Below are positions 1 through 64,000 of a DNA stretch of 64,000 bases, piece by piece. How positions within the stretch are numbered: position 1 is the first letter of the stretch; each line of letters begins with the position of its first letter. The notes beneath the pieces were generated by a model. That model saw only the letters and a list, made by a program, of their open reading frames with translations. It did not search any database and was not told where the DNA came from. Source of the DNA: Acidobacteriota bacterium (GTDB lineage: Bacteria > Acidobacteriota > Thermoanaerobaculia > Gp7-AA8); contig JAJPHC010000028.1 in the NCBI GenBank assembly GCA_021325515.1, positions 62,001 through 126,000 of the forward strand, written 5' to 3'. The position numbers and the translations under genes are program-made.

Positions 1-191
1 TGCAACTCGCCGCGCTGCTCCGCATCTTCGATCATCGACAACGCGATGCGATCCTTCACGGACGAAAGAGGATTGAACGCTTCGAGCTTGACGATCAGCT
101 CCGCCGAGCCTTCCTCCGCAACGCGATTGACGCGCACCAGAGGCGTGTTCCCCACCAGCTCCGTGATGTTGTTGTAGATCCTGCCATGCAT
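1..191 (-). CDS. cysK: Cysteine synthase, N-terminal part (3' end beyond window)
   Basis: Reverse translation from ATG at 191: [63 protein letters not shown], typical CysK N-terminus with [12 protein letters not shown]-lysine motif; RBS aaggag upstream. Confidence 0.93.
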
Positions 192-211
192 GCTCTTTTC
201 TCCTTGAAAGC

Positions 212-240
212 AAAAAGACCCGCGCTGGATTGCGCGGGTC
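212..240 (-). terminator. Intrinsic terminator/attenuator in cysK leader
   Basis: 8-bp stem GACCCGCG-caatccag-CGCGGGTC followed by TTTTT on minus strand, about 20 nt before the cysK ATG. Confidence 0.75.
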
Positions 241-270
241 CGGTTCGAAGACAAAGCGTTAGCCAGCCGC

Positions 271-315
271 CTACGGCGCCTCGAACGGACCTGTCGACCG
301 ACAACAGCGAGTCAT
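271..315 (-). CDS. Putative leader peptide [14 protein letters not shown] with tandem Cys codons
   Basis: Short ORF between the upstream gene and the cysK attenuator hairpin; TGT TGT codons. Confidence 0.6.
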
Positions 316-360
316 GAGTGAATGCAAGTTAATGTCGCAGAGAGCAGAGGTCAAGGGGGA

Positions 361-462
361 TGGGATGGGAGTATGGGACCTATGGGACCTATAGGACCTA
401 TAGGCGGAGCCACCGTTTCTCCCCATAGGTCCTATAGGTCCCATAGGTCCCATTAGTCCCAT
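361..462. repeat. 9-mer (TATGGGACC-type) direct repeats arranged as a long inverted repeat
   Basis: tatgggacctatgggacctataggacctatagg ... cctataggtcccataggtccca; same 9-mer at 3809-3843. Confidence 0.85.
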
Positions 463-465
463 CCT

Positions 466-1176
466 TCACCCCGCGACTGCCGCCCCCTGGCCTAGATACC
501 GGTAGCCGATCTTCGCCACTGCCACGATGACCGCCGCGTCGGTTCCCACTGCTTTCTGCAGTTTGCGGCGGAGGCGCGTGACGTGCGTGTCGACGGTGCG
601 GCTGTTGAGGTTGAGATCGACGCGATAGTTCCAGACACGCGAGAGCAGCTCGTCGCGCGGCACCACGCGCTCCTTGTTCTTGAAGAGATACATCAGCAGA
701 TCGAACTCTTTCGGCGAGAGCTTCAACTTCTGGCGGTTCGCCGTCGCTTCGCGCGTCGCGGGATCGAGCCGGATGAGGTGATCCTCGCAAACCGCTTTCG
801 CCGCGGTCGCGCCTGCATCGCTGCGGCGCATCACCGCGTCGATGCGCGCGAAGAGCTCCTGCACGCCGAACGGCTTCGTCACGTAATCGTCCGCGCCGCC
901 GCGCAGACCGCGCACCTTGTCGGTCTCCTGCCCTCGCGCGGTGAGGAGAATGACCGGCACCTTCGAGATCTTTCGAATATGGTCGAGGACTTCGAAGCCG
1001 CTCTTCTTCGGCAACATCAGATCGAGCAGCACGAGATCGGGACTCTCGGAGTGAAAGAGGCGGATCGCCTCCTCACCATCGGCGGCCGTCGCCGTTTCAT
1101 AATTCTCGTGACGGAGATTGATCTCCAGCCCCTGCCGTAATCCCGCCTCATCCTCGACGATCAGAATGCGTGTCAT
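466..1176 (-). CDS. OmpR/PhoB-family response regulator
   Basis: Receiver domain (ILIVEDE, DLVLLDLMLP, KPF) plus winged-helix C-terminus (SRTVDTHVTRLRRKL). Confidence 0.95.
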   Translation of the reverse strand: MTRILIVEDEAGLRQGLEINLRHENYETATAADGEEAIRLFHSESPDLVLLDLMLPKKSGFEVLDHIRKISKVPVILLTARGQETDKVRGLRGGADDYVTKPFGVQELFARIDAVMRRSDAGATAAKAVCEDHLIRLDPATREATANRQKLKLSPKEFDLLMYLFKNKERVVPRDELLSRVWNYRVDLNLNSRTVDTHVTRLRRKLQKAVGTDAAVIVAVAKIGYRYLGQGAAVAG

Positions 1177-1230
1177 CCAATCCTCCCACCTACTCTACGT
1201 GTCTCGCTGCTCGTAGTTTCTTCCAACGGA

Positions 1231-1660
1231 ATCCTGAGCGAAGCGAAGGATCAACCAAGGCGCCGCGCGGGATCCGTCGCGCTCTGCGTCCGCCGAACCA
1301 TCCTCCCGGCGCCTTCGTTGATGCTTCGCTTCGCTCAGCATGGGTTTGAAAAAGGATCAACCAAGGCGCCGCGCGGGATCCGTCGCGCTCTGCGTCTGCC
1401 GAACCATCCTCCCGGCGCCTTCGTTGATGCTTCGCTTCGCTCAGCATGACTTGGAAAGGGATCAACCAAGGCGCCGCGCGGGATCCGTCGCGCTCTGCGT
1501 CCGCCGAACCATCCTCCCGGCGCCTTCGTTGATGCTTCGCTTCGCTCAGCATGGCTTGAAAAAGGATCAACGAAGGCGCCGCGCGGGATCCGTCGCGCTC
1601 TGCGTCCGCCGAACCATCCTCCCGGCGCCTTGGTTGATGCTTCGCTTCGCTCAGCATGGG
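1231..1660. repeat. Four tandem copies of a ~105-bp REP-like unit with internal inverted repeat
   Basis: ggatcaaccaaggcgcc...ggcgccttcgttgatgcttcgcttcgctcagcatg starting at about 1248, 1354, 1459, 1564. Confidence 0.9.
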
Positions 1661-1662
1661 GG

Positions 1663-3222
1663 TCAAAAAGTCTGCGGTGCGTGTACGAGTCCCGGCACGG
1701 CAGCCGCCTCCTCCGGTTTCAGGCGCGGGAAGAGCAGCCGGAACGTCGAGCCCTTGCCGAGCTCCGACTCGACCTCGACCCGCCCTCCGTGCGACGCCAG
1801 GATCTGCTGCACGAGCGTGAGGCCGAGGCCGGCGCCGCGCCGCGTCTGCGTATCGCTGAACTGCGCACGAAAGTAGGGATCGAAAATCTTCTCGAGATCC
1901 TTCTGCGCGATTCCGATCCCGTGATCGCGCACCTCGACGATGATCGCCTCCTCGCTCTGGCGGAGGATGACATCGAGCGTCTTGTCCTCGGCCGAGTACT
2001 TGATCGCGTTGTCGATGAGATTGAGCAGCGCGCGCGATACGGACTCGCGATCCCAGTACTGCGCCTCGACCGCCTCGTCGATGTGCGTCGTCACCGTGAA
2101 TCCCTTGCTGCGGATCCACGATTCGTACGTCGTGATCAGCATCGTGATCAGCTCGCGCGGCTGCACCGGCGTGAACGCCATCGCGCGCGAGGCGTTGTGC
2201 TGGATGCGCGCGACGTCGAGCACGTTCTCCACGAGGTGCGACAGATGCAGCACCTCGCGCAGGATCTGGTCCTCGATCTCCTGCCGCTCGTTCGCCTTCA
2301 GCTTCGCGCCGCGCTTGAGCGTCTCCGCGCCGAGGCGGATCATCGACAGCGGCGTGCGGAGCTCGTGCGAGACATTCGCGATGAGCGCACCGCGCAGCTT
2401 CATCGTCTCGCGCTCCTTGCGTAGCCCGCGGAGCGTCATCAGCGCGCCGACCGCGGTGAGCATCAGCGCCACCAGACTGACCAGCACGCTGATGAGGCGC
2501 TGATTCTCCCAGCCGCTTCCGATGTACGACGTCTGCACCAGCGCCTGGATCGCGTAATTGCCGAACGGCGCGGAGAGCGGCGTGACATAGCTGAACGCGC
2601 CGCGCTTCACCGAGTAGCCGGGCTTCGTGTTCCGCACCAGCGCTACATCGGCGCGCGGCTGAATGTTCAGCAGCGACGGCGAATCGATCTTCACGAAGGG
2701 CTGCTGCCGGATCGTCTGGCTCATCTTCGCCAGCAGGCGGTCGGGATCATAGGAATAGCGAACCGTGCCGCTCGCCGTGAAGAACTCGCGCGTGATCCGC
2801 GGCTTGTCTTCCTCCGCCTTCGACGTGATCTCACTGACGTAGATCGAATTGATCGGATCAGCGTCGGGAACATAGATCGCCGAGACGATCCATTCGTTCG
2901 CGTTGATCCATGTCTGCAGCAGCTCGAATGTCGGCGCCGGAGTCTTTCTCTCCGTCTGCTGCCATTCCTCCGCTGCGCGGAACAGCTCGGCGCGAATCGC
3001 GGAGTCGACGCGCCGCGCCGTGATCTCCGCCGCGTAGCCCGCGTACTGCACCGCGACCGTGTTCGCGCCGTTCTCCATCCGCAGCGAGAGCTGATAGGAG
3101 CGCCAGGCGAGCACGCCGAGGGCAATCGAGGTGATGAGGAAGGGAATCAGAATCGGCGCGTACGGCTGCCCGTCTCCGCGGTGGGAGACCGCTTTCAAAC
3201 GCGCAAACAGGTTTCGCAACAT
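1663..3222 (-). CDS. Sensor histidine kinase
   Basis: N-terminal TM + sensor, HisKA (VSHELRTPL), HATPase (NLIDNAIKYS, DHGIGI, GAGLGL); adjacent to response regulator. Confidence 0.95.
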   Translation of the reverse strand: MLRNLFARLKAVSHRGDGQPYAPILIPFLITSIALGVLAWRSYQLSLRMENGANTVAVQYAGYAAEITARRVDSAIRAELFRAAEEWQQTERKTPAPTFELLQTWINANEWIVSAIYVPDADPINSIYVSEITSKAEEDKPRITREFFTASGTVRYSYDPDRLLAKMSQTIRQQPFVKIDSPSLLNIQPRADVALVRNTKPGYSVKRGAFSYVTPLSAPFGNYAIQALVQTSYIGSGWENQRLISVLVSLVALMLTAVGALMTLRGLRKERETMKLRGALIANVSHELRTPLSMIRLGAETLKRGAKLKANERQEIEDQILREVLHLSHLVENVLDVARIQHNASRAMAFTPVQPRELITMLITTYESWIRSKGFTVTTHIDEAVEAQYWDRESVSRALLNLIDNAIKYSAEDKTLDVILRQSEEAIIVEVRDHGIGIAQKDLEKIFDPYFRAQFSDTQTRRGAGLGLTLVQQILASHGGRVEVESELGKGSTFRLLFPRLKPEEAAAVPGLVHAPQTF

Positions 3223-3232
3223 TCGCCGGCGA

Positions 3233-3712
3233 TCACTGACCCGGACTCGATCCCGCCGCCGCAGTGGCCGTATGACTCTGCGCTAGATGCTGGGCGATGA
3301 TCTTGTCGATCTGCTCCTTGGTGTACGGTTCCAACCGCACATCGATCCGCTGATATGCCCCTCGGCGCTGCACGATGACCCAGAGAGTTCCCACGTTCTG
3401 CACCGACGCCAGCATGCGCTTGAAATCCTGCACGCTCGACTCCGTCATCGAATGCCCGTTGACGGCGATGAGGCGGTCGCCCGCTTTGAACCGGGCGCGC
3501 TCGGCAGGACTGTCGGGCACGACCGACTTCACCACGATGCCCGGCTTCAGATCGACGATCGAGAGCCCGAGATAGCGGCGGCCCGTCAGCATCTGACGGA
3601 TCTGCTGATCGCACTCCTTCGCAGTCGCACTGCAATGCTTCGGCTCCTGCGCATGCAGTGCAAGCGTGGCGAACAGCCCGGCGATGAACAAAGTGGCGGT
3701 GCGAACCTTCAT
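3233..3712 (-). CDS. PDZ-domain secreted protein
   Basis: Signal peptide then GLSIVDLKPGIVVKSVVPDSPAERARFKAGDRLIAVNGHSM. Confidence 0.8.
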   Translation of the reverse strand: MKVRTATLFIAGLFATLALHAQEPKHCSATAKECDQQIRQMLTGRRYLGLSIVDLKPGIVVKSVVPDSPAERARFKAGDRLIAVNGHSMTESSVQDFKRMLASVQNVGTLWVIVQRRGAYQRIDVRLEPYTKEQIDKIIAQHLAQSHTATAAAGSSPGQ

Positions 3713-3808
3713 GGAAGAGACGGGTCCCCTGGCAGCGCTTACTGTAAGGCGTTCCGAGGGTTGTGCTGATAACAAATCAGAAAATGTGGGGAGAATTTCC
3801 TGTGGGAG

Positions 3809-3843
3809 GATGGGACGAATGGGACGGATGGGACCGATGGGGG
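3809..3843. repeat. Tandem 9-mer ATGGGACGR repeat
   Basis: gatgggacgaatgggacggatgggaccgatggg; related to the array at 361-462. Confidence 0.75.
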
Positions 3844-3844
3844 G

Positions 3845-5680
3845 CTAATGCGACGGGCGGACTCTTGCCGGTTTTCTTGCGGGGGGTGCGGTCGCTTCGC
3901 CGTAGACGCGTAGCGAGTAGCGGTCGGCGATGACGATCTTGCCGCCGGCCGCGCTGATCTGCATCGGATTCGTTGCAGCCATCGCGGTCGTCGCGAGCAG
4001 CGGACGCGACGGCGTGCTGATGTCGAGTCTGTCGACGCCTCCCGGACGCGCGACGAGCACCGACGTGCCGGATTCCGCCGCCACGACTCCCGGCTCGAGC
4101 GGCGCTGACTCTGTTCCCACCTCCGCCGGATTCAGCGGATCGGAAAGGTCGAACACGTGGAAACGCGACGGCGACTCGACGACGAGATGCGCCGGCCCCT
4201 CCTCGCCGATGGCGACCGCGGCCGGACCATGCGCAACGGGCACTTCACGCACGGCGCGCGGGTGGCGCGGATCGCTCACATCTGCGACCCGAATCAGACT
4301 GATGTCGAACGCGTACGCCGTCGTCTGATAGCTCGTCAGCTCGAAGTAGTGCCAGATGATGCCGCCGATCTGCATTGGCCGGTCGGGCGTCGTGTACTTG
4401 AAGAAGTCGAGCACATGAAATCCCGTTTCCGGATTGGCTTCGATGATGGCGTCGCCGGCGAACGTCGCGCCGCCGCCCGGCATGCCGAGCGAGTCCCACG
4501 TACCAAGAAGCCGCGGATTCCAGGGATCGTGAATGTCGACGAGATTGAGCAGACCGCGGCCGTAGACGATCGCCAGGCCGCCGCGGATCTTCACGTGATC
4601 CTGCATCGCAGGAAACGAGATCGACGCGATCTCCCTCACCTGCGACGGCGTCGAGACATCGAGCACGCGGAACCATGGCCAGTCGATGACGTAGGCGAAC
4701 GTCCCATCGGTCGCGGCGCCGCTCACGGGCCCCGTCAGCGCGTCGCTGAACCCACCGACGCGCGCGGCATCCTCGTAGACGGAGAAGCGGAGCGGCGTCA
4801 CGTGCGGGAGCCCGAATTCATCGAGCTGCGTGCCGCCCGCGAAGAGCCGCGCGCCATCGCTGGCCAGCACCTGGGCGTAGTCGCGGATCGTCCCCGTGCG
4901 CTGCGGCGCCTCCGCCAGCGTCACGTCGTACACATCGATCGTATTCGCATCCTCGGCGGCATACGCGCGATTCGCCGCGACCGCGATGTTGATCAGGTTC
5001 ACCGCCCCCGCATCCGTGCGCGAGAGGATGCGCGCGCCCGCCGCATCGTTGATGTCCGCGATGACGAGGCCGTTTGTCCCGGCGGCCATGTAGAGAAGAT
5101 CGCCGCGCACCGCCATGGCGCGCGCGTTCACCGGAAGCGTCGTCACCGGCTGCAACGCCTGGTTAACGTCGTAACCGGAGACGCCCTGCTCCTGAACGGA
5201 GACCCAGAGTTGAGAACCGTGAAACGCGATCGTGTTGACGGGGTTGATGAAGCGCAGGTCGCCGATCGGCACCGGCGCCGCGTCACGCGTGTCCCACACC
5301 GTGAGCCGCTCCGGACCGAGTGTCGCGATGTAGCCGTCGCCGGCGGCGATGCGGGTGTAGTCGCTGGTTGGGATCGCGCTGCGCAGCGTCAGCGCGCCGT
5401 CTGCACCGATCGCATAGCGCTGGATCTCGCCGCGCGTGACCGCGTAGAGGTCGTCGCTGATCGCGACGTCGAGACTCTCTCCCGCCGTCGGGATCGTGGC
5501 GATGCGCCGCGGATCCTTCGCCGCCGTGTCGTAGACGGAGAGCCCGAGGCCGCTGGCCTCGAAGAGGTAGGGAGCGCGCACCGCGAAACTGCGCGCGATG
5601 CCGCGCTCGCCCCAGACGCCGGAGTCACAAAGCGCGGCCGGCGCGGCGAGTGTGAGGAGGAGGGCGAGAAGTCTTTTCAA
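3845..5680 (-). CDS. Secreted beta-propeller (LVIVD-like repeat) protein
   Basis: Signal peptide and repeats such as GGLAIVYGRGLLNLVDIHDPWNPRLLGT, IRVADVSDPRHPRAV. Confidence 0.75.
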   Translation of the reverse strand: MKRLLALLLTLAAPAALCDSGVWGERGIARSFAVRAPYLFEASGLGLSVYDTAAKDPRRIATIPTAGESLDVAISDDLYAVTRGEIQRYAIGADGALTLRSAIPTSDYTRIAAGDGYIATLGPERLTVWDTRDAAPVPIGDLRFINPVNTIAFHGSQLWVSVQEQGVSGYDVNQALQPVTTLPVNARAMAVRGDLLYMAAGTNGLVIADINDAAGARILSRTDAGAVNLINIAVAANRAYAAEDANTIDVYDVTLAEAPQRTGTIRDYAQVLASDGARLFAGGTQLDEFGLPHVTPLRFSVYEDAARVGGFSDALTGPVSGAATDGTFAYVIDWPWFRVLDVSTPSQVREIASISFPAMQDHVKIRGGLAIVYGRGLLNLVDIHDPWNPRLLGTWDSLGMPGGGATFAGDAIIEANPETGFHVLDFFKYTTPDRPMQIGGIIWHYFELTSYQTTAYAFDISLIRVADVSDPRHPRAVREVPVAHGPAAVAIGEEGPAHLVVESPSRFHVFDLSDPLNPAEVGTESAPLEPGVVAAESGTSVLVARPGGVDRLDISTPSRPLLATTAMAATNPMQISAAGGKIVIADRYSLRVYGEATAPPARKPARVRPSH

Positions 5681-5705
5681 GCGGCTGTGACTCTGTGCAA
5701 GAAAG

Positions 5706-6335
5706 CTACCGCCCGGCGTCGAATCGCAGCGTCCCGAACGCGGAGACGACGTGAAAGTCGGCGGGGATCTTCATGGTCGGGCACCAGGCACTGTATTCAT
5801 CGCCCTCCGGATGGCGATCGATCCGGAAGAAGTTCGCCCGCCACTCCTCGCCGTCGACGGGCGTCGAGCGCTCCAGCGAAGCGAACGGAATCCGCATCAC
5901 GGTGTCGAACCATCCATCGATTCTCCGCACCGCAGCGAACAGCCTTGCGCACGTCCACGAAAGATCGGCCTGCATCGTGGCGCGCACGCCGTCCGGCGAG
6001 ACGATCCGCGCGTCGAAGATCGTCCCCAGCGGATTCACTTCCAGCTCGAAGTACTCGCTTCTCTGATGCGGGGCGAGAAACGCCTCGACGACATCCTCCT
6101 GATAGAGAGGAGCATCGTGCTGGCGGTGCGTCGCGACCACGCGATCGTCGGCCCCGGAGAAGACCAGCGTCAGCGCGTGGTCGTCCCACATGGCGGCGAG
6201 CGAGGTGCCCTGCCGCGGCGTGCTGCCGTCGGTGGCTCGCCGGAACGCGACGCGCTCCACCTCGCCGGACACCTCCCACGGATCTTCGATCGCAAACATC
6301 GCACGCCGCACGCGAAGCACGCTCGTATTAGACAC
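5706..6335 (-). CDS. Carbohydrate-binding family 9-like domain protein
   Basis: AMWDDHALTLVFSGADD...YFELEVNPLGTIFDARI...RIPFASLE...WRANFFRID pattern. Confidence 0.75.
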   Translation of the reverse strand: MSNTSVLRVRRAMFAIEDPWEVSGEVERVAFRRATDGSTPRQGTSLAAMWDDHALTLVFSGADDRVVATHRQHDAPLYQEDVVEAFLAPHQRSEYFELEVNPLGTIFDARIVSPDGVRATMQADLSWTCARLFAAVRRIDGWFDTVMRIPFASLERSTPVDGEEWRANFFRIDRHPEGDEYSAWCPTMKIPADFHVVSAFGTLRFDAGR

Positions 6336-6384
6336 GAGAACGGCGCTGGCAATCCGTATGCAGAGGTCCGCCTGGGGTTACGTT

Positions 6385-6702
6385 ATGCAAATGGATCCGG
6401 AGCTCGACGAGCTGAGGCGCGAGTTTCTCGCAGAAGCGCGGGAGAAGGTGGAGGAAATTCAGGCCGCGCTGAATGAAGGCAGCGACAGCGCATCGATCGA
6501 GCGGCTCACCTACCTCTCGCATCAGCTCAAGGGCGCCGGCGGCAGCTACGGCTACGAGCGGATCTCGTCGGAAGCGGCGGAGATCGAGAAGGCCGCCGAG
6601 AGAATCGCGGAGGGAAGCGCGCGCAACGTCAGCGCGTCGCTGCAGCAGCACGTGCTCAACCTTCGGTCAGAGATCGAGAAGCGGAGCTCGGAGCTGGGCT
6701 GA
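6385..6702 (+). CDS. Hpt-domain phosphotransfer protein
   Basis: RLTYLSHQLKGAGGSYGYERISSEAAEIEKAA. Confidence 0.85.
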   Translation: MQMDPELDELRREFLAEAREKVEEIQAALNEGSDSASIERLTYLSHQLKGAGGSYGYERISSEAAEIEKAAERIAEGSARNVSASLQQHVLNLRSEIEKRSSELG

Positions 6703-7645
6703 TCGTCTTTCGCGACAAACCTTCCCTTCGCCGCTCGGCCTCGACACGGTTGCGTCCGGTCTTCTTCGCGCGATAGAGCGCGCGATCGGCGGAAACCACC
6801 ATCTCCTTCGGCGAGTGGACGCGCGAGTGTGGAACGCTCGTCACGCCGATCGAGACGGTGACAGGAAGCGGGCCGGCCTGCGTCGGCACAGGCTCCCCTT
6901 CGAGCAGACTGCGGATCTTCTCGGCGAAGACGAGCGCGTCGTCGAGCTCGGTCTCCGGCATCATCACCGCGAACTCTTCACCGCCGTAGCGCGCGACGAG
7001 ATCCGTGCTGCGCACCGAATCGCTCATCAGCTTCGACACCGCCTTGAGGACTTCGTCGCCCGTCGCGTGGCCGTGCGTGTCGTTGATCTTCTTGAAGAAG
7101 TCGATGTCGATCATCGCCAGCGAGAGCGGCCGGTTGTAGCGCTTCGACTCGTCGAAGGCCCGCGCCAGCTCGTCCTGAAAATAGCGGTGATTGTAGAGAC
7201 GCGTCAGCCCGTCGGTGATCGAGAGGAGCTCGAGGCGCTTGTTCGTCTCGATCAGCTCCTTCTGCAGATCGACGATGCGCTTGCCTGCGCGTACGCGCGC
7301 CAGCAGCTCGGGATACTGAAAGGGCTTGGTGATGTAGTCGTCGGCACCGAGCTCGAGCCCTTCCACCTTGTCTTCCTGATCGGCTTCGCCCGTCAGCATG
7401 ATGATGTAGCGCGCGCGGAAGTCGTTCTGCGACTTCAGCTCGTGCGCCAGGAGCGCGCCATCGAGATCGGGCAGCTTGCGATCGAGGATCGCGAGGTCCC
7501 ACGGCTCGTTCCAGAGCACCTGCCGCGCTTCTTCCCCGGTGGTGAGCTCGATCGTCTCGTAGCCGGCGCGATGCAGAATCAACCGGACGAGTCTGCGAAT
7601 CGCGGCGTCATCGTCGACGATCGCAATGATGAAAGGCGAGGGCAT
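6656..7645 (-). CDS. Response regulator diguanylate cyclase (receiver + GGDEF)
   Basis: FIIAIVDDD...LDGALLAHEL...KPFQYPELLARV; DIDFFKKINDTHGHATGD, ARYGGEEFAVMMPET. Confidence 0.95.
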   Translation of the reverse strand: MPSPFIIAIVDDDAAIRRLVRLILHRAGYETIELTTGEEARQVLWNEPWDLAILDRKLPDLDGALLAHELKSQNDFRARYIIMLTGEADQEDKVEGLELGADDYITKPFQYPELLARVRAGKRIVDLQKELIETNKRLELLSITDGLTRLYNHRYFQDELARAFDESKRYNRPLSLAMIDIDFFKKINDTHGHATGDEVLKAVSKLMSDSVRSTDLVARYGGEEFAVMMPETELDDALVFAEKIRSLLEGEPVPTQAGPLPVTVSIGVTSVPHSRVHSPKEMVVSADRALYRAKKTGRNRVEAERRREGLSRKTISPAPSSASRSLTEG

Positions 7646-7686
7646 GCACGCCTGAGCCGCAAAGAGTGTGCCTGGTTCAGTACCGA

Positions 7687-7795
7687 GTGATGAGTGACGA
7701 GTGACGAGTGATGAGTGATGAGTGATCGCACACACTCTTCACTCTTCACTCGTCACTCTTCACTCGTCACTCTTCCCTCGTCCCTCGTCCCTGCC
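7687..7795. repeat. GAGTGAYGAGTGA short tandem repeats forming an inverted repeat
   Basis: gagtgatgagtgacgagtgacgagtgatgagtgatgagtg / cactcttcactcttcactcgtcactcttcactcgtcactc. Confidence 0.9.
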
Positions 7796-7796
7796 G

Positions 7797-8618
7797 CTAG
7801 TAAATTCGCATCGAGATATCGAGGGCCTGGACGGAGTGCGTCAGCGCGCCGATCGAGATGCGATCGACTCCTGTCTCGGCGTACTGCCTCACGTTTTCGA
7901 GAGTGATGCCGCCGGAGGACTCGAGAATGGCGCGGCCTGCGGTCCGCTCGACCGCGTCGCGCGTCTCCTCGGGCGTCATGTTGTCGAGCAGGATGAAGTC
8001 CGGTTCCTGCTCGAGCGCCTGATCGAGCTCGTACATGTTGCGCACCTCGATCATGATCTTCGCGAGGACGCGATGGGAGCGGATCCGGTCCAGCGCCGCG
8101 CGGATCGAGCCCGCGCGATCGATGTGGTTGTTCTTCACGAGATACATGTCGTGAAGGCCGAGCCGGTGATTCTCGCCGCCGCCGCATTTGACCGCGTATT
8201 TGTCGAGCAGGCGGAGGCCGGGCGCGGTCTTGCGCGTGTCGTAGATCTTCGCCTTCGTCCCCGCGATCGCATCGACGTAGCGCTTCGTCGTCGCGGCGAT
8301 GCCCGAAGCGCGCTGCATGAAGTTGAGTGCGGTTCGCTCGCCCGACAGAAGCGCGATCACGCTCGCCGTCACCTCGGCGACGACGTCGCCGGGCTCGACG
8401 AGCTCCCCGTCGCTGCGCAACGGAAAGAACTTCGCATCCTCGTCGAGCTCGGCAAAGGTCTCGGATGCGAACGGGAGCCCGGCCAGGATGCCGGGCGACT
8501 TGACGACGAATGACGCCCGCCCGCGATCGGCCGGCGCGAAGATCGCCTCGGCTGTAATGTCAGGGAGATCTTCATCGAGGGCGCGGCGGACCATGGCGGC
8601 GATATCGGAGCGATCCAT
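7797..8618 (-). CDS. nadC: Nicotinate-nucleotide pyrophosphorylase (carboxylating)
   Basis: TALNFMQRASGIAT-type motif, DTRKTAPGLRLLDKYAVKCGGGENHRLGLHDMYLVKNNH, ESSGGITLENV. Confidence 0.96.
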   Translation of the reverse strand: MDRSDIAAMVRRALDEDLPDITAEAIFAPADRGRASFVVKSPGILAGLPFASETFAELDEDAKFFPLRSDGELVEPGDVVAEVTASVIALLSGERTALNFMQRASGIAATTKRYVDAIAGTKAKIYDTRKTAPGLRLLDKYAVKCGGGENHRLGLHDMYLVKNNHIDRAGSIRAALDRIRSHRVLAKIMIEVRNMYELDQALEQEPDFILLDNMTPEETRDAVERTAGRAILESSGGITLENVRQYAETGVDRISIGALTHSVQALDISMRIY

Positions 8619-8678
8619 ATGCGGCGAAATTCTGACAGGCTATCGTTCGTTTTGCTCCGGTGAGTTCGTTGACAATTT

Positions 8679-9030
8679 GGGGGCGCACCGGCTTCGACGG
8701 GGACATGTCGGGGTCATGGTTGCATGCCGAGCTCGATTCGCTCGTAAAACCGATCGAAAAACACAAACGCGAACGATAACTTCGCCCTCGCAGCCTAAAA
8801 ACCTGTGAGCGCTCTCCCGTCACCTGCTCACGGTGAAGGGACAGAGCGTCATGATGTGAGCTGGTGATGCGCGCAACGCCTACGCGCGCGTCATGAGATC
8901 AAGAGGCTGGTCGTCGGACGGTTCCCGCTTTCCGGACAATCCGATGACGAGATCAAACGGAAAGACAAGCATGTAGTAGCCAGGCTGCCACTGCTCTCGG
9001 ACGCGGGTTCAATTCCCGCCGCCTCCACCA
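8679..9030 (+). ncRNA. ssrA: Transfer-messenger RNA (tmRNA)
   Basis: GGGGGCGcaccGGCTTCGACGGGGAC... CTCGTAAAA..., tag reading frame GCG AAC GAT AAC TTC GCC CTC GCA GCC TAA (ANDNFALAA), 3' T-loop GGGTTCAATTCCCGCC and acceptor CGCCTCCACCA pairing with the 5' end. Confidence 0.97.
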
Positions 9031-9034
9031 ACAC

Positions 9035-9630
9035 TCAGTCGTCTTCTTTCACGCGGCCATCGTCCAGCCGATAGCTCCGGCCGCATTCTTCGCATCGCGC
9101 GCGCTGCTGTTCGAATCGCAGTGCCGGCCCGCAACGGCAGACCCATCCGACCCGGCGCGCAGGGACACCGGCCATCAACGCATATTCGTCGACGTCTTTC
9201 GTCACGACCGCGCCTGCAGCGATGAAGGCCCAGGCGCCGATCGTCCCGCCGCAGACGATCGTGGCATTCGCTCCGATCGTCGCGCCGCGCTTCACCACGG
9301 TGCGTGCATACGGCTCGCGGTCCTTGCGCGGAAATGCAGACCGCGGCGTACGCACGTTCGTGAACACCATGCTCGGACCGCAGAAGACATCATCTTCCAG
9401 CGTCACCCCGTCGTAGATCGAGACGTTGTTCTGGACCCGCACGTTATTGCCAAGCACACAGCCGTTCGCCACGAAGACGTTCTGGCCGAGGGAACAACGC
9501 TCACCGATGACGGCACCGGGATGACGTGGCAGAAGTGCCAGATCTTCGTCCCGGCCCCGATCGATGCGCCATCGTCGACGAAGGATGTTTGGTGAATGAA
9601 GACAGACTCGTTTTTGTCGCTCATGTTCAA
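9035..9630 (-). pseudogene. WbpD/WlbB-like sugar N-acetyltransferase (left-handed beta helix), frameshifted
   Basis: N-terminal frame [21 protein letters not shown] and C-terminal frame [39 protein letters not shown] join after restoring one base near 9520. Confidence 0.8.
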
Positions 9631-10575
9631 TCGCTCAGCGCTGCAAGAAAAGAGTGCTCGTTCTCCCGGTTACGGACGACAGGCGCGCTTCGAATCGCAT
9701 GCACCAGCTCGATGGATGGACGTGCATCCGCGACACCCGGACCATGCCCGTCGAGAATGCTGCGATACGCCATGGTGTGCAGATCGCCGAATCCTTCGGT
9801 GAACTCCAGCTCCTCACCATCGATGGAGATGCTGCGGCGGCTGGTGCGGCCCTCATCACCGGGCAGCCGCGCAAGGTCATTCGGATCGATCGACAGGAGC
9901 CAGCGCACGTCCGCGCGCTCGAGCTCGAGAAATCCGGCCATGCGCGACGGCTCCTTCCAATGCAATTCGACTCGCGAGGCCGGCCCGAAGAGCCACAGCA
10001 ACAGATCGAACATGTGAATGCCGATGTTCGTGGCGAGTCCGCCCGAACGCTCCTCGCTGCCTTTCCATGACACGTGATACCAGGGCCCTCGCCGCGTCAT
10101 GTACGTCAGTGTCACCTGCCTGCGAGACGAGTCATCGGCCAGGCGTCCCCGCAATGCGACCAATGCAGGATGCAATCGCAACTGCAGGATTGTGTGAATG
10201 CGGCGGCCGGTCTCGGCCTGCAGCGCATCGAGCGCATCGAGATTCCAGGGATTGATGACGAGCGGCTTCTCGCAAATCGCATCCGCCCCCTATCCGCAGC
10301 GCGAGCCGGATATGCGCATCGTGGAGGTAGTTCGGCGAACAGATCGACACGTAGTGGACGCGGCCCGCCTCCGGCCCGCGGCGCAGCTTTTCCAGGTAGC
10401 GGTCGAACCGCTCGATCTCGCGAAAGAATCGGATGTTGAACGAGTAGCTGTCGAGAATGCCGACGGAATCATTAGGATCGGTGGCCGCAACGATCACGTT
10501 CTGCGTGTCGCGGATCGCTACCAGATGCCGCGGAGCAACGAATCCGCCGGCGCCGATCAATGCAAAATTCTGCAA
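9627..10575 (-). pseudogene. Gfo/Idh/MocA-family oxidoreductase (WlbA-like), frameshifted
   Basis: NFALIGAGGFVAPRHLVAI...YVSICSPNYLHDAHIRLALRIG then +1 frameshift in a G-run near 10291; downstream frame RLHPALVALRGRL...GGLATNIGIHMFDLLLWLFG. Confidence 0.8.
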
Positions 10576-10598
10576 CGCTGCAAGTCTATGTCATCGAG

Positions 10599-12299
10599 TC
10601 ACGGCTGAAACAGGCGACGCGTCTCGCACACATACAGCGTCGTCTCCATGTAGGGAACGCCGGCGCTCTCCACCGGAATGATCGAGTGAGACGCGTGCCG
10701 GAGGACCATCCGGCCCCGCTCACTGACTGCGCCCGGTCCGCGTGCGGAGACGAACACGAACTGCCCGACGCCATGCCGCAACAGCTCGCTGCCGAGCTTT
10801 CGCAATTGCGCATCGCCGTACACCATCATGAATTTCTTCTCGTAGAAGATCGACCCCATCTCCTCCGGCAGCCAGAAGACGTCGGTCACCACATACTCAG
10901 GCTCCGCCGATCGAATCGCCTGAAGAAGGCGCTGCGTCGCTTCGGCCTTCCGGTACAGAAGCGCGATTCCGACACACTGCACTGCGACCGCGATCACGAG
11001 CACGGCCATCACCAGTAAGCGAGGCAACCGGCCCGAGGCTCCCAGCGCAGTAGCCGCGCCCACCGCGAGCGGCGCGATAAACGGCATGAGCGGAAGGTAG
11101 TGTCGCGGCGCCCAGATCAGCGCAACCCACTCCGGATTCAACATCGCGCAACTACCAGCGACGTAGAGAGCCTACATGATCAGCACGAAGCGGACACCGC
11201 TTCCGCCGGCGGGCAGCAGTTCCCGGACGCCCGCCAGCAGCAGCGCCACAAACGGCAGTGCGGGAAAGAAGCCCTGCGTCCATGCGGTCCGAAAGACAGG
11301 ATCCTGAGCGGCGACGAATCGCGCGACCCAAAGCAGACCACAGATCGCCACGAGAGCCAGGAGCACGAGACGCAGTCGCCGGATGCGCTCTCCCTGCATG
11401 AAGGCAAGTCCGAGCAGCAGCACGGCCGGAGCCGCCAGCAATATGCTGATCATCACCTGCTCATCTGCGGAGAGCAGAATGACGTACGCCGACCTAACCA
11501 TCCGCTGCACCAATGCTCCGGCTCCGGACCGGCCGAGTGTTCCATACGTGGTGCCGTGTAAGCCGAGCGGATGTCCGAACAGATGCCGGTTGAGGATCCA
11601 GACCGGCGCGAGCACCACCGACTGCCCCGCCACCATCGCAATCAGCGGACGCACCGCTCGCGCTGTAGCGACGTACGCCCCGAAGATCGCGGCCGCCAGC
11701 AGATATCCCTCCTCGCGGAACACGGTCGAGATGCCGAGGAGCGCTCCCGCTGCGAGCAGGATCGCGTAACGCCGCTCCAGCTCTTCTTTGCCGAGAATGA
11801 GAACGATTGCCGCCGTCGAGAGGAGCACTGCAAGCGTGTGCTCCCAGAAGACGACGGAGTAGAAGAAGATCGGCGTACCGAGAGCGGTAAACAGGATCGC
11901 CGCAGGAATGGAGCAGGAGAGCTTCAACCGCTTCATGATGCGAGGCACGAGCAGCAGAAGAGTCACGCCCGAGACGAAGGGAATGATGCGCAATCCGCCG
12001 AATCCGAAAAGGCGGAGCAGATACGCGGAGATCCATGGAAAGTAGAACGGCGCGATCGAATAGCAGGAACCGTTCTTCCGCTGAAAACGCCCGGCGTCCG
12101 TTGGAAAGAATTCGAAGCCGCGATCGACACTCGCCGCCGGATAGGCGATCGAGACATGAGTAAATCGCGACAGCGCGATGCTCTGCGCCTGGATGCATTT
12201 GTTGCCGGCGTCGGTGATCCAGAAAACGCCGGCCGGTGTCGTGAGGATCACCGCTGCGAAGAGGAGAGCAGCCAGCGCGATCGAGATCCGCTTGCTCAT
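10599..12299 (-). pseudogene. Multi-TM glycosyltransferase-like (GT39/PMT-like) membrane protein interrupted by in-frame TAG
   Basis: ORFs 11172-12299 and 10599-11144 are in the same frame; LIM-TAG-ALYVAGSCAMLNPEWVALIWAPRHYLPL reads through. Confidence 0.75.
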
Positions 12300-12929
12300 C
12301 GCCGGGCGGCGGCTTCGAGCATCCAGTCGCGTGTGAACGCCAGCCCCTCGTCCATCGTGTAGCGCGGCACCCAATGCAGCATCCGGCGGATCTTGTCGAT
12401 GTTGACGACGCGGCGGCGAATGTTGTCGATGTCGCGCCGGTCGACGTGCTCGACCGGCACCTCGCGGCCGAACACCGTCATCAGCTTCCGCGTGAGCGTA
12501 TTCACATCCGTTTCGAAGCCGGTGCCGATGTTGAATACTTCGCCCACGCTGCGCGGTGAGATTGCCGCCAGCAGCGTCGCCTCCACGGAGTCATCGATGT
12601 AGGTGAAGTCACGCGTCTGCAACCCGTCTCCATGGATGACGATGGGTTGCCCGTCGACGATGGCCTGACAGAAACGCGCAATGACGCCGCAATACGGGTT
12701 CACCGGATCCTGCCCCGGGCCATAGACGTTCGAATAGCGCACGATGGAAACGGGGACTCCGTACGACTCGTGAAACGCCTGGCAGTAACTCTCCCCTGCA
12801 TAAACTGTGACCGCGGCACGAAGCTCGGCGAGGCGCCGCACCATCCTCGAGCCGAACGAAACCGGCACCTCCGGTGACGAGAACGTTGCGCCCGCCAAGC
12901 TGTTCCAATCCGATCTGCTTGCGCTTCAA
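12296..12929 (-). pseudogene. NAD-dependent epimerase/dehydratase remnant (frameshift and internal deletion)
   Basis: GGRNVLVTGGAGFV, then frameshift to GSRMVRRLAELRAAVTV fused directly to YAGESYCQAFHESYGVPVSIVRYSNVYGPGQDP; central ~100 residues missing. Confidence 0.8.
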
Positions 12930-12942
12930 ACGTAAACGTCCG

Positions 12943-13645
12943 TCATTGCTTCATCCCGAGGGCGAGATAGACGAGCGGTCGGAAGATCAACCACCAGTCG
13001 CGGACCGGCCGCATCTTCGTCGTCCCCTGATCGTGATATCGGATCGTGATCGGCACCTCGCAGATTCGCTTGCCCGTCTTCACCGCCTTGTACAGGAGAT
13101 AGGGCTCGAGCTCATAGCGGTCGAGCCATTCCTGCTCGATGCGGATCTGCGGATCGTCGATCATCGAAAGCCGGAAGGCGCGAAATCCGTTCGTCGCGTC
13201 CGTGCATGGGAAGCCCGTCACCAGGCGGAACACGAGCGCGTATGCGAACGTAGTGACGCGCCGAAACGCGTTGATGCCCACAGCGCGTCCTCCCGGCAGC
13301 CGCCGCGAGCCCTGGACGAAATCGAAGCGTCCCTCGTGAATCGGCTCGAGAACGCGAGGGAGCTCCGATGGCTCATGTTGATCGTCGCCCGAGAGGATGA
13401 CGACCGCGTCACAACCCGCATCGCGTACGAAGAGAATGCCGCTGCGAATCGCCGCTCCCACTCCTCGATTCACTTCGTGGCGGATCACGGTGGCACCGAG
13501 TCCTTCCGCCACCTCCTTCGTTCGATCGGATGAATGATCGTCGACGACGACCACGAGATCTACGGCGCCTGGCGGAATCTTGTTCAGGACAAGACCGATC
13601 TTCGCTTCTTCGTTGTAAGGCGGGAATTACCGCCGCGACTCGCAT
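12943..13645 (-). pseudogene. Family 2 glycosyltransferase (dolichyl-P-mannose synthase-like), frameshifted at N-terminus
   Basis: MRVAAVIPA(YNEEAKI restored) then VVVDDHSSDRTKEVAEGLGATVIRHEVNRGVGAAIRSGI; one extra T near 13623. Confidence 0.8.
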
Positions 13646-13690
13646 TGCGTCGGCGGGATTGTACCCGAGGTGCTCCAGGCCTCAGGACGC

Positions 13691-13735
13691 TCACACCGCG
13701 GTGGCCGTCACGACATATCGCTGATGCGTTCCCGG
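13691..13735 (-). pseudogene. C-terminal remnant of a second sortase gene
   Basis: Minus-strand PGTHQRYVVTATAV-stop matches sortase C-terminus PGTHQRYVVMATARAGAETK; 35-nt near-identical repeat at 13701-13735 and 16008-16042. Confidence 0.65.
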
Positions 13736-13762
13736 GTGTCCAATGGGATGAGAGAGCATTGC

Positions 13763-15800
13763 TCAGTGCAGATACCCGAGAGCTCGCAGCCGTTGAGTGG
13801 CCTCGCGATCGAGGGGACGAACCGGCGACGCTTGCGGCCGCATCCGAGCAAGCATGCTGATGCTTTCCAGAAGTCTGGCGCTGACTGACTCGTCGAGACG
13901 AGGTATCGTAATGGACTCATCGGGGCTGGCCACGAGGTCAACATACCGGACAGCCCCTCCCTCGCCGGCGATGAGCTTCCACCGCTCGCTGATCGCGGCC
14001 GTGAGTCTGGTACCACCATTCCCGTTGACGTGCGCGGCTTTGAATCCTTCGCTCAGAACGACGCGCCGCGGCGGTTGGCTCGCAAACCACGAGATCCCAT
14101 CATGTCGGTGCGGAGACCGGCACGACGCCGCGTCGAGAATCGTCGGAAAGACATCGTTCAGACTGACGACTTCCGGACGCCTGCCCGCATTCGTTTGATG
14201 CGGAAACTTGACGATCAGAGGCACATGGATCAGCTCCTGATAGACGGTATTGCCGTGAAGGAAGAAACCCTTATCGCCAAACCCTTCCCCATGATCCGAG
14301 GTAATGATGATCAGAGTGTTGTCGTAGAGGTTGAGAGAACGTAGTGTCGCGAGGAGCCGCCCTACTGCCGAATCGACATAGGCGATCGCACCATCGTACC
14401 GCGCTGCGAGGTGCTCGCGCTGGGAGCTCGGCACATGCCAATGCTCGTGGTTGTTGTCGGCCGAGAGTTGTTCGACGATCGCGCGCGTATCGAGGTCGTT
14501 ACCCTCGCCGTCGAACATTCGCGAAAACGATCGCGGCGATTCGTACGGCGCATGCGCATCCAGAAAATTCACGAAGAGAAAGAACGGCGCACTGCGTGCC
14601 GCCACCGCTCGGAGCAGGGCATCCGTCTCCCCTTCGATACTGCCGGCGGGACGGTAACCAGGCTCGGCCGACACCCACGGCCAGCACGCCGCGTTTCGTG
14701 GCAGGTAGGGCGGATCACTGCAGACGCGCGCATCGTGATACTGAAATCCTCGGGAGAGCCCAAAGGCCTTCCCCAGAAATGCACTATTGGCCACAACGGC
14801 AAGCGTCGTGTAGCCAGCCCGCGAAAGCGACTCTGCCAGCGTCGTTTCCGATGGCGAAAGTACGCGGCCCTCAACCTCGAGATTGTTCCCGTGCGCGGAA
14901 CCGTAGAGTCCCGTGAACATGGAGGTATGCGACGGCAGCGTGTAGTTAGACGGTGCGATCGCGTTCAGAAAAAGTGTCGAGCGCTCTGCGAGGCGAGAGA
15001 GATTCGGTGCCGTATCGCGCCGGTAACCGTACGACGGCAGATGATCGGCTCTGACGGTATCCAGCGTGATGAGGATGACGTTCGGCCGCCCCGAACCCGC
15101 ATCGCGATCCGGCGGGAGGTGCATCCAGGTTCGATTCAACGCCCAGGCCGGCATCGCCACCACGAGTGCCAGAAGAATTTCGGGTCGCCTCCCCCATCTG
15201 CTGGCTCGCCATCCGGGCCACATGAACCCAGCCAGCAATACGAGCAGCGCTGCCGCGACTGCCGCGAGCAGCCTGAGTCCGATCGCCTGACCCGAGAGCC
15301 ACTCCCGACCGACGAACACCGGCGCGAGAAGGAGAAGAGAAACGAGGTATGTCAGCGTCGCCGCGTTCTATGTCGGCTACCCAGGGATCGAGCAGCCAGC
15401 CGAGCCGGCTCATCCACGCCGGGGAGACGGTCGCTGCTGCGGCAAGACAGCTGATTCCCGCAGTGAGTGCCACCGCCCCCAGTGCGAAAAAACCCAGTTG
15501 ACGCCATGCTGCAACCAGAAAGAGGAGAGCGACAACGACACCGGGCAGCGCCATTTCAAGCCGATCTCGAGCCGGCGCACTCACTCCCGACATCGAGGCT
15601 CCGCGTCCGGCAACGCCGCAGAGAAAGCCCACAAGAAGCGGATCGGCGATGAACGGCAGAAAAAGAACCGCGGGGCTGACCGACACGAACAGATATTGCG
15701 GCGCGAAGGGGCTGAGGATCGACGCAAAGAGGCACTCGATCGAGGCAAACGCCAGGCCGGCAAATGCGCCCGCGCGGACGGAGCTCCAGACGCTTCTCAA
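13763..15800 (-). pseudogene. Membrane sulfatase (alkaline-phosphatase superfamily) with frameshift after TM region
   Basis: N-terminal TM frame to about 15360, then frame with RPNVILITLDTVRADHLPSYGY...SNYTLPSHTSMFTG...IITSDHGEGFGDKG. Confidence 0.75.
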
Positions 15801-15979
15801 GGCTTCGATCCTACGCGACTTCGCTCATCCCGCAACATGTTTGTGCATGCGTCAGCGCTGCGCTTTCACAATCTTCTTCCATGATCGACCGTCCATTCCA
15901 GCCGCGTTGAGCAATGCCTCATCTGATGTTCCGGGCATGGGCGGTCATTGCGATGACACGAAGGACGTGCAAGCGTACC

Positions 15980-16561
15980 TCACTTTGTCTCCGCACCCGC
16001 GCGCGCAGTGGCCATCACGACATATCGCTGATGCGTTCCCGGCCGGACGGCATCGAATGGATAGCACGTAATCAATGTCAGCTCCTGCTGGGTCGTGGGT
16101 GCGAGGAGGAACGTATCGCGGTCGGTCGCGATGCGCCTGGCGGTCACGCGATAGCGGATCACGCGGCCCGCGGGTGTCTGCAGCGTGATCACATCGCCAA
16201 TGCGGACGTCGCGCAGCATCGAGAACTGCGTGTCGCGATGTGCGGAGATCACGCAGTTCCCCTTCTGGCCCGGCAGCGCGGTGCCGTCGACATGGCCCGG
16301 GCCCCAGGCGAGCGTCCGGCCGCTCGCGCCGGCGAGCACGATGTAGCCGTAGCCCAGGCGGGGGAACTCGAGCTTCGCCAGCGGCACCGTATCCGCCCAG
16401 CGCCACGGCTTCACCTCGCGCTCGCCGCGCAGCGTGCGGTCCCACGCACGCTGCAGCAGCGCCTGTCCAACCACTCCCTTCGCGTAGATGCGCACCGCGT
16501 CGCCGAAGAAGATCACACCCATGAGCGCGAGGATGCAACTGATGGTTAGACGCCGGCTCAT
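15980..16561 (-). CDS. Sortase (marine-proteobacterial-type)
   Basis: GNCVISAHRDTQFSMLRDVRIGDVITL...LLAPTTQQELTLITCYPFDAVRPGTHQRYVV (His, TLxTC, Arg). Confidence 0.9.
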   Translation of the reverse strand: MSRRLTISCILALMGVIFFGDAVRIYAKGVVGQALLQRAWDRTLRGEREVKPWRWADTVPLAKLEFPRLGYGYIVLAGASGRTLAWGPGHVDGTALPGQKGNCVISAHRDTQFSMLRDVRIGDVITLQTPAGRVIRYRVTARRIATDRDTFLLAPTTQQELTLITCYPFDAVRPGTHQRYVVMATARAGAETK

Positions 16562-18501
16562 GACTTCCCCGCCAGCACCGCCGCAGCGGCGATGAAGATC
16601 ACCCCCAGCAGCAGGAAGAGCGGCGCAGGAGTCGCCGTGGACGGCAGCGAGCCGTCCTCACCCTCCGCCCCCTCGGGCAGATTCACCGGCAGGCGCTGCG
16701 TCCGGCACGGCTCCGCCGGAACGCCGGACGGCGTCACGTCGACCGCCACGAGGCTCGTGTACTGCGACACGAGATGATGCGCCAGCGCCAGCTCGATCAC
16801 CTGCTGCTTCACATCGCTGTTCTCCGCCGCGATCATCGACTCCGTCAGCGACTCGATCTTCTGGCGCGCCCACAGCTTGTCGATTCCCGAATCGGCGCTG
16901 CCCGCTCCGAGGGTCTGCACGTCGTTCCACCGCTGCGTTCCGGCGCTCCCGGTCACCACCGCACGGCCGCCCTGCCGCGACAGCCGCGCCACCATGATCA
17001 CCGGCTCGCCGGCATACAGATCGGGCACGCGCGCCGGCCACACCTCGGCCGGCGCGTCGTCGATCCGCACACTGACGTTCGTCAGCACCGGGCTCTCCAG
17101 CTTCGTGAAGAGCGACGTCATCTTCTCTTCGACCTCATTCACACCGCCGACGTACGTGAACGTGCCGCGGCCGAAACGCGCGGCGCTGCTCATGAAGTGC
17201 GAGTTCGGCGCAGAGCCGATGCCGACGGTGAACAGCCGGCTGCGGCCGAGCTTCGCCGAGATCAGCGCGAACAGCTCGTCTTCATTGCTCACCTGCCCGT
17301 CGGTCATGAACACGACCTGGCGGACCATCGTCATGTCATCGGGATGCTCATCGCGCAACGCGGCCTCGAGTGCGGGGCGCATCTCCGTACCGCCATCAGC
17401 CTGCAACGCGTCCACCCACGCGGTGGCCTGCTGGATCGCATCGACCGTAGCCGTCTTCGGCTCATCGAACAGCGTGCGCATCACGGAATTGAACTCGATC
17501 ACGTTGAAGCGATCGCCTGACGCGAGCCGCGACAGCGCGAACTTCAACGCGCTTTTCGCTTCGCTGATCGACGTGCCGGACATCGAGCCCGACGTGTCGA
17601 TGATGAAGATCGACTCGCGCGGCAGGCGCACCTGATTCGTTGCCGCGGGCGGCATCAGCATAATGAGCGCATAGCGATCGCGGCCATCCGTCTGCACGAA
17701 CGACGCTGCCTTCGGCTCGCTGCCGAGGATCGGTTTCCAGACGAGCTCGAAGTCGTGATCGGCGGAGACGGCCCCGCCAGAGAGCGAGACCTCATACCGC
17801 GAGCCGGAGAGCGCGCGCTTCTCGATCGCGTGATACGTGCTCGTGATCTCGCTCAGCGAGAAGCCTGCGTCGACATCCGCAACGAGCGTGACTCGATTGC
17901 GGCGGCCGGAATCGACGGGCGGCGTGACGCGCTGCTGGTCCGGCGGTGCGCCCGGCACATAGCGCGGCCCGATCGTCAGCGGGAAGCGCGTGCGGAACAA
18001 GCCGTCCCTGTATTCGACGGTCTGCTGGTAGTTGATCGTGACCACGACCTCCTCGTCCGCCGCGATGTTCGCGATCGACACCGTGAAGAGATTCGGGCGC
18101 TCCTGCGTCATCAGCGACGCGTGCTTCCCTTCGCTCTTCGCCTGCTCGTATACCTTCTCGGCCTCTTCGCGGACCTTGATCTCCCCTTCGACGACGCGCT
18201 GGCCGACGGTCATCCGCATGCGATCGACCGCTGCATTCTCCGGCAGCGGAAACGCGTAGAGAGCTTCGACGCACACCGGCGCGGCGTTGTGGAAGTGCTG
18301 CGTGACTTCGCCGCGAAGGATCATCCCCTCGACGTTCAGCTTCACATCCGTGTTGACCGGCTCCGCTTCGGCGTAGACGCCGGGTTGCGTGGTCTTCACG
18401 AGCAGCATGCCGCTGCGGACATCATCGAGCTTGTACAGCGACTGGCCGTTCGCGGCCGCGGCGATCAGAAATGCGATGAAGAGGAACAGATCTCTGCGCA
18501 C
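16558..18501 (-). CDS. VIT + vWA domain sortase target protein
   Basis: VIT region, SIFIIDTSGSMSGTSISEAKSAL vWA, C-terminal LPSTATP + hydrophobic helix + Lys; overlaps sortase start. Confidence 0.88.
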   Translation of the reverse strand: MRRDLFLFIAFLIAAAANGQSLYKLDDVRSGMLLVKTTQPGVYAEAEPVNTDVKLNVEGMILRGEVTQHFHNAAPVCVEALYAFPLPENAAVDRMRMTVGQRVVEGEIKVREEAEKVYEQAKSEGKHASLMTQERPNLFTVSIANIAADEEVVVTINYQQTVEYRDGLFRTRFPLTIGPRYVPGAPPDQQRVTPPVDSGRRNRVTLVADVDAGFSLSEITSTYHAIEKRALSGSRYEVSLSGGAVSADHDFELVWKPILGSEPKAASFVQTDGRDRYALIMLMPPAATNQVRLPRESIFIIDTSGSMSGTSISEAKSALKFALSRLASGDRFNVIEFNSVMRTLFDEPKTATVDAIQQATAWVDALQADGGTEMRPALEAALRDEHPDDMTMVRQVVFMTDGQVSNEDELFALISAKLGRSRLFTVGIGSAPNSHFMSSAARFGRGTFTYVGGVNEVEEKMTSLFTKLESPVLTNVSVRIDDAPAEVWPARVPDLYAGEPVIMVARLSRQGGRAVVTGSAGTQRWNDVQTLGAGSADSGIDKLWARQKIESLTESMIAAENSDVKQQVIELALAHHLVSQYTSLVAVDVTPSGVPAEPCRTQRLPVNLPEGAEGEDGSLPSTATPAPLFLLLGVIFIAAAAVLAGKS

Positions 18502-18609
18502 GATTTCTCCTTCTCAAACGACACCATCAGTAGGCGTTCGGAAGGCGGAGGCGCGGAGGCCGAGTTGGATCGGCAGCAAGGAATGATTGTGGCGAAAAGG
18601 TGGCCGCGC

Positions 18610-19467
18610 TCAGATCGCGCTGCGATCGCGACGGAGGCGCACCGCCGCCATCACGCAGAGCGAGAAGATCACCAGGCCGCCGAGGAGGCCGGGGCTGAGG
18701 AGGAAGCGGATCGGCGTCACGTGCGTGTGCGGATCCATCGGGAACGTGCCGTGCGCCACGACCGCGTCCATCCCGTTTCCACCGAGGCGGTCGAGCAGGA
18801 GGTGCGCGAAGAAGGTCGTTCCGAATGCGAGCCGTTCCATCGACGCGATCGCCACCGGCGGCACAAATGCCCAGACGAACGTCGCGCGCCGCGCCCACGC
18901 AGAAACGAGCAGCAGCCAGCCGTAGATCGGCGCGAGATAGAGCGAGTGAACCGTCAGCAGGTGATACAACAGCAGGAGCGACCGCGGACCGATCGCGACG
19001 CCCTGCCAGAGCAGCGCGACATTCGCAGGATGCGGCGAGAGCACCAGAGTGCTCATCACCAGCATCACGATCCAGGCAGCGAGCGTGACGATCCAGGTGA
19101 CGAGCGGCAGAAACAGAATGGGGATGCTGGCCTTCGCCAGCACTGCGGTGAGATCCGGCACCGGCAGCGACTTCCAGAACAGCATGCTGCGATCGCGGCG
19201 CTCGCCATAAAGCGCATCGAGACAGTAGAAGGCGCCGACGAGCATGAGCACGCCCATCAGCAGCCCTCCGAGGATGTCGTAGGGAAAGGCGATGGCGGCG
19301 CGCTGATGAAGCGGATCGAGTGCGGCGGCCTCCCTGATCGTCCGCGGCAGCCGCGAGAGCGGCACGACGAACGCGAGGAGAAAGACGCAGCAGGCCCCGA
19401 TCGGCGCGAGATAGAGCGAGCGGTTTTCCCACAGCTCGCGGCGTATCTGCCACCAGGCGTTGTTCAT
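18610..19467 (-). CDS. ABC-2 type transporter permease
   Basis: Multi-TM protein overlapping the ATPase gene. Confidence 0.75.
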   Translation of the reverse strand: MNNAWWQIRRELWENRSLYLAPIGACCVFLLAFVVPLSRLPRTIREAAALDPLHQRAAIAFPYDILGGLLMGVLMLVGAFYCLDALYGERRDRSMLFWKSLPVPDLTAVLAKASIPILFLPLVTWIVTLAAWIVMLVMSTLVLSPHPANVALLWQGVAIGPRSLLLLYHLLTVHSLYLAPIYGWLLLVSAWARRATFVWAFVPPVAIASMERLAFGTTFFAHLLLDRLGGNGMDAVVAHGTFPMDPHTHVTPIRFLLSPGLLGGLVIFSLCVMAAVRLRRDRSAI

Positions 19468-20318
19468 CGCGGCCCTCCGAGTACGGCGACGAACAGATCG
19501 GCGATCGACGGCGTGCGCACCTCGCCGAGCGCTGCAAGTTGCTGGCGGCTGGCGCCTTCGAACAGAAATGCAGTGCGTCCGAGAAGCTGGCGCTCCTGCA
19601 TCGGCTTCAACGCCCGCGCCGCCTCCGCATTCTCCGGTTTCACCATCACCTCGGCATAGCGCGATTCAAGCTCGTCCATGCTGCACTCGAAGACCCTGCG
19701 CCCGCGGTCGATGAAGACGACATCGGTCAGCACGTGCTCGATCTCTTCGACCTGATGCGTGCTGACGAGGATCGTGCGGCTGTGATCGAAATAGTCGTTG
19801 AGCAGCGAATCGTAGAACTGCTTGCGGAAGAGAATGTCGAGGCCGAGAGTCGGCTCGTCCAGCACGAGCAGGCGGGCATCGATGGCCATCACGATCGCGA
19901 GATGGAGCTGCGTCACCATCCCCTTCGACAACTCGCGGACGCGGCTCGTCCGCTTGATCGTCGTCTTCGCGAGGAAGCTCTCCGACTTCGCGCGATCGAA
20001 TCTCGGATGCACGCCGGCGACGTAGTCGAGCAACTGCGAAACGCGGATCCAGCGCGGCAGAATCGCGACGTCCGCGATGAAGCAGACTTCCTGCATCAGG
20101 CGCTCGCGCTCCGACCATGGATCGCGATCGAGGACGCGCACATCGCCTTCGCAGCGAAGCAGTCCGAGAATCGCATTCAGGGCCGTCGTCTTGCCGGCAC
20201 CATTGGGACCGATCAATCCGACGATGCGTCCTTCATCGACACGAAGGTCGAACCCATCGAGTGCGACGGTGGAACCGAAGGTCTTGCGCAGCGCTTTCGC
20301 TTCGACGGTCGCCGTCAC
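19464..20318 (-). CDS. ABC transporter ATP-binding protein
   Basis: GLIGPNGAGKTTALNAILGLL Walker A, RELSKGMVTQLHLAIVMAIDARLLVLDEPTLGLD. Confidence 0.95.
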   Translation of the reverse strand: MTATVEAKALRKTFGSTVALDGFDLRVDEGRIVGLIGPNGAGKTTALNAILGLLRCEGDVRVLDRDPWSERERLMQEVCFIADVAILPRWIRVSQLLDYVAGVHPRFDRAKSESFLAKTTIKRTSRVRELSKGMVTQLHLAIVMAIDARLLVLDEPTLGLDILFRKQFYDSLLNDYFDHSRTILVSTHQVEEIEHVLTDVVFIDRGRRVFECSMDELESRYAEVMVKPENAEAARALKPMQERQLLGRTAFLFEGASRQQLAALGEVRTPSIADLFVAVLGGPR

Positions 20319-20695
20319 CGCTCCTCCGATTTCTTCTTCTTCGGCTGCGGCCGTGCGAACAGCTCTTCCGGATCGAGACCGAGGCGTTTCATATTGGCGG
20401 AGATCCGCGGCCAGTCCTCCTCGAGAAACTTCTTTCGCTCCGCTTTCAGCAGAAGGTCCTTTGCACCGTCGTTGACAAACATACCCCGGCCCCGGCGGCT
20501 CTCCACCAGACCTTCGTCGGCGAGCTCCTGGTAGCCCTTGAGGACCGTGAGCGGATTGAGCCTGTATTCGGCCGCAACGCTGCGCACCGACGGAAGCGGA
20601 TCACCCTCTTTGAGGACGCCGTCGAGAATCATCGCGACGACACGATCCCGCAACTGACGGTAGATCGGCTGCGTGTCATTCCACTCACGGTCCAT
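20315..20695 (-). CDS. GntR-family (YtrA-like) transcriptional regulator
   Basis: PIYRQLRDRVVAMILDGVLKEGDPLPSVRSVAAEYRLNPLTVLKGYQELADEGLVESRRGRGMFV; coupled to ABC genes. Confidence 0.93.
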   Translation of the reverse strand: MDREWNDTQPIYRQLRDRVVAMILDGVLKEGDPLPSVRSVAAEYRLNPLTVLKGYQELADEGLVESRRGRGMFVNDGAKDLLLKAERKKFLEEDWPRISANMKRLGLDPEELFARPQPKKKKSEER

Positions 20696-20702
20696 CCAGG
20701 AT

Positions 20703-21236
20703 TCACTTGCGCTCGAGAGTCATGTGCGCGTGCATCGGCTTGTCACCCGGCATCATAAACGTCCAGTCCTCAATGTGATGATTCGCGTCGACGAACGTGA
20801 AGACGGCATGCGCCATGTGGCCGTACTTCATGTTGCCGGTCACGTCGACGAAATCGAACTCGATCGTCTTCGCGTCGGCGGAGGATCGAGCCGTCATGCG
20901 AGGGCGGTTGCCCGCATCGCAGTAGTGCGTGAGCAGCAGCTTGTCCGCATCGACATAGAACATCGTCACCGGATGATCGAAGTGGGCGGGATCGTTTTCC
21001 TTGCCCGGCTGGTACATCTCGTGGACGAGCGCGTTTCCGCGCGACGTCACGCGCATCGAGATCTCGCCGACGGGCATGTCCATGTCCGGCATCGGCGGAT
21101 CGAGGGTCATGTTCGCTTTCCAGGTGCCGGCGAGCGTCTTGAGCTGCGTGAAGGTTTTCTGCGCGTCGGTCTGGGCGAAAGCGGAGAGGGAAAGGGCGGC
21201 GAGGGAAAGGCCGAGGATGAGGCGGAACGATTTCAT
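20703..21236 (-). CDS. DUF1579-like secreted protein
   Basis: LKTLAGTWKANMTLDPPMPDMDMPVGEISMRVTSRGNALVHEMY. Confidence 0.65.
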   Translation of the reverse strand: MKSFRLILGLSLAALSLSAFAQTDAQKTFTQLKTLAGTWKANMTLDPPMPDMDMPVGEISMRVTSRGNALVHEMYQPGKENDPAHFDHPVTMFYVDADKLLLTHYCDAGNRPRMTARSSADAKTIEFDFVDVTGNMKYGHMAHAVFTFVDANHHIEDWTFMMPGDKPMHAHMTLERK

Positions 21237-21332
21237 GGTTGATCTATCTCCTTGCGTGTTGTGCAGCACTGTTGTAGCTGACTATAACACGGCATCACAC
21301 GAAAGAAAAGTCCTCGCGGCTACACTCCCGCC

Positions 21333-22340
21333 GTGCTTCCCGAACAGACCTGGCCCGTGCTGAACCAGCGCGCCGGAAATGCGCACTGGCCGCCCGAAAA
21401 TCCGCGCGAGGCTTCGTCGTTCATCGATGCCGCGAATCGCCACGGGCTTCTTCCTCTTCTGTTCGAACAGCAGAGCGACCTGCCGGAAGCCGTGCGCGAA
21501 GCTCTCGTTTCATGGCGCGCAATGCTGCGCGCACTGCAGCTTCGCGCGGCCGCGCAGACGCAGGCGATCGAGAAACTCTCGGCCGTCCTCTCCACCATCC
21601 CCTTCGTCCTGCAGAAGGGCTCGGACTATCGCTTCACTCTCTATCCGCGGCCGGAGCTTCGTCCGATGCAGGACATCGACATCCTCCTCCCCACTTCGCT
21701 GCTCGAAGAGGCAGAGGAACTGCTGACGGCGGGCGGCATCCGGCGCCAGCAGGCGCGCGGCATCACGGAGCGGCTTCCCGATCACTACGAGCGGACGTAC
21801 GTGCTCGACGAGAAGATTCTTCTGGAGGTGCATCATCGTTTTGCGCAGCCGATCCGCTGCCGGATCGACTACGCCGCGATGTTCAGCCGCGCGGTGCCGC
21901 TGCAGGCCGTCAACGCGCGGCGGCTGGGCGACGCCGATTCGCTGATCCAGCACGTCTTCAACATGGCGAGCGACGAGTTCAACTCTCCCCTCGGCCGCTT
22001 CGTCGATCTCTGGCTGCTGCTGCGCGCGCGTCCATCCGCACTCGAAGAGGCCACGGCACTCGCACGCGAGTGGCAGGTGCAACGCCCGTTGTACGGCGCG
22101 CTCTCACTCGCATCGCGGATCTTTCCCGACATCCGCATTCCCCCGGACCTGCTGACGAAACGCGAACGAAGATTTCTCGACGAGCGAATCCTGCCCGACC
22201 CTCGCCTGCCTCATCCCGAGGCCGGGCGCGCGCGGCATCTTTGGCAGAAGTTCTGGCTGATCGACCGCGCGTGGCGGCGCGCCGGTTTCGCCGCGGTTCA
22301 CGCGATCGCTGTGGCTCGCGGTCTCCTCTCCCGCCCCTGA
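21333..22340 (+). CDS. Nucleotidyltransferase family protein (NTP_transf_5-like)
   Basis: LQKGSDYRFTLYPRPELRPMQDIDILLPTSLLEEAEELL...LEVHHRFAQPI. Confidence 0.8.
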   Translation: MLPEQTWPVLNQRAGNAHWPPENPREASSFIDAANRHGLLPLLFEQQSDLPEAVREALVSWRAMLRALQLRAAAQTQAIEKLSAVLSTIPFVLQKGSDYRFTLYPRPELRPMQDIDILLPTSLLEEAEELLTAGGIRRQQARGITERLPDHYERTYVLDEKILLEVHHRFAQPIRCRIDYAAMFSRAVPLQAVNARRLGDADSLIQHVFNMASDEFNSPLGRFVDLWLLLRARPSALEEATALAREWQVQRPLYGALSLASRIFPDIRIPPDLLTKRERRFLDERILPDPRLPHPEAGRARHLWQKFWLIDRAWRRAGFAAVHAIAVARGLLSRP

Positions 22341-22373
22341 AGTTGCCGTCGGTTATGATTCCGTCAAACCTTC

Positions 22374-23174
22374 TTGAAAGAGATTGCCGGTAACTACGTC
22401 CGACAGGTTGTGATCGAGCTCTCGCGGCGCGCACGGGTCGGCCACATCGGGTCAGCGCTCTCCGTCGCGGATCTGCTGGCGGTGCTCTATGGACGCGTCG
22501 CGCGGATCGCGTCGCCCGGCGATCCGGATCGCGATCGCGTGATCCTCTCCAAGGGCCACGCCGCCGCCGCGCTCTACGCGGTGCTGCATGCGCGCGGCTG
22601 GATCAGCGCCGAAGAACTGGAAACGTTCTGCGGAGACGACAGCACACTCGGAGTGCATCCGGATATCTCGGCAACCGGCGTCGATTTCGCCACCGGTTCC
22701 CTCGGCATCGGCCTGAGCCTCGGCGTGGGGAGCGCGCTCGCGGCACGCCTTTCCCGCTCTTCGCGCAGGACCTTCGTTCTCATGAGCGATGCCGAGTGCA
22801 ATGAAGGATCCGTATGGGAAGCGGCGATGTTCGCCGCGCAACATCGTCTCTCCAGTCTCACTGCGATCATCGACTTCAACGGGATGCAGGCCCTGGGACC
22901 GACGCAGGACATCCTCGATCAATCCAACATCGCGGAACGGTGGCGCGCATTCGGCTGGCACGCCGATGAGATCGACGGGCACGACGAGCATGCGATTCAG
23001 CGAGCGCTCGTGGCCGCGGCGCAGGCCCCGGCTCCTGTCGTCGTCATCGCCCGAACGAGATTGGGCAAAGGCGTGTCGTTCATGGAAGGGCAGCTCGCGT
23101 CGCACTACTGGCCGCTGTCCGACGCGCAGGCCGAGCAGGCTTTGCGCGAGCTCAGCACCTGCACACCATCATGA
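22374..23174 (+). CDS. Transketolase, N-terminal (TPP-binding) subunit
   Basis: GHIGSALSVADLLAVLYGR...ILSKGHAAAALYAVLHARG...MSDAECNEGSVWEAAMFAAQHRLSSLTAIIDFNGMQALG. Confidence 0.93.
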   Translation: MKEIAGNYVRQVVIELSRRARVGHIGSALSVADLLAVLYGRVARIASPGDPDRDRVILSKGHAAAALYAVLHARGWISAEELETFCGDDSTLGVHPDISATGVDFATGSLGIGLSLGVGSALAARLSRSSRRTFVLMSDAECNEGSVWEAAMFAAQHRLSSLTAIIDFNGMQALGPTQDILDQSNIAERWRAFGWHADEIDGHDEHAIQRALVAAAQAPAPVVVIARTRLGKGVSFMEGQLASHYWPLSDAQAEQALRELSTCTPS

Positions 23175-24085
23175 GGAAAGCGTTCCTTACGAAACTGAGC
23201 GCGCTTGCGGCCGACGAACGCATCGTCCTGCTGACCGGCGATCTCGGTTATACAGTCATAGAGGATTTCGCCAGCCGGTGGCCTGAGCGTTTCTACAATG
23301 CGGGTGTCGCGGAACAGAACATGCTGGGAATGGCCGCGGGACTCGCCGAGGCGGGGTTCATCCCTTTCGTGTACAGCATTGCGACGTTCGCATCGATGCG
23401 CGCGTACGAAATCCTGCGCAATGGCGCGATCCTCAATGACCTTCCGATAAGAATCATCGCAATAGGCCAGGGATTCGACTACGGACCGGCGGGCGCGACG
23501 CACCATGCACTGGAAGATCTCGCGCTCATGCGGGTGCAGCCCCGAGTCAGGGTCATCTCGCCGAGCGATGATGCGCAGTCGGTCAGTGCGCTCGACGCGA
23601 CGTGGGACTTGCGATCGCCTGTCTATTACCGGCTGGCGAAGGATCCGTCGGCGGCAATTCCCGGTCTCGATGGACGATTCGATGCGTCGCGCGTCGAGAT
23701 GATCCGCGACGGCAGCGACGTCCTGCTCCTCGCAACCGGTTCTCTGGCTTCGGAGGCAATCGACGCGGCAGAGATTCTGTCTCTGCAAGGCATCGAGGCC
23801 GCCGTCGGCATTGTGGCGTCGATCAAGCCGCTGCCCGCCGATGATCTGCAGCGGGTCATCACCTCGTATCGCACCGTCGTCACCATCGAAGAGCATTACG
23901 TGCATGGAGGCTTTGGCTCCGCTGTCTGCGAGCTGGCCGCCAGTGCAGGACTCGGCGCTCGCATCGTCACCTGCGGCGTCGGCGATCGCATCACCGGCTG
24001 TGGCAGCCGTTCTCACCTCCGCGCTCTTCACGGACTCACAGCCGGGGGAATTGCCGCGCGCATTCAATCGGCGCTTTCCGCATGA
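23171..24085 (+). CDS. Transketolase, C-terminal (Pyr/TK_C) subunit
   Basis: LTGDLGYTVIEDFASRWPERFYNAGVAEQNMLGMAAGLAEAGFIPFVYSIATFA. Confidence 0.93.
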   Translation: MRKAFLTKLSALAADERIVLLTGDLGYTVIEDFASRWPERFYNAGVAEQNMLGMAAGLAEAGFIPFVYSIATFASMRAYEILRNGAILNDLPIRIIAIGQGFDYGPAGATHHALEDLALMRVQPRVRVISPSDDAQSVSALDATWDLRSPVYYRLAKDPSAAIPGLDGRFDASRVEMIRDGSDVLLLATGSLASEAIDAAEILSLQGIEAAVGIVASIKPLPADDLQRVITSYRTVVTIEEHYVHGGFGSAVCELAASAGLGARIVTCGVGDRITGCGSRSHLRALHGLTAGGIAARIQSALSA

Positions 24086-24774
24086 CCGAATCCTTCGTCT
24101 CGATCATTCTTCCCGTGCACAACCAGGCGGATCACATTCGCCAGGTCGTGCGGGACTTTCACACGGCGCTCAGCGAATTGCCGGTTCGCATCGAAACGGT
24201 TCTCGTCATCAATGGCTGTTCGGACCGCTCGCAGGAGATCTGTGAAGAGCTCGCGCGCGAGGACTCACGAGTCACGATCCACTGCACCTCGCGGGCGGGC
24301 TGGGGTCACGCCGTGCAGGAAGGGCTGGCGAGAGCGAAAGGCGATCTCCTCTGCTATACCAACTCCGCGAGGACGTCGCCGGAGGAGCTCGCGCAAGTCG
24401 TGCGGTTCGCGATCGCCTATCCGGGCGTCATCGTCAAGGCGAATCGAAAACTGCGCGAGAGTCTCGTCCGAAGAATCGGCTCGCTTCTCTACAACCTCGA
24501 GTGCCGGACGCTGTTCGATCTCGCGACGTGGGACGTCAATGGAACGCCGAAGATCTTCCCGCGCGAATATTCTCCGCTGCTCGCTCTTCGCTCGCCCGAC
24601 GATCTGATCGACGTGGAGTTCGGCGTGATCTGCAGGCGGATGCAATATGCGATGGTCGAGGTGCCGATCTTCTCCGTCCGCCGGCATGGCGGGAAGAGCA
24701 CGACGAACTGGAATTCCGCACTGCACCTCTACTGGGGCGCGATGAAAGCGTGGCTGACAAAGCGATGGATGTGA
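24082..24774 (+). CDS. Family 2 glycosyltransferase
   Basis: FVSIILPVHNQADHIRQVVRDFHTAL...VINGCSDRSQEICEEL. Confidence 0.88.
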   Translation: MTESFVSIILPVHNQADHIRQVVRDFHTALSELPVRIETVLVINGCSDRSQEICEELAREDSRVTIHCTSRAGWGHAVQEGLARAKGDLLCYTNSARTSPEELAQVVRFAIAYPGVIVKANRKLRESLVRRIGSLLYNLECRTLFDLATWDVNGTPKIFPREYSPLLALRSPDDLIDVEFGVICRRMQYAMVEVPIFSVRRHGGKSTTNWNSALHLYWGAMKAWLTKRWM

Positions 24775-25925
24775 AGCAAGGCCATCGCGCCGGCGGATGG
24801 CAGAAGCACGACGCCGCATGGAGAGATCCCCGGCAGGTCAGCGTCCTCTGGAACGGCGCAGGAGATCCGGATCCCGCGCTGCTTCAATACAAAGTACGCG
24901 GCGCTTTCTGGCAGCACCTCGAGCAGAATCGGCTCACGTTGCTCGTCACCCGCGAGTATGAGCACCTCGTGCTCGCCCTGAGTGTCGTGCGAGGACGGCC
25001 GTTCATCTCCCATCTGCCGCTGCCGCATCCGTCCGGCATCGCAGTCGACGGCAAGCGGATTACGATCGCCAGCACGCGCAGTCCGAACATGCTCGTCGAG
25101 TTGAGCCCCGCGACGTCAGCCGCGCGGAACGGACTGCCGTTCCTCGTGCCGCGGCGCGCGCACTTCCTGCCCGGCCGCCTGTACATCCACGATCTCGCGC
25201 AGATCGGGCCGCGGCTCTATGCCAATGCGGTCGGGATGAATTCCATTATCGAGATCCGCAATGGTCAATGGAAACGCGTCTGGTGGCCGCGCGTGCTGGA
25301 TCAGCACGGCAACCGCGCATTCGATCGCAATCATCTGCAATTGAATTCCATTGCCGCAGGCAGGAACCTCGAATCGTCATTCTTCACCGCGTCCATTGCG
25401 GACGTCGGTGCGAGAAAGCCGGGACATCGCAATTTCCCAGTGAACGGGAACGGCGTGATTTTCTCGGCAAAGAGCCGCGATGTGATGGCTCGCGGCCTGA
25501 CACGTCCCCATTCGGCGCGGCTGCATGCAAAGAAGCTCTGGGTATTGAACAGCGGCTATGGCACGCTCGATCTGATCCGGGACGGCAGCTTCGACACCGT
25601 AACGCAGCTTCCCGGTTGGACGCGCGGTCTCGCATTTCACAAAGACCTTGCGTTCGTTGGAACCTCACGCGTGCTTCCGCGCTTCACGAGCTACGCGCCC
25701 GGCCTCGACCCGGAAACGAGCGTATGCGGGCTGCATGCGATTGACGCCACAACGGGCCGGCTGCTCGGTTCATTGACGTGGCCCTCCGGCAATCAGATCT
25801 TCGCAATTGAGGCGATTCCTTCCGCCACTGCAGCGGGATTTCCGTTTTCCGGACGAGCGTCGCGGCGCCAGATGACCGATTTCTTCTACGACTTTCAATC
25901 AAGCGAGGATGGCGATGTGGAGTGA
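24765..25925 (+). CDS. TIGR03032/DUF4915-like protein
   Basis: HPSGIAVDGKRITIASTRS...FLPGRLYIHDLAQIGPRLYANAVGMNSII...MARGLTRPHSARLHAKKLWVLNSGYGTL...LPGWTRGLAFHKDLAFVGTSRV. Confidence 0.8.
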   Translation: MDVKQGHRAGGWQKHDAAWRDPRQVSVLWNGAGDPDPALLQYKVRGAFWQHLEQNRLTLLVTREYEHLVLALSVVRGRPFISHLPLPHPSGIAVDGKRITIASTRSPNMLVELSPATSAARNGLPFLVPRRAHFLPGRLYIHDLAQIGPRLYANAVGMNSIIEIRNGQWKRVWWPRVLDQHGNRAFDRNHLQLNSIAAGRNLESSFFTASIADVGARKPGHRNFPVNGNGVIFSAKSRDVMARGLTRPHSARLHAKKLWVLNSGYGTLDLIRDGSFDTVTQLPGWTRGLAFHKDLAFVGTSRVLPRFTSYAPGLDPETSVCGLHAIDATTGRLLGSLTWPSGNQIFAIEAIPSATAAGFPFSGRASRRQMTDFFYDFQSSEDGDVE

Positions 25926-26841
25926 TTTCCGGCTGATCATGATCAGCGCGATGTATGAGAACGGCGGCAATTTCACCCATAGAACCCTCGATGGTCACCC
26001 CGAGCTTTTCGTCTATCCGTTCGAATCGCAACTGGGAACGAGGTTCGTCAACGACCGCTTTTCGTCGTTGTTTCCCGTGAAGTATCGCTGGCCGCAGTTC
26101 CCCCTCGACGGCACCGCGGAAACCGACTTCGAATCGATCATCGACGAGGAAACGAGAGTGCGGGCGCGGACGCCATACGTCAGCAAGTTCCGCACCGCGG
26201 AATTCGAGTTCTCGGACGAGGACCGCAGGACGGCCTATGTTCGTCTCGTGAAGACGCAGACGCGTTCGCGCGCGGTCAATGTGGCTGCATTTTTCAAGTC
26301 CACGTTCGAAGCGTGGCGCAATCGAAAGAGCAGCGGCCGGGAATCGCATTACGTCGGCTACAGCCCGATCATCGCCGTCGATGCCGAAGACATTCTCAAT
26401 GACCTCCCCTCCGCGCATGTCATTCACGTCGTTCGCAATCCCTGGTCGGCTTATGCCGATACGAAGAAGCGTCCGGTGCCGATGGCACTGCGCGATTACA
26501 TTCAGGTCTGGTGCATCGTGCAGCAGATGGCGCTCGCCGCGGCGAAGCTTTTCCCCGGCCGCATGCATGTCGTGCGCGCCGAGGATGTGATGAGCGATCC
26601 GGTGGGCGCGTTGAGGGAGAGCTGTACGTCGATCGGAATTGCGGCCGGCGATTCGATGAAGCGCCCGACCTGGAATGGCGCGCCATTGAGCGAGCTCACT
26701 CCCTGGGGAACGATCCGCGTCCCGACGCCTGAAGCAAACCTCGCCACCGCGAACGAGTTGTCGGGCGCGGAGAAGGACGAGATTGCGATGCGCGCCGCAC
26801 CTCTCATCGCTCACTTCGCCTACGATTCCATCCTTCGATGA
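25909..26841 (+). CDS. Sulfotransferase-like protein
   Basis: ISAMYENGGNFTHRTLDGHPELFVYPFESQLG...HVIHVVRNPWSAYADTKKR. Confidence 0.75.
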   Translation: MAMWSDFRLIMISAMYENGGNFTHRTLDGHPELFVYPFESQLGTRFVNDRFSSLFPVKYRWPQFPLDGTAETDFESIIDEETRVRARTPYVSKFRTAEFEFSDEDRRTAYVRLVKTQTRSRAVNVAAFFKSTFEAWRNRKSSGRESHYVGYSPIIAVDAEDILNDLPSAHVIHVVRNPWSAYADTKKRPVPMALRDYIQVWCIVQQMALAAAKLFPGRMHVVRAEDVMSDPVGALRESCTSIGIAAGDSMKRPTWNGAPLSELTPWGTIRVPTPEANLATANELSGAEKDEIAMRAAPLIAHFAYDSILR

Positions 26842-27800
26842 CGATCGCGCTGGTTACAGGAGCGGCCGGCTTCGTCGGCGCGCGTCTCGTGCGCCGCCTG
26901 CTCGAGCGCGACGACGAAGTTCATGCTCTCGTCCGCCCGCAATCGGATCTGTGGCGTATTGAGGATCTCCGCGACCGGCTCCACATCCACAGGATCGATC
27001 TCGCCGAGCGCTCGCAGTTGCGCTCCGCTCTCGAGCGCGCGCAACCGGAAAGCATCTTCCATGTGGCGGCCTATGGCGGCCATGAGTGGCAGAAGGATTC
27101 CGAGCGCATCGTTCGCGACAACGTCACCGCCACTGCGATCCTGCTCGAAGAGGCGATCAACAGCCGGGTCAGGTCGATCGTCTACAGCGGTTCATCATCC
27201 GAGTACGGCTTCAAGGATCATGCACCGCAGGAAGACGAAGTCCTGCAGCCCAATAGCGCATATGCAGTCTGTAAGGCCGCGGCAACGCACCTGTGCGGCC
27301 TGATGGCGCGCAATAGGGGGACGCGCATCACGACGCTGCGGCTCTATTCCGTATACGGCCCTTATGAACATCCCGGCCGCCTCATCCCGGCATTGATCGT
27401 GAGCGGCCTTCTTCGCGGCACGCTGCCGCCGCTGACGCATCCCACGATCGCTCGTGACTTCGTCCACATCGACGATGTCGTCAATGCCTTCCTTGCGGCG
27501 GAGAACGGTCGCAGTGAGCCGGGGGCCATCTTCAATGTCGGATCCGGCGTTCAAACGACACTCGCGGATGTCGTCGGCGAGATTCGCTCTCTATTGTCGA
27601 TTGCCGCGGAACCGCAATGGGGCACGATGCCGGACCGCATCTGGGACACTTCGGTCTGGCAATCCAACCCCGGGAAAATCCGCCGGATCCTCGGCTGGAC
27701 GCCGCAAGTGAGTCTGCGCGAAGGACTGCAGCAGACGATCGAATGGTTCAAGAGCCGTCCCGACCTGCTCCAGCGCTACGCCGCGCCTTCGATCGAGTAA
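26838..27800 (+). CDS. NAD-dependent epimerase/dehydratase (extended SDR)
   Basis: ALVTGAAGFVGARLVRRL, YSGSSSEYG, YAVCKAAATHL, DFVHIDDVVNAFL. Confidence 0.93.
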   Translation: MTIALVTGAAGFVGARLVRRLLERDDEVHALVRPQSDLWRIEDLRDRLHIHRIDLAERSQLRSALERAQPESIFHVAAYGGHEWQKDSERIVRDNVTATAILLEEAINSRVRSIVYSGSSSEYGFKDHAPQEDEVLQPNSAYAVCKAAATHLCGLMARNRGTRITTLRLYSVYGPYEHPGRLIPALIVSGLLRGTLPPLTHPTIARDFVHIDDVVNAFLAAENGRSEPGAIFNVGSGVQTTLADVVGEIRSLLSIAAEPQWGTMPDRIWDTSVWQSNPGKIRRILGWTPQVSLREGLQQTIEWFKSRPDLLQRYAAPSIE

Positions 27801-29443
27801 ACATAGATCGTCCAGGCGCTCTGCGCATCCTGAAAGACACCCTTCAGACTCAGACCTTCACGAGCCGCATTGTCGATGCGAACCGCGGAAAACAGATAGT
27901 CGCCTCCCATCCGCTTCAGCGCCGCTGTATTGAGCCGGAGATCGTGAATGGGAGGCGTGCTGGTGACGCATTGTGTGCCCGGGACTTCCGCTGCGTGGAG
28001 ATAGCACTGTGATCCCCACGAGTCGAACTGTTGGCGTGCAATCTCACTACGAGCCAGTTCCGCCGCGATCACTTCACGGAAACGGTGCTTGTAGGAAAGC
28101 GGATAGTCGACACAGTAGCCGTCGAGCGTGTAGAAGCCATTGAATTGTGCAACGACAGGATGAATTCCAAGACTGACGACACGATACTCACGCTGCGGCC
28201 GGCCAATGGAGTCCCGAACGCGAGCGAACAGCCGCTCCGCGTAGAACCGGCGGAACGTAATTCCTGTTCGTCTCTGCTCCACCACAGTCCAGTCGTTCAT
28301 GACCAGAAACAGAGCCTGAATCACCAGCGCGAAGGTCACGATGAAGCGCGGTCGCGCGAGCTCACGCCACAAAATCACAATCGCCCCACCAAAGGCGGCG
28401 TACATGAGTGCCGGATAGACGAAATAAACGCGATCCCACTGAAACTGCCTCAATGGCGGAATTCGCGTCGCGACGAAGTGGACGACGCTTGGATGATGCG
28501 CGAAACCGAACGCAAGAGCGATCCATGGCCCAACCGCAACTGCCGCCGCCGTCACCCACCATTGGCCCGTCCGTTTTCGCAAACCGAGGATGGCGGCGGC
28601 AAGGACGATGGGTCCGGCCGCCAGCGGCAGCGCCCTCGCGTCGGTCTGTCCGAACAGCAGAAGGTCAACCGTTCCCCGCACTGCGTCGCGCGTCGTCACG
28701 AGCGGCGTCTGAAACTCGCTGCGGTGCGAAACATAGTCCCGTGCAAACAGATGCTGGTAGAAGAGCCTGTACTCTGCGACGACGGTCGCGGCGAGAAACA
28801 ACAGAAGCACTGCGGCGTCGCGGCGTAAGAGCGCTCTCGCACAGAACACATCGACGACCAGGAGCACACCGAGCGTCGCGGCCACAATGAAGCCGGCGAA
28901 CGCGAACCATGAGAAGAATGGGAAAAGCGCAATGACCAGCCAGTGGCGAAGGCGCGTGTCGCCGCTGCGAAGACTGAGATACGACGAAACGAGCAGCGGT
29001 TGTCCGGCCACCGCCAGGCAGAACGACGGGCAGGGGAAGAATGGCAGTAATGCAAAGCAGGCTGCCGGCCCGAACTCGGCAATGCGCAGCGCACCGCGCA
29101 CGATGTGCAGCCGCAGCAGCAGAAACATCCCGGCGAATGCGGTAAGACGCTGCAACAGGCTTTGAATGAAGAACGCCGGCAGCATCCCCAGCGCTGCGAA
29201 CAGCAGCGTCGAGAACTGCAGCTCACCCGGCAGGGAATTGCGCGGGACGCCGTTCATGAAATTCGGAACGACAGCGTGGAGGCCCGCGAAGACCGTCCCG
29301 CTGATGCGCATCACGCGATATTGAGCAGCAGGCCCGTCGAGGTTGTCGTCGATCAGCAGACAGGAGTCTGCGCCATGGCGAAATGTCCAGACGGTGAAGA
29401 CGACCAGCCCGGCAATGATCGCGATGAAGATCCGGCGATCCAT
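27776..29443 (-). CDS. Polytopic membrane protein (DUF6044-like)
   Basis: About 12 hydrophobic segments; CLLIDDNLD...VPRNSLPGE...FQWDRVYFVYPALMYAAFG. Confidence 0.6.
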   Translation of the reverse strand: MDRRIFIAIIAGLVVFTVWTFRHGADSCLLIDDNLDGPAAQYRVMRISGTVFAGLHAVVPNFMNGVPRNSLPGELQFSTLLFAALGMLPAFFIQSLLQRLTAFAGMFLLLRLHIVRGALRIAEFGPAACFALLPFFPCPSFCLAVAGQPLLVSSYLSLRSGDTRLRHWLVIALFPFFSWFAFAGFIVAATLGVLLVVDVFCARALLRRDAAVLLLFLAATVVAEYRLFYQHLFARDYVSHRSEFQTPLVTTRDAVRGTVDLLLFGQTDARALPLAAGPIVLAAAILGLRKRTGQWWVTAAAVAVGPWIALAFGFAHHPSVVHFVATRIPPLRQFQWDRVYFVYPALMYAAFGGAIVILWRELARPRFIVTFALVIQALFLVMNDWTVVEQRRTGITFRRFYAERLFARVRDSIGRPQREYRVVSLGIHPVVAQFNGFYTLDGYCVDYPLSYKHRFREVIAAELARSEIARQQFDSWGSQCYLHAAEVPGTQCVTSTPPIHDLRLNTAALKRMGGDYLFSAVRIDNAAREGLSLKGVFQDAQSAWTIYVYSIEGAA

Positions 29444-30220
29444 TTACTCCCCGCTCCGCGGCAAGAGACGGTAGTCGACGATGCCGAGCGCCTCGTGGAT
29501 CACCGCGGATGATTGCCACAATGCACTCGCCGAGGGGCACCACGCGCGCCAGTTGCCGGAAAATGGCATTGTCCCATGCGTTCCCACCCACGCCACGCGA
29601 TCGAAGTAGCGTCGGAACTCGAACAGCGCGCGCCGCAGGTGGTCGTCGGAGCTGACGATCAGCAGCGGCGTCGAGCGCGTGACACCGGGCAGCCGCAGAA
29701 CGGATCGAGGATGATCGCGTGTTCGCAGCGACGCCGGCTCGAGCACGATCGCCTCACGCGGGACTCCGCGGCACACCGCGAGCTCGGCCATCAGTTCGGC
29801 GAGCCTGCTGTCCGCGCGTCCTTTCTTCGGCACTTCGCCGCTGAGAATCAGCCTCGCGCGCGGAAACTGCTTCCACGCCGCAACGCCTCTGACCACTCTC
29901 GCCATCGTCTCCTCGGAGAGCACATCGAGCTCCGGCGCCGCGCCGCGGCCGTAGCCGGCGGAGAGCACCACGACAGCGTCCGGCGTGAACGGAACCACTG
30001 CCGGCGCCGGCGGCATCGAGATCAACCTTTCGAGCAGAGCCGCCACCGCCGGCAGCGACATCGCGACCAGGACGCAGAAGAGAATCGCGAGCGATGCCGT
30101 CAGTCTTCGCAGCGGTCGCGATGCGAACCCTCGAGCCGCGCGCCACTGCAGAAACAGGATCATTCCGAACGGAACCTCGAAGAGGAGGAGCGGCTCGGAG
30201 AGTGTTTTCCCGACAGTCAT
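29444..30220 (-). CDS. YdcF-family (DUF218) membrane protein
   Basis: DAVVVLSAGYGRG...RARLILSGEVPKKGRADSRLAELMAELAVCRGVPREAIVLEPASLRT. Confidence 0.8.
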   Translation of the reverse strand: MTVGKTLSEPLLLFEVPFGMILFLQWRAARGFASRPLRRLTASLAILFCVLVAMSLPAVAALLERLISMPPAPAVVPFTPDAVVVLSAGYGRGAAPELDVLSEETMARVVRGVAAWKQFPRARLILSGEVPKKGRADSRLAELMAELAVCRGVPREAIVLEPASLRTRDHPRSVLRLPGVTRSTPLLIVSSDDHLRRALFEFRRYFDRVAWVGTHGTMPFSGNWRAWCPSASALWQSSAVIHEALGIVDYRLLPRSGE

Positions 30221-30242
30221 ACGCGTAGCCTACAATCGGAAC

Positions 30243-31313
30243 ATGACTGCCGAGGCATCGAGTCTCGCTGCGCCGTTGCCGGCGCGCGTGGCGAGCGCGA
30301 ACTGGATCGAGTCACGCTGGTTTGATCTGGCGTGGTTCGTCGCACCGGGCGCCACGATGCTGCCGGTCATTCTTCTGGCTCTGTTCGTCGACCCGCGTTT
30401 CGGCCTCCTCTTCGTCGCGCTGGCCTTTCCCCACTATGTCTCGACACTCGCATTCTTCTTCTGGGACGACAACCGCCCGCGGCTGAAAGCACAATGGCTG
30501 GCGTTCGCGGGAGGTCCGCTGCTGATTGCGCTCGTCTATCTGGCGTTGTTCGCCAGGATCCCGAAGCTGATGGCCGCTGCGCTTCTGATCTGGAACACGT
30601 ATCACGTCGCGCTGCAGAACTGCGGCATCGCGTCGATCTACCGCCATCGCGCGGGAGTCAACGATCCCGGGCAGAAGGCGGCGACGAATTTCGCGATCAT
30701 CAGCGTGGCGGCCTTCTGCGCGTTCTGGAACGTGCGAACGAATGACGCGTTCGATCCGCTGTTGCGGCTCACCCCCAACTATCCGCTGCTCCTTCGCATG
30801 ATCCTGGCGGCGGTCGCGCTTGCAGCGCTGATCCGTTTCGGAGTGGCTCTCGTCTCGCGCATCCGCGCCGGACAGGCACCGATCGCCTCGGAACTGCTGT
30901 TTCTGTTCAGCGCGCTCACGTTCTTCCATCCTTATCTGTGGCTGGCGGACAACAATCAGGCGACTGCGGTGCTGCTGCTTCCACATTACGTGCAATACCT
31001 GGCGATCCTCTGGCTGCTGCACCGCAGGCGATTCCGCACCAGCGAAGGATCGGCGCCGCAACGTATTCTGAGCGGAATCAGCCGCAGCACCCCGATTCTG
31101 GCGAGCTGCATCCTCTTGTTAGGCGGCTTCATCGCCGTGGCCAGCATCGTGCTGCGCCATGCCGGCCATGCGAACGTCTTTCAGTTTCTCTTCATGCTGA
31201 CGGCGTTCGAGCACTACTACCTCGACGGGTTGTTCTGGGCGTTCCGCGACCCGACGGTGCGGCGGACGATCGGCCCCTACCTGACGCGGTACACGCCGGC
31301 GGCCGCGGCGTGA
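30243..31313 (+). CDS. Polytopic membrane protein of unknown function
   Basis: Multi-TM ORF with GC-rich codon structure; FPHYVSTLAFFFWDD, WNTYHVALQNCGIASIYR. Confidence 0.65.
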   Translation: MTAEASSLAAPLPARVASANWIESRWFDLAWFVAPGATMLPVILLALFVDPRFGLLFVALAFPHYVSTLAFFFWDDNRPRLKAQWLAFAGGPLLIALVYLALFARIPKLMAAALLIWNTYHVALQNCGIASIYRHRAGVNDPGQKAATNFAIISVAAFCAFWNVRTNDAFDPLLRLTPNYPLLLRMILAAVALAALIRFGVALVSRIRAGQAPIASELLFLFSALTFFHPYLWLADNNQATAVLLLPHYVQYLAILWLLHRRRFRTSEGSAPQRILSGISRSTPILASCILLLGGFIAVASIVLRHAGHANVFQFLFMLTAFEHYYLDGLFWAFRDPTVRRTIGPYLTRYTPAAAA

Positions 31314-31328
31314 TTCGAGGCTAACCGG

Positions 31329-31997
31329 TTGCTGCACCAGTTCTTCAAATCGCTGGCCTGGCTCGAGCCCGTCGTCGAGCTCGTGCGGCTCGGGGTGTTT
31401 CTCGCCTTTCTCCTGCTGCTCGCCGCGCAACGCCTGGCACAGACGGAAGCGGCGCGGATACGGCGCGTCCGTACCCTCGCCGGCTTCTGCGTCATCGTGA
31501 CGACCGCCGTAGGCATCACACAGATCGACGCATGGCCGTTTACGAACTGGGCGCTCGTGCACGGGCTGCGCTCTCCGGTCATGCATTCGTATGAGATCGA
31601 GGGAATCGATGCGGCCGGAAAAATCTGGCCGGTCGACAAGGCCGTTCTGCAGCCGATGGCAGCGGAGGAGATTGCGGCACCGCTCGGCCTCGTTCCCACA
31701 CTGTCGCACCAGGAGCAGCAGGAAGTGGCCCGCTGGCTGTATGACCGGACCGAGCGCGGGCGCCGCATGGTGGCGGCCGGTGAGCGCTTCCCTCCGAACG
31801 ACAAGTTTCTCGGCCCGCTGGCAGCGCCATACCACTTCGAAACGGCAAGGAGATGGAAGTCTCGCAGCGATGTGCCCCAAACGCCCTTCGCGGGCGTCCG
31901 CCTGGTCTTCACGACGTGGAACATCGACGAACGGGATCGGCGGGGAGACGCCGCGATCGAGCGTCGAGTGGTGACGGAGTACAGGCCACATGATTGA
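31329..31997 (+). CDS. HTTM-partner membrane-anchored protein (copy 1)
   Basis: N-terminal TMs, ITQIDAWPFTNWALVHG; paralogous to 43133-43753 and 45474-46094. Confidence 0.75.
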   Translation: MLHQFFKSLAWLEPVVELVRLGVFLAFLLLLAAQRLAQTEAARIRRVRTLAGFCVIVTTAVGITQIDAWPFTNWALVHGLRSPVMHSYEIEGIDAAGKIWPVDKAVLQPMAAEEIAAPLGLVPTLSHQEQQEVARWLYDRTERGRRMVAAGERFPPNDKFLGPLAAPYHFETARRWKSRSDVPQTPFAGVRLVFTTWNIDERDRRGDAAIERRVVTEYRPHD

Positions 31998-32895
31998 GCG
32001 AATCCGCCGGTCCTGGTCCGACTTCTGGTGGCGGCCGGCGAACCGCATCGATCTCGCGATGGCGCGGGTCGTCATCGCATCGACGGCTCTCTGGATCGTG
32101 CTCTCGCGATTCGATCTCCCATCGGTCATCACGTTCCCACACGTTTGGTGGATGCGCGTGCTGCCCGAACGAAAACTGCGCTTCTTCATCGGCGCAGGAT
32201 TAGGCACCGAACGGATACTCTGGCTGTTGCTTCATCTGGCGCTCGTCGCCGTGATCGCAGGAGTCTTCCTTCGGGTCTCGTCGTTCATCGCCGGACTTCT
32301 GCTCTACCACTTCGGCGCACTGGAGACGGTGCTCTGGACCGGCAATCCCTATTTGCGGGGATACACGATTCCGGCGCTCGCGCTATTGATCATCGCGATG
32401 TCGGCTTCGGCGGGACGCTTCGACCGCAAACGGCCGGATCCCGAGTCGTGGGAGAACCGGTGGCCGGTGGCACTCATTCAGTTCTTCTTCGCGGGCATCT
32501 ACTTCTGGGCCGCGTATGCAAAGCTGTACACGAGCGGTGTGCGATGGATTCGCGCGGAGAACATGAGGCTCTACATCGCCGGGATCGATCAATGGACCGG
32601 CGGGCCGCATCCGCCGCTGAATCAGTATCTGCTGTCGCACCCAGCGGTGCTTTCGGCGATGGCTGTCGCCGGCCTGCTGTTCGATGCGTCGTTCGCCCTC
32701 GCGCTCTTCTCGCGCAGGGCGCGCAGGATCCTGATTCCGATCGCGGTCTTCTTTCACATCGCGAACGGAATCGTCTTTCACATCTGGTTTCAGAATGCGT
32801 GGCTGCTGCTCGTCTATGCCGACTGGAACAGCATCGCCGCGAGCCTCCGCCGGAGAGGAATCGCATCGAACGTGATCCAGCCGTCGAGGCAGTAG
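31990..32895 (+). CDS. HTTM-domain membrane protein (copy 1)
   Basis: NRIDLAMARVVIASTALWIVLSRFDLPSVITFP...ISFAGIYFWAAYAKL-type core; overlaps partner gene. Confidence 0.8.
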   Translation: MIERIRRSWSDFWWRPANRIDLAMARVVIASTALWIVLSRFDLPSVITFPHVWWMRVLPERKLRFFIGAGLGTERILWLLLHLALVAVIAGVFLRVSSFIAGLLLYHFGALETVLWTGNPYLRGYTIPALALLIIAMSASAGRFDRKRPDPESWENRWPVALIQFFFAGIYFWAAYAKLYTSGVRWIRAENMRLYIAGIDQWTGGPHPPLNQYLLSHPAVLSAMAVAGLLFDASFALALFSRRARRILIPIAVFFHIANGIVFHIWFQNAWLLLVYADWNSIAASLRRRGIASNVIQPSRQ

Positions 32896-33692
32896 AGTCG
32901 TACGCCATCGAAGGTTCCCGGTTCCCGCTCGTGCTGTTGACGAACCCAACGCGCCGCGTCGCCGACGCGCAACCGGTTTCCCCCGCGATCGCGCAGGAGT
33001 TGCGTTCCGACGCCGCGCAGAAAGCGCCACACCCGGTCGACGCGCCACTCATCGTAAGGAATCGCGAGGTCGGCGCGAGTGGGGAGCGGATCATGCGAGG
33101 CCACGCCCGCGTCCTGCGAAATGCGTTGCGCAGTTCCGGCCGCGACCGCGCTGACGCACATCGCGAGCAGGCCCCCCCCTTCTTCGCCGAGACGGGCGGT
33201 CAGCTCTCTCCGCGTGGTGCCATCGTCGAGTGCAACGGATCGTTGGGCAACGATCTCTCCTTCATCGATGGCTTCGTTCATCCAATGCACGCTCACGCCT
33301 GCTTCCCGATCGTCGTGACGGAACATCCAGAAGACGGGATCGGCTCCGCGATGACGCGGTAGCAACGATGGGTGAACATTCAGGCAGCCCATGTGCGGAA
33401 CCGCGAGAACCTCGGGCGGCAGAAGGGCGGGATAGCTCGCGACGGCGATGAGATCGGGAGCGAGCTCGCGCAATGCCGGGGCGAGCAAAGCACGGCGGAC
33501 CCGTCTGACCGGTACCGCATGGCGAGAGGCCGAACGGCGCATCCAGCGCGACAAATGCCACGTCAGCAGACGCGCTTTCCAGCCCGGCGGCGGTGGCGGA
33601 AGAATCGCGCACAGCACGGGATGACTTGCGGCGAGACCGTCGAGAACGCGCGCGGAGTATTCGCCGCCGGAACCGAGGAAAACGATGCGCAT
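32814..33692 (-). CDS. Formyltransferase (methionyl-tRNA/sugar formyltransferase-like)
   Basis: MRIVFLGSGGEYSARVLDGLAAS...CLNVHPSLLPRHRGADPVFWMFRHDDREAGVSVHWMNEAIDEGEIVAQ. Confidence 0.88.
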   Translation of the reverse strand: MRIVFLGSGGEYSARVLDGLAASHPVLCAILPPPPPGWKARLLTWHLSRWMRRSASRHAVPVRRVRRALLAPALRELAPDLIAVASYPALLPPEVLAVPHMGCLNVHPSLLPRHRGADPVFWMFRHDDREAGVSVHWMNEAIDEGEIVAQRSVALDDGTTRRELTARLGEEGGGLLAMCVSAVAAGTAQRISQDAGVASHDPLPTRADLAIPYDEWRVDRVWRFLRGVGTQLLRDRGGNRLRVGDAARWVRQQHEREPGTFDGVRLYCLDGWITFDAIPLRRRLAAMLFQSA

Positions 33693-33746
33693 CGCCGCGC
33701 GCAGTATGCCCGAAATCGATGACGTACAATGCCGCCACCTCATCGC

Positions 33747-35699
33747 ATGTGCGGGATCAGCGCGATCGTCAACTACGGGACGGAGTCCGCGGACCAGCTC
33801 TCGCGCGAGCTGGCCCTCATGCACGCGCAGATTCCCCACCGCGGCATGGATGGCGAAGGCTTCGTGGCCATCGACGCGGCGATGAACGTCCGTGCGCGCC
33901 ATTCGCTGGAGACCCTCGACATGACCGGGGCGCGCGTCGCACTCGCGTTCCGCTGGCTGATCATTCAGGACGATGACCCGCACGCGGCGCAGCCGATGCG
34001 CTCCGAGGACGGCCGTCTCTGGATCGTATTCAACGGGGAGATCTACAACTTCGTCGAGCTGCGTGAGGAGCTCTCGCGCCACGGTTTCGCCTTCCATACC
34101 GGCACCGATACAGAAGTGATCCTCGCCGCGTACCAGCGCTGGGGAACGGAGTGTCTGAGCCGCTTCGACGGCATGTGGGCGATGGTGATCGTCGATCGCG
34201 AGAAACGGAAAGCGATCGTGAGCCGCGACCGCTTCGGCATCAAGCCGCTGTTTCGCTCCATTCGCGGAGAAGCGATCCGCTTCGCCTCGGAGATCAAACA
34301 ACTCGTCGCCGTCGATCGCCCCGGCATCAACGAATCGATCCTGTACGAGTATCTGCACGCGCATCGCGGAGCGTTCACGGACGAAACGTACTTCCGCGGC
34401 ATCGAGGCGTTTCCTTCCGCGTCTGTGCTGGAGCTCGACCTCACGAGCTCTTCGCGTCCGCCGGTCACGCCGAAGGTATGGTGGGATCTCGGCCACCTGG
34501 CAACGGCGCCGAAGAAAGCCTCCCGCGAAGATGCGAAGCGGGAGCTCGAACATCTGCTCCGCGAATCGGTGCGCGTTCATACGCGCGCCAGCGTGAAGCT
34601 CGGCACGTTCATCTCCGGCGGCCTCGATTCGACGACGATCACGGAGCTCGTGCGCCAGTCGTCTCCGCAGAAACACGATTCGTTCACGATCGTGTTCGAC
34701 CGCACGCGCTATGCGGAGTTCGACGAGTCGAATTACGTCGACGACTATGTGAAACAGAGCGGCGTCACGAATCATCGCGCCACGATCGATGCGCAATGGA
34801 TCCGTGACAATCTGCCGCGCGTCTCATGGATGCAGGACGAGCCGCTGATGGCCTCGACCATCTTCGCGCAGCACCGGGCATTTCAACTCGCGCGTGAACA
34901 TGGGACGACGGTCGTTCTCGACGGCCAGGGCTCGGACGAGGTCTTCGGCGGCTATCCGCATCATGAGTTCTCCGTGTGGCGGGATCACCTCACGCGCGGC
35001 GAGCTCCGCGCGTTCGCGCAGGAATCGAAGATCCTCAGCGCGAACTATCAGATGAGCATTCCGGCGATGTACTACCGGCTGGCGCGATCCGTCGCCGGAC
35101 ATGCGGTGCGCCGTTTCCGTCTGCGCTATGGCCGCTACGAGTGGCTCGATGATGGATACTTCCGCCCTTTCCGGCACGAAGCTCCGCCGATCGAGCGCGC
35201 GCGCCGCCGTGAGGCGCTCGCGTGGAAGTCGCATCTCGATCAGACGTCCTACGAGGACATCCGGTACACCGGCCTGCCACCGCTGTTTCTCTACAGCGAC
35301 CGCAATGGGATGGCTCACTCCGTGGAAGCGCGGCTGCCCTATGTCGATCACCGTGTCGTCGAGTTCGCAATGCAACTGCCGGCGGAGATGAAAGCGGGAT
35401 CGGGCGTGCGCAAACGTCTGCTGCGCGAGCTCGCGCGCGATCATCTTCCTGCTTCGATCACAGGCCGCACCGACAAGATGGGCTTCGTGACGCCTGAATC
35501 TCTCTGGCTGCGGACCGATCTGCACGATGCGGTGCTCGAGGCTGTTGACTCTCCGGTGATGGCGCGCCTTCCCTTCCTCCGTCCCGAAAAAGCGCGGGCG
35601 TTCGTCATGGCATATCGCGACGGAAAGCATCGCGACTTCCGCGCGGTCTGGCGGCTTCTCGCCCTGCGGCATTGGATCGAGGCCTTTCAACTCGCATGA
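33747..35699 (+). CDS. asnB: Asparagine synthetase (glutamine-hydrolysing) family protein
   Basis: MCGISAIVNYG class-II amidotransferase start, IVFNGEIYNF, GTFISGGLDSTTITELV PPi loop, QGSDEVFGGYPHHEF. Confidence 0.93.
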   Translation: MCGISAIVNYGTESADQLSRELALMHAQIPHRGMDGEGFVAIDAAMNVRARHSLETLDMTGARVALAFRWLIIQDDDPHAAQPMRSEDGRLWIVFNGEIYNFVELREELSRHGFAFHTGTDTEVILAAYQRWGTECLSRFDGMWAMVIVDREKRKAIVSRDRFGIKPLFRSIRGEAIRFASEIKQLVAVDRPGINESILYEYLHAHRGAFTDETYFRGIEAFPSASVLELDLTSSSRPPVTPKVWWDLGHLATAPKKASREDAKRELEHLLRESVRVHTRASVKLGTFISGGLDSTTITELVRQSSPQKHDSFTIVFDRTRYAEFDESNYVDDYVKQSGVTNHRATIDAQWIRDNLPRVSWMQDEPLMASTIFAQHRAFQLAREHGTTVVLDGQGSDEVFGGYPHHEFSVWRDHLTRGELRAFAQESKILSANYQMSIPAMYYRLARSVAGHAVRRFRLRYGRYEWLDDGYFRPFRHEAPPIERARRREALAWKSHLDQTSYEDIRYTGLPPLFLYSDRNGMAHSVEARLPYVDHRVVEFAMQLPAEMKAGSGVRKRLLRELARDHLPASITGRTDKMGFVTPESLWLRTDLHDAVLEAVDSPVMARLPFLRPEKARAFVMAYRDGKHRDFRAVWRLLALRHWIEAFQLA

Positions 35700-36778
35700 G
35701 ACGCGCGATCACAGCATCGCTCGCCGCGATCGGGCTGCTCGCTCTCTGCGCGGCCGCCGCAGAACTAGCGGCGCGTGGACTGCTGGCATGGAGCGACGCC
35801 CGGCGCGCGTCGAAGGTCGCTCCGCTTTCAACGCTCGATGTCTACCGGGGAGTGCCGTGGTCGAAGGACTACTGGTCGGAGTGGCGCCGCGCTGTCCGTC
35901 TTCCGCAAACCCTGCGCTACACCGGTGATGGGATCCTCCACCTGCAAGCGTTTCACGGACGCGCCATCAACATCGAGGACTCGGGCCTGCGCAGGACGAC
36001 GCACTGTGAGTGCACACAGCCGTCGCTGCGCATCGCGATGTACGGAGGCTCGATGTTGTGGGGTCACGGTTCCGACGACGAGCACACGATCCCATCGCTC
36101 GTCGCCGCGCGCTTCGAGCGCCGCGGCCAGCGCGTCTGCATCCGGAACCACGGTGAATGGGGCTCGACGAGTGCGCGCTCGGTCGCGGAACTGGAGCGCG
36201 ACCTGCGCAATGGAGAAAAGCCCGACATCGTCATTCTCTATGCCGGCTCCTACGATGTGAAAGAAACGATCTTCGGCAACGAGATGGACAACTGGATCAT
36301 GGAGCCTCGCGATGACGCCGGCCTGGCGCTGCCTCGCCTGCTGCGACGAGCGCGGCGAGCACCGCCAACTGCAGCCGAGCGGTTGAAACCGGGCGACGAG
36401 GTGGAGATCCGCGATCGCTCCATCGAGCGCTTCCTGGCGACAGAAAAGACGTTCGTCGCGCTGGCCCGCGCATACGGATTCCGGCCGGTCGTCATCTGGC
36501 ATCCGTACCTCCTCGCAAGCTCGAAGCGGATGACCTCGAGCGAAGCGGCAACCATCCGCAACTTCGACAAGACCCTGCCTGTGATGGCGGGTGCGATTCG
36601 CGCGGCCTACGCGGCGATGCGCAATCACCACGAAGAGCATTTCGAGAACCTCTCCGGCGCGCTCGACACCGAGAGCGGAACGATGTTCCTCGATGCAGGA
36701 CATCTATCGCCCGCGGCCAACGGACTGGTCGCGGAGCGAATCGTCTCGATCATTGACGCCCGGCGGGCGAGCCGCTAG
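35696..36778 (+). CDS. SGNH/GDSL hydrolase-like membrane-anchored protein
   Basis: IAMYGGSMLWGHGSDDEHTIPSLVA...IVILYAGSYDVKE...FLDAGHLSPAANGLVAE; ATGA overlap with asnB. Confidence 0.75.
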   Translation: MRRAITASLAAIGLLALCAAAAELAARGLLAWSDARRASKVAPLSTLDVYRGVPWSKDYWSEWRRAVRLPQTLRYTGDGILHLQAFHGRAINIEDSGLRRTTHCECTQPSLRIAMYGGSMLWGHGSDDEHTIPSLVAARFERRGQRVCIRNHGEWGSTSARSVAELERDLRNGEKPDIVILYAGSYDVKETIFGNEMDNWIMEPRDDAGLALPRLLRRARRAPPTAAERLKPGDEVEIRDRSIERFLATEKTFVALARAYGFRPVVIWHPYLLASSKRMTSSEAATIRNFDKTLPVMAGAIRAAYAAMRNHHEEHFENLSGALDTESGTMFLDAGHLSPAANGLVAERIVSIIDARRASR

Positions 36779-36813
36779 TCTCTTGGCCACAACCCGAATT
36801 CAGGAGAATCCCG

Positions 36814-37092
36814 ATGGCGGCATACCATCGCAATCCGCAGATTGAAGAAGCGCCCCTTCAGCAGGAACTGATGTTGTTCAATCCTGCGACCTCGCAGTTC
36901 TACATGCTGAACGGCACCATGGCGTACATCTGGCGCAATTGCGAGCAGAAGTCGGTGGAGGAGCTGATTGCTTCGATCGGCGATGCGTTCGAGGGAACCG
37001 ACCCGTCGAAAGCCTCGGAAGACGTGGAAAAAGCACTGGCCGACCTCTTGTCACTCGGCCTTGTGATTGACCGCGCGGCCGTTACTACGTAA
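36814..37092 (+). CDS. PqqD-like protein (RiPP recognition element)
   Basis: NPQIEEAPLQQELMLFNPATSQFYMLNGTMAYIWRNCEQKSVEELIASIGDAF...DVEKALADLLSLGLV. Confidence 0.9.
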   Translation: MAAYHRNPQIEEAPLQQELMLFNPATSQFYMLNGTMAYIWRNCEQKSVEELIASIGDAFEGTDPSKASEDVEKALADLLSLGLVIDRAAVTT

Positions 37093-37136
37093 CATTGCCC
37101 AAATTTCACAATCGACCCCGGGAATAGGGAGAACGA

Positions 37137-37289
37137 ATGAACACGAGCTCTGTTACTCCGGAAACCAAGGAATCGCGTCCTCGTTACGAAACGCCCGCCA
37201 TCAAGACGATGAGCGAGCGCGAGATCCTCAACACCTTCCAGCTGACTCAGTCGATGTCCTCGTGGTGGGTCACGGCGAGCATGCGGTAG
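37137..37289 (+). CDS. Candidate RiPP precursor peptide, 50 aa
   Basis: MNTSSVTPETKESRPRYETPAIKTMSEREILNTFQLTQSMSSWWVTASMR*; below the 60-aa cutoff of the ORF track; GGGAATAGGGAGA upstream; between PqqD-like and HprK-like genes; YxxPxI motif. Confidence 0.8.
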   Translation: MNTSSVTPETKESRPRYETPAIKTMSEREILNTFQLTQSMSSWWVTASMR

Positions 37290-38330
37290 GTGCTGGTCTC
37301 CAACCGCACTTGTTCCCCGGCGCGAGATTCGTTCCGGGGAACAGCGTCCGGCCTCACCATCACGATCGCGAGTGTCGCGGCTCATGTCGTCTCTGACGAT
37401 GAAGAGCTGCTGAGCGAGATCTCTTTCGTTCTACGTGACACTCCCTCGACTCCTAGAACCGAATTCTCGTTTCACGTGTCTCTCGAGCCTGGCGCCAGCC
37501 ACGGCACGGTGACGATCGAGTGCGCGGATCCCATCGCATACACCGTCGACGATCTTCTTCTCTCCGCGTCGGCCGGCTCTCCTGAATTTCCTTTCCGGCT
37601 CATCGAGCCCGAATCGACAGGCTGGACGGCGTTCGCCTGGCGCGCAGACAGCTCCGCGCTGTTCGAGTTCCGCGACAACATCTGCCGCTTCTGGCTTCGC
37701 GATGGATGGCGAAGCGCCATCGCACTCCTGCTTCTTCACTGCGTCTATCGCGTGCGGCGGGACGCGCTGTTCTTTCACGCTGCGACCGTGAATGTCGGCG
37801 GCAGAGGGGCGATGATCATCGGCCCGAAGGGCGCCGGAAAATCGACGACCTCTCTCTCCCTCGCCGTTCGCGGCCACGCGCTCCTCGGCGATGAAACAGG
37901 CGCATACGTGCCGGCAACAGGTCTCATCGAGCCGTTTCTGCGGCCCGTGGGAATCAAGCCGGGACCACGTGCCCGCGGCGTGGACGAAGCACTCCTGCGG
38001 ATCTCGGCCTCTGAAGAGCCCGCGCGCATCATTCGCGTGCCGTTCGATTCGCTGATCGACGCACCCGCGCCGGAGCCTGTTCCACTGCGGGCAATCTTCT
38101 TCCTGCGGCCGTTCGAAGAGCGGCCTCGAATCACCGAGACGGCAGCCTCGATCACGGCGCTCTCAGAGCTGCAAACCGTATCGAGCTGCTTCGTCAACGC
38201 GCCGCGCACGCAGCGGGTGTTCGAGCTCGGGCGCATGCTCGGCCGCTGCCGGCTTTATCATTTGGCACCCGGAAATCCAGACGAGACCGCAGAGTGTCTC
38301 GAACAACGAATCGGAGCCCTCGCATCATGA
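37290..38330 (+). CDS. HPr kinase-related protein (HprK-like)
   Basis: DALFFHAATVNVGGRGAMIIGPKGAGKSTTSLSLAVRGHALLGDETGAYVP; GTG start directly abutting the peptide stop codon. Confidence 0.85.
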   Translation: MLVSNRTCSPARDSFRGTASGLTITIASVAAHVVSDDEELLSEISFVLRDTPSTPRTEFSFHVSLEPGASHGTVTIECADPIAYTVDDLLLSASAGSPEFPFRLIEPESTGWTAFAWRADSSALFEFRDNICRFWLRDGWRSAIALLLLHCVYRVRRDALFFHAATVNVGGRGAMIIGPKGAGKSTTSLSLAVRGHALLGDETGAYVPATGLIEPFLRPVGIKPGPRARGVDEALLRISASEEPARIIRVPFDSLIDAPAPEPVPLRAIFFLRPFEERPRITETAASITALSELQTVSSCFVNAPRTQRVFELGRMLGRCRLYHLAPGNPDETAECLEQRIGALAS

Positions 38331-38839
38331 ACGTGAAACAGCGAGCCGACGCGGTCGGCACCTTCCGCTACATCGAAGTGCAACTGATGGAGACCGCCGC
38401 CTACTGGACGCCGATCACTCCGCAGATGGAAGTCAAGGTGATGCTCGGCCGTCACATCTGGGATTTCGCGCAGCACGCGGACTGGCTCGGCAAGCGGACG
38501 TTCGAGCTGCGCCAGGCGGAGCACTACACGCGCCGTCCGGGCGACGACTACCATCAACTGCTCGAACAGATGAAGCAGGCAGAAGGTGTCGAAGAGCGCC
38601 TCACGCTGCTGTACGACATCACGATTCCGGGACTCATCCGCCGCTATGAGCGCTATCTCGAGGAAACGGATCGCCTGCTCGACGGGCCGACGGTGCTCGT
38701 CATCGAGCGCATCGTTCCCGAACTTCGGCGCCAGATCAGCGACGCGCACGCGCTGCGCGCAGAGATCGGGCTCAAGACCACCGACGCAACGGACTTCCGC
38801 AATCGCGAAGCGGCGATCGCATCGGTCGTCGCGGCATGA
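38327..38839 (+). CDS. Helical ferritin-like protein (candidate diiron/carboxylate-rich)
   Basis: FRYIEVQLMETAAYWTPITPQMEVKVMLGRHIWDFAQHADWLGKRTFELR; ATGA overlap with HprK-like gene. Confidence 0.6.
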   Translation: MNVKQRADAVGTFRYIEVQLMETAAYWTPITPQMEVKVMLGRHIWDFAQHADWLGKRTFELRQAEHYTRRPGDDYHQLLEQMKQAEGVEERLTLLYDITIPGLIRRYERYLEETDRLLDGPTVLVIERIVPELRRQISDAHALRAEIGLKTTDATDFRNREAAIASVVAA

Positions 38840-39657
38840 GGGACACCATGAGCACCATCGGATACGTCGACGTCGAAGGCTTCCGTCTCCGCGCTGATCC
38901 GGCGCGCGACGACTGTTTCAAGGTCGTGCTGCGCGACGCGGACATGCACGAGTATCCGGAAGGAACGGAGCTGGCGGCACGAGAGACGGTGCATCGCCAC
39001 ATGAGCAACGAGATCACGAGTCTCGATATCGCCGCGCAATGCCTCGTCGAGTTTCCCGATGCACCGTGGGAGCTGCGCCTCGAGCTTGCACGGCAGTGCT
39101 GGGACGAAGCGCGTCACGTTCAGGTGCTCTACCGCCGTCTGCTGGAAATGGGTGGCCACAAGGGCGAGTTCCCGATCGCGACGTTCGAGTGGATGATCAC
39201 CTCGGCTCTGGACAGCATCGTCGCGCGGCTGGCGACACAGAACCGCACCTTCGAAGCAGGAGCGATGGACGTCGTGAAGAGTCTGGCCCGCGGCTTTCGC
39301 AGCGGTGGCGATGAAGAGACCTCCGCCGTCCTCGAAGGAATACTCGCCGACGAAATCCAGCACGTTCGTTTTGCGAACCGCTGGATCAAACGCCTCGCGC
39401 AGCAGGATCGCCGCTCCCTCATGCAGATGGCAAAAGCCGTTCGCTTGATCGCCGACGTGAACGGCAAGCTCGCTGTGCGCAAGGGTGAAGTGAACGCCGT
39501 CGGCAAGGAGCTGACGGCCGCCGAAGAGAATGTGCCGGCCGTCAACATCGAAGACCGGAAGCTGGCGGAGTTCAGCGACGAAGAGATTCACGAGATCCTC
39601 CGCCAGGCGGGATTCCGCTCGCTGGTTGAAGACGACCGTGCGGAGGCGTCCGTATGA
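38836..39657 (+). CDS. DUF455/ferritin-like diiron protein (copy A)
   Basis: HMSNEITSLDIAAQCLVEFPDAPWELRLELARQCWDEARHVQVLYRRLLEMGG...ILADEIQHVRFANRWI. Confidence 0.85.
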   Translation: MRDTMSTIGYVDVEGFRLRADPARDDCFKVVLRDADMHEYPEGTELAARETVHRHMSNEITSLDIAAQCLVEFPDAPWELRLELARQCWDEARHVQVLYRRLLEMGGHKGEFPIATFEWMITSALDSIVARLATQNRTFEAGAMDVVKSLARGFRSGGDEETSAVLEGILADEIQHVRFANRWIKRLAQQDRRSLMQMAKAVRLIADVNGKLAVRKGEVNAVGKELTAAEENVPAVNIEDRKLAEFSDEEIHEILRQAGFRSLVEDDRAEASV

Positions 39658-40343
39658 CCGAGCTCGATCCGCAACTGTTCACCGAGCCCCCCGCGCGCGA
39701 CGAGCGCTTCGAGATCAAGCAGACGTGGTCAGAGATGACCAACATGTGGGCGGACGACGGCACGATGCTGATCGAGTTCATGCATCGGCAGATGAACGAG
39801 GAAGTCAACGGGCTGGAGATTGCCGCGCGCAATCTGACCGACTTTCCGGACGCACCGTGGGAACTTCGTCTGGCGATTGCGCGGCAATGCTGGGACGAGT
39901 CGCGCCACGTAAATGCATTCCGCCGCTGCTTCGAAGCGCGCGGAGGCGAGATCGGGATGTTTCCGGTGATGAATTTCGAATACCGGATGATCATGGCGAT
40001 CCCTTCACTCATCGGCCGTCTCGCCGTGCAGAACCGGAGCTTCGAAGCCGCGGGCATTCAGGCGATTCGCGAAGCGATCGAGCACGCACAACATGATCCG
40101 GATGTTGCAGCGCTGCTCGACGCGCAGCTCGCGGATGAGATCCAGCACGTGCGGTATGCGAACCGCTGGATCGAGTCGCTGATCAGGAGCAATCCGCGCT
40201 ACGCGCTCGATGTCGTGCGCGCTGTCGCGCAGGCGAACCGAGCATTTCCGATGATCGCCGGCGAGGCAGCGATGCACCTCGAGCTCGATGACCAGATCCG
40301 AACCGAGGCAGGGTTCGCTGACGCGCCCGCGGCGCCGGCCTGA
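39654..40343 (+). CDS. DUF455/ferritin-like diiron protein (copy B)
   Basis: QMNEEVNGLEIAARNLTDFPDAPWELRLAIARQCWDESRHVNAFRRCFEARGG...QLADEIQHVRYANRWI; paralogue of copy A. Confidence 0.85.
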   Translation: MTELDPQLFTEPPARDERFEIKQTWSEMTNMWADDGTMLIEFMHRQMNEEVNGLEIAARNLTDFPDAPWELRLAIARQCWDESRHVNAFRRCFEARGGEIGMFPVMNFEYRMIMAIPSLIGRLAVQNRSFEAAGIQAIREAIEHAQHDPDVAALLDAQLADEIQHVRYANRWIESLIRSNPRYALDVVRAVAQANRAFPMIAGEAAMHLELDDQIRTEAGFADAPAAPA

Positions 40344-40347
40344 GCGA

Positions 40348-40857
40348 ATGGAAACGCTGACGCCGCAACGGCTCCTCTCCGTTGCAGCATTGTGGCGGCA
40401 ATCGAAGCGCGAGATCCGGACGAGCTTCCAGGGAATTTCGATGCGGCCGGCAATCGAGCCCGGCCAGACGGTGCTCCTTCGCTGCACGAACGACGTCGCG
40501 ATCGGCGACATCGTCGCCGTCGCCGTCGGATCCGATGTCATCGTTCACCGGCTCGTCGCGGCAGCACCCGGACGGTGGTGGCTTCTGCGCGGCGATCACA
40601 ACGTCCTTTGCGACGTCCCCCTCATCGATCCCGCGGCGATCATCGGAAAAGTCATCGCTGTTGAACGCAGCGACGGAAGCTCGTTCGAACCGCCGCCGGT
40701 AACCGGCCGCATCGGTGCGCGATTCGTCACACGCGCAACGACTCTGCTGCTCGCGATCAACATCCCTCTTGCGCGATGGATCACGAGGCTCGCCGTCGCC
40801 CTGCGGCGCACAGCCAGCCTCGGAGTCGCCGCGGTGCGCGGCTCATCGCCGCTCTGA
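40348..40857 (+). CDS. S24/S26 (signal peptidase-like) family protein
   Basis: SFQGISMRPAIEPGQTVLLRCTNDVAIGDIVAVAVGSDVIVHRLVAAAPGRWWLLRGDHN. Confidence 0.8.
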   Translation: METLTPQRLLSVAALWRQSKREIRTSFQGISMRPAIEPGQTVLLRCTNDVAIGDIVAVAVGSDVIVHRLVAAAPGRWWLLRGDHNVLCDVPLIDPAAIIGKVIAVERSDGSSFEPPPVTGRIGARFVTRATTLLLAINIPLARWITRLAVALRRTASLGVAAVRGSSPL

Positions 40858-42267
40858 GATCTTCACCGTCTCGCCCGCCTCGACCCAATAGCGAGCACGG
40901 TCCTTGTCACCCACGAACACGACCGGAATCCGTTCGTGCGCAGCGCCGAACTGAATCGCACCACTCGCCTCGAATTCGCGGTAAACGGAGTAGCGGTCCG
41001 CGAGCGGCTGTACGGCATCCCAAATGAAGATCGAAGAACCGGGAGCGAGTGCGCGCAGGTGCGGCAGTGCACGTTGCATGGCCGCGATCTCGTGATGTCC
41101 CGTCACGCGCATCTCGCGCCACTTCTGCGCAAATCCATCGAGATGCCACGCCAGCGCGATTGCTGCAACCGCATAGAGAATCGGCCGCGATGCGCGTTGC
41201 ATCGCGATCGCCGCGAGCATCGAGAACCAGAACACCGACGGCCCGATGTACGTCTCGCTGATGTGATGCATGAGCACGACCGGAAACCACGACGACAGCA
41301 GACCGCAGCAGGCGATCACGGCCGCCGCACCCAGCTCGTGGCGAGCGCGAAAGAGTCCTGCGAGCAGCAGAACGCCGAGGATCAGCGTTACGCCGGCGAA
41401 GAGAACGAGCAGCGGCCAGCTTCGATGGTGTATCGCATCGAACCATCGAAGCGTTCCGACGGGAGAGAGCGTTGCCGCGGTGAGCTGAGATGCGTTGATC
41501 AGCCACTCGAGCGGATTGCCGAACCGATAGCGGTGAACAGCCGCCTGCGTCTCCTCGAGTTGCATGACGCCGCCCGCGCTTCTGCGCAGGAACCAGAAGG
41601 CTGCGGTTGCGATCAGCGACGGCGACGTGCGCCGCCATGCACTGGCAACCGGTCCAAACACGCGGGGGATCATGAACGAGCCGGCCAGAGTCATCGCCGC
41701 AAAGACGCTCCAGGCAATCGCGTTCTCCTTGAATCCGAGAGCGAGGAACAGCAGCACGCCCGCGATCCAGCCGCGTCTCCATGACGCACGGCCGTCGATG
41801 ATGTCGATGACGATCAGCGCCGCCGAGGCTGCACCGGCTGCACAACTGCCGGCAGCCCCCACACTTTTCCACTGATAGTGCGCCCCGACGATCGCCTGAT
41901 GAAATGCCGGCAGGATTGCGGCGACAAGCGCCGCGTCGCGCCGCACACCGGCGGACCGCAGGATCAGCAGAAGAATCCACGCGAGCGCAGCGGCCATCGC
42001 AGATTTCACGACGGCAAGCGGCACGATGCCGTAAGTCGCGGGCGAGATTTCGTAGGCCGCGGCATTCATCAGGAACCAGAACGGCGACCAGTGGATGTCC
42101 CGCGCGCTGAAGGGCGCCGAGAGCAGATGGCCCTGCCTGACCGTCTCGACCGCCGTCGCCATCGGACCCCAGTCATCCGCAACCGGAGGCGTCCGGACCT
42201 GCAGGACGAACGTCACGAGCGCGATCGCAGCGATCAGGAGCCACTCGGGCCAGCGCAGAGATTTCAT
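40843..42267 (-). CDS. Polytopic membrane protein of unknown function (glycosyltransferase-like topology)
   Basis: MKSLRWPEWLLIAAIALVTFVLQVRTPPVADDWGPM...; ~11 TM segments. Confidence 0.65.
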   Translation of the reverse strand: MKSLRWPEWLLIAAIALVTFVLQVRTPPVADDWGPMATAVETVRQGHLLSAPFSARDIHWSPFWFLMNAAAYEISPATYGIVPLAVVKSAMAAALAWILLLILRSAGVRRDAALVAAILPAFHQAIVGAHYQWKSVGAAGSCAAGAASAALIVIDIIDGRASWRRGWIAGVLLFLALGFKENAIAWSVFAAMTLAGSFMIPRVFGPVASAWRRTSPSLIATAAFWFLRRSAGGVMQLEETQAAVHRYRFGNPLEWLINASQLTAATLSPVGTLRWFDAIHHRSWPLLVLFAGVTLILGVLLLAGLFRARHELGAAAVIACCGLLSSWFPVVLMHHISETYIGPSVFWFSMLAAIAMQRASRPILYAVAAIALAWHLDGFAQKWREMRVTGHHEIAAMQRALPHLRALAPGSSIFIWDAVQPLADRYSVYREFEASGAIQFGAAHERIPVVFVGDKDRARYWVEAGETVKISERR

Positions 42268-43136
42268 CGCGCGAGCAGCACCTTCCTGCGGCTGCGCAAC
42301 CTCTCGGCAAGCGAGTCCCAGTTCACGAAGAGCAGCAGCAGCGGCGCACTCGCAAAGTGGATGTTCATCGTCAGAAGAATGCCGATGTGGAACCCGATCG
42401 CGGCAAGAACGAACGACAGACGAAGGCGGGGCATGAACACGCAGAGCCAGAAGAGCGACTCGAACAGCAACGTCGCGATGACGATGGCCCAGCACAGCAG
42501 CGGCCGCGTGGCGACCTGCATCCCGAATGCGTTCGGATGAACGCCCCAATTGCCGGCGATCTGCGCGCGGATCGTCGTCCAGGTGAACCAGCGAATGCCG
42601 TTGAATCGGATCTTCGAAAGGAATGCGAACAGATAGATGAACGAATAGATCAACTGGATGAGGGTGACCGGCCAGCGATACTCCGGCGACATCGCGTCAC
42701 CGTTCGCCGGCGGCACCTCGGCGAAGGCGAGGATGAACAGCCCGATCGTGGCAACCGTCAGGCCGGCGAAGTGCGTGTGCGGCATTCCGATGATCACTTC
42801 TTCGAACGGCGCGAAGTGGTAGAGCAGCAACGCCGAGATCGCACACATGATGCGCGGAAGAGCTCCTGCGATCACCGCCGCGAGCGTCACGTGAAGAATC
42901 GCGTAGAGCATCCATTCGACGGGTTCCCCTCCACGTACGATTCCGAAACGGAGATAGCCGGCCCGCTGCGCCGGATCGAAGAACACGGCCGGCCACGACA
43001 CGAGGTGCGGAATGTCGGGCTTCGAGAGAACCACCCAGAGTGCGTGCGCGGCGAGAATGATCCGCGTCGCACGCAGCGATCGTGCGCTGGCTGGTGTGAA
43101 CCAGCACCGGTTCCAGAGCGCTGCGACGCTGCTCAT
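42264..43136 (-). CDS. HTTM-domain membrane protein (copy 2)
   Basis: SLRATRIILAAHALWVVLSKPDIPHLVSWP...; aligns by eye with copies 1 and 3. Confidence 0.8.
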   Translation of the reverse strand: MSSVAALWNRCWFTPASARSLRATRIILAAHALWVVLSKPDIPHLVSWPAVFFDPAQRAGYLRFGIVRGGEPVEWMLYAILHVTLAAVIAGALPRIMCAISALLLYHFAPFEEVIIGMPHTHFAGLTVATIGLFILAFAEVPPANGDAMSPEYRWPVTLIQLIYSFIYLFAFLSKIRFNGIRWFTWTTIRAQIAGNWGVHPNAFGMQVATRPLLCWAIVIATLLFESLFWLCVFMPRLRLSFVLAAIGFHIGILLTMNIHFASAPLLLLFVNWDSLAERLRSRRKVLLAR

Positions 43137-43753
43137 TGCCGGCACTCCATGAACAAGGTTCGCGTGACCCGGTGGTCGCCGCGAACCATCGCACCGACCT
43201 GGAAGTCCATTCGATAGACGCGCACCGCACGGTACGGCTCGTGCGGCACGTCCTTCCATCGCTTCAATCGCCACCAGTACGGACAGCCGAGTGCGTCGAG
43301 ATACTTCTCGTAACCGATGCGATGTCCGGCAGCCAGCGCCTCGCGCGTTTCGTTTGCGCGAGTCAGCAGGAAGTGCTGCACCTCTTCCTGCTGCGCCCGT
43401 GACAGCTCGTCATAGCGCATGCTGATCCAGGTCTGCATAACGCTGTCGAATACCGGCGACCAGGTGTACGGATCGAGTCTCCACTCACGGCCGGAGCTGT
43501 CGACTCCATAAAAAGCGAGCCACCGTTCGTGCGACTCGTCCGTCCCGCGGCCCGTTGCCAGCATGTTGTTCGTGAACGGCCAGACATCCCACTGTGTGAC
43601 GCCTGCCAGCCCGCTCACGCCCAAAACGAAAAGGATGAAGAGACTGACGGTGCGGCGGCGCTCATCGCCGGCACTCCGCATGACGAGCGCACCCAGCGCG
43701 AAGAAGAAGAGGAATGCGAGAAGCTTCGGGCCTTCGATCAGCCACGCGGTCAC
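43133..43753 (-). CDS. HTTM-partner protein (copy 2)
   Basis: GVTQWDVWPFTNNML...YGVDSSGREWRLDPYTWSPVF; overlaps HTTM gene. Confidence 0.75.
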   Translation of the reverse strand: MTAWLIEGPKLLAFLFFFALGALVMRSAGDERRRTVSLFILFVLGVSGLAGVTQWDVWPFTNNMLATGRGTDESHERWLAFYGVDSSGREWRLDPYTWSPVFDSVMQTWISMRYDELSRAQQEEVQHFLLTRANETREALAAGHRIGYEKYLDALGCPYWWRLKRWKDVPHEPYRAVRVYRMDFQVGAMVRGDHRVTRTLFMECRQ

Positions 43754-44640
43754 TGCGAAACGCTCACCACGCCATCGGCAGGTCCGGCGCCTGCGCCGCG
43801 CTGTCCGTTGATGAGAAACGGATCGACGAGCTGTGCGAAAAACGATTCAGGAACCGTCTCGGAAATGCCATAGGCCTCGGGTGTCTTCCGCGCATCCACC
43901 GCCGTACCGAACATCCGGTCCCAGATGCTGTACGTCAGACCGTAATTGCCGTGATGCAATTCAGGATCGAGCGCATGATGCACGCGATGATATTGCGGAC
44001 TGACGAACGCGTAGCCCAGCGCTCCGAACGTCCACGAACCTCCCGAGTGGGCCGCTGCGTTGAGGACGGTGTCGATGAAGATGGCGATCGTGAATGACGC
44101 GGTCGTCGAGCCCAGCATGATGCCCGGGATCATCGGCGCCAGACCGCGATAGAGCGCTTCGACGACATGAAAGCGGTAGCCGGTCAGCGGCGTCAACTCG
44201 GTTTGCGAATGATGGATCCGGTGAAAGCGCCAGAAGAATGAGCTCTCGTGACCGAGGCGATGCGCCCAGTAGCCGGCGAAATCGATCGTGAACGAAACCA
44301 CGAGAATCTGCACGATCGCCGGAGCACCGTCGAGAAGGTGAAGCCGGAGATAGGGAGCGAAGCGAATGATCGTGCGCTCAGAAACGGCAAAGAGAGGCGC
44401 GGCAAAAAAGAACGAGTAGATACCGCCGAGATAGAAAGCGGTGTAGATCGCATCCGTGGCCGCGTTCCTCGAGACGAGCAGCGGCCAGCGCTTCTGCACA
44501 GCGCGCTTCCACATCAGCCAGAGGATCAACGCGCCTGCAAACGCGGAGAACCGCGCCACGCTCGCGGGCGCGCTCCAGACTCCCCACGCCTTCGCGGCGA
44601 GGTAGCGCACGAGATCTGCGGCTGAGGACATCTCGTTCAT
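43750..44640 (-). CDS. Fatty acid hydroxylase/sterol desaturase family protein
   Basis: DFAGYWAHRLGHESSFFWRFHRIHHSQTELTPLTGYRFHVVE...HRVHHALDPELHHGNYG His-box motifs. Confidence 0.92.
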   Translation of the reverse strand: MNEMSSAADLVRYLAAKAWGVWSAPASVARFSAFAGALILWLMWKRAVQKRWPLLVSRNAATDAIYTAFYLGGIYSFFFAAPLFAVSERTIIRFAPYLRLHLLDGAPAIVQILVVSFTIDFAGYWAHRLGHESSFFWRFHRIHHSQTELTPLTGYRFHVVEALYRGLAPMIPGIMLGSTTASFTIAIFIDTVLNAAAHSGGSWTFGALGYAFVSPQYHRVHHALDPELHHGNYGLTYSIWDRMFGTAVDARKTPEAYGISETVPESFFAQLVDPFLINGQRGAGAGPADGVVSVSQ

Positions 44641-44641
44641 T

Positions 44642-45493
44642 TTACGCTCCACCCCAGACCCTTCTCCGGAGCGCCGGCCAATCGACGAACACGAGCACGA
44701 AACCCGCTTCCAGAAAAACGATGTTCATCAGAAGCGCGATCCCGAGATGCATCGCAAGCACCGCCGGAACGAACAACACGCGCGCGCGGCGCGAAACGAG
44801 CACGAGAGGAAACGCCAGTTCGAGGGCAAGTCCGCCGGCGCCGACGAACGAACAAAGCGACGGATGAGCTGCCAGCCGGTATCCGAGAGGCGTGGAGCCT
44901 GTGGCGATGCCGTGGATCTGATCGTAGGAAAGGATCAGGTGCGTGAGACTCGAGGAGCTCAGCCAGTCCAATCCGGCATTGCGCACCTTCGCGATTCCTG
45001 CGAACCAGTACACCTCTGCGACGATCACCTGGAACAGCGGAAGCACCCAGGAACGATCACGGATCCAGCGATCGCGCCAACCAGGCGCCGGCGCGCACGC
45101 GACAATCACCATGCCGAGCGTCGGCAGCGTGAGTCCCCGCAGCATCGGATCAGGAGTCCACATCAACGTCTCGATCGGTGCGAAGTGATAGAGGAGGAGG
45201 CCGCTGAGCAGGCAGGTGACCGGCGCCGCGACTCCAGCCAGCACGAGAAGCAGCAGGACGATGAGAGCGGCATAGAGAGCACGCTCGACGCCGAGGGGAA
45301 ACAGGAGCAGATAGGCGATCTTGTGGGCGTGGGGAACGCTCGCCCACATCACATCAGGGAACGCCAGCAGGGAAGGAAGATCAGGACGGGAAAGAACGAT
45401 CCACAATGCCGACAACGCGCAAATGGTCCGCATCATCACGAGATTCGCGGCGTGCACCGGACGGAAGAAGAAATCAGCGAGCGCGGTATTCAC
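44642..45493 (-). CDS. HTTM-domain membrane protein (copy 3)
   Basis: HAANLVMMRTICALSALWIVLSRPDLPSLLAFPDVMW. Confidence 0.8.
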   Translation of the reverse strand: MNTALADFFFRPVHAANLVMMRTICALSALWIVLSRPDLPSLLAFPDVMWASVPHAHKIAYLLLFPLGVERALYAALIVLLLLVLAGVAAPVTCLLSGLLLYHFAPIETLMWTPDPMLRGLTLPTLGMVIVACAPAPGWRDRWIRDRSWVLPLFQVIVAEVYWFAGIAKVRNAGLDWLSSSSLTHLILSYDQIHGIATGSTPLGYRLAAHPSLCSFVGAGGLALELAFPLVLVSRRARVLFVPAVLAMHLGIALLMNIVFLEAGFVLVFVDWPALRRRVWGGA

Positions 45494-46094
45494 CGATCAC
45501 CTCCCGCTGGATCGCAGCTTCATTGCGATATCGCGCTTCCACCTGCCATGTTTCTCGAATCAGGCGGACGGCCGTGAATGATGCAGAAGGGACATTTTGA
45601 GGAGATGTCCACAAAGCGCGGCGCTGGAACGCGTAGGGCGCCGCCATCCAGCGCAGCAGCCAGCCGTTCACGCCGGCCTCCTCACCGCGCCTTACGCGCA
45701 GCCGCGCCTTCTCGGCGCGATCGAGCACGAAGCGGAAAAACTCTGCACGCTTCGATGGATCCGATCGCAGGTCGTCGAGGTGCCATGCGAGCCAGCCATC
45801 CAGCACTTCGTTGTCGGATGCCGGCTGCCAGACGCGAGGATCGAGCCGCTGCCACCGGCCGCTGGCGTCCGAGACTTCGAAGTCGTAGTTCACGACGTGC
45901 TCGAGCCCGCGTCCGCTCACGAGCGCCCAGGTCGCAAACGGCCACGATTCGCGCCGCGAGATCCCTGCCGCGAACGACACGAGAAGAACGAACGCGATGA
46001 ACAGCGACGCTGACTTGGTGTCACGGCGAATCTGCGCCACGATCGCCAGGCAGACGAACACCGCGAACACGAACAGCCGCAGCAGATGAATCAT
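45474..46094 (-). CDS. HTTM-partner protein (copy 3)
   Basis: ISRRESWPFATWALVSG...FEVSDASGRWQRLDPRVWQPA; overlaps HTTM gene. Confidence 0.75.
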   Translation of the reverse strand: MIHLLRLFVFAVFVCLAIVAQIRRDTKSASLFIAFVLLVSFAAGISRRESWPFATWALVSGRGLEHVVNYDFEVSDASGRWQRLDPRVWQPASDNEVLDGWLAWHLDDLRSDPSKRAEFFRFVLDRAEKARLRVRRGEEAGVNGWLLRWMAAPYAFQRRALWTSPQNVPSASFTAVRLIRETWQVEARYRNEAAIQREVIGEYRAR

Positions 46095-46109
46095 CGGTGA
46101 GAGGCCATG

Positions 46110-47438
46110 CTAGCGCACGGCTGACCGCGAATGCTGCTCCCGCAGCACCTGCGCCAGCCGCAGCGCCTGCTCGCGAATCTCCGGGATCGCCGTCGACTCC
46201 CAGAGCGCGGGGCGCCGCAGCGGACCGATCGTGAAGAGGCCGCTGATTGTCTTCCCGTCGCTTCCGATCACGCCTCCTTCGCAGTCCGTTTCGATTCCGA
46301 GCCGCAGCTCATCGGGGACGAGCCAGCCGGATCTTCGCAGTTGCACGACGAGCGGGAGGTCGATCGCCGAATAGTCGGATGCCGGGCCGGTGCAGTTCAT
46401 CACGCGCGCCGCAGTCAGAACGTGCCGTTCCCCCTTCTTCCTGTCGATCCATTCGACGGCCACACCCTGCTCGTTCCTAACCATCGACTGCACCCGGCCG
46501 GCGTGCAGCCGGAGATGCCCCGCAGCCACGAGCTCTTCGAACTGCAACGCGACTTCCGGTGCAACGCGGTGGCGGTGCACATCCCAGAAGACGCGCAGAT
46601 GGCGCAGAAATCTGCGCCGCTCCGCGAGCGGCCACGACTGCCAGAGCCCCTGCGTGTGCGGCCGGAGAGCATCGACGACCGCACGCCAGTCGCGCGCTGC
46701 AGTCTCGCGCCGGATCCAGCGCAGCATTGCCCGCGGCGATCTCGCGTCCTCCGGCAATTCGATCTCGCACGGCAGATGCGGCGCGTGGGCCCGCGGTGCG
46801 AGTCCGCGACGCGAGATCGCGTGCACAACGCCGCGATGACCTTCCGCGCGCAACGCGAGCACCAGATCGATCATCGTCAGCCCGCTGCCGATGATCACGA
46901 TCGTGGCATCGCGATCGAGTCCCTGCGCCGCACCGGGCGCCCAGGGATCGGCCAGATACGCGTCGCTCGCTTCGGCCCGCAACGGATCGGCGGGCGGCAG
47001 ATTGCCGAGCGCCAGCACCACCGTCCGCGCTTCGATCGAGCGCCCGTCGTGTAGATGCACTTCCCACCCGTCGTGGCGCGTCAGCCCGACGGCAGTCCCC
47101 GAGACGCGCACCAGCGACGATGATGCGTGCGTCAGGACATCGGCCAGATACTCGCCGTAGAGACTGCGCGGAACGAACGACTTGCCGGTGAGGTGAGGCG
47201 CCCGCGACTGCAGCCAGCGCGTGAAGTGTCCGGCGTCGTCGGCGAATGCGCTCATCTTCGCCGCCGGAACGTTCAGCAGATGCGCGCCGTACGGCGTTCC
47301 ATACGCGAGTCCGCGCGCGGCGCGCGCTCCCGCGTCGATCATCGCCACGCGCAGCGTCTGTGCATCGCGCTGCAGATGCGTCGCCACGAGCGCACCGCTC
47401 GCACCCGCTCCGATGATGGCGACATCGAATCGATCCAT
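46110..47438 (-). CDS. FAD/NAD(P)-binding protein
   Basis: DVAIIGAGASGALVATHLQRD, LLNVPAAKMSAFADDAGHFTRWLQ, IVIIGSGLTMIDLVLAL, NCTGPASDYS. Confidence 0.9.
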   Translation of the reverse strand: MDRFDVAIIGAGASGALVATHLQRDAQTLRVAMIDAGARAARGLAYGTPYGAHLLNVPAAKMSAFADDAGHFTRWLQSRAPHLTGKSFVPRSLYGEYLADVLTHASSSLVRVSGTAVGLTRHDGWEVHLHDGRSIEARTVVLALGNLPPADPLRAEASDAYLADPWAPGAAQGLDRDATIVIIGSGLTMIDLVLALRAEGHRGVVHAISRRGLAPRAHAPHLPCEIELPEDARSPRAMLRWIRRETAARDWRAVVDALRPHTQGLWQSWPLAERRRFLRHLRVFWDVHRHRVAPEVALQFEELVAAGHLRLHAGRVQSMVRNEQGVAVEWIDRKKGERHVLTAARVMNCTGPASDYSAIDLPLVVQLRRSGWLVPDELRLGIETDCEGGVIGSDGKTISGLFTIGPLRRPALWESTAIPEIREQALRLAQVLREQHSRSAVR

Positions 47439-47450
47439 CGTCCTGTTGCT

Positions 47451-48086
47451 CTAGGCCTGCCGCGTGTACAACTGGCGCTGGCTCATGCTGTAGGCGTGCG
47501 CGCGGATCTGCTCGCGCATGCCGCGCGGATCCGGAATGTTGTGCAGCACGAACGTCGGCATCGTGCGGTCGGTCGACACCAGCGTGACGTTGCCGATGCC
47601 GAGGATGCGCTGGATGAGGGATTGAGAGAACTGGGTGTCGTCGATCGTTCGCAGATCGATCTCGCGCACGCTCTTCGACAGCAGCCCCTCCTCGATGATG
47701 ATCCGCTGCGTCGTGATCGTGTACATCGTGCCGCGAATGCGCAGCAGCTTGACGACTACGCCGATCGCCTGCACGAGCACCAGCGTCCCCACGATCCACC
47801 AGCCGGCGCGCACGATCTGCCCTTTGGTCTCGAGATCGGCCGTCATCGAAGCGGCGACATACGCGAGCACCATGATCACGATCGGAGTCGACACGATCGC
47901 TGCGGCGCGTCCCATCAGGATCCGCCCTGAAGGCGTGCCATGCCACAGCGTCTCCTCCGGTTTCGCCGGCGGCGCAGGCGGCTGCAGCGCCGCCGCCGCG
48001 TTGCCCATCGGACGCCCGCAATGCGGACAGCTGCTCGCCAGCGTCGAGACATCGCGATTGCAGTCGGGACAGGAGATCACCGGCAT
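47451..48086 (-). CDS. Zinc-ribbon + bacterial PH domain membrane protein
   Basis: ISCPDCNRDVSTLASSCPHCGRP; RGTMYTITTQRIIIEEGLLSKSVREIDLRTIDDTQ. Confidence 0.85.
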   Translation of the reverse strand: MPVISCPDCNRDVSTLASSCPHCGRPMGNAAAALQPPAPPAKPEETLWHGTPSGRILMGRAAAIVSTPIVIMVLAYVAASMTADLETKGQIVRAGWWIVGTLVLVQAIGVVVKLLRIRGTMYTITTQRIIIEEGLLSKSVREIDLRTIDDTQFSQSLIQRILGIGNVTLVSTDRTMPTFVLHNIPDPRGMREQIRAHAYSMSQRQLYTRQA

Positions 48087-48110
48087 TTCGATGCGGATTC
48101 TAGCCTGATA

Positions 48111-48749
48111 ATGTCTTCAGACATGGACTGTCCGAAGTGCGGGTTCAGCCAGCCGGACGGCACGACGGAGTGCCGGAGCTGCGGAATCCTCTTCGCCAGG
48201 CTCCAGCCCCGTGCTCCGCGTCCGGAGCACCAGGCACCGCCGCCGGCTCCCGAGCCCCGCTCCAACGCGCACCTCTTCATCCTCATCATCGGGATGTTCG
48301 TCTTCGGCCTGGTCTGGATGGCGCATCGCCGCAAGACGGCCAACGAACCGGCGGTCGACCTCGATGCGATCAACCATCAGCAGGTGCAGTTGCAGATGGC
48401 CGCGCGCGCAAAGCGGGAGACGGAAGAGCGCAACGCCTTGCGCGCGCAGATCGCCGCCGCGAGCTCTCTCCCGCAAGGTCTAACGAAAGACAGCATCATT
48501 CAGGCAATCGAGAGCTGCCCAGCGTTTCGCAATCCCACTGCTGCCACCCTTCGCCGCGTTTCCACCCTCGGCCGCTTTTCGAAGACGGATACGGCCTTCA
48601 CGATCTCGATCGGATGGGAGCAGTTCGCAACGGACAACGAGAGCCGCGTGCTCGCGTCGAGCAGTGCCGTCGCAGTTTTCGAAGGGAACAATGGCAGTTG
48701 GCGTTTGAAGAACGTGCGCGATGAAGCCGGCGGCACGTTGTGCGAGTAG
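48111..48749 (+). CDS. Zinc-ribbon single-TM protein of unknown function
   Basis: MSSDMDCPKCGFSQPDGTTECRSCGILF + TM. Confidence 0.65.
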   Translation: MSSDMDCPKCGFSQPDGTTECRSCGILFARLQPRAPRPEHQAPPPAPEPRSNAHLFILIIGMFVFGLVWMAHRRKTANEPAVDLDAINHQQVQLQMAARAKRETEERNALRAQIAAASSLPQGLTKDSIIQAIESCPAFRNPTAATLRRVSTLGRFSKTDTAFTISIGWEQFATDNESRVLASSSAVAVFEGNNGSWRLKNVRDEAGGTLCE

Positions 48750-48750
48750 C

Positions 48751-49127
48751 TGCCACGTGGAGGGCCACATGGCACCGCTGCCTCGACGGCAGCTCCACCT
48801 CGGTTCCTAAGTGGAGTGCGGACGCCTCGTCCGCACTTTGGTCATGCCACAGAGCACCGCCGCCTCGACGGCAGCTCCACCTCGGTTCCTAAGTGGGGTG
48901 CGGACGTCTCGTCCGCACTTTGGTCATGCCACAGAGCACCGCTGCCTCGACGGCAGCGGCTCGCGGACGAGGGCGTCCGCGCTCCACATCGGTTCCTAAG
49001 TGGAGTGCGGACGCCTCGTCCGCACTTTGGTCATGCCACAGGGCACCGCTGCCTCGACGGCAGCGGCTCGCGGACGAGGGCGTCCGCGCCCCACCTCGGT
49101 TCCTACGTGACGGCGGCTCCAGCTCGG
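48751..49127. repeat. REP-like intergenic repeats with GTGCGGACG-cctc-GTCCGCAC hairpins, three full copies plus partials
   Basis: cggttcctaagtggagtgcggacgcctcgtccgcactttggtcatgccacagagcaccg at about 48801, 48883, 48991. Confidence 0.88.
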
Positions 49128-51755
49128 TCACTTCCAGTTCGTCACGAGCTTCACGCCGACGCCGAACGACTCCGGAATCCTGTTGATCAGGAACTTCTGG
49201 CCGTCGGCTGTGCCGGTGTAGACGTGGCCGAGGTACGCGCCGCGTAGCGGAAAGAGCCTCGTCGTTTTTCCCACGGCCGGCAGCCGCCCTTTGTGCGTGA
49301 GCGTCACTGCGGTCAGTTGATTGGATCCATCGATGTAGTAGAGCTCCTGGCCGTCGGCACGCCACATCGGATCATCGCCTCCGCGATCGGAAAGCTGCAC
49401 GCGCTGGCTCAAGTCATCGACGGGAGAAACGAGCACGTCGTCGCGCCCATTGGCGGAGGCCACATACGCGATGTACGCGCCGTCGGGCGAGATCCGCGGC
49501 CAGTGCGTGTCGAGCCCCTCCGGCGTCAGACGCTTGCGCTCTCCTCCGGAAATCGGCATCGACCAGAGCGAACCGCCCGATGCATAGATGAGACTCCTGC
49601 CGTCGGGTGTGACCGCCAGGCCGCGCAGCGCCCTGTCGATCGAAGAGGGATTGTCGGGATTCACCGGCACGAGCACCGCAGAACCGTCGACCGGCTTGAT
49701 GATCAGCTTCGCGCCGCTGTTCGTGATCGCACTGCCGATGATGAGTTTCCCATCGGGTGACCACGCCGGGAACCCTGCCCATCGCACGTCGCTGCCGAAA
49801 TCGACGCGCGTCTGCGTGTTGCCATCCAGATCGCCGAGCCACACTTCGCGATTCGGATTTCCCTTGCTCAGCAACAACTTCTTCCCGTCCGGCGAAAGCT
49901 GCACATCCCAATACCGATCGGGACCTCCGATGGTTCCCAGCTCTCTCCCCGTCCGGTCGACCCACAGCAGCGTCGATGACACCGCGGCCTGTCCTTCGCA
50001 GTACACAAGATCGCCGGAATCCGAAACGGAGAATCCGCCGCGCCAGATGCCTGCGTCGTTGAGCACGTTCTCGGCGACGACTGCAGGCTCGCCGGAAACA
50101 ATTCCGTCTTCGCTCATCGTCTGCGCATACAGTCTCGCGTCGCGCACGAAGAGCAACTTCCCCGCCGAGTAGATCGCATTGCCGGTCGTGTTGATCACGA
50201 GCTTCTGCGTCTTGCCGTCGATCGAGCCGAGATAGACGGCGTTCGAGCCGCCGGTGTCGTCCTGATGATTGGCCGCGAGATAGATGAAGTGTTTGCCGTC
50301 CGGCAGGAACGACGGCCAGCGATGTGTCGTCTCGCGAGGGAGCTGCAGCTTCGTCACCGCCTCGGCCTTGCCCCCGCGATCGGAGACGCGGTAGATCGGC
50401 GAGAGCACCGAGGGAGTGAACACGATGACGCCTTCGCGCGACCAGGAGCCGCCGCGTGCCGCGACACAACTCGTGAGCGCGATCGGTGCGCCTCCCGCGA
50501 TATCGAGCCGCATCAGTTGATTGCCGGTGAAGAAGGCGATGTTGCGGCTGTCGGGTGACCAGAAGGGGAACCAGGCGTTCTCCGTTCCTGACAGCGCGCG
50601 CGTCTCGCCCGTCGCGAGGTTCCGAATCCAGAGCTGATTCGTTCCCGAGCCTGCGGAGAAGACGACGTAGCGGCCGTCGGGCGAGATCGCAGGAGGACCG
50701 CTGTTGTCACCAACGTTGTTGAACGATGTCTTCGCGGGGGGCGCGAGATCGACGACGAGATGCCGTGCGGCTGCAGCGCGGGCACGCCACCACATCGTCG
50801 TCGCAGCTGCAGTCGCGACCGCAAGCAGCAACGCGAGCGCCATCCATACCACGGGCTTCCTGCGCCGCGCCGCAGGCAACGCCGAGATCGTCGACGAGCT
50901 GCCGCTGCCGGCGATCCATCGCAGCTCGTCGGCCATGTCGTGCGCGCTCTGCCACCGCTCGCCGGGATCCTTCGCCAGCGCTTTCGTGATGACGCGCTCC
51001 AGCGCCGGCGGCGTCACCGGCTGCAGCTCCGACACCGGCCTCGGCATCGCGCTGACGATCGCGGCGATGACCGACGTCCGCGTCGCGCCGTCGAAGGCGC
51101 GCTTGCCGGTCACCATCTCGTACAACACCGCGCCGAACGCGAAGATATCCGTGCGCGTATCGATGGCCGCGCCGTCGAGCTGCTCCGGCGCCATGTACTG
51201 AAAGGTTCCGACGATCGCCCCTTCCGCGGTGAGCTGCCTCTGCGTCTTGTCGTTCGGCTCGGAATCGCCGAAGAGCTCCGTAGGCTTGGCCAGACCGAAG
51301 TCGAGCAGCTTCGCGCCGGAGCGCGTCAGCATGATGTTGCCCGGCTTGAGATCGCGATGAACGATCCCCGCTGCATGTGCGCGCGCCAGCGCATCGGCGA
51401 TGTTCGCGCTGAAGCGCAGCACTTCGTGAATGGGGAGCGGGCCGCGCTGGAGGCGCTCGGCAAGCGTCTCCCCCTCCAGGAGCTCCATCACGATGTACGA
51501 GAGCGCATCGCCGTCGTGCCCGACGTCGTACAGCGTGCAGATGTTGGGATGGTTCATCTGCGAGATCGTCTTCGCCTCGCGCTCGAATCGAATTCTGAGC
51601 TGCGCGTTGTTGGCGAATTCCGCCGGAAGGATCTTCAATGCGACGCTGCGGTCGAGCCGTGTATCGCGCGCGCGGTAGACCTCGCCCATGCCTCCCGCTC
51701 CGAGGGCATTGACGATTTCGTAGGGACCGAGACGAGTGCCGGATGTCAGGTTCAT
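49128..51755 (-). CDS. Serine/threonine protein kinase with PD40/TolB-like propeller
   Basis: LGAGGMGEVYRARDTRLDRSVALKILP, IVHRDLKPGNIMLT, DFGLAKP; repeated SPDGKxL motifs. Confidence 0.95.
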   Translation of the reverse strand: MNLTSGTRLGPYEIVNALGAGGMGEVYRARDTRLDRSVALKILPAEFANNAQLRIRFEREAKTISQMNHPNICTLYDVGHDGDALSYIVMELLEGETLAERLQRGPLPIHEVLRFSANIADALARAHAAGIVHRDLKPGNIMLTRSGAKLLDFGLAKPTELFGDSEPNDKTQRQLTAEGAIVGTFQYMAPEQLDGAAIDTRTDIFAFGAVLYEMVTGKRAFDGATRTSVIAAIVSAMPRPVSELQPVTPPALERVITKALAKDPGERWQSAHDMADELRWIAGSGSSSTISALPAARRRKPVVWMALALLLAVATAAATTMWWRARAAAARHLVVDLAPPAKTSFNNVGDNSGPPAISPDGRYVVFSAGSGTNQLWIRNLATGETRALSGTENAWFPFWSPDSRNIAFFTGNQLMRLDIAGGAPIALTSCVAARGGSWSREGVIVFTPSVLSPIYRVSDRGGKAEAVTKLQLPRETTHRWPSFLPDGKHFIYLAANHQDDTGGSNAVYLGSIDGKTQKLVINTTGNAIYSAGKLLFVRDARLYAQTMSEDGIVSGEPAVVAENVLNDAGIWRGGFSVSDSGDLVYCEGQAAVSSTLLWVDRTGRELGTIGGPDRYWDVQLSPDGKKLLLSKGNPNREVWLGDLDGNTQTRVDFGSDVRWAGFPAWSPDGKLIIGSAITNSGAKLIIKPVDGSAVLVPVNPDNPSSIDRALRGLAVTPDGRSLIYASGGSLWSMPISGGERKRLTPEGLDTHWPRISPDGAYIAYVASANGRDDVLVSPVDDLSQRVQLSDRGGDDPMWRADGQELYYIDGSNQLTAVTLTHKGRLPAVGKTTRLFPLRGAYLGHVYTGTADGQKFLINRIPESFGVGVKLVTNWK

Positions 51756-54415
51756 GGTGTTTGTTGTGCGGACCTCATCAGCCAGATCGCAGACTCTTCC
51801 TGATCTTCATTCACCATCAGGAACTTGCCGTCCGGTGAGATGTTGAAGAGGGTCACGCTCATCGGCAGGCGGGTCTCGCGCGAGGTTTTCCTTGCGATGT
51901 CGGTCACGGCCACGCCCTTCGGGGTCGCAGCGATGAATTCGTGATTCGAGTGCGGAATCCAGCGCGGCGCATTCGTCGAGTCATTGATGCGCTGATACGA
52001 CTTCGTGGCGAACGAATACGTCCACGTCCCAGAGAACGCCAGCGGTTCACGCACGATACCGGCCAGCATCGAGCCGTCCGACGAGAGCTCGGGAGAGAAG
52101 AGCGAGACGCCTTCCCTGATCGGAGGGAGGGTCTCGCTGCAGGTGATCGTGCCGTCCGCGTTGAAGGGACAGATGTAAACGCCTGATTCGTTGAACGTCA
52201 TCAGCGCGTTGCGTCCGGGGAACGGCTGCGGATACCAGATCGAGCGGCCGGTCGTCGTCGAGATCTTCTTCAACTCACTGCCGTCCGGCCGGATGCTGTA
52301 GATCTCGTATCGCTCGCCGCGCTGCGAGTAGAAGTAGATGTGCGTTCCATCGGCGGAAAATGCCGGACCGCGATCCTTCGGCGGATCGTTCGTGATCTGC
52401 CGCAGACCGCTGCCGTCGCGCTTCGTGATGTAGAGGTCTTCCTGCGCTGCGACGTTCTGAAAGACCCACGATTCACCATCGGGTGAGGGACTCGCGGCAT
52501 CGGGCTGGATCATGGCACCGGCGCGGATGCGCTGCGGCTCGCCCGTCATCCGCACTGTTGCCGCATCGAACGGAACGAGCCAGACGTTCTCCGTCTGTTG
52601 AAATGCCACGAACGCCAGATCGCCGGTGTTGCGGGCAACGCTGAAATGCCCGGCGAATCGCGCCGGCAACGTGAGCGGCTCCGGAGCGCCCGTCGCCTTG
52701 CCGCTCGCTTCGTCCATCGGCAAGCGCCAGAGGTTCGTCGTGCCGTCGCGATCGCTGGAGAAGTAGAGCCACTTCCCGTCGTTCGACCAGACCGGCGACC
52801 AGTCGAGCCACACATCATTCGTCAGGCGAACGAGCGTCTGCTCGGGCTTCGGCGCATGAGGATCGACCGTCCAGAGATCGCGCTGCCCGCCCTGTCCAGC
52901 AATGCCCCAGAACGCGATGCGATTGCCGTGCGGCGACCACGCCGGCTGTGCGACATCTGCGTCGAGCAGCTCGCGCTTCGCTCCGCTCTGCGCATCGATC
53001 AGGAGCAGCGGCCCTTTGCGGGAGCGCGCACGCGGCAGATGTTCGATGTCGTCGAGATTCGCGGCGATCTCTTTCCCGTCCGGCGACCACGCGGGATTGA
53101 AGCCGGTGTCGCACAACTTGCGGACGGACTCGCCGGTTGCCCCCATGATGAAGAGCCCGCCGCCGTCGCGATTCGAGCGGAAGACGATCTGATTTCCATC
53201 GGGCGAAAACGCCGGCTGCCAGCTCGACGCCGCCGCGTCCTTCGTCAGGTTGATCGCATTGCGTCCATCGACGCGCTGCGTGTAGATGTCGACTCGGTCG
53301 TTCGCAGTCTTACCGGCGAAGACGAACGTCTTTCCATCGGGACTCAGCGACGGAAATTCTTCACCCGCGCTGAACGTGAGCTGGACGAACGATCTCGCGG
53401 CAGGAGGCGCCGCCGCGGAGCGGTGCCCGATCCGCCAGCCGATGAACCCTGCGATCGCCGCGGAAACGAGCACGCCGGCGCCGATCGCAAAGGAACGTGA
53501 GCCCCGCGCTCCGGGCACATCGAGCACGGCATGATGCGTCGACGTACTCGCAACTGCATCGAGTGCGAATGCGATGTCGTGCGCCGACTGGAATCGCTCG
53601 GCAGGAGTCTTCTCCAGGCAGCGCCGCACGATCCGCTCGACGCCGGGAGCAACCGGCGTCCGCGCATCTTCGAGCTCAGGCGGATCTTCCTTCAGCACCG
53701 CGTTCATCGTCTCGACGGCGGAATCACGGCGGAATGCCCGGCGGCCGGCGAGCATCTCGTAGAGAACTGCGCCGAACGAGAAGATGTCCGTGCGGTGATC
53801 GACCGTCTGTCCGCGCACCTGCTCCGGCGACATGTAGCCCGCGGTGCCGACGACCATGCCGGGTGCCGTGCCGCGTTGCTCGGTGCGGTCGATCGTCGCA
53901 TCCGACTGCTCCGGCGACGTCAGCTTCGCCAGGCCGAAGTCGAGAATCTTCAGGCGGCCATCGCTCGTGATGAAGACGTTCTCCGGTTTCAGATCGCGAT
54001 GCACGATCCCTTTCTCGTGCGCGGCGGAGAGTCCGTTCGCGATCTGTCCCGCGTATTCGATCGCCTTGCGAATGGGAATGCGCGGGCCGCTCTCGTCGGT
54101 GAGGCCGTCGCCGATCTTGTCGCGGAGCGTCTCTCCTTCGAGCAGTTCCATCACGACGTACGCGGTGTTGTCGTGCGTGCCGACGTCATAGATCGTGACG
54201 AGGTTCGGATGATTCAGCGCGCCGGCCGCACGCGCCTCGATCTCGAAGCGATGCAGCCGGTCGGTATCGCGCGCGACGAGCTCCGGAAGAACCTTGATGG
54301 CGACGTCGCGCTGCAGACGGCCGTCGCGCGCAGACCAGACCTCACCCATTCCACCCGCACCGATGCGCGAGCGAATCTCGTAAGGACCCACTCGGGTTCC
54401 CGCCGTGATTTGCAT
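51752..54415 (-). CDS. Serine/threonine protein kinase with PD40/TolB-like propeller
   Basis: IGAGGMGEVWSARDGRLQRDVAIKVLP, IVHRDLKPENVFIT; repeated SPDGxxI motifs; ATGA-type coupling with previous gene. Confidence 0.95.
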   Translation of the reverse strand: MQITAGTRVGPYEIRSRIGAGGMGEVWSARDGRLQRDVAIKVLPELVARDTDRLHRFEIEARAAGALNHPNLVTIYDVGTHDNTAYVVMELLEGETLRDKIGDGLTDESGPRIPIRKAIEYAGQIANGLSAAHEKGIVHRDLKPENVFITSDGRLKILDFGLAKLTSPEQSDATIDRTEQRGTAPGMVVGTAGYMSPEQVRGQTVDHRTDIFSFGAVLYEMLAGRRAFRRDSAVETMNAVLKEDPPELEDARTPVAPGVERIVRRCLEKTPAERFQSAHDIAFALDAVASTSTHHAVLDVPGARGSRSFAIGAGVLVSAAIAGFIGWRIGHRSAAAPPAARSFVQLTFSAGEEFPSLSPDGKTFVFAGKTANDRVDIYTQRVDGRNAINLTKDAAASSWQPAFSPDGNQIVFRSNRDGGGLFIMGATGESVRKLCDTGFNPAWSPDGKEIAANLDDIEHLPRARSRKGPLLLIDAQSGAKRELLDADVAQPAWSPHGNRIAFWGIAGQGGQRDLWTVDPHAPKPEQTLVRLTNDVWLDWSPVWSNDGKWLYFSSDRDGTTNLWRLPMDEASGKATGAPEPLTLPARFAGHFSVARNTGDLAFVAFQQTENVWLVPFDAATVRMTGEPQRIRAGAMIQPDAASPSPDGESWVFQNVAAQEDLYITKRDGSGLRQITNDPPKDRGPAFSADGTHIYFYSQRGERYEIYSIRPDGSELKKISTTTGRSIWYPQPFPGRNALMTFNESGVYICPFNADGTITCSETLPPIREGVSLFSPELSSDGSMLAGIVREPLAFSGTWTYSFATKSYQRINDSTNAPRWIPHSNHEFIAATPKGVAVTDIARKTSRETRLPMSVTLFNISPDGKFLMVNEDQEESAIWLMRSAQQTP

Positions 54416-54466
54416 GGACGCTGGTGCTCATGATCGCACAAGCGCCGGAGAGGTCCGGAGGCAAGC

Positions 54467-54817
54467 TCAAACTTGCGCGATCGCGCGCCGAATCGCGGCC
54501 ACCGTCTCCCCGATTGCCGCACCCGGCTCGATGCCGGCGGAGACGTGCCCTCCCTTCACGGGCTGCACAAACTCGAAGAAGTTGCCGTAGCGGATCACGA
54601 CGTACTGCATTCCTCCGCAGTCGATGTTGCCGCGCTGCTCGATCAGCTTGAGCAGAGTCGGATTCACGATCAGCTCTTCGTACTTGTCCGATTCCGAGGA
54701 GCTGGCGTGATCGATGCCGGGGCGCTGGTTGAGCTCGAGCACTCCGTCAAGGTAGGTGGCAACGTATCGAATGTCCGGCGAAGCTTCGAAGAGAGTCGTG
54801 GCGATGCTCATATCCAC
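54467..54817 (-). CDS. Hypothetical protein
   Basis: Conserved-looking 116-aa ORF between kinase and hemerythrin genes. Confidence 0.55.
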   Translation of the reverse strand: MDMSIATTLFEASPDIRYVATYLDGVLELNQRPGIDHASSSESDKYEELIVNPTLLKLIEQRGNIDCGGMQYVVIRYGNFFEFVQPVKGGHVSAGIEPGAAIGETVAAIRRAIAQV

Positions 54818-54850
54818 ACAACACGCGCCGCGCCGTTCGCGTTCGCGCGA

Positions 54851-55498
54851 TCAGGAGCCTGCGATGTGCTCGTCGAGCTCCTCCCACTGCCATTCGTTCC
54901 ACCACTCGCGCTCGACGCCGCCGCAGGTATCGCCGTACGCCGGACACATGACACACCCTTCGCCGCGAACGGCATCCTCCGCGGCGGCGGTCCCGTAGCG
55001 GCTGATGAGCTCCGCGCCGCGCGCCGCAACGGCGGCCACATCGTCGGGGATCTCGCCGCACGGCAACTCGACGATCTGATTGCGCCGCAATTGCTGCTCG
55101 CTTTCGGGAAAGAGAACGGAGTTCTCGGCATCGATGTGCGCCCACAGCGCGCGCGAATAGTCGACAGCCACACGCTCGAACTCACCGAGGTTGGCGTCGT
55201 CCAGTGATTGGCGCATCGATCGGAGAGCGCTCGCTCCCGCCGCATGGTCATTCAGCAGCACCGCGATCGGACCACGGTCTGCCGGAAGCAACGCGTGATC
55301 GCGCAACGCAGGAAAGAGCACGCCTTCCTCTCGCTGGTGGTGCCAGCGGCCGGCATAGGTCTCGAGAAACTCGACGAAGAGGAATCCATCCTGAAGCTCC
55401 GCCTGCCGGTGGACGAGTCTGGCCGTATAGCCTCGAAGCGCTCCGAGGACCTGCTCGATCAGTTCGTGTTCGCGCTGAAGATCGTCGAGCAGCTTCAT
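54851..55498 (-). CDS. Hemerythrin-domain protein
   Basis: LQREHELIEQVLGAL...HHQREEGVLFPAL...LNDHAAGASALRSM...HIDAENSVLFP. Confidence 0.9.
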   Translation of the reverse strand: MKLLDDLQREHELIEQVLGALRGYTARLVHRQAELQDGFLFVEFLETYAGRWHHQREEGVLFPALRDHALLPADRGPIAVLLNDHAAGASALRSMRQSLDDANLGEFERVAVDYSRALWAHIDAENSVLFPESEQQLRRNQIVELPCGEIPDDVAAVAARGAELISRYGTAAAEDAVRGEGCVMCPAYGDTCGGVEREWWNEWQWEELDEHIAGS

Positions 55499-55576
55499 GG
55501 CCAGCAGTGAATCAGCAGCGATCCACGAGCGCCATGCGTTTCGTCATATCGAGCGGAGGGAATCTGAAAGGTCGTC

Positions 55577-55837
55577 CTACCCACCGATCTCGTCGATGTA
55601 GCACCACTTCCACGACTCGCCGGGCTGGAACGACTGGATCACAGGATGCTTTGTCCGGTGATAGTGCTTCGTGGCGTGCTTGTTCTTCGAGGAATCGCAG
55701 CAGCCGATGTGCCCGCAATGGAGGCAGCGGCGGAGATGGACCCAGCCATCGCCCGATTGCAGACACTCCTCGCACCCCTCGGGCGTTTTCGCGGGTGCGT
55801 CATCGGTGGTCTCGAGGTGCTCACAGGTCGAAGGCAT
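55577..55837 (-). CDS. UBP-type zinc finger protein
   Basis: CEECLQSGDGWVHLRRCLHCGHIGCCDSSKNKHATKHYHRTKHPVIQSFQPGESWKWCYIDE. Confidence 0.92.
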   Translation of the reverse strand: MPSTCEHLETTDDAPAKTPEGCEECLQSGDGWVHLRRCLHCGHIGCCDSSKNKHATKHYHRTKHPVIQSFQPGESWKWCYIDEIGG

Positions 55838-55839
55838 CG

Positions 55840-56727
55840 CTAACTCCTCTCCAGCGCGGCGCGATCCCACCGGCCGCACTCTGCCGCGGCGGCGTAGGTC
55901 GTCCGGCAGAAGTCGAGCAGCATCTGTTCCGGATTTTCCGCGCTGCGGAGGTCGTCATAGTGAAGATAGAAGCCGCCGAGGGGCTCGTTGTAATACGCGG
56001 CGGCGGGTCGTACGGGCATGGCGCGAAACCCTTGCGGTTCCGGTGCCGCATAGCTGTAGAAGGATGCCCGCGGCAGACGGCTGTCGCCGGGCCAGAAGCC
56101 GGCGCTGCTCACCTCGTGAGAATAGGCTTCACGCGTGACCGGATCGGCGTCTTCGCGCTGCGGAGCGCGGCGGCCGGAGAAGCGCGTCACCGCCAGATCG
56201 AAACTGCCCCAGAAGAAATGCACCGGGCTGCACTTGCCGATGAACTCTCCGCGAAACGCGCTGAATACGTCGTGCGTCCGCGCGAGCGCCCGCCAGAAAC
56301 GCTGCGCGTACTCCGCGTCGTAGGACTTGTGCTGAACGTCGCGATCGAGCGGAATCGGATTCTCGCATTCCACCGGCATCGTCCAGATGGTGCAGTCGAT
56401 GGTTAGCTCCTTCAGCCTGGCGAACACCTCATCGTGAAAATCGGCGACCGTGCGCGGCGCGAGCGCGACATCCTTCATCGCGCCGTCACTCGTCCGGATG
56501 TGCAACTGATGATCGATGAAGTCGAGCTCCATCTCGAACCAGCGGCCGCCGAGCGGAATGATCGATGTCGTCAGTCCGCGCGCGGAAACGTACAGCGGCA
56601 CGTGCCACCAGTGATTGACGGGAGGCGTCAGCGCCATCCGGATCTTGCCGACGACCTGCATCCAGCGATTCAGCGTGTCGAGGGTCGCCCACCACGCATC
56701 GAGGGGAAGGTCGGGCCAGTCCTGCAT
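55840..56727 (-). CDS. DUF5996-like protein
   Basis: WPDLPLDAWWATLDTLNRWMQVVGKIRMALTPPVNHWWHVPLYVSARGLTTS. Confidence 0.8.
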   Translation of the reverse strand: MQDWPDLPLDAWWATLDTLNRWMQVVGKIRMALTPPVNHWWHVPLYVSARGLTTSIIPLGGRWFEMELDFIDHQLHIRTSDGAMKDVALAPRTVADFHDEVFARLKELTIDCTIWTMPVECENPIPLDRDVQHKSYDAEYAQRFWRALARTHDVFSAFRGEFIGKCSPVHFFWGSFDLAVTRFSGRRAPQREDADPVTREAYSHEVSSAGFWPGDSRLPRASFYSYAAPEPQGFRAMPVRPAAAYYNEPLGGFYLHYDDLRSAENPEQMLLDFCRTTYAAAAECGRWDRAALERS

Positions 56728-56757
56728 GGTTACCACTGGAGGAGTGTAACGAACAAC

Positions 56758-57552
56758 GTGATCCTTGCGCTCGCGCTCGCCTTCGCGACGAACATCGAGA
56801 TGCCGGGTGAGCGCCTGCTCGTAACGCTGCCTCACGCGCACGATGCCGCAACCGCGAGACAGGTGATCTGGAGTGAAGAGCCTCTCATCGCCACGATCAC
56901 GCTCGATGTCTGGGATCTGCCCGGCGAGCCCCTTCGCGAGATCGCCAGAACTGACCAATGGCACGACGCTGTGAGCCTGACGCTGACCTCCAGACGATCG
57001 AAGAGTGCGCTCCCGAAAGTCTTCGTGCGTGAGGCGCGGCTCCGCAGCTCGCCGCCGGTCATCTCTCTTCAGGCCACGTACACCTTCGGAATGCTCGCGG
57101 CTGGAGATTACGAGCTCCAGGTGCGTGCCGGCCGGTCTCTGAGGACGCTGGCTGTCAGAGTGCGCAGCGGCAGCGAGCCTGAATGGCGCGATCTCTATCT
57201 GCGCGACAAGGCGGACAAGACGAACGACTACCGCACCTTCCGCGCGCTCGAACTGGAGCGCTTCGCACGCGATCCGACGAGAACCGACGCGGCCCACAAA
57301 CTTCTCGATCGTTCACTGAACGAAGGCAGTGAAGCCGAGATTCGCCAGGACATCGATCGCGTCATCAAAGCGAACGGGCGCCCCATCAAGCCCGTGAAAC
57401 AACCTTACCTCCACAGCCTTCTGCTGGCGCAGGCGAGCGTGCCGGAGCTCGTCGCCCACCGCCCCGACTGGATGATGTATTTCGACAGCAGCGAGATGGC
57501 GTTCGTGATCTACTCACGTTCCAGGCACATCGTGCTAAGAACATTCCGCTGA
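56758..57552 (+). CDS. Hypothetical secreted protein
   Basis: GTG start, signal-like VILALALAFATNIEMPGER; no recognised domain. Confidence 0.55.
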   Translation: MILALALAFATNIEMPGERLLVTLPHAHDAATARQVIWSEEPLIATITLDVWDLPGEPLREIARTDQWHDAVSLTLTSRRSKSALPKVFVREARLRSSPPVISLQATYTFGMLAAGDYELQVRAGRSLRTLAVRVRSGSEPEWRDLYLRDKADKTNDYRTFRALELERFARDPTRTDAAHKLLDRSLNEGSEAEIRQDIDRVIKANGRPIKPVKQPYLHSLLLAQASVPELVAHRPDWMMYFDSSEMAFVIYSRSRHIVLRTFR

Positions 57553-57669
57553 TCTACACGTCGTGGATTCAAAGGGCGCGACATCCCCTGACCCTTTCGC
57601 TACGGAGTGTTTACAACCCCTCCGCTGTTCTCAACCGCTATCCTGTCCGGATTCGAGGTGCTCAACCCC

Positions 57670-58797
57670 ATGATGAAACGAATGCTTCTGATGCTGGCGG
57701 CCGTGTTCGCTTTTCTCGCGATCATCGGCTCGATCAAGTACACACAATTCAAAACGATGGCGCAGCAGGGTGCCTATGCGCCGCCGCCTGAAGCCGTCAC
57801 GACGACCGTGGCCAAAGAAGAGCAGTGGCAGACGACGATCTCCGCGATCGGCAGCGTCGCCGCGGTGAACGGCGTCACGGTCAGCGCCGATCTTCCGGGC
57901 ATCGTCACGGAGATCCTCTTCGACTCCGGCAAGCCGGTGGCGAAGGGCGAAGTGCTGGTGCGTCTCGACACGCGCCAGGAACGGGCGCAGCTCGCCGCCG
58001 CGGAAGCGCAGGCCGAGCTCTCGCGCGTCGAGCTTTCCCGCTCGAAAGGCCTTCTCTCCAGCGGTGTGCTGCCACAATCGACCTTCGACAGCGTCGCCGC
58101 GCAGAACAAGCAGGCGGAGGCGCGGGTGGGTGAGATCAAAGCGACGATCGAGCGCAAGACGGTGCGCGCTCCCTTCTCCGGCGTTCTCGGCATCCGCCAG
58201 ATCAACCTCGGCCAGTATCTCGAAGGCGGCGCGCCGATCGTGTCGCTGCAGGCGCTCCGTCCGGCGTACGTCAATTTCAACGTGCCGCAGCAGGACATCG
58301 CCACGCTGCCGGTGGGAACCATGGTCGAGGTGACCTCCGACGCAATCGGCGGATCGGAGAGCGGCAGAGTGATCGCGATCGACTCGCACATCGATGAGGC
58401 GACGCGCAACGTCCGCGTGCAGGCGGTTTTCGACAATACCTCAGGAAAGCTGCGCCCCGGCATGTATGTCGATGCGCATCTCCCGCGCGGCGTCGCGTCG
58501 ACCGTCATCACGCTTCCCACGTCGTCGATCAGCTACGCACCATTCGGCGACTCCGTCTTCATCGTCGAGCAGTTGAAGGATCCGAAAGATCCGGAGAAGA
58601 CCTACCGCGGCGTGCGCCAGCAGTTCGTGAAGCTCGGCGGCTCGCGCGGAGATCTCGTCGCGATCACGAGCGGCGTGAAAGCCGGCGAGGAAGTCGTGAC
58701 CTCCGGCGTGTTCAAGCTGCGCCCCGGCGCCGCCGTCAACGTGAACAACAGCATTCAACCGGCGAGCAGCGCAACGCCCAAGCCGGAAGATTCGTAG
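57670..58797 (+). CDS. RND efflux periplasmic adaptor
   Basis: NGVTVSADLPGIVTEILFDSGKPVAKGEVLVRLDTRQERAQL...RAPFSGVLGIRQINLGQYLEGGAPIVSL. Confidence 0.94.
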   Translation: MMKRMLLMLAAVFAFLAIIGSIKYTQFKTMAQQGAYAPPPEAVTTTVAKEEQWQTTISAIGSVAAVNGVTVSADLPGIVTEILFDSGKPVAKGEVLVRLDTRQERAQLAAAEAQAELSRVELSRSKGLLSSGVLPQSTFDSVAAQNKQAEARVGEIKATIERKTVRAPFSGVLGIRQINLGQYLEGGAPIVSLQALRPAYVNFNVPQQDIATLPVGTMVEVTSDAIGGSESGRVIAIDSHIDEATRNVRVQAVFDNTSGKLRPGMYVDAHLPRGVASTVITLPTSSISYAPFGDSVFIVEQLKDPKDPEKTYRGVRQQFVKLGGSRGDLVAITSGVKAGEEVVTSGVFKLRPGAAVNVNNSIQPASSATPKPEDS

Positions 58798-58808
58798 GTT
58801 CGCACTTC

Positions 58809-58921
58809 ATCCCGAGCAACAGCGAGGGATCAACGGATACACCGGCAGTCTTGAAGGTTCGTGCACGGAGAGTGGGATCGTACGCGCGGTATGAGCGTTG
58901 ATCCCCCGCTTCGCTCGGGAT
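58809..58921. repeat. REP-like inverted repeat between RND adaptor and pump genes
   Basis: atcccgagcaacagcgagggatcaacg ... cgttgatcccccgcttcgctcgggat. Confidence 0.8.
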
Positions 58922-58930
58922 AAATCGACA

Positions 58931-61900
58931 ATGAAACTCACAGATCTTTTCATCAAACGCCCCGTTCTGGCGCTCGTCGTCAATCTGGTGATCCTCATCG
59001 CCGGCCTGCAGTCGATCCGCTCGCTGAGCGTCCGCCAGTTTCCGCGCAGCGACATCGCCACGGTGAAAGTGACCACGGTCTACGTCGGCGCCAACGCCGA
59101 TCTCGTCCGCGGCTTCATCACGGCACCGCTCGAGCGAGTCATCGCCGGCGCGGACGGCATCGACTACCTCGAGTCGTCGAGCTCGCAGGGCGTCAGCACC
59201 ATCACCGTCCATCTCAAGCTCAACTACGACACGAACGCCGCGCTCACACAGGTTCAATCGAAGGTCGCGCAAGTGCGCAACCAGCTTCCGCCCGAGGCGG
59301 AAGCGCCGGTGATCGACCTCGAGACGTCGGACAGCCAGTTCGCTGCCGCGTATCTCGGTTTCTCGTCGAAGGATCTCGATCAGAATCAGATCACCGACTA
59401 TCTGACGCGCGTCGTGCAGCCGAAGCTCAGCGCGATCTCCGGCGTGCAGCGTGCCGACATCTTCGGCGACCGCACGTTCGCCATGCGCGTCTGGCTGAAG
59501 CCCGAAAAGATGGCGTCGCTCGGCATCTCGCCGTCGCAGGTGCATGACGCCCTCGCCAACAACAACTACCTCTCCGCCCTCGGCCGCACCAAGGGCTCGA
59601 TGACTTCGGTCAATCTGGTGGCGAACACGAATCTGCAGACCGCCGACGAATTCAAACAGCTCGTCGTGAAGGAAGCGAACGGCACCGTCGTCCGTCTCGG
59701 CGACATCGCCGACGTGGTCCTCGGCGCGGAGACCTACGACCAGCAGGTCAGCTTCAACGGCGAGACCGCGGTCTTCATCGGCATCTTCGTACTGCCGACG
59801 GCGAACACGCTGGAAGTCATGAAGCACGTCCGCGAAGTGATGCCGGAGATTCAATCGCAACTGCCTGCCGGCATGACGGCAGGCATTCCGTACGATTCGT
59901 CGGCGTACATTCAGGATGCGATCAACGAAGTTCTGAAGACGCTCGCCGAGACGCTCCTCATCGTCATCCTCGTCATCTTCCTCTTTCTCGGATCGGTGCG
60001 CGGCATGGTGATTCCGGTGCTGGCGATTCCGGTCTCACTCATAGGCGCCGTGCTGCTGATGCTGACATTTGGCTTCACGATCAATCTTCTGACGCTGCTG
60101 GCGATCGTCCTGTCGGTCGGCCTCGTCGTCGACGATGCGATCGTCATGGTCGAGAACATCGAACGGCATCTGCACATGGGCAAGACGCCGTTCCAGTCGG
60201 CGATCGACGCCGCGCGCGAGCTCGTCGGACCGATCATCGCGATGACGATCACGCTGGCGACGGTGTACACGCCCGTCGCGCTGCAGGGCGGCCTCACCGG
60301 ATCGCTCTTCCGCGAATTCGCATTCACGCTCGCGGGGGCGGTGCTCATCTCCGGCATCGTCGCGCTCACGCTCTCTCCGATGATGGGATCGAAGCTGCTG
60401 CGCGCCGGTGACACGGAGACCGGATTCGCCGGAATGATCAATCATCATTTCGACATCGTCCGCGGCCTCTACACGCGCTGGCTGGCGGGCACGCTGAACT
60501 ATCGCCCCGTGGTGCTGACGCTGTGGGCGATCGTCATCGCGCTCATCGTTCCGTTCTACATGTTCTCGCAGAAAGAGCTGGCGCCTGCGGAAGATCAGAA
60601 TTTCGTCTTCGGAATCATCCAGGCGCCGCCGAATGCGACGATCGATCAGACGAGCCTCTTTGCGAAAGAGGTCGACAAGATCTATCGCAGCTTCCCGGAG
60701 CACGCGTCGACATTTCAGGTCATTTTCCCGACATCCGGTTTCGGCGGCATGGTGACGAAGCCGCACAACGAACGGAAGAAGAGCACGGCCGAGCTCCAGA
60801 TCGAAGCGCAGCAGGCAGCATCGAAGATCGCCGGCATCCGCTCGATCACGCTGACGCCGCCGTCGCTGCCGGGCAGCGAAGGGTTTCCGGTCGACATCGC
60901 GATTCTGTCGACGGCGGAGCCGCAGCAGCTCGCGGAGTTCGCCAATCAGCTCGTGCAGAAAGCGTTCGAGAGCAAGATGTTCATGTTCGCGGACAGCGAC
61001 GTGAAGTTCGATCAGCCGCAGGCGCGCGTCGTCTTCGATCGCGACAAGCTGCGCGCGCAGGGCGTCGACCTGTCGCAGGCAGGGCGCGATCTCTCCGTGC
61101 TGCTGGGCGGCAATTACGTGAATCGCTTCAGCATTCAGGGCCGCAGCTACAAGGTCATTCCGCAGGTGAAGCGAAGCGAGCGTCTCACGCCCGATCAGCT
61201 TTCGCAGATGTACGTGACAGGCGCGGGCGGCAAGCTCGTACCGCTGTCGACGTTCGCGACGCTGCAGACATCGACGGAGCCGCGCGAGCTGAAGCGCTTC
61301 CAGCAGCTCAACGCAGTCCGTATTCAGGGTGCGATCCCGCCGGGTGTACCGCTCGACAGCGCGTTGAAATACATGGAGAACGAGGCGCGCAAGATTCTGC
61401 CGCGCGGGTACACGATCGACTACGCCGGCGAGTCGCGCCAGCTCCGCGAAGAAGGCGGCAAGTTCCTCGGCGTGTTCCTCCTGTCGGGCATCCTGATCTA
61501 TCTCGTGCTGGCCGCTCAGTTCGAGAGCTTCCGCGATCCGCTGATCATTCTTGCCGGCTCCGTTCCGCTGGCGCTCGCCGGCTCGCTGCTCTTCTCGTTC
61601 CTCGGCCTCACGTCGATCAATATCTACAGCCAGGTCGGTCTCATCACACTCGTCGGACTCGTCTCACGCAACGGCATCCTCATCGTGCAGTTCGCGAATC
61701 ATCTGCAGGAGCTGGGGCGCACGAAGCTCGAGGCGGTGATCGAGTCCGCAGGCACGCGGCTGCGCCCGATCATGATGACGACGGCCGCGACGGTGATGGG
61801 CCATCTGCCGCTGGTCTTCGCGCATGGGCCGGGAGCCGGCGCACGCAACAGCATCGGCATCATGCTCGTGACGGGGATGATCATCGGCACGGCATTCACG

Positions 61901-62008
61901 CTGTTCGTCGTGCCGTCGATCTACGTGCTCGTCGCGAGGACCCATCGCGCCGAACCGGTCGTGGAAGGTGAGCAGGAGCCGGCGCTGGAACCTGCAGTGG
62001 CGAACTAA
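58931..62008 (+). CDS. RND efflux permease (MdtB/MexB-like)
   Basis: MKLTDLFIKRPVLALVVNLVILIAGL, GLVVDDAIVMVENIERH, LVSRNGILIVQFAN, ~1026 aa. Confidence 0.96.
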   Translation: MKLTDLFIKRPVLALVVNLVILIAGLQSIRSLSVRQFPRSDIATVKVTTVYVGANADLVRGFITAPLERVIAGADGIDYLESSSSQGVSTITVHLKLNYDTNAALTQVQSKVAQVRNQLPPEAEAPVIDLETSDSQFAAAYLGFSSKDLDQNQITDYLTRVVQPKLSAISGVQRADIFGDRTFAMRVWLKPEKMASLGISPSQVHDALANNNYLSALGRTKGSMTSVNLVANTNLQTADEFKQLVVKEANGTVVRLGDIADVVLGAETYDQQVSFNGETAVFIGIFVLPTANTLEVMKHVREVMPEIQSQLPAGMTAGIPYDSSAYIQDAINEVLKTLAETLLIVILVIFLFLGSVRGMVIPVLAIPVSLIGAVLLMLTFGFTINLLTLLAIVLSVGLVVDDAIVMVENIERHLHMGKTPFQSAIDAARELVGPIIAMTITLATVYTPVALQGGLTGSLFREFAFTLAGAVLISGIVALTLSPMMGSKLLRAGDTETGFAGMINHHFDIVRGLYTRWLAGTLNYRPVVLTLWAIVIALIVPFYMFSQKELAPAEDQNFVFGIIQAPPNATIDQTSLFAKEVDKIYRSFPEHASTFQVIFPTSGFGGMVTKPHNERKKSTAELQIEAQQAASKIAGIRSITLTPPSLPGSEGFPVDIAILSTAEPQQLAEFANQLVQKAFESKMFMFADSDVKFDQPQARVVFDRDKLRAQGVDLSQAGRDLSVLLGGNYVNRFSIQGRSYKVIPQVKRSERLTPDQLSQMYVTGAGGKLVPLSTFATLQTSTEPRELKRFQQLNAVRIQGAIPPGVPLDSALKYMENEARKILPRGYTIDYAGESRQLREEGGKFLGVFLLSGILIYLVLAAQFESFRDPLIILAGSVPLALAGSLLFSFLGLTSINIYSQVGLITLVGLVSRNGILIVQFANHLQELGRTKLEAVIESAGTRLRPIMMTTAATVMGHLPLVFAHGPGAGARNSIGIMLVTGMIIGTAFTLFVVPSIYVLVARTHRAEPVVEGEQEPALEPAVAN

Positions 62009-62039
62009 GTGAAGTGCGGACAGCTCGTCCGCACTTCAC
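62009..62039 (+). terminator. 13-bp perfect hairpin immediately after RND stop codon
   Basis: GTGAAGTGCGGAC-agctc-GTCCGCACTTCAC; no T-tract, core shared with 48.8-kb repeats. Confidence 0.5.
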
Positions 62040-62042
62040 GTT

Positions 62043-62162
62043 TCAGCGGGAGCGATTCTGCCTCGCGGCCTTGGTCTTCCGATCGTGCTCCTCGGCGTTG
62101 TGAATCACTCGCCAGGCGAAGAATCCAATGACAGCAAGACCTCCCAGCATCCAGGGCAACAT
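62043..62162 (-). CDS. Putative 39-aa single-TM small protein
   Basis: MLPWMLGGLAVIGFFAWRVIHNAEEHDRKTKAARQNRSR*; hydrophobic helix followed by basic tail. Confidence 0.45.
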   Translation of the reverse strand: MLPWMLGGLAVIGFFAWRVIHNAEEHDRKTKAARQNRSR

Positions 62163-62208
62163 GACGATCCTTGTCTCTCCAGGACGAGTGGCCCTGGAGC
62201 CTATTCAG

Positions 62209-62244
62209 CTAAGACGTTTAAACGTGACAGACAGTCTGTCTTAG
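62209..62244. promoter_or_regulatory. Candidate operator: nested perfect palindromes
   Basis: ACGTTTAAACGT (62214-62225) abutting GACAGACAGTCTGTC (62226-62240), enclosed by CTAAGAC...GTCTTAG. Confidence 0.4.
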
Positions 62245-62425
62245 TGCAGATCGCCGGCGCATCCATCGAGGGATTCGGTGGATGCCGCAAGCATCGTACT
62301 ACGCTGAGCGAGACGACCCGCAATTTTCGCGAACCATCGCACAGCTCGCCACGAGACGGCCTGTCGTCTAACCAGTTGCTGCACCAATGAGGCTGCAGGC
62401 GCGGCTGCGCCTGCGGCCTCTCACG

Positions 62426-62638
62426 TCAGCGCTTGATCTTGTTGCCGAGGTCGCGAATCTTCTCGCCGACCTTGCGGCGCGCCTTGCCGAAGCCGTGCTC
62501 GATGTCACCGGCATCGCGTTGATTCAGTCCTTCATTCACGAGCTCGGCATCACCGGTTGCGCGCCCGACGCGCGCCTTGATCTCGCCGGCGGCCTGATCC
62601 GCACGACCACGAATTTCATCCTTGTTTCGCATGCCCAT
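62426..62638 (-). CDS. CsbD-family protein
   Basis: MRNKDEIRGRADQAAGEIKARVGRATGDAELVNEGLNQRDAGDIEHGFGKARRKVGEKI. Confidence 0.9.
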   Translation of the reverse strand: MGMRNKDEIRGRADQAAGEIKARVGRATGDAELVNEGLNQRDAGDIEHGFGKARRKVGEKIRDLGNKIKR

Positions 62639-62729
62639 GTGCAGGCACCTCCTGCACACTTCTCATTGCAGGCGGCGCGCCGGGCGATGGGGCGGGATGC
62701 CCCATCGCTGCGGGCGGGACGTCCGCGCT

Positions 62730-64000
62730 CTACTGGAATTCGCCTTCGTGGACTCCCGGCGCGGCATCCACGGTCAGCTTCGTCTGCGCCTTGAAGTCGC
62801 CGTACTTCATCTTCACGACGTACTCGCCGGAAGGGACGAAGACCTTTTCGTTGTCGCCGCGGCCGTCCTTGATCACTTCGTGCGGATCGCCCTGCAGATC
62901 CCACACGACGCGGTTCAGGCCGGCGCGGTTCGTCGCGTCGAGCTCGCGTACCTTGTGGCCCTTCGCATCTTCGATCGTGATCGACACGTCGTCGCCCGGC
63001 GTTCCGCTGAGGTAGTAGTTGATGTACGCGCCGAACGGCGGATTCTTCGCCTTGAACATGTGCGCGCCCCAGATGCCGCCGATGCGATTCTCGTAGAACG
63101 CCGTCGCCGGGCGCGGATCGAAGAGCACCGCCTTCTCGCCGAGCTTCGCCTGCGTCAACTGCTCGAGTCCCGAGATGTCGTCCATCACGTAAATGCTGCG
63201 GCCGTGCGTGCCGATGATCAGATCGTGCTCGCGCGGATGGATCTGAATGTCATCGACGGATACCGTCGGCAGATTCCCCTTGATCGACTTCCAGTGCGCG
63301 CCGCGGTCGGACGACATGAAAATGTCGAACTCTGTCCCCACGAACAGAAGGTCGGGATTCACCGGATCTTCGCGGAAGGCCTTGATCGGATGATGCGCCG
63401 GAATCTCCGACGCGATCGGCCGCCACGTCCTGCCTGCATCATCGGTCGCGAAGAGATACGGATGCATGTCGTCGCTGCGATGTCCGTCGATCGCCACGTA
63501 GGCGCGCGCCGCATCGAAGTTCGACGCCTGCACGCGCGACACCCAGAGGCCGCGCGGAACACCGGGCAGGTTCTCGGCCACATTCGTCCACGTCTTGCCG
63601 CCGTCGCGCGTCACCTGAACGTTGCCGTCATCGGTACCGGCCCAAAGAACGTTGCGGTCCTTCGGCGATTCGCTGATCGCGACGATCGTGCCGTACGTCT
63701 CTGCATTCGAGCCCGCCGTGAGGATCTTCGCCACATCGTGCTGGGTCAGATCGGGTGAGATCACCTCGAAGTTGTCGCCGCGATTCGTGAAGCGGAAGAG
63801 AACATTGCCGCCGAAGTAGAGCGTCTTCGGATCGAAGTGCGAGATGACGAACGGCGTGTTCCAGTTGAAGCGCCACGCCGGTGTTCCTTCCTTCGCGCGC
63901 GGCTTCAGATCCTGACGCTTGCCCGAGACCAGATCGATGCGATTGATGTTGCCGCCCTGCGACTCGGCGTAGATCACATTCGGATTCGTCGGATCGATGG
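62730..64000 (-). CDS. BNR/sortilin (VPS10)-like secreted protein, C-terminal part (5' end beyond window)
   Basis: VLWAGTDDGNVQVTRDGGKTWTNV, DLLFVGTEFDIFMSSDRGAHWKSIKGNLPTVSVDDIQIHPREHDLIIGTHGRSIYVMDDI; frame open to 64000. Confidence 0.88.
   Translation of the reverse strand, partial: IDPTNPNVIYAESQGGNINRIDLVSGKRQDLKPRAKEGTPAWRFNWNTPFVISHFDPKTLYFGGNVLFRFTNRGDNFEVISPDLTQHDVAKILTAGSNAETYGTIVAISESPKDRNVLWAGTDDGNVQVTRDGGKTWTNVAENLPGVPRGLWVSRVQASNFDAARAYVAIDGHRSDDMHPYLFATDDAGRTWRPIASEIPAHHPIKAFREDPVNPDLLFVGTEFDIFMSSDRGAHWKSIKGNLPTVSVDDIQIHPREHDLIIGTHGRSIYVMDDISGLEQLTQAKLGEKAVLFDPRPATAFYENRIGGIWGAHMFKAKNPPFGAYINYYLSGTPGDDVSITIEDAKGHKVRELDATNRAGLNRVVWDLQGDPHEVIKDGRGDNEKVFVPSGEYVVKMKYGDFKAQTKLTVDAAPGVHEGEFQ

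Follow-up and report, generated by a model that had tools for sequence, protein, structure and literature searches.

A conserved cassette of PqqD-like, HprK-like and ferritin-like genes around a short Trp-Trp peptide as a candidate RiPP pathway

The operon and its surroundings

The window, a stretch of 64,000 nucleotides from an Acidobacteriota bacterium, carries seven plus-strand genes at 36814-40857 (Table 1) that are separated, in order, by gaps of 44, 0, -4, -4, -4 and +4 nt; coordinates and gaps match the operon with short or negative spacing described in the first-pass annotation. The second gene is a short ORF with an ATG start and an upstream GGGAG, and its TAG stop is directly abutted by the GTG start of the HprK-like gene. 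No obvious exporter is encoded in the operon. Immediately upstream and on the same strand lie asparagine-synthase-like (AsnB) and SGNH-hydrolase-like genes that were absent from that annotation; the latter, placed between the AsnB and PqqD-like genes, is common only to one other locus, L038. Several more distant neighbours belong to recurrent families: the formyl-transferase-like family is found again in 7 loci, each family of the membrane block reappears near the cassette in other loci, and the NTP_transf_5 family, 15 kb upstream in this window, is near the cassette in 8 loci. An SdpAB-like reading of the pairs formed by HTTM and small transmembrane proteins was rejected for want of an NCBIfam match.

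Table 1. Genes of the cassette and its neighbours in the window.
Feature	Coordinates	Strand	Remarks
NTP_transf_5 nucleotidyltransferase	21333..22340	+	PF14907 E=3.4e-37
Formyl-transferase-like neighbour	32814..33692	-	matches PF00551 members of L098/L100 by BLAST
Asparagine-synthase-type amidotransferase (AsnB)	33747..35699	+	intact N-terminal Cys; TIGR01536 403.6 bits
SGNH-hydrolase-like protein	35696..36778	+	PF13472 E=7.6e-7, just below gathering score
PqqD-like stand-alone RiPP recognition element (RRE)	36814..37092	+	92 aa; PF05402 E=3.2e-14
Putative precursor peptide	37137..37289	+	50 aa: MNTSSVTPETKESRPRYETPAIKTMSEREILNTFQLTQSMSSWWVTASMR
HprK-like kinase	37290..38330	+	346 aa; absent in L046
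Fer1	38327..38839	+	170 aa; ferritin fold, lacks canonical ExxH pairs
Fer2, DUF455 diiron protein	38836..39657	+	273 aa; PF04305 E=8.8e-28
Fer3, second DUF455 diiron protein	39654..40343	+	229 aa; PF04305 E=8.5e-19
S24/S26-type serine peptidase	40348..40857	+	PF00717 E=8.4e-7
Accessory membrane block	42264..45493	-	HTTM-type protein, small TM protein, FA_hydroxylase, second HTTM

A short peptide with an invariant Trp-Trp pair

The cassette recurs in 14 genomes belonging to Acidobacteriota, Gemmatimonadota and one betaproteobacterium; in 13 of the 14 loci the contig is long enough to reach the short ORF, and these form the basis of the 13/13 counts. In 13/13 loci, from three phyla, the cassette has the short ORF next to it, the PqqD-like gene is present in all 13 loci whose contig extends that far, and the gene set is retained in L042, L046 and L047, where the gene order differs. 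This recurrence of the short ORF together with the gene set in three phyla is more than chance, and the cassette is a conserved unit rather than a local accident. The hosts live in soil and span at least three phyla, and one carrier, Betaproteobacteria bacterium GR16-43, has a complete genome (CP019169). Carriage by plasmids or viruses was considered and rejected, as a search of plasmids with Fer1 and a search of viral contigs with Fer2 gave no match.

The 50-aa peptide carries a YxxPxI recognition motif at residues 17-22 and the WW pair at residues 43-44. The residues Y, P, Q, W and W are invariant among the 13 peptides; the spacing from the Tyr to the WW is 26 in 11 peptides and 30 in 2, and beyond the WW follows a tail of freely variable length, 1 to 9 residues. 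The first-pass annotation had set beforehand the conservation of the short ORF in homologous operons as its refutation test, and the ORF is present and conserved in 13/13 loci; the YxxPxI...EILxxFQ...WW pattern whose recurrence it proposed to check does recur for YxxPx[IVL] and WW in every peptide and for FQ in 12, IQ taking its place in one. Comparison with the nearest relative, L038, shows purifying selection on the peptide (dN 0.06, dS 1.5, dN/dS about 0.04), and a peptide-profile search of six genomes found one copy per genome.

The near-invariant core and the single copy in these six genomes suggest a fixed product, such as a cofactor or a metal-binding or signalling compound, in place of a diversified toxin. 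With an invariant Trp pair close to the C-terminus, a product that stays the same across hosts is also more probable than a diversified antimicrobial. The conserved pair could instead be an enzyme-docking element and not the modified site. High conservation and a fixed C-terminal WW are indeed compatible with a docking element, and the short ORF might then encode no substrate but a small subunit, structural or regulatory, that lends stability to a ferritin-like oxygenase complex whose target is a small molecule or lipid; recurrent membrane-protein and lipid-type neighbours (FA_hydroxylase, HTTM, formyl-transferase) would fit a lipid pathway. Such a subunit is nevertheless unlikely, as a PqqD-type RRE together with a YxxP-bearing peptide is the hallmark of RiPP precursors, the length of the tail after the WW is free to vary, L042 and L046 are without lipid-type neighbours, and a Cys end goes with a gene resembling C-terminal-Cys decarboxylases.

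This last association concerns L039 and L046, which are the only two loci among 13 whose peptides end in Cys and also the only ones with a gene for an EpiD/LanD-like flavoprotein decarboxylase (PF02441; MrsD/EpiD-like in PDB). The Fer2 tree places the two in separate clades, their sister loci being without both traits, and the co-occurrence has a P of about 0.013 by count, from two clusters; a search for further clusters to enlarge this sample found none new in the family of GR16-43 or in the orders of genomes G026, G580 and G451. The presence of a Cys-ending peptide and a LanD-like gene in the same two clusters links the peptide C-terminus to enzyme chemistry, and the pairing offers evidence, beyond the first-pass annotation, that the ORF may encode a core peptide. 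Since scans of the cassette revealed no dehydratase or lanthionine-type enzyme, AviCys formation is unlikely.

Proteins encoded by the cassette and its neighbours

The RiPP-type reading of the first-pass annotation, an RRE with a peptide substrate, is supported by the conservation of YxxPx[IVL] and WW in the short ORF. An RRE domain (PF05402) is matched by the leader motif YxxP in 13/13 peptides, and a short precursor with a conserved leader is co-localised with putative modifying enzymes in relatives (13/13 loci). In published work YxxP is the motif recognised by PqqD-type RREs and the lasso recognition motif, and the broader form W/Y/LxxP/L/I covers the FusE, McjB and PqqD groups (PMC12710340). 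The PqqD-like protein scores under the cut-off for TIGR04353 and for the lasso PqqD models, and a PDB sequence search with it gave no match. The kinase has a weak Pfam match to HprK_C (E=3e-6, under the cut-off), its P-loop matches solved HprK, and P-loop K184, H163, H196 and D201 are conserved. While the kinase stands in the operon as annotated, it is missing from the otherwise complete cassette of L046 and is thus an accessory part of the gene set.

PqqD-like and HprK-like proteins are also combined in the NCBIfam ‘HPr-rel-A system’ and in SynChlorMet, which are described and uncharacterised, and of which the cassette might be a member with extra genes; the best partial matches include TIGR04353, TIGR04352, ScmD and ScmC. 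Membership is quite improbable, since the scores stay under the curated cut-offs for TIGR04353 (28.6 vs 35), TIGR04352 (56.1 vs 200), ScmD (26 vs 100) and ScmC (18 vs 125), the proteins of L047, L100 and L042 likewise fall below the HPr-rel-A cut-offs, and L046 dispenses with the kinase. Literature searches found no paper on SynChlorMet and none on PqqD, HprK and lasso peptides in combination.

Three ferritin-like proteins had been annotated, which holds for the fold of all three, but a complete E...ExxH...E...ExxH ligand set is found only in Fer2 and Fer3. Fer1 has no Pfam or NCBIfam match (PF04305 included), no match in a PDB sequence search and no conserved ExxH pairs. Its AlphaFold model is a confident four-helix bundle (pLDDT 94.9) that comes closest, among PDB structures, to ferritin-like proteins (TM 0.63-0.68, Foldseek E no better than 0.02), so that the ferritin-like assignment stands as fold; Fer1 is a probable non-catalytic partner subunit. 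Fer2 and Fer3 are DUF455 members by both PF04305 and their E/ExxH/E/ExxH ligands, whereas Fer1 is not. The Fer2 ligands E59, E91, H94, E140, E173 and H176 are conserved 14/14, and its moderate-confidence model (pLDDT 74.5) is closest in fold to diiron oxygenases, with aldehyde-deformylating oxygenase and PaaABC as nearest folds; the Fer3 ligands E49/E50, E82, H85, E131, E162 and H165 are conserved as well. In the S24/S26-type protein S31/H67 are invariant and D83 nearly so (13 loci), and the protein weakly matches the model for the Ni-SOD maturation protease (E=6e-4). This gene would supply the dedicated protease of a RiPP pathway, a probable leader peptidase.

A stand-alone PqqD, a YxxP leader, an HprK-like kinase, a nucleotidyltransferase and an AsnB all occur in lasso clusters (PMC8498205), and the locus could accordingly be read as a cluster of the paeninodin/pseudomycoidin type with the PqqD as B1, the kinase as tailoring enzyme, AsnB as cyclase, NTP_transf_5 as sugar transferase and the S24/S26 protein replacing the B2 protease. 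Pfam and NCBIfam gave no B2 and no radical SAM match among the cassette proteins, as had been claimed for the operon. AsnB, with its glutaminase Cys kept, reaches 403.6 bits to TIGR01536 (cut-off 267) vs 232 to the lasso cyclase model (cut-off 525), and four relatives show the same pattern, with scores well over the cut-off for asparagine synthase and far short of that for the cyclase; a homologue is near the cassette in 8/14 loci and was not found at 6/14, and AsnB is an accessory neighbour. No peptide (13/13) has an Asp/Glu at ring position 7-9 after FQxT, the L046 peptide alone having a Glu after this motif, at position 3. The missing B2 match, the asparagine synthase character of AsnB and the lack of a ring acid make a lasso peptide unlikely; as lasso biology also leaves three ferritin-like proteins unexplained, this assignment is highly improbable.

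Proposed pathway and comparison with known systems

The cassette is probably a RiPP biosynthetic pathway that forms a hitherto undescribed class. Judging by motif and domain, the PqqD-like protein would bind the leader through Y17-x-x-P-x-I and present the peptide to a complex of Fer2 and Fer3 with Fer1 as degenerate partner, which may oxidise the Trp-Trp pair in an O2-dependent manner; the S24/S26 Ser-His peptidase would then cut in the small-residue stretch before the WW, or after FQxT, and free a short WW-containing product. HprK-like phosphorylation, in most clusters, and LanD-like decarboxylation, confined to clusters with Cys-ending peptides, would be accessory. It is possible, though doubtful, that the cassette parallels the PQQ and mycofactocin pathways with diiron enzymes and that its product is a cofactor or metal ligand derived from the Trp-Trp of the peptide; two oxygenases of the ferritin type would oxidise the adjacent Trp residues of the RRE-bound precursor before the peptidase excises a possibly tryptophan-quinone-like product.

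The cassette probably makes a chemically modified short peptide that ends in two tryptophans. Ferritin-family iron enzymes are not known from any RiPP-type peptide pathway, and a literature search found no paper that connects a PqqD RiPP system with DUF455 or other ferritin-like enzymes. If the proposed pathway is true, soluble ferritin-type diiron enzymes join the known chemistry of ribosomal peptides, DUF455 proteins of this kind gain their first substrate, and an invariant Trp-Trp core product is to be sought in little-studied soil phyla. The compact cassette of six or seven genes and the complete genome of GR16-43 make the proposal directly testable, and the natural Cys-ending variants with their LanD-like partner are a built-in second test.

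The cassette resembles the paeninodin and pseudomycoidin lasso clusters in its stand-alone PqqD-like B1/RRE, YxxP leader, HprK-like kinase and nucleotidyltransferase and asparagine-synthase-like neighbours (PMC8498205), but differs from them by its ferritin-like enzymes, invariant core WW and lack of a B2 match. As in HPr-rel-A and SynChlorMet, PqqD-like and HprK-like proteins are adjacent; the matched models include neither the three ferritin-like proteins nor the S24/S26 peptidase, and HprK is dispensable here. L039 and L046 recall the LanD/EpiD/MrsD-type peptidyl-Cys decarboxylases in that a stand-alone homologue adjoins a Cys-ending precursor, whereas scans matched no dehydratase in the cassette and decarboxylation would be a side branch. 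Like DUF455 and PaaA/PaaC-type oxygenases, the ferritin-like proteins combine four-helix bundles of the diiron type with a degenerate partner subunit. PQQ and mycofactocin are redox cofactors derived from peptides with Glu/Tyr or Val-Tyr cores, and their pathways use a PqqD-type chaperone and a radical SAM enzyme that works on the precursor. The cassette shares with them the PqqD-type protein and one short precursor whose invariant aromatic core near the C-terminus is kept across distant taxa; in contrast, its core is Trp-Trp and its putative oxidative enzymes are ferritin-like diiron proteins.

A conserved cassette of patchy distribution

The seven genes read in the first-pass annotation as a single operon are confirmed in position and junctions, with successive spacings of 44, 0, -4, -4, -4 and +4 nt.

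Features of the cassette, its surroundings and related loci (L-numbers denote loci in other genomes)
Feature	Location	Strand; remark
His-rich multi-TM protein	window 29985-31313; L041 9851-10951; L096 11595-12866	
Small-TM + HTTM-type pairs	window 31329-32895; 42264-43753; 44642-46094	
Asparagine-synthase-type protein	window 33747-35699	+; immediately upstream of cassette
SGNH-like protein	window 35696-36778	+; immediately upstream of cassette
PqqD-like protein	window 36814-37092	+; PF05402, E=3e-14
Short ORF (probable precursor peptide)	window 37137-37289	+
HprK-like kinase	window 37290-38330	+; P-loop matches solved HprK structures
Fer1	window 38327-38839	+; no family match in domain searches
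Fer2	window 38836-39657	+; DUF455
Fer3	window 39654-40343	+; DUF455
Peptidase (S26)	window 40348-40857	+; S24/S26-type
FA_hydroxylase	window 43750-44652	
Peptidase gene split across two frames	L038 4322-4803	-
Putative cytochrome / copper type II monooxygenase	L039 8853-10124	-; PF03712 just below cut-off
In-frame stop upstream of Fer2 start	L044 near 9148-9244	
NTP_transf_5 protein, weak C-terminal PqqD-like domain	L046 2-1993	-; 7 kb upstream of cassette
Two-domain Fer1-like/ferritin-like protein	L104 4783-6186	-

Searches with the HprK-like, Fer2 and Fer1 proteins as queries recover the same cassette in genomes of the window's family or order (G399, G396, G404, G055), in other Acidobacteriota (G026, L047), in the Betaproteobacteria bacterium GR16-43 (L046) and in Gemmatimonadota (L048, L096, L097, L098, L099, L100). 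Its distribution is patchy; counted by strong Fer1 or Fer2 matches, it reaches 3/396 Acidobacteriota genomes, 6/395 Gemmatimonadota genomes, 5/19 genomes of the window's order and 1/349 of the order of GR16-43.

Absence or non-conservation of the short ORF in homologous cassettes had been set beforehand as the outcome that would refute the proposed RiPP-type system, and the reading survived: PqqD and a conserved short ORF are present at 13/13 loci whose contig reaches that far (L097 is cut off). Fer1 and Fer2 occur at 14/14 loci, Fer3 and the peptidase at all 13 testable ones (L048 ends within Fer2), and HprK at 13/14, L046 being the one without it. The usual order is PqqD-pep-HprK-Fer1-Fer2-Fer3-S26; in L042 and L046 Fer2 lies directly behind the peptide gene, and the peptidase gene is reversed in L047, L097 and L100, together with PqqD in L047. 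As the gene set is kept while its order changes, a functional link is favoured. The split peptidase gene of L038 and the in-frame stop of L044 probably reflect assembly error or decay.

The probable precursor peptide and its Cys-ending variants

The 13 peptides (38-56 aa, most preceded by a recognisable ribosome-binding sequence) all run from Y-x-x-P-x-[IVL] through Met/Leu, a series of acidic residues and [FI]-Q-x-[TSN] to a small residue, the W-W pair and a tail, with Y, P, Q and both W invariant. The Y-to-WW spacing is 26 in 11 peptides and 30 in two, the residue preceding WW is always S, T, C, A or G, and the tail varies over 1 to 9 residues. Across a conserved stretch of 37 codons, the window and L038 peptides show 14 silent codon differences and 4 amino-acid differences (NG86 dN 0.06; dS 1.5, near saturation). 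YxxP has been characterised as a lasso recognition sequence, and the FusE, McjB and PqqD RRE groups have W/Y/LxxP/L/I in common (PMC12710340); judged by motif and family, the PqqD-like protein would bind the YxxP leader.

Two of the peptides end in Cys (L039, ...WWMAGC; L046, ...WWNTC), and only these loci encode a PF02441 flavoprotein (55% identity between the two; MrsD, EpiD and a putative flavoprotein decarboxylase are among the PDB matches), a coincidence with P = 1/78 by count. In RiPP precursors, a C-terminal Cys is decarboxylated by LanD enzymes (PMC10373908). Since the Fer2 tree places L039 and L046 in separate clades and their sisters, L040 and L042, have neither trait, the pairing probably arose twice. 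It is the best single argument for the peptide C-terminus as core peptide. The putative monooxygenase gene of L039, found only in that Cys-ending cluster, overlaps the LanD-like gene and precedes PqqD.

Conserved enzymes and a predicted maturation route

Fer2 keeps E59, E91xxH94, E140 and E173xxH176 at 14/14 loci, and Fer3 keeps an equivalent set. The Fer2 model (pLDDT 74.5, to be read with caution) most closely resembles aldehyde-deformylating oxygenase and phenylacetyl-CoA monooxygenase proteins, followed by Dps and bacterioferritin. Fer1 is confidently modelled as a four-helix bundle with ferritin-like structural neighbours, none below Foldseek E=0.001, and has no conserved ExxH pairs across the loci; as a statement about fold, the initial description of three ferritin-like proteins thus stands, with the full ligand set confined to Fer2 and Fer3. 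A separate two-domain family (~465 aa; L101-L107, Gemmatimonadota and Acidobacteriota), with no PqqD genes nearby in the loci examined, joins a Fer1-like domain to a following ferritin-like domain with ExxH motifs, so that the pairing of a diiron subunit with a Fer1-type partner seems to be more widespread. Ser31 and His67 of the peptidase are retained at 13/13 loci and D83 at nearly all, and the HprK-like protein retains its P-loop Lys, H163, H196 and D201.

As the sole redox enzymes conserved in every cassette, the ferritin-like proteins would oxidise the Trp-Trp pair, the one element beyond the leader that never varies. Given its catalytic residues and the small residues preceding WW, the peptidase is predicted to cleave before WW or behind FQxT. 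HprK is accessory. Because the core is conserved, the peptide has one copy per genome (in each of six further genome records) and the operon contains no transporter, the product is more likely to be cofactor-like, metal-binding or signalling than a diversified antimicrobial.

Recurring neighbours and comparison with known systems

Several families recur within reach of the cassette across phyla: AsnB at 8/14 loci (asparagine-synthase-like by curated cut-off), FA_hydroxylase at 8, NTP_transf_5 at 8 including L042 and L046, a formyl-transferase-like family at 7, and HTTM with a small TM protein, as well as a His-rich TM protein, at 6 each. L042 and L046 have none of these except NTP_transf_5, so the others are not essential. 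The three small-TM/HTTM-type pairs of the window lie on both sides of the cassette, one adjoining FA_hydroxylase, and these families also stand beside the cassette in L038, L039, L048, L096 and L100. The His-rich multi-TM protein, encoded between Fer3 and the peptidase in several loci, has no Pfam match (L041 member searched) and may be a membrane di-metal oxygenase.

Lasso peptide, PQQ and mycofactocin pathways are rejected by the features tested, and membership of the HPr-rel-A and SynChlorMet families by curated cut-off. In the open-access literature searched, which covers few subscription papers or preprints, no paper links a PqqD RiPP system to DUF455 or ferritin-like enzymes. We rate the cassette as RiPP logic combined with a modifying-enzyme set seen in no described class.
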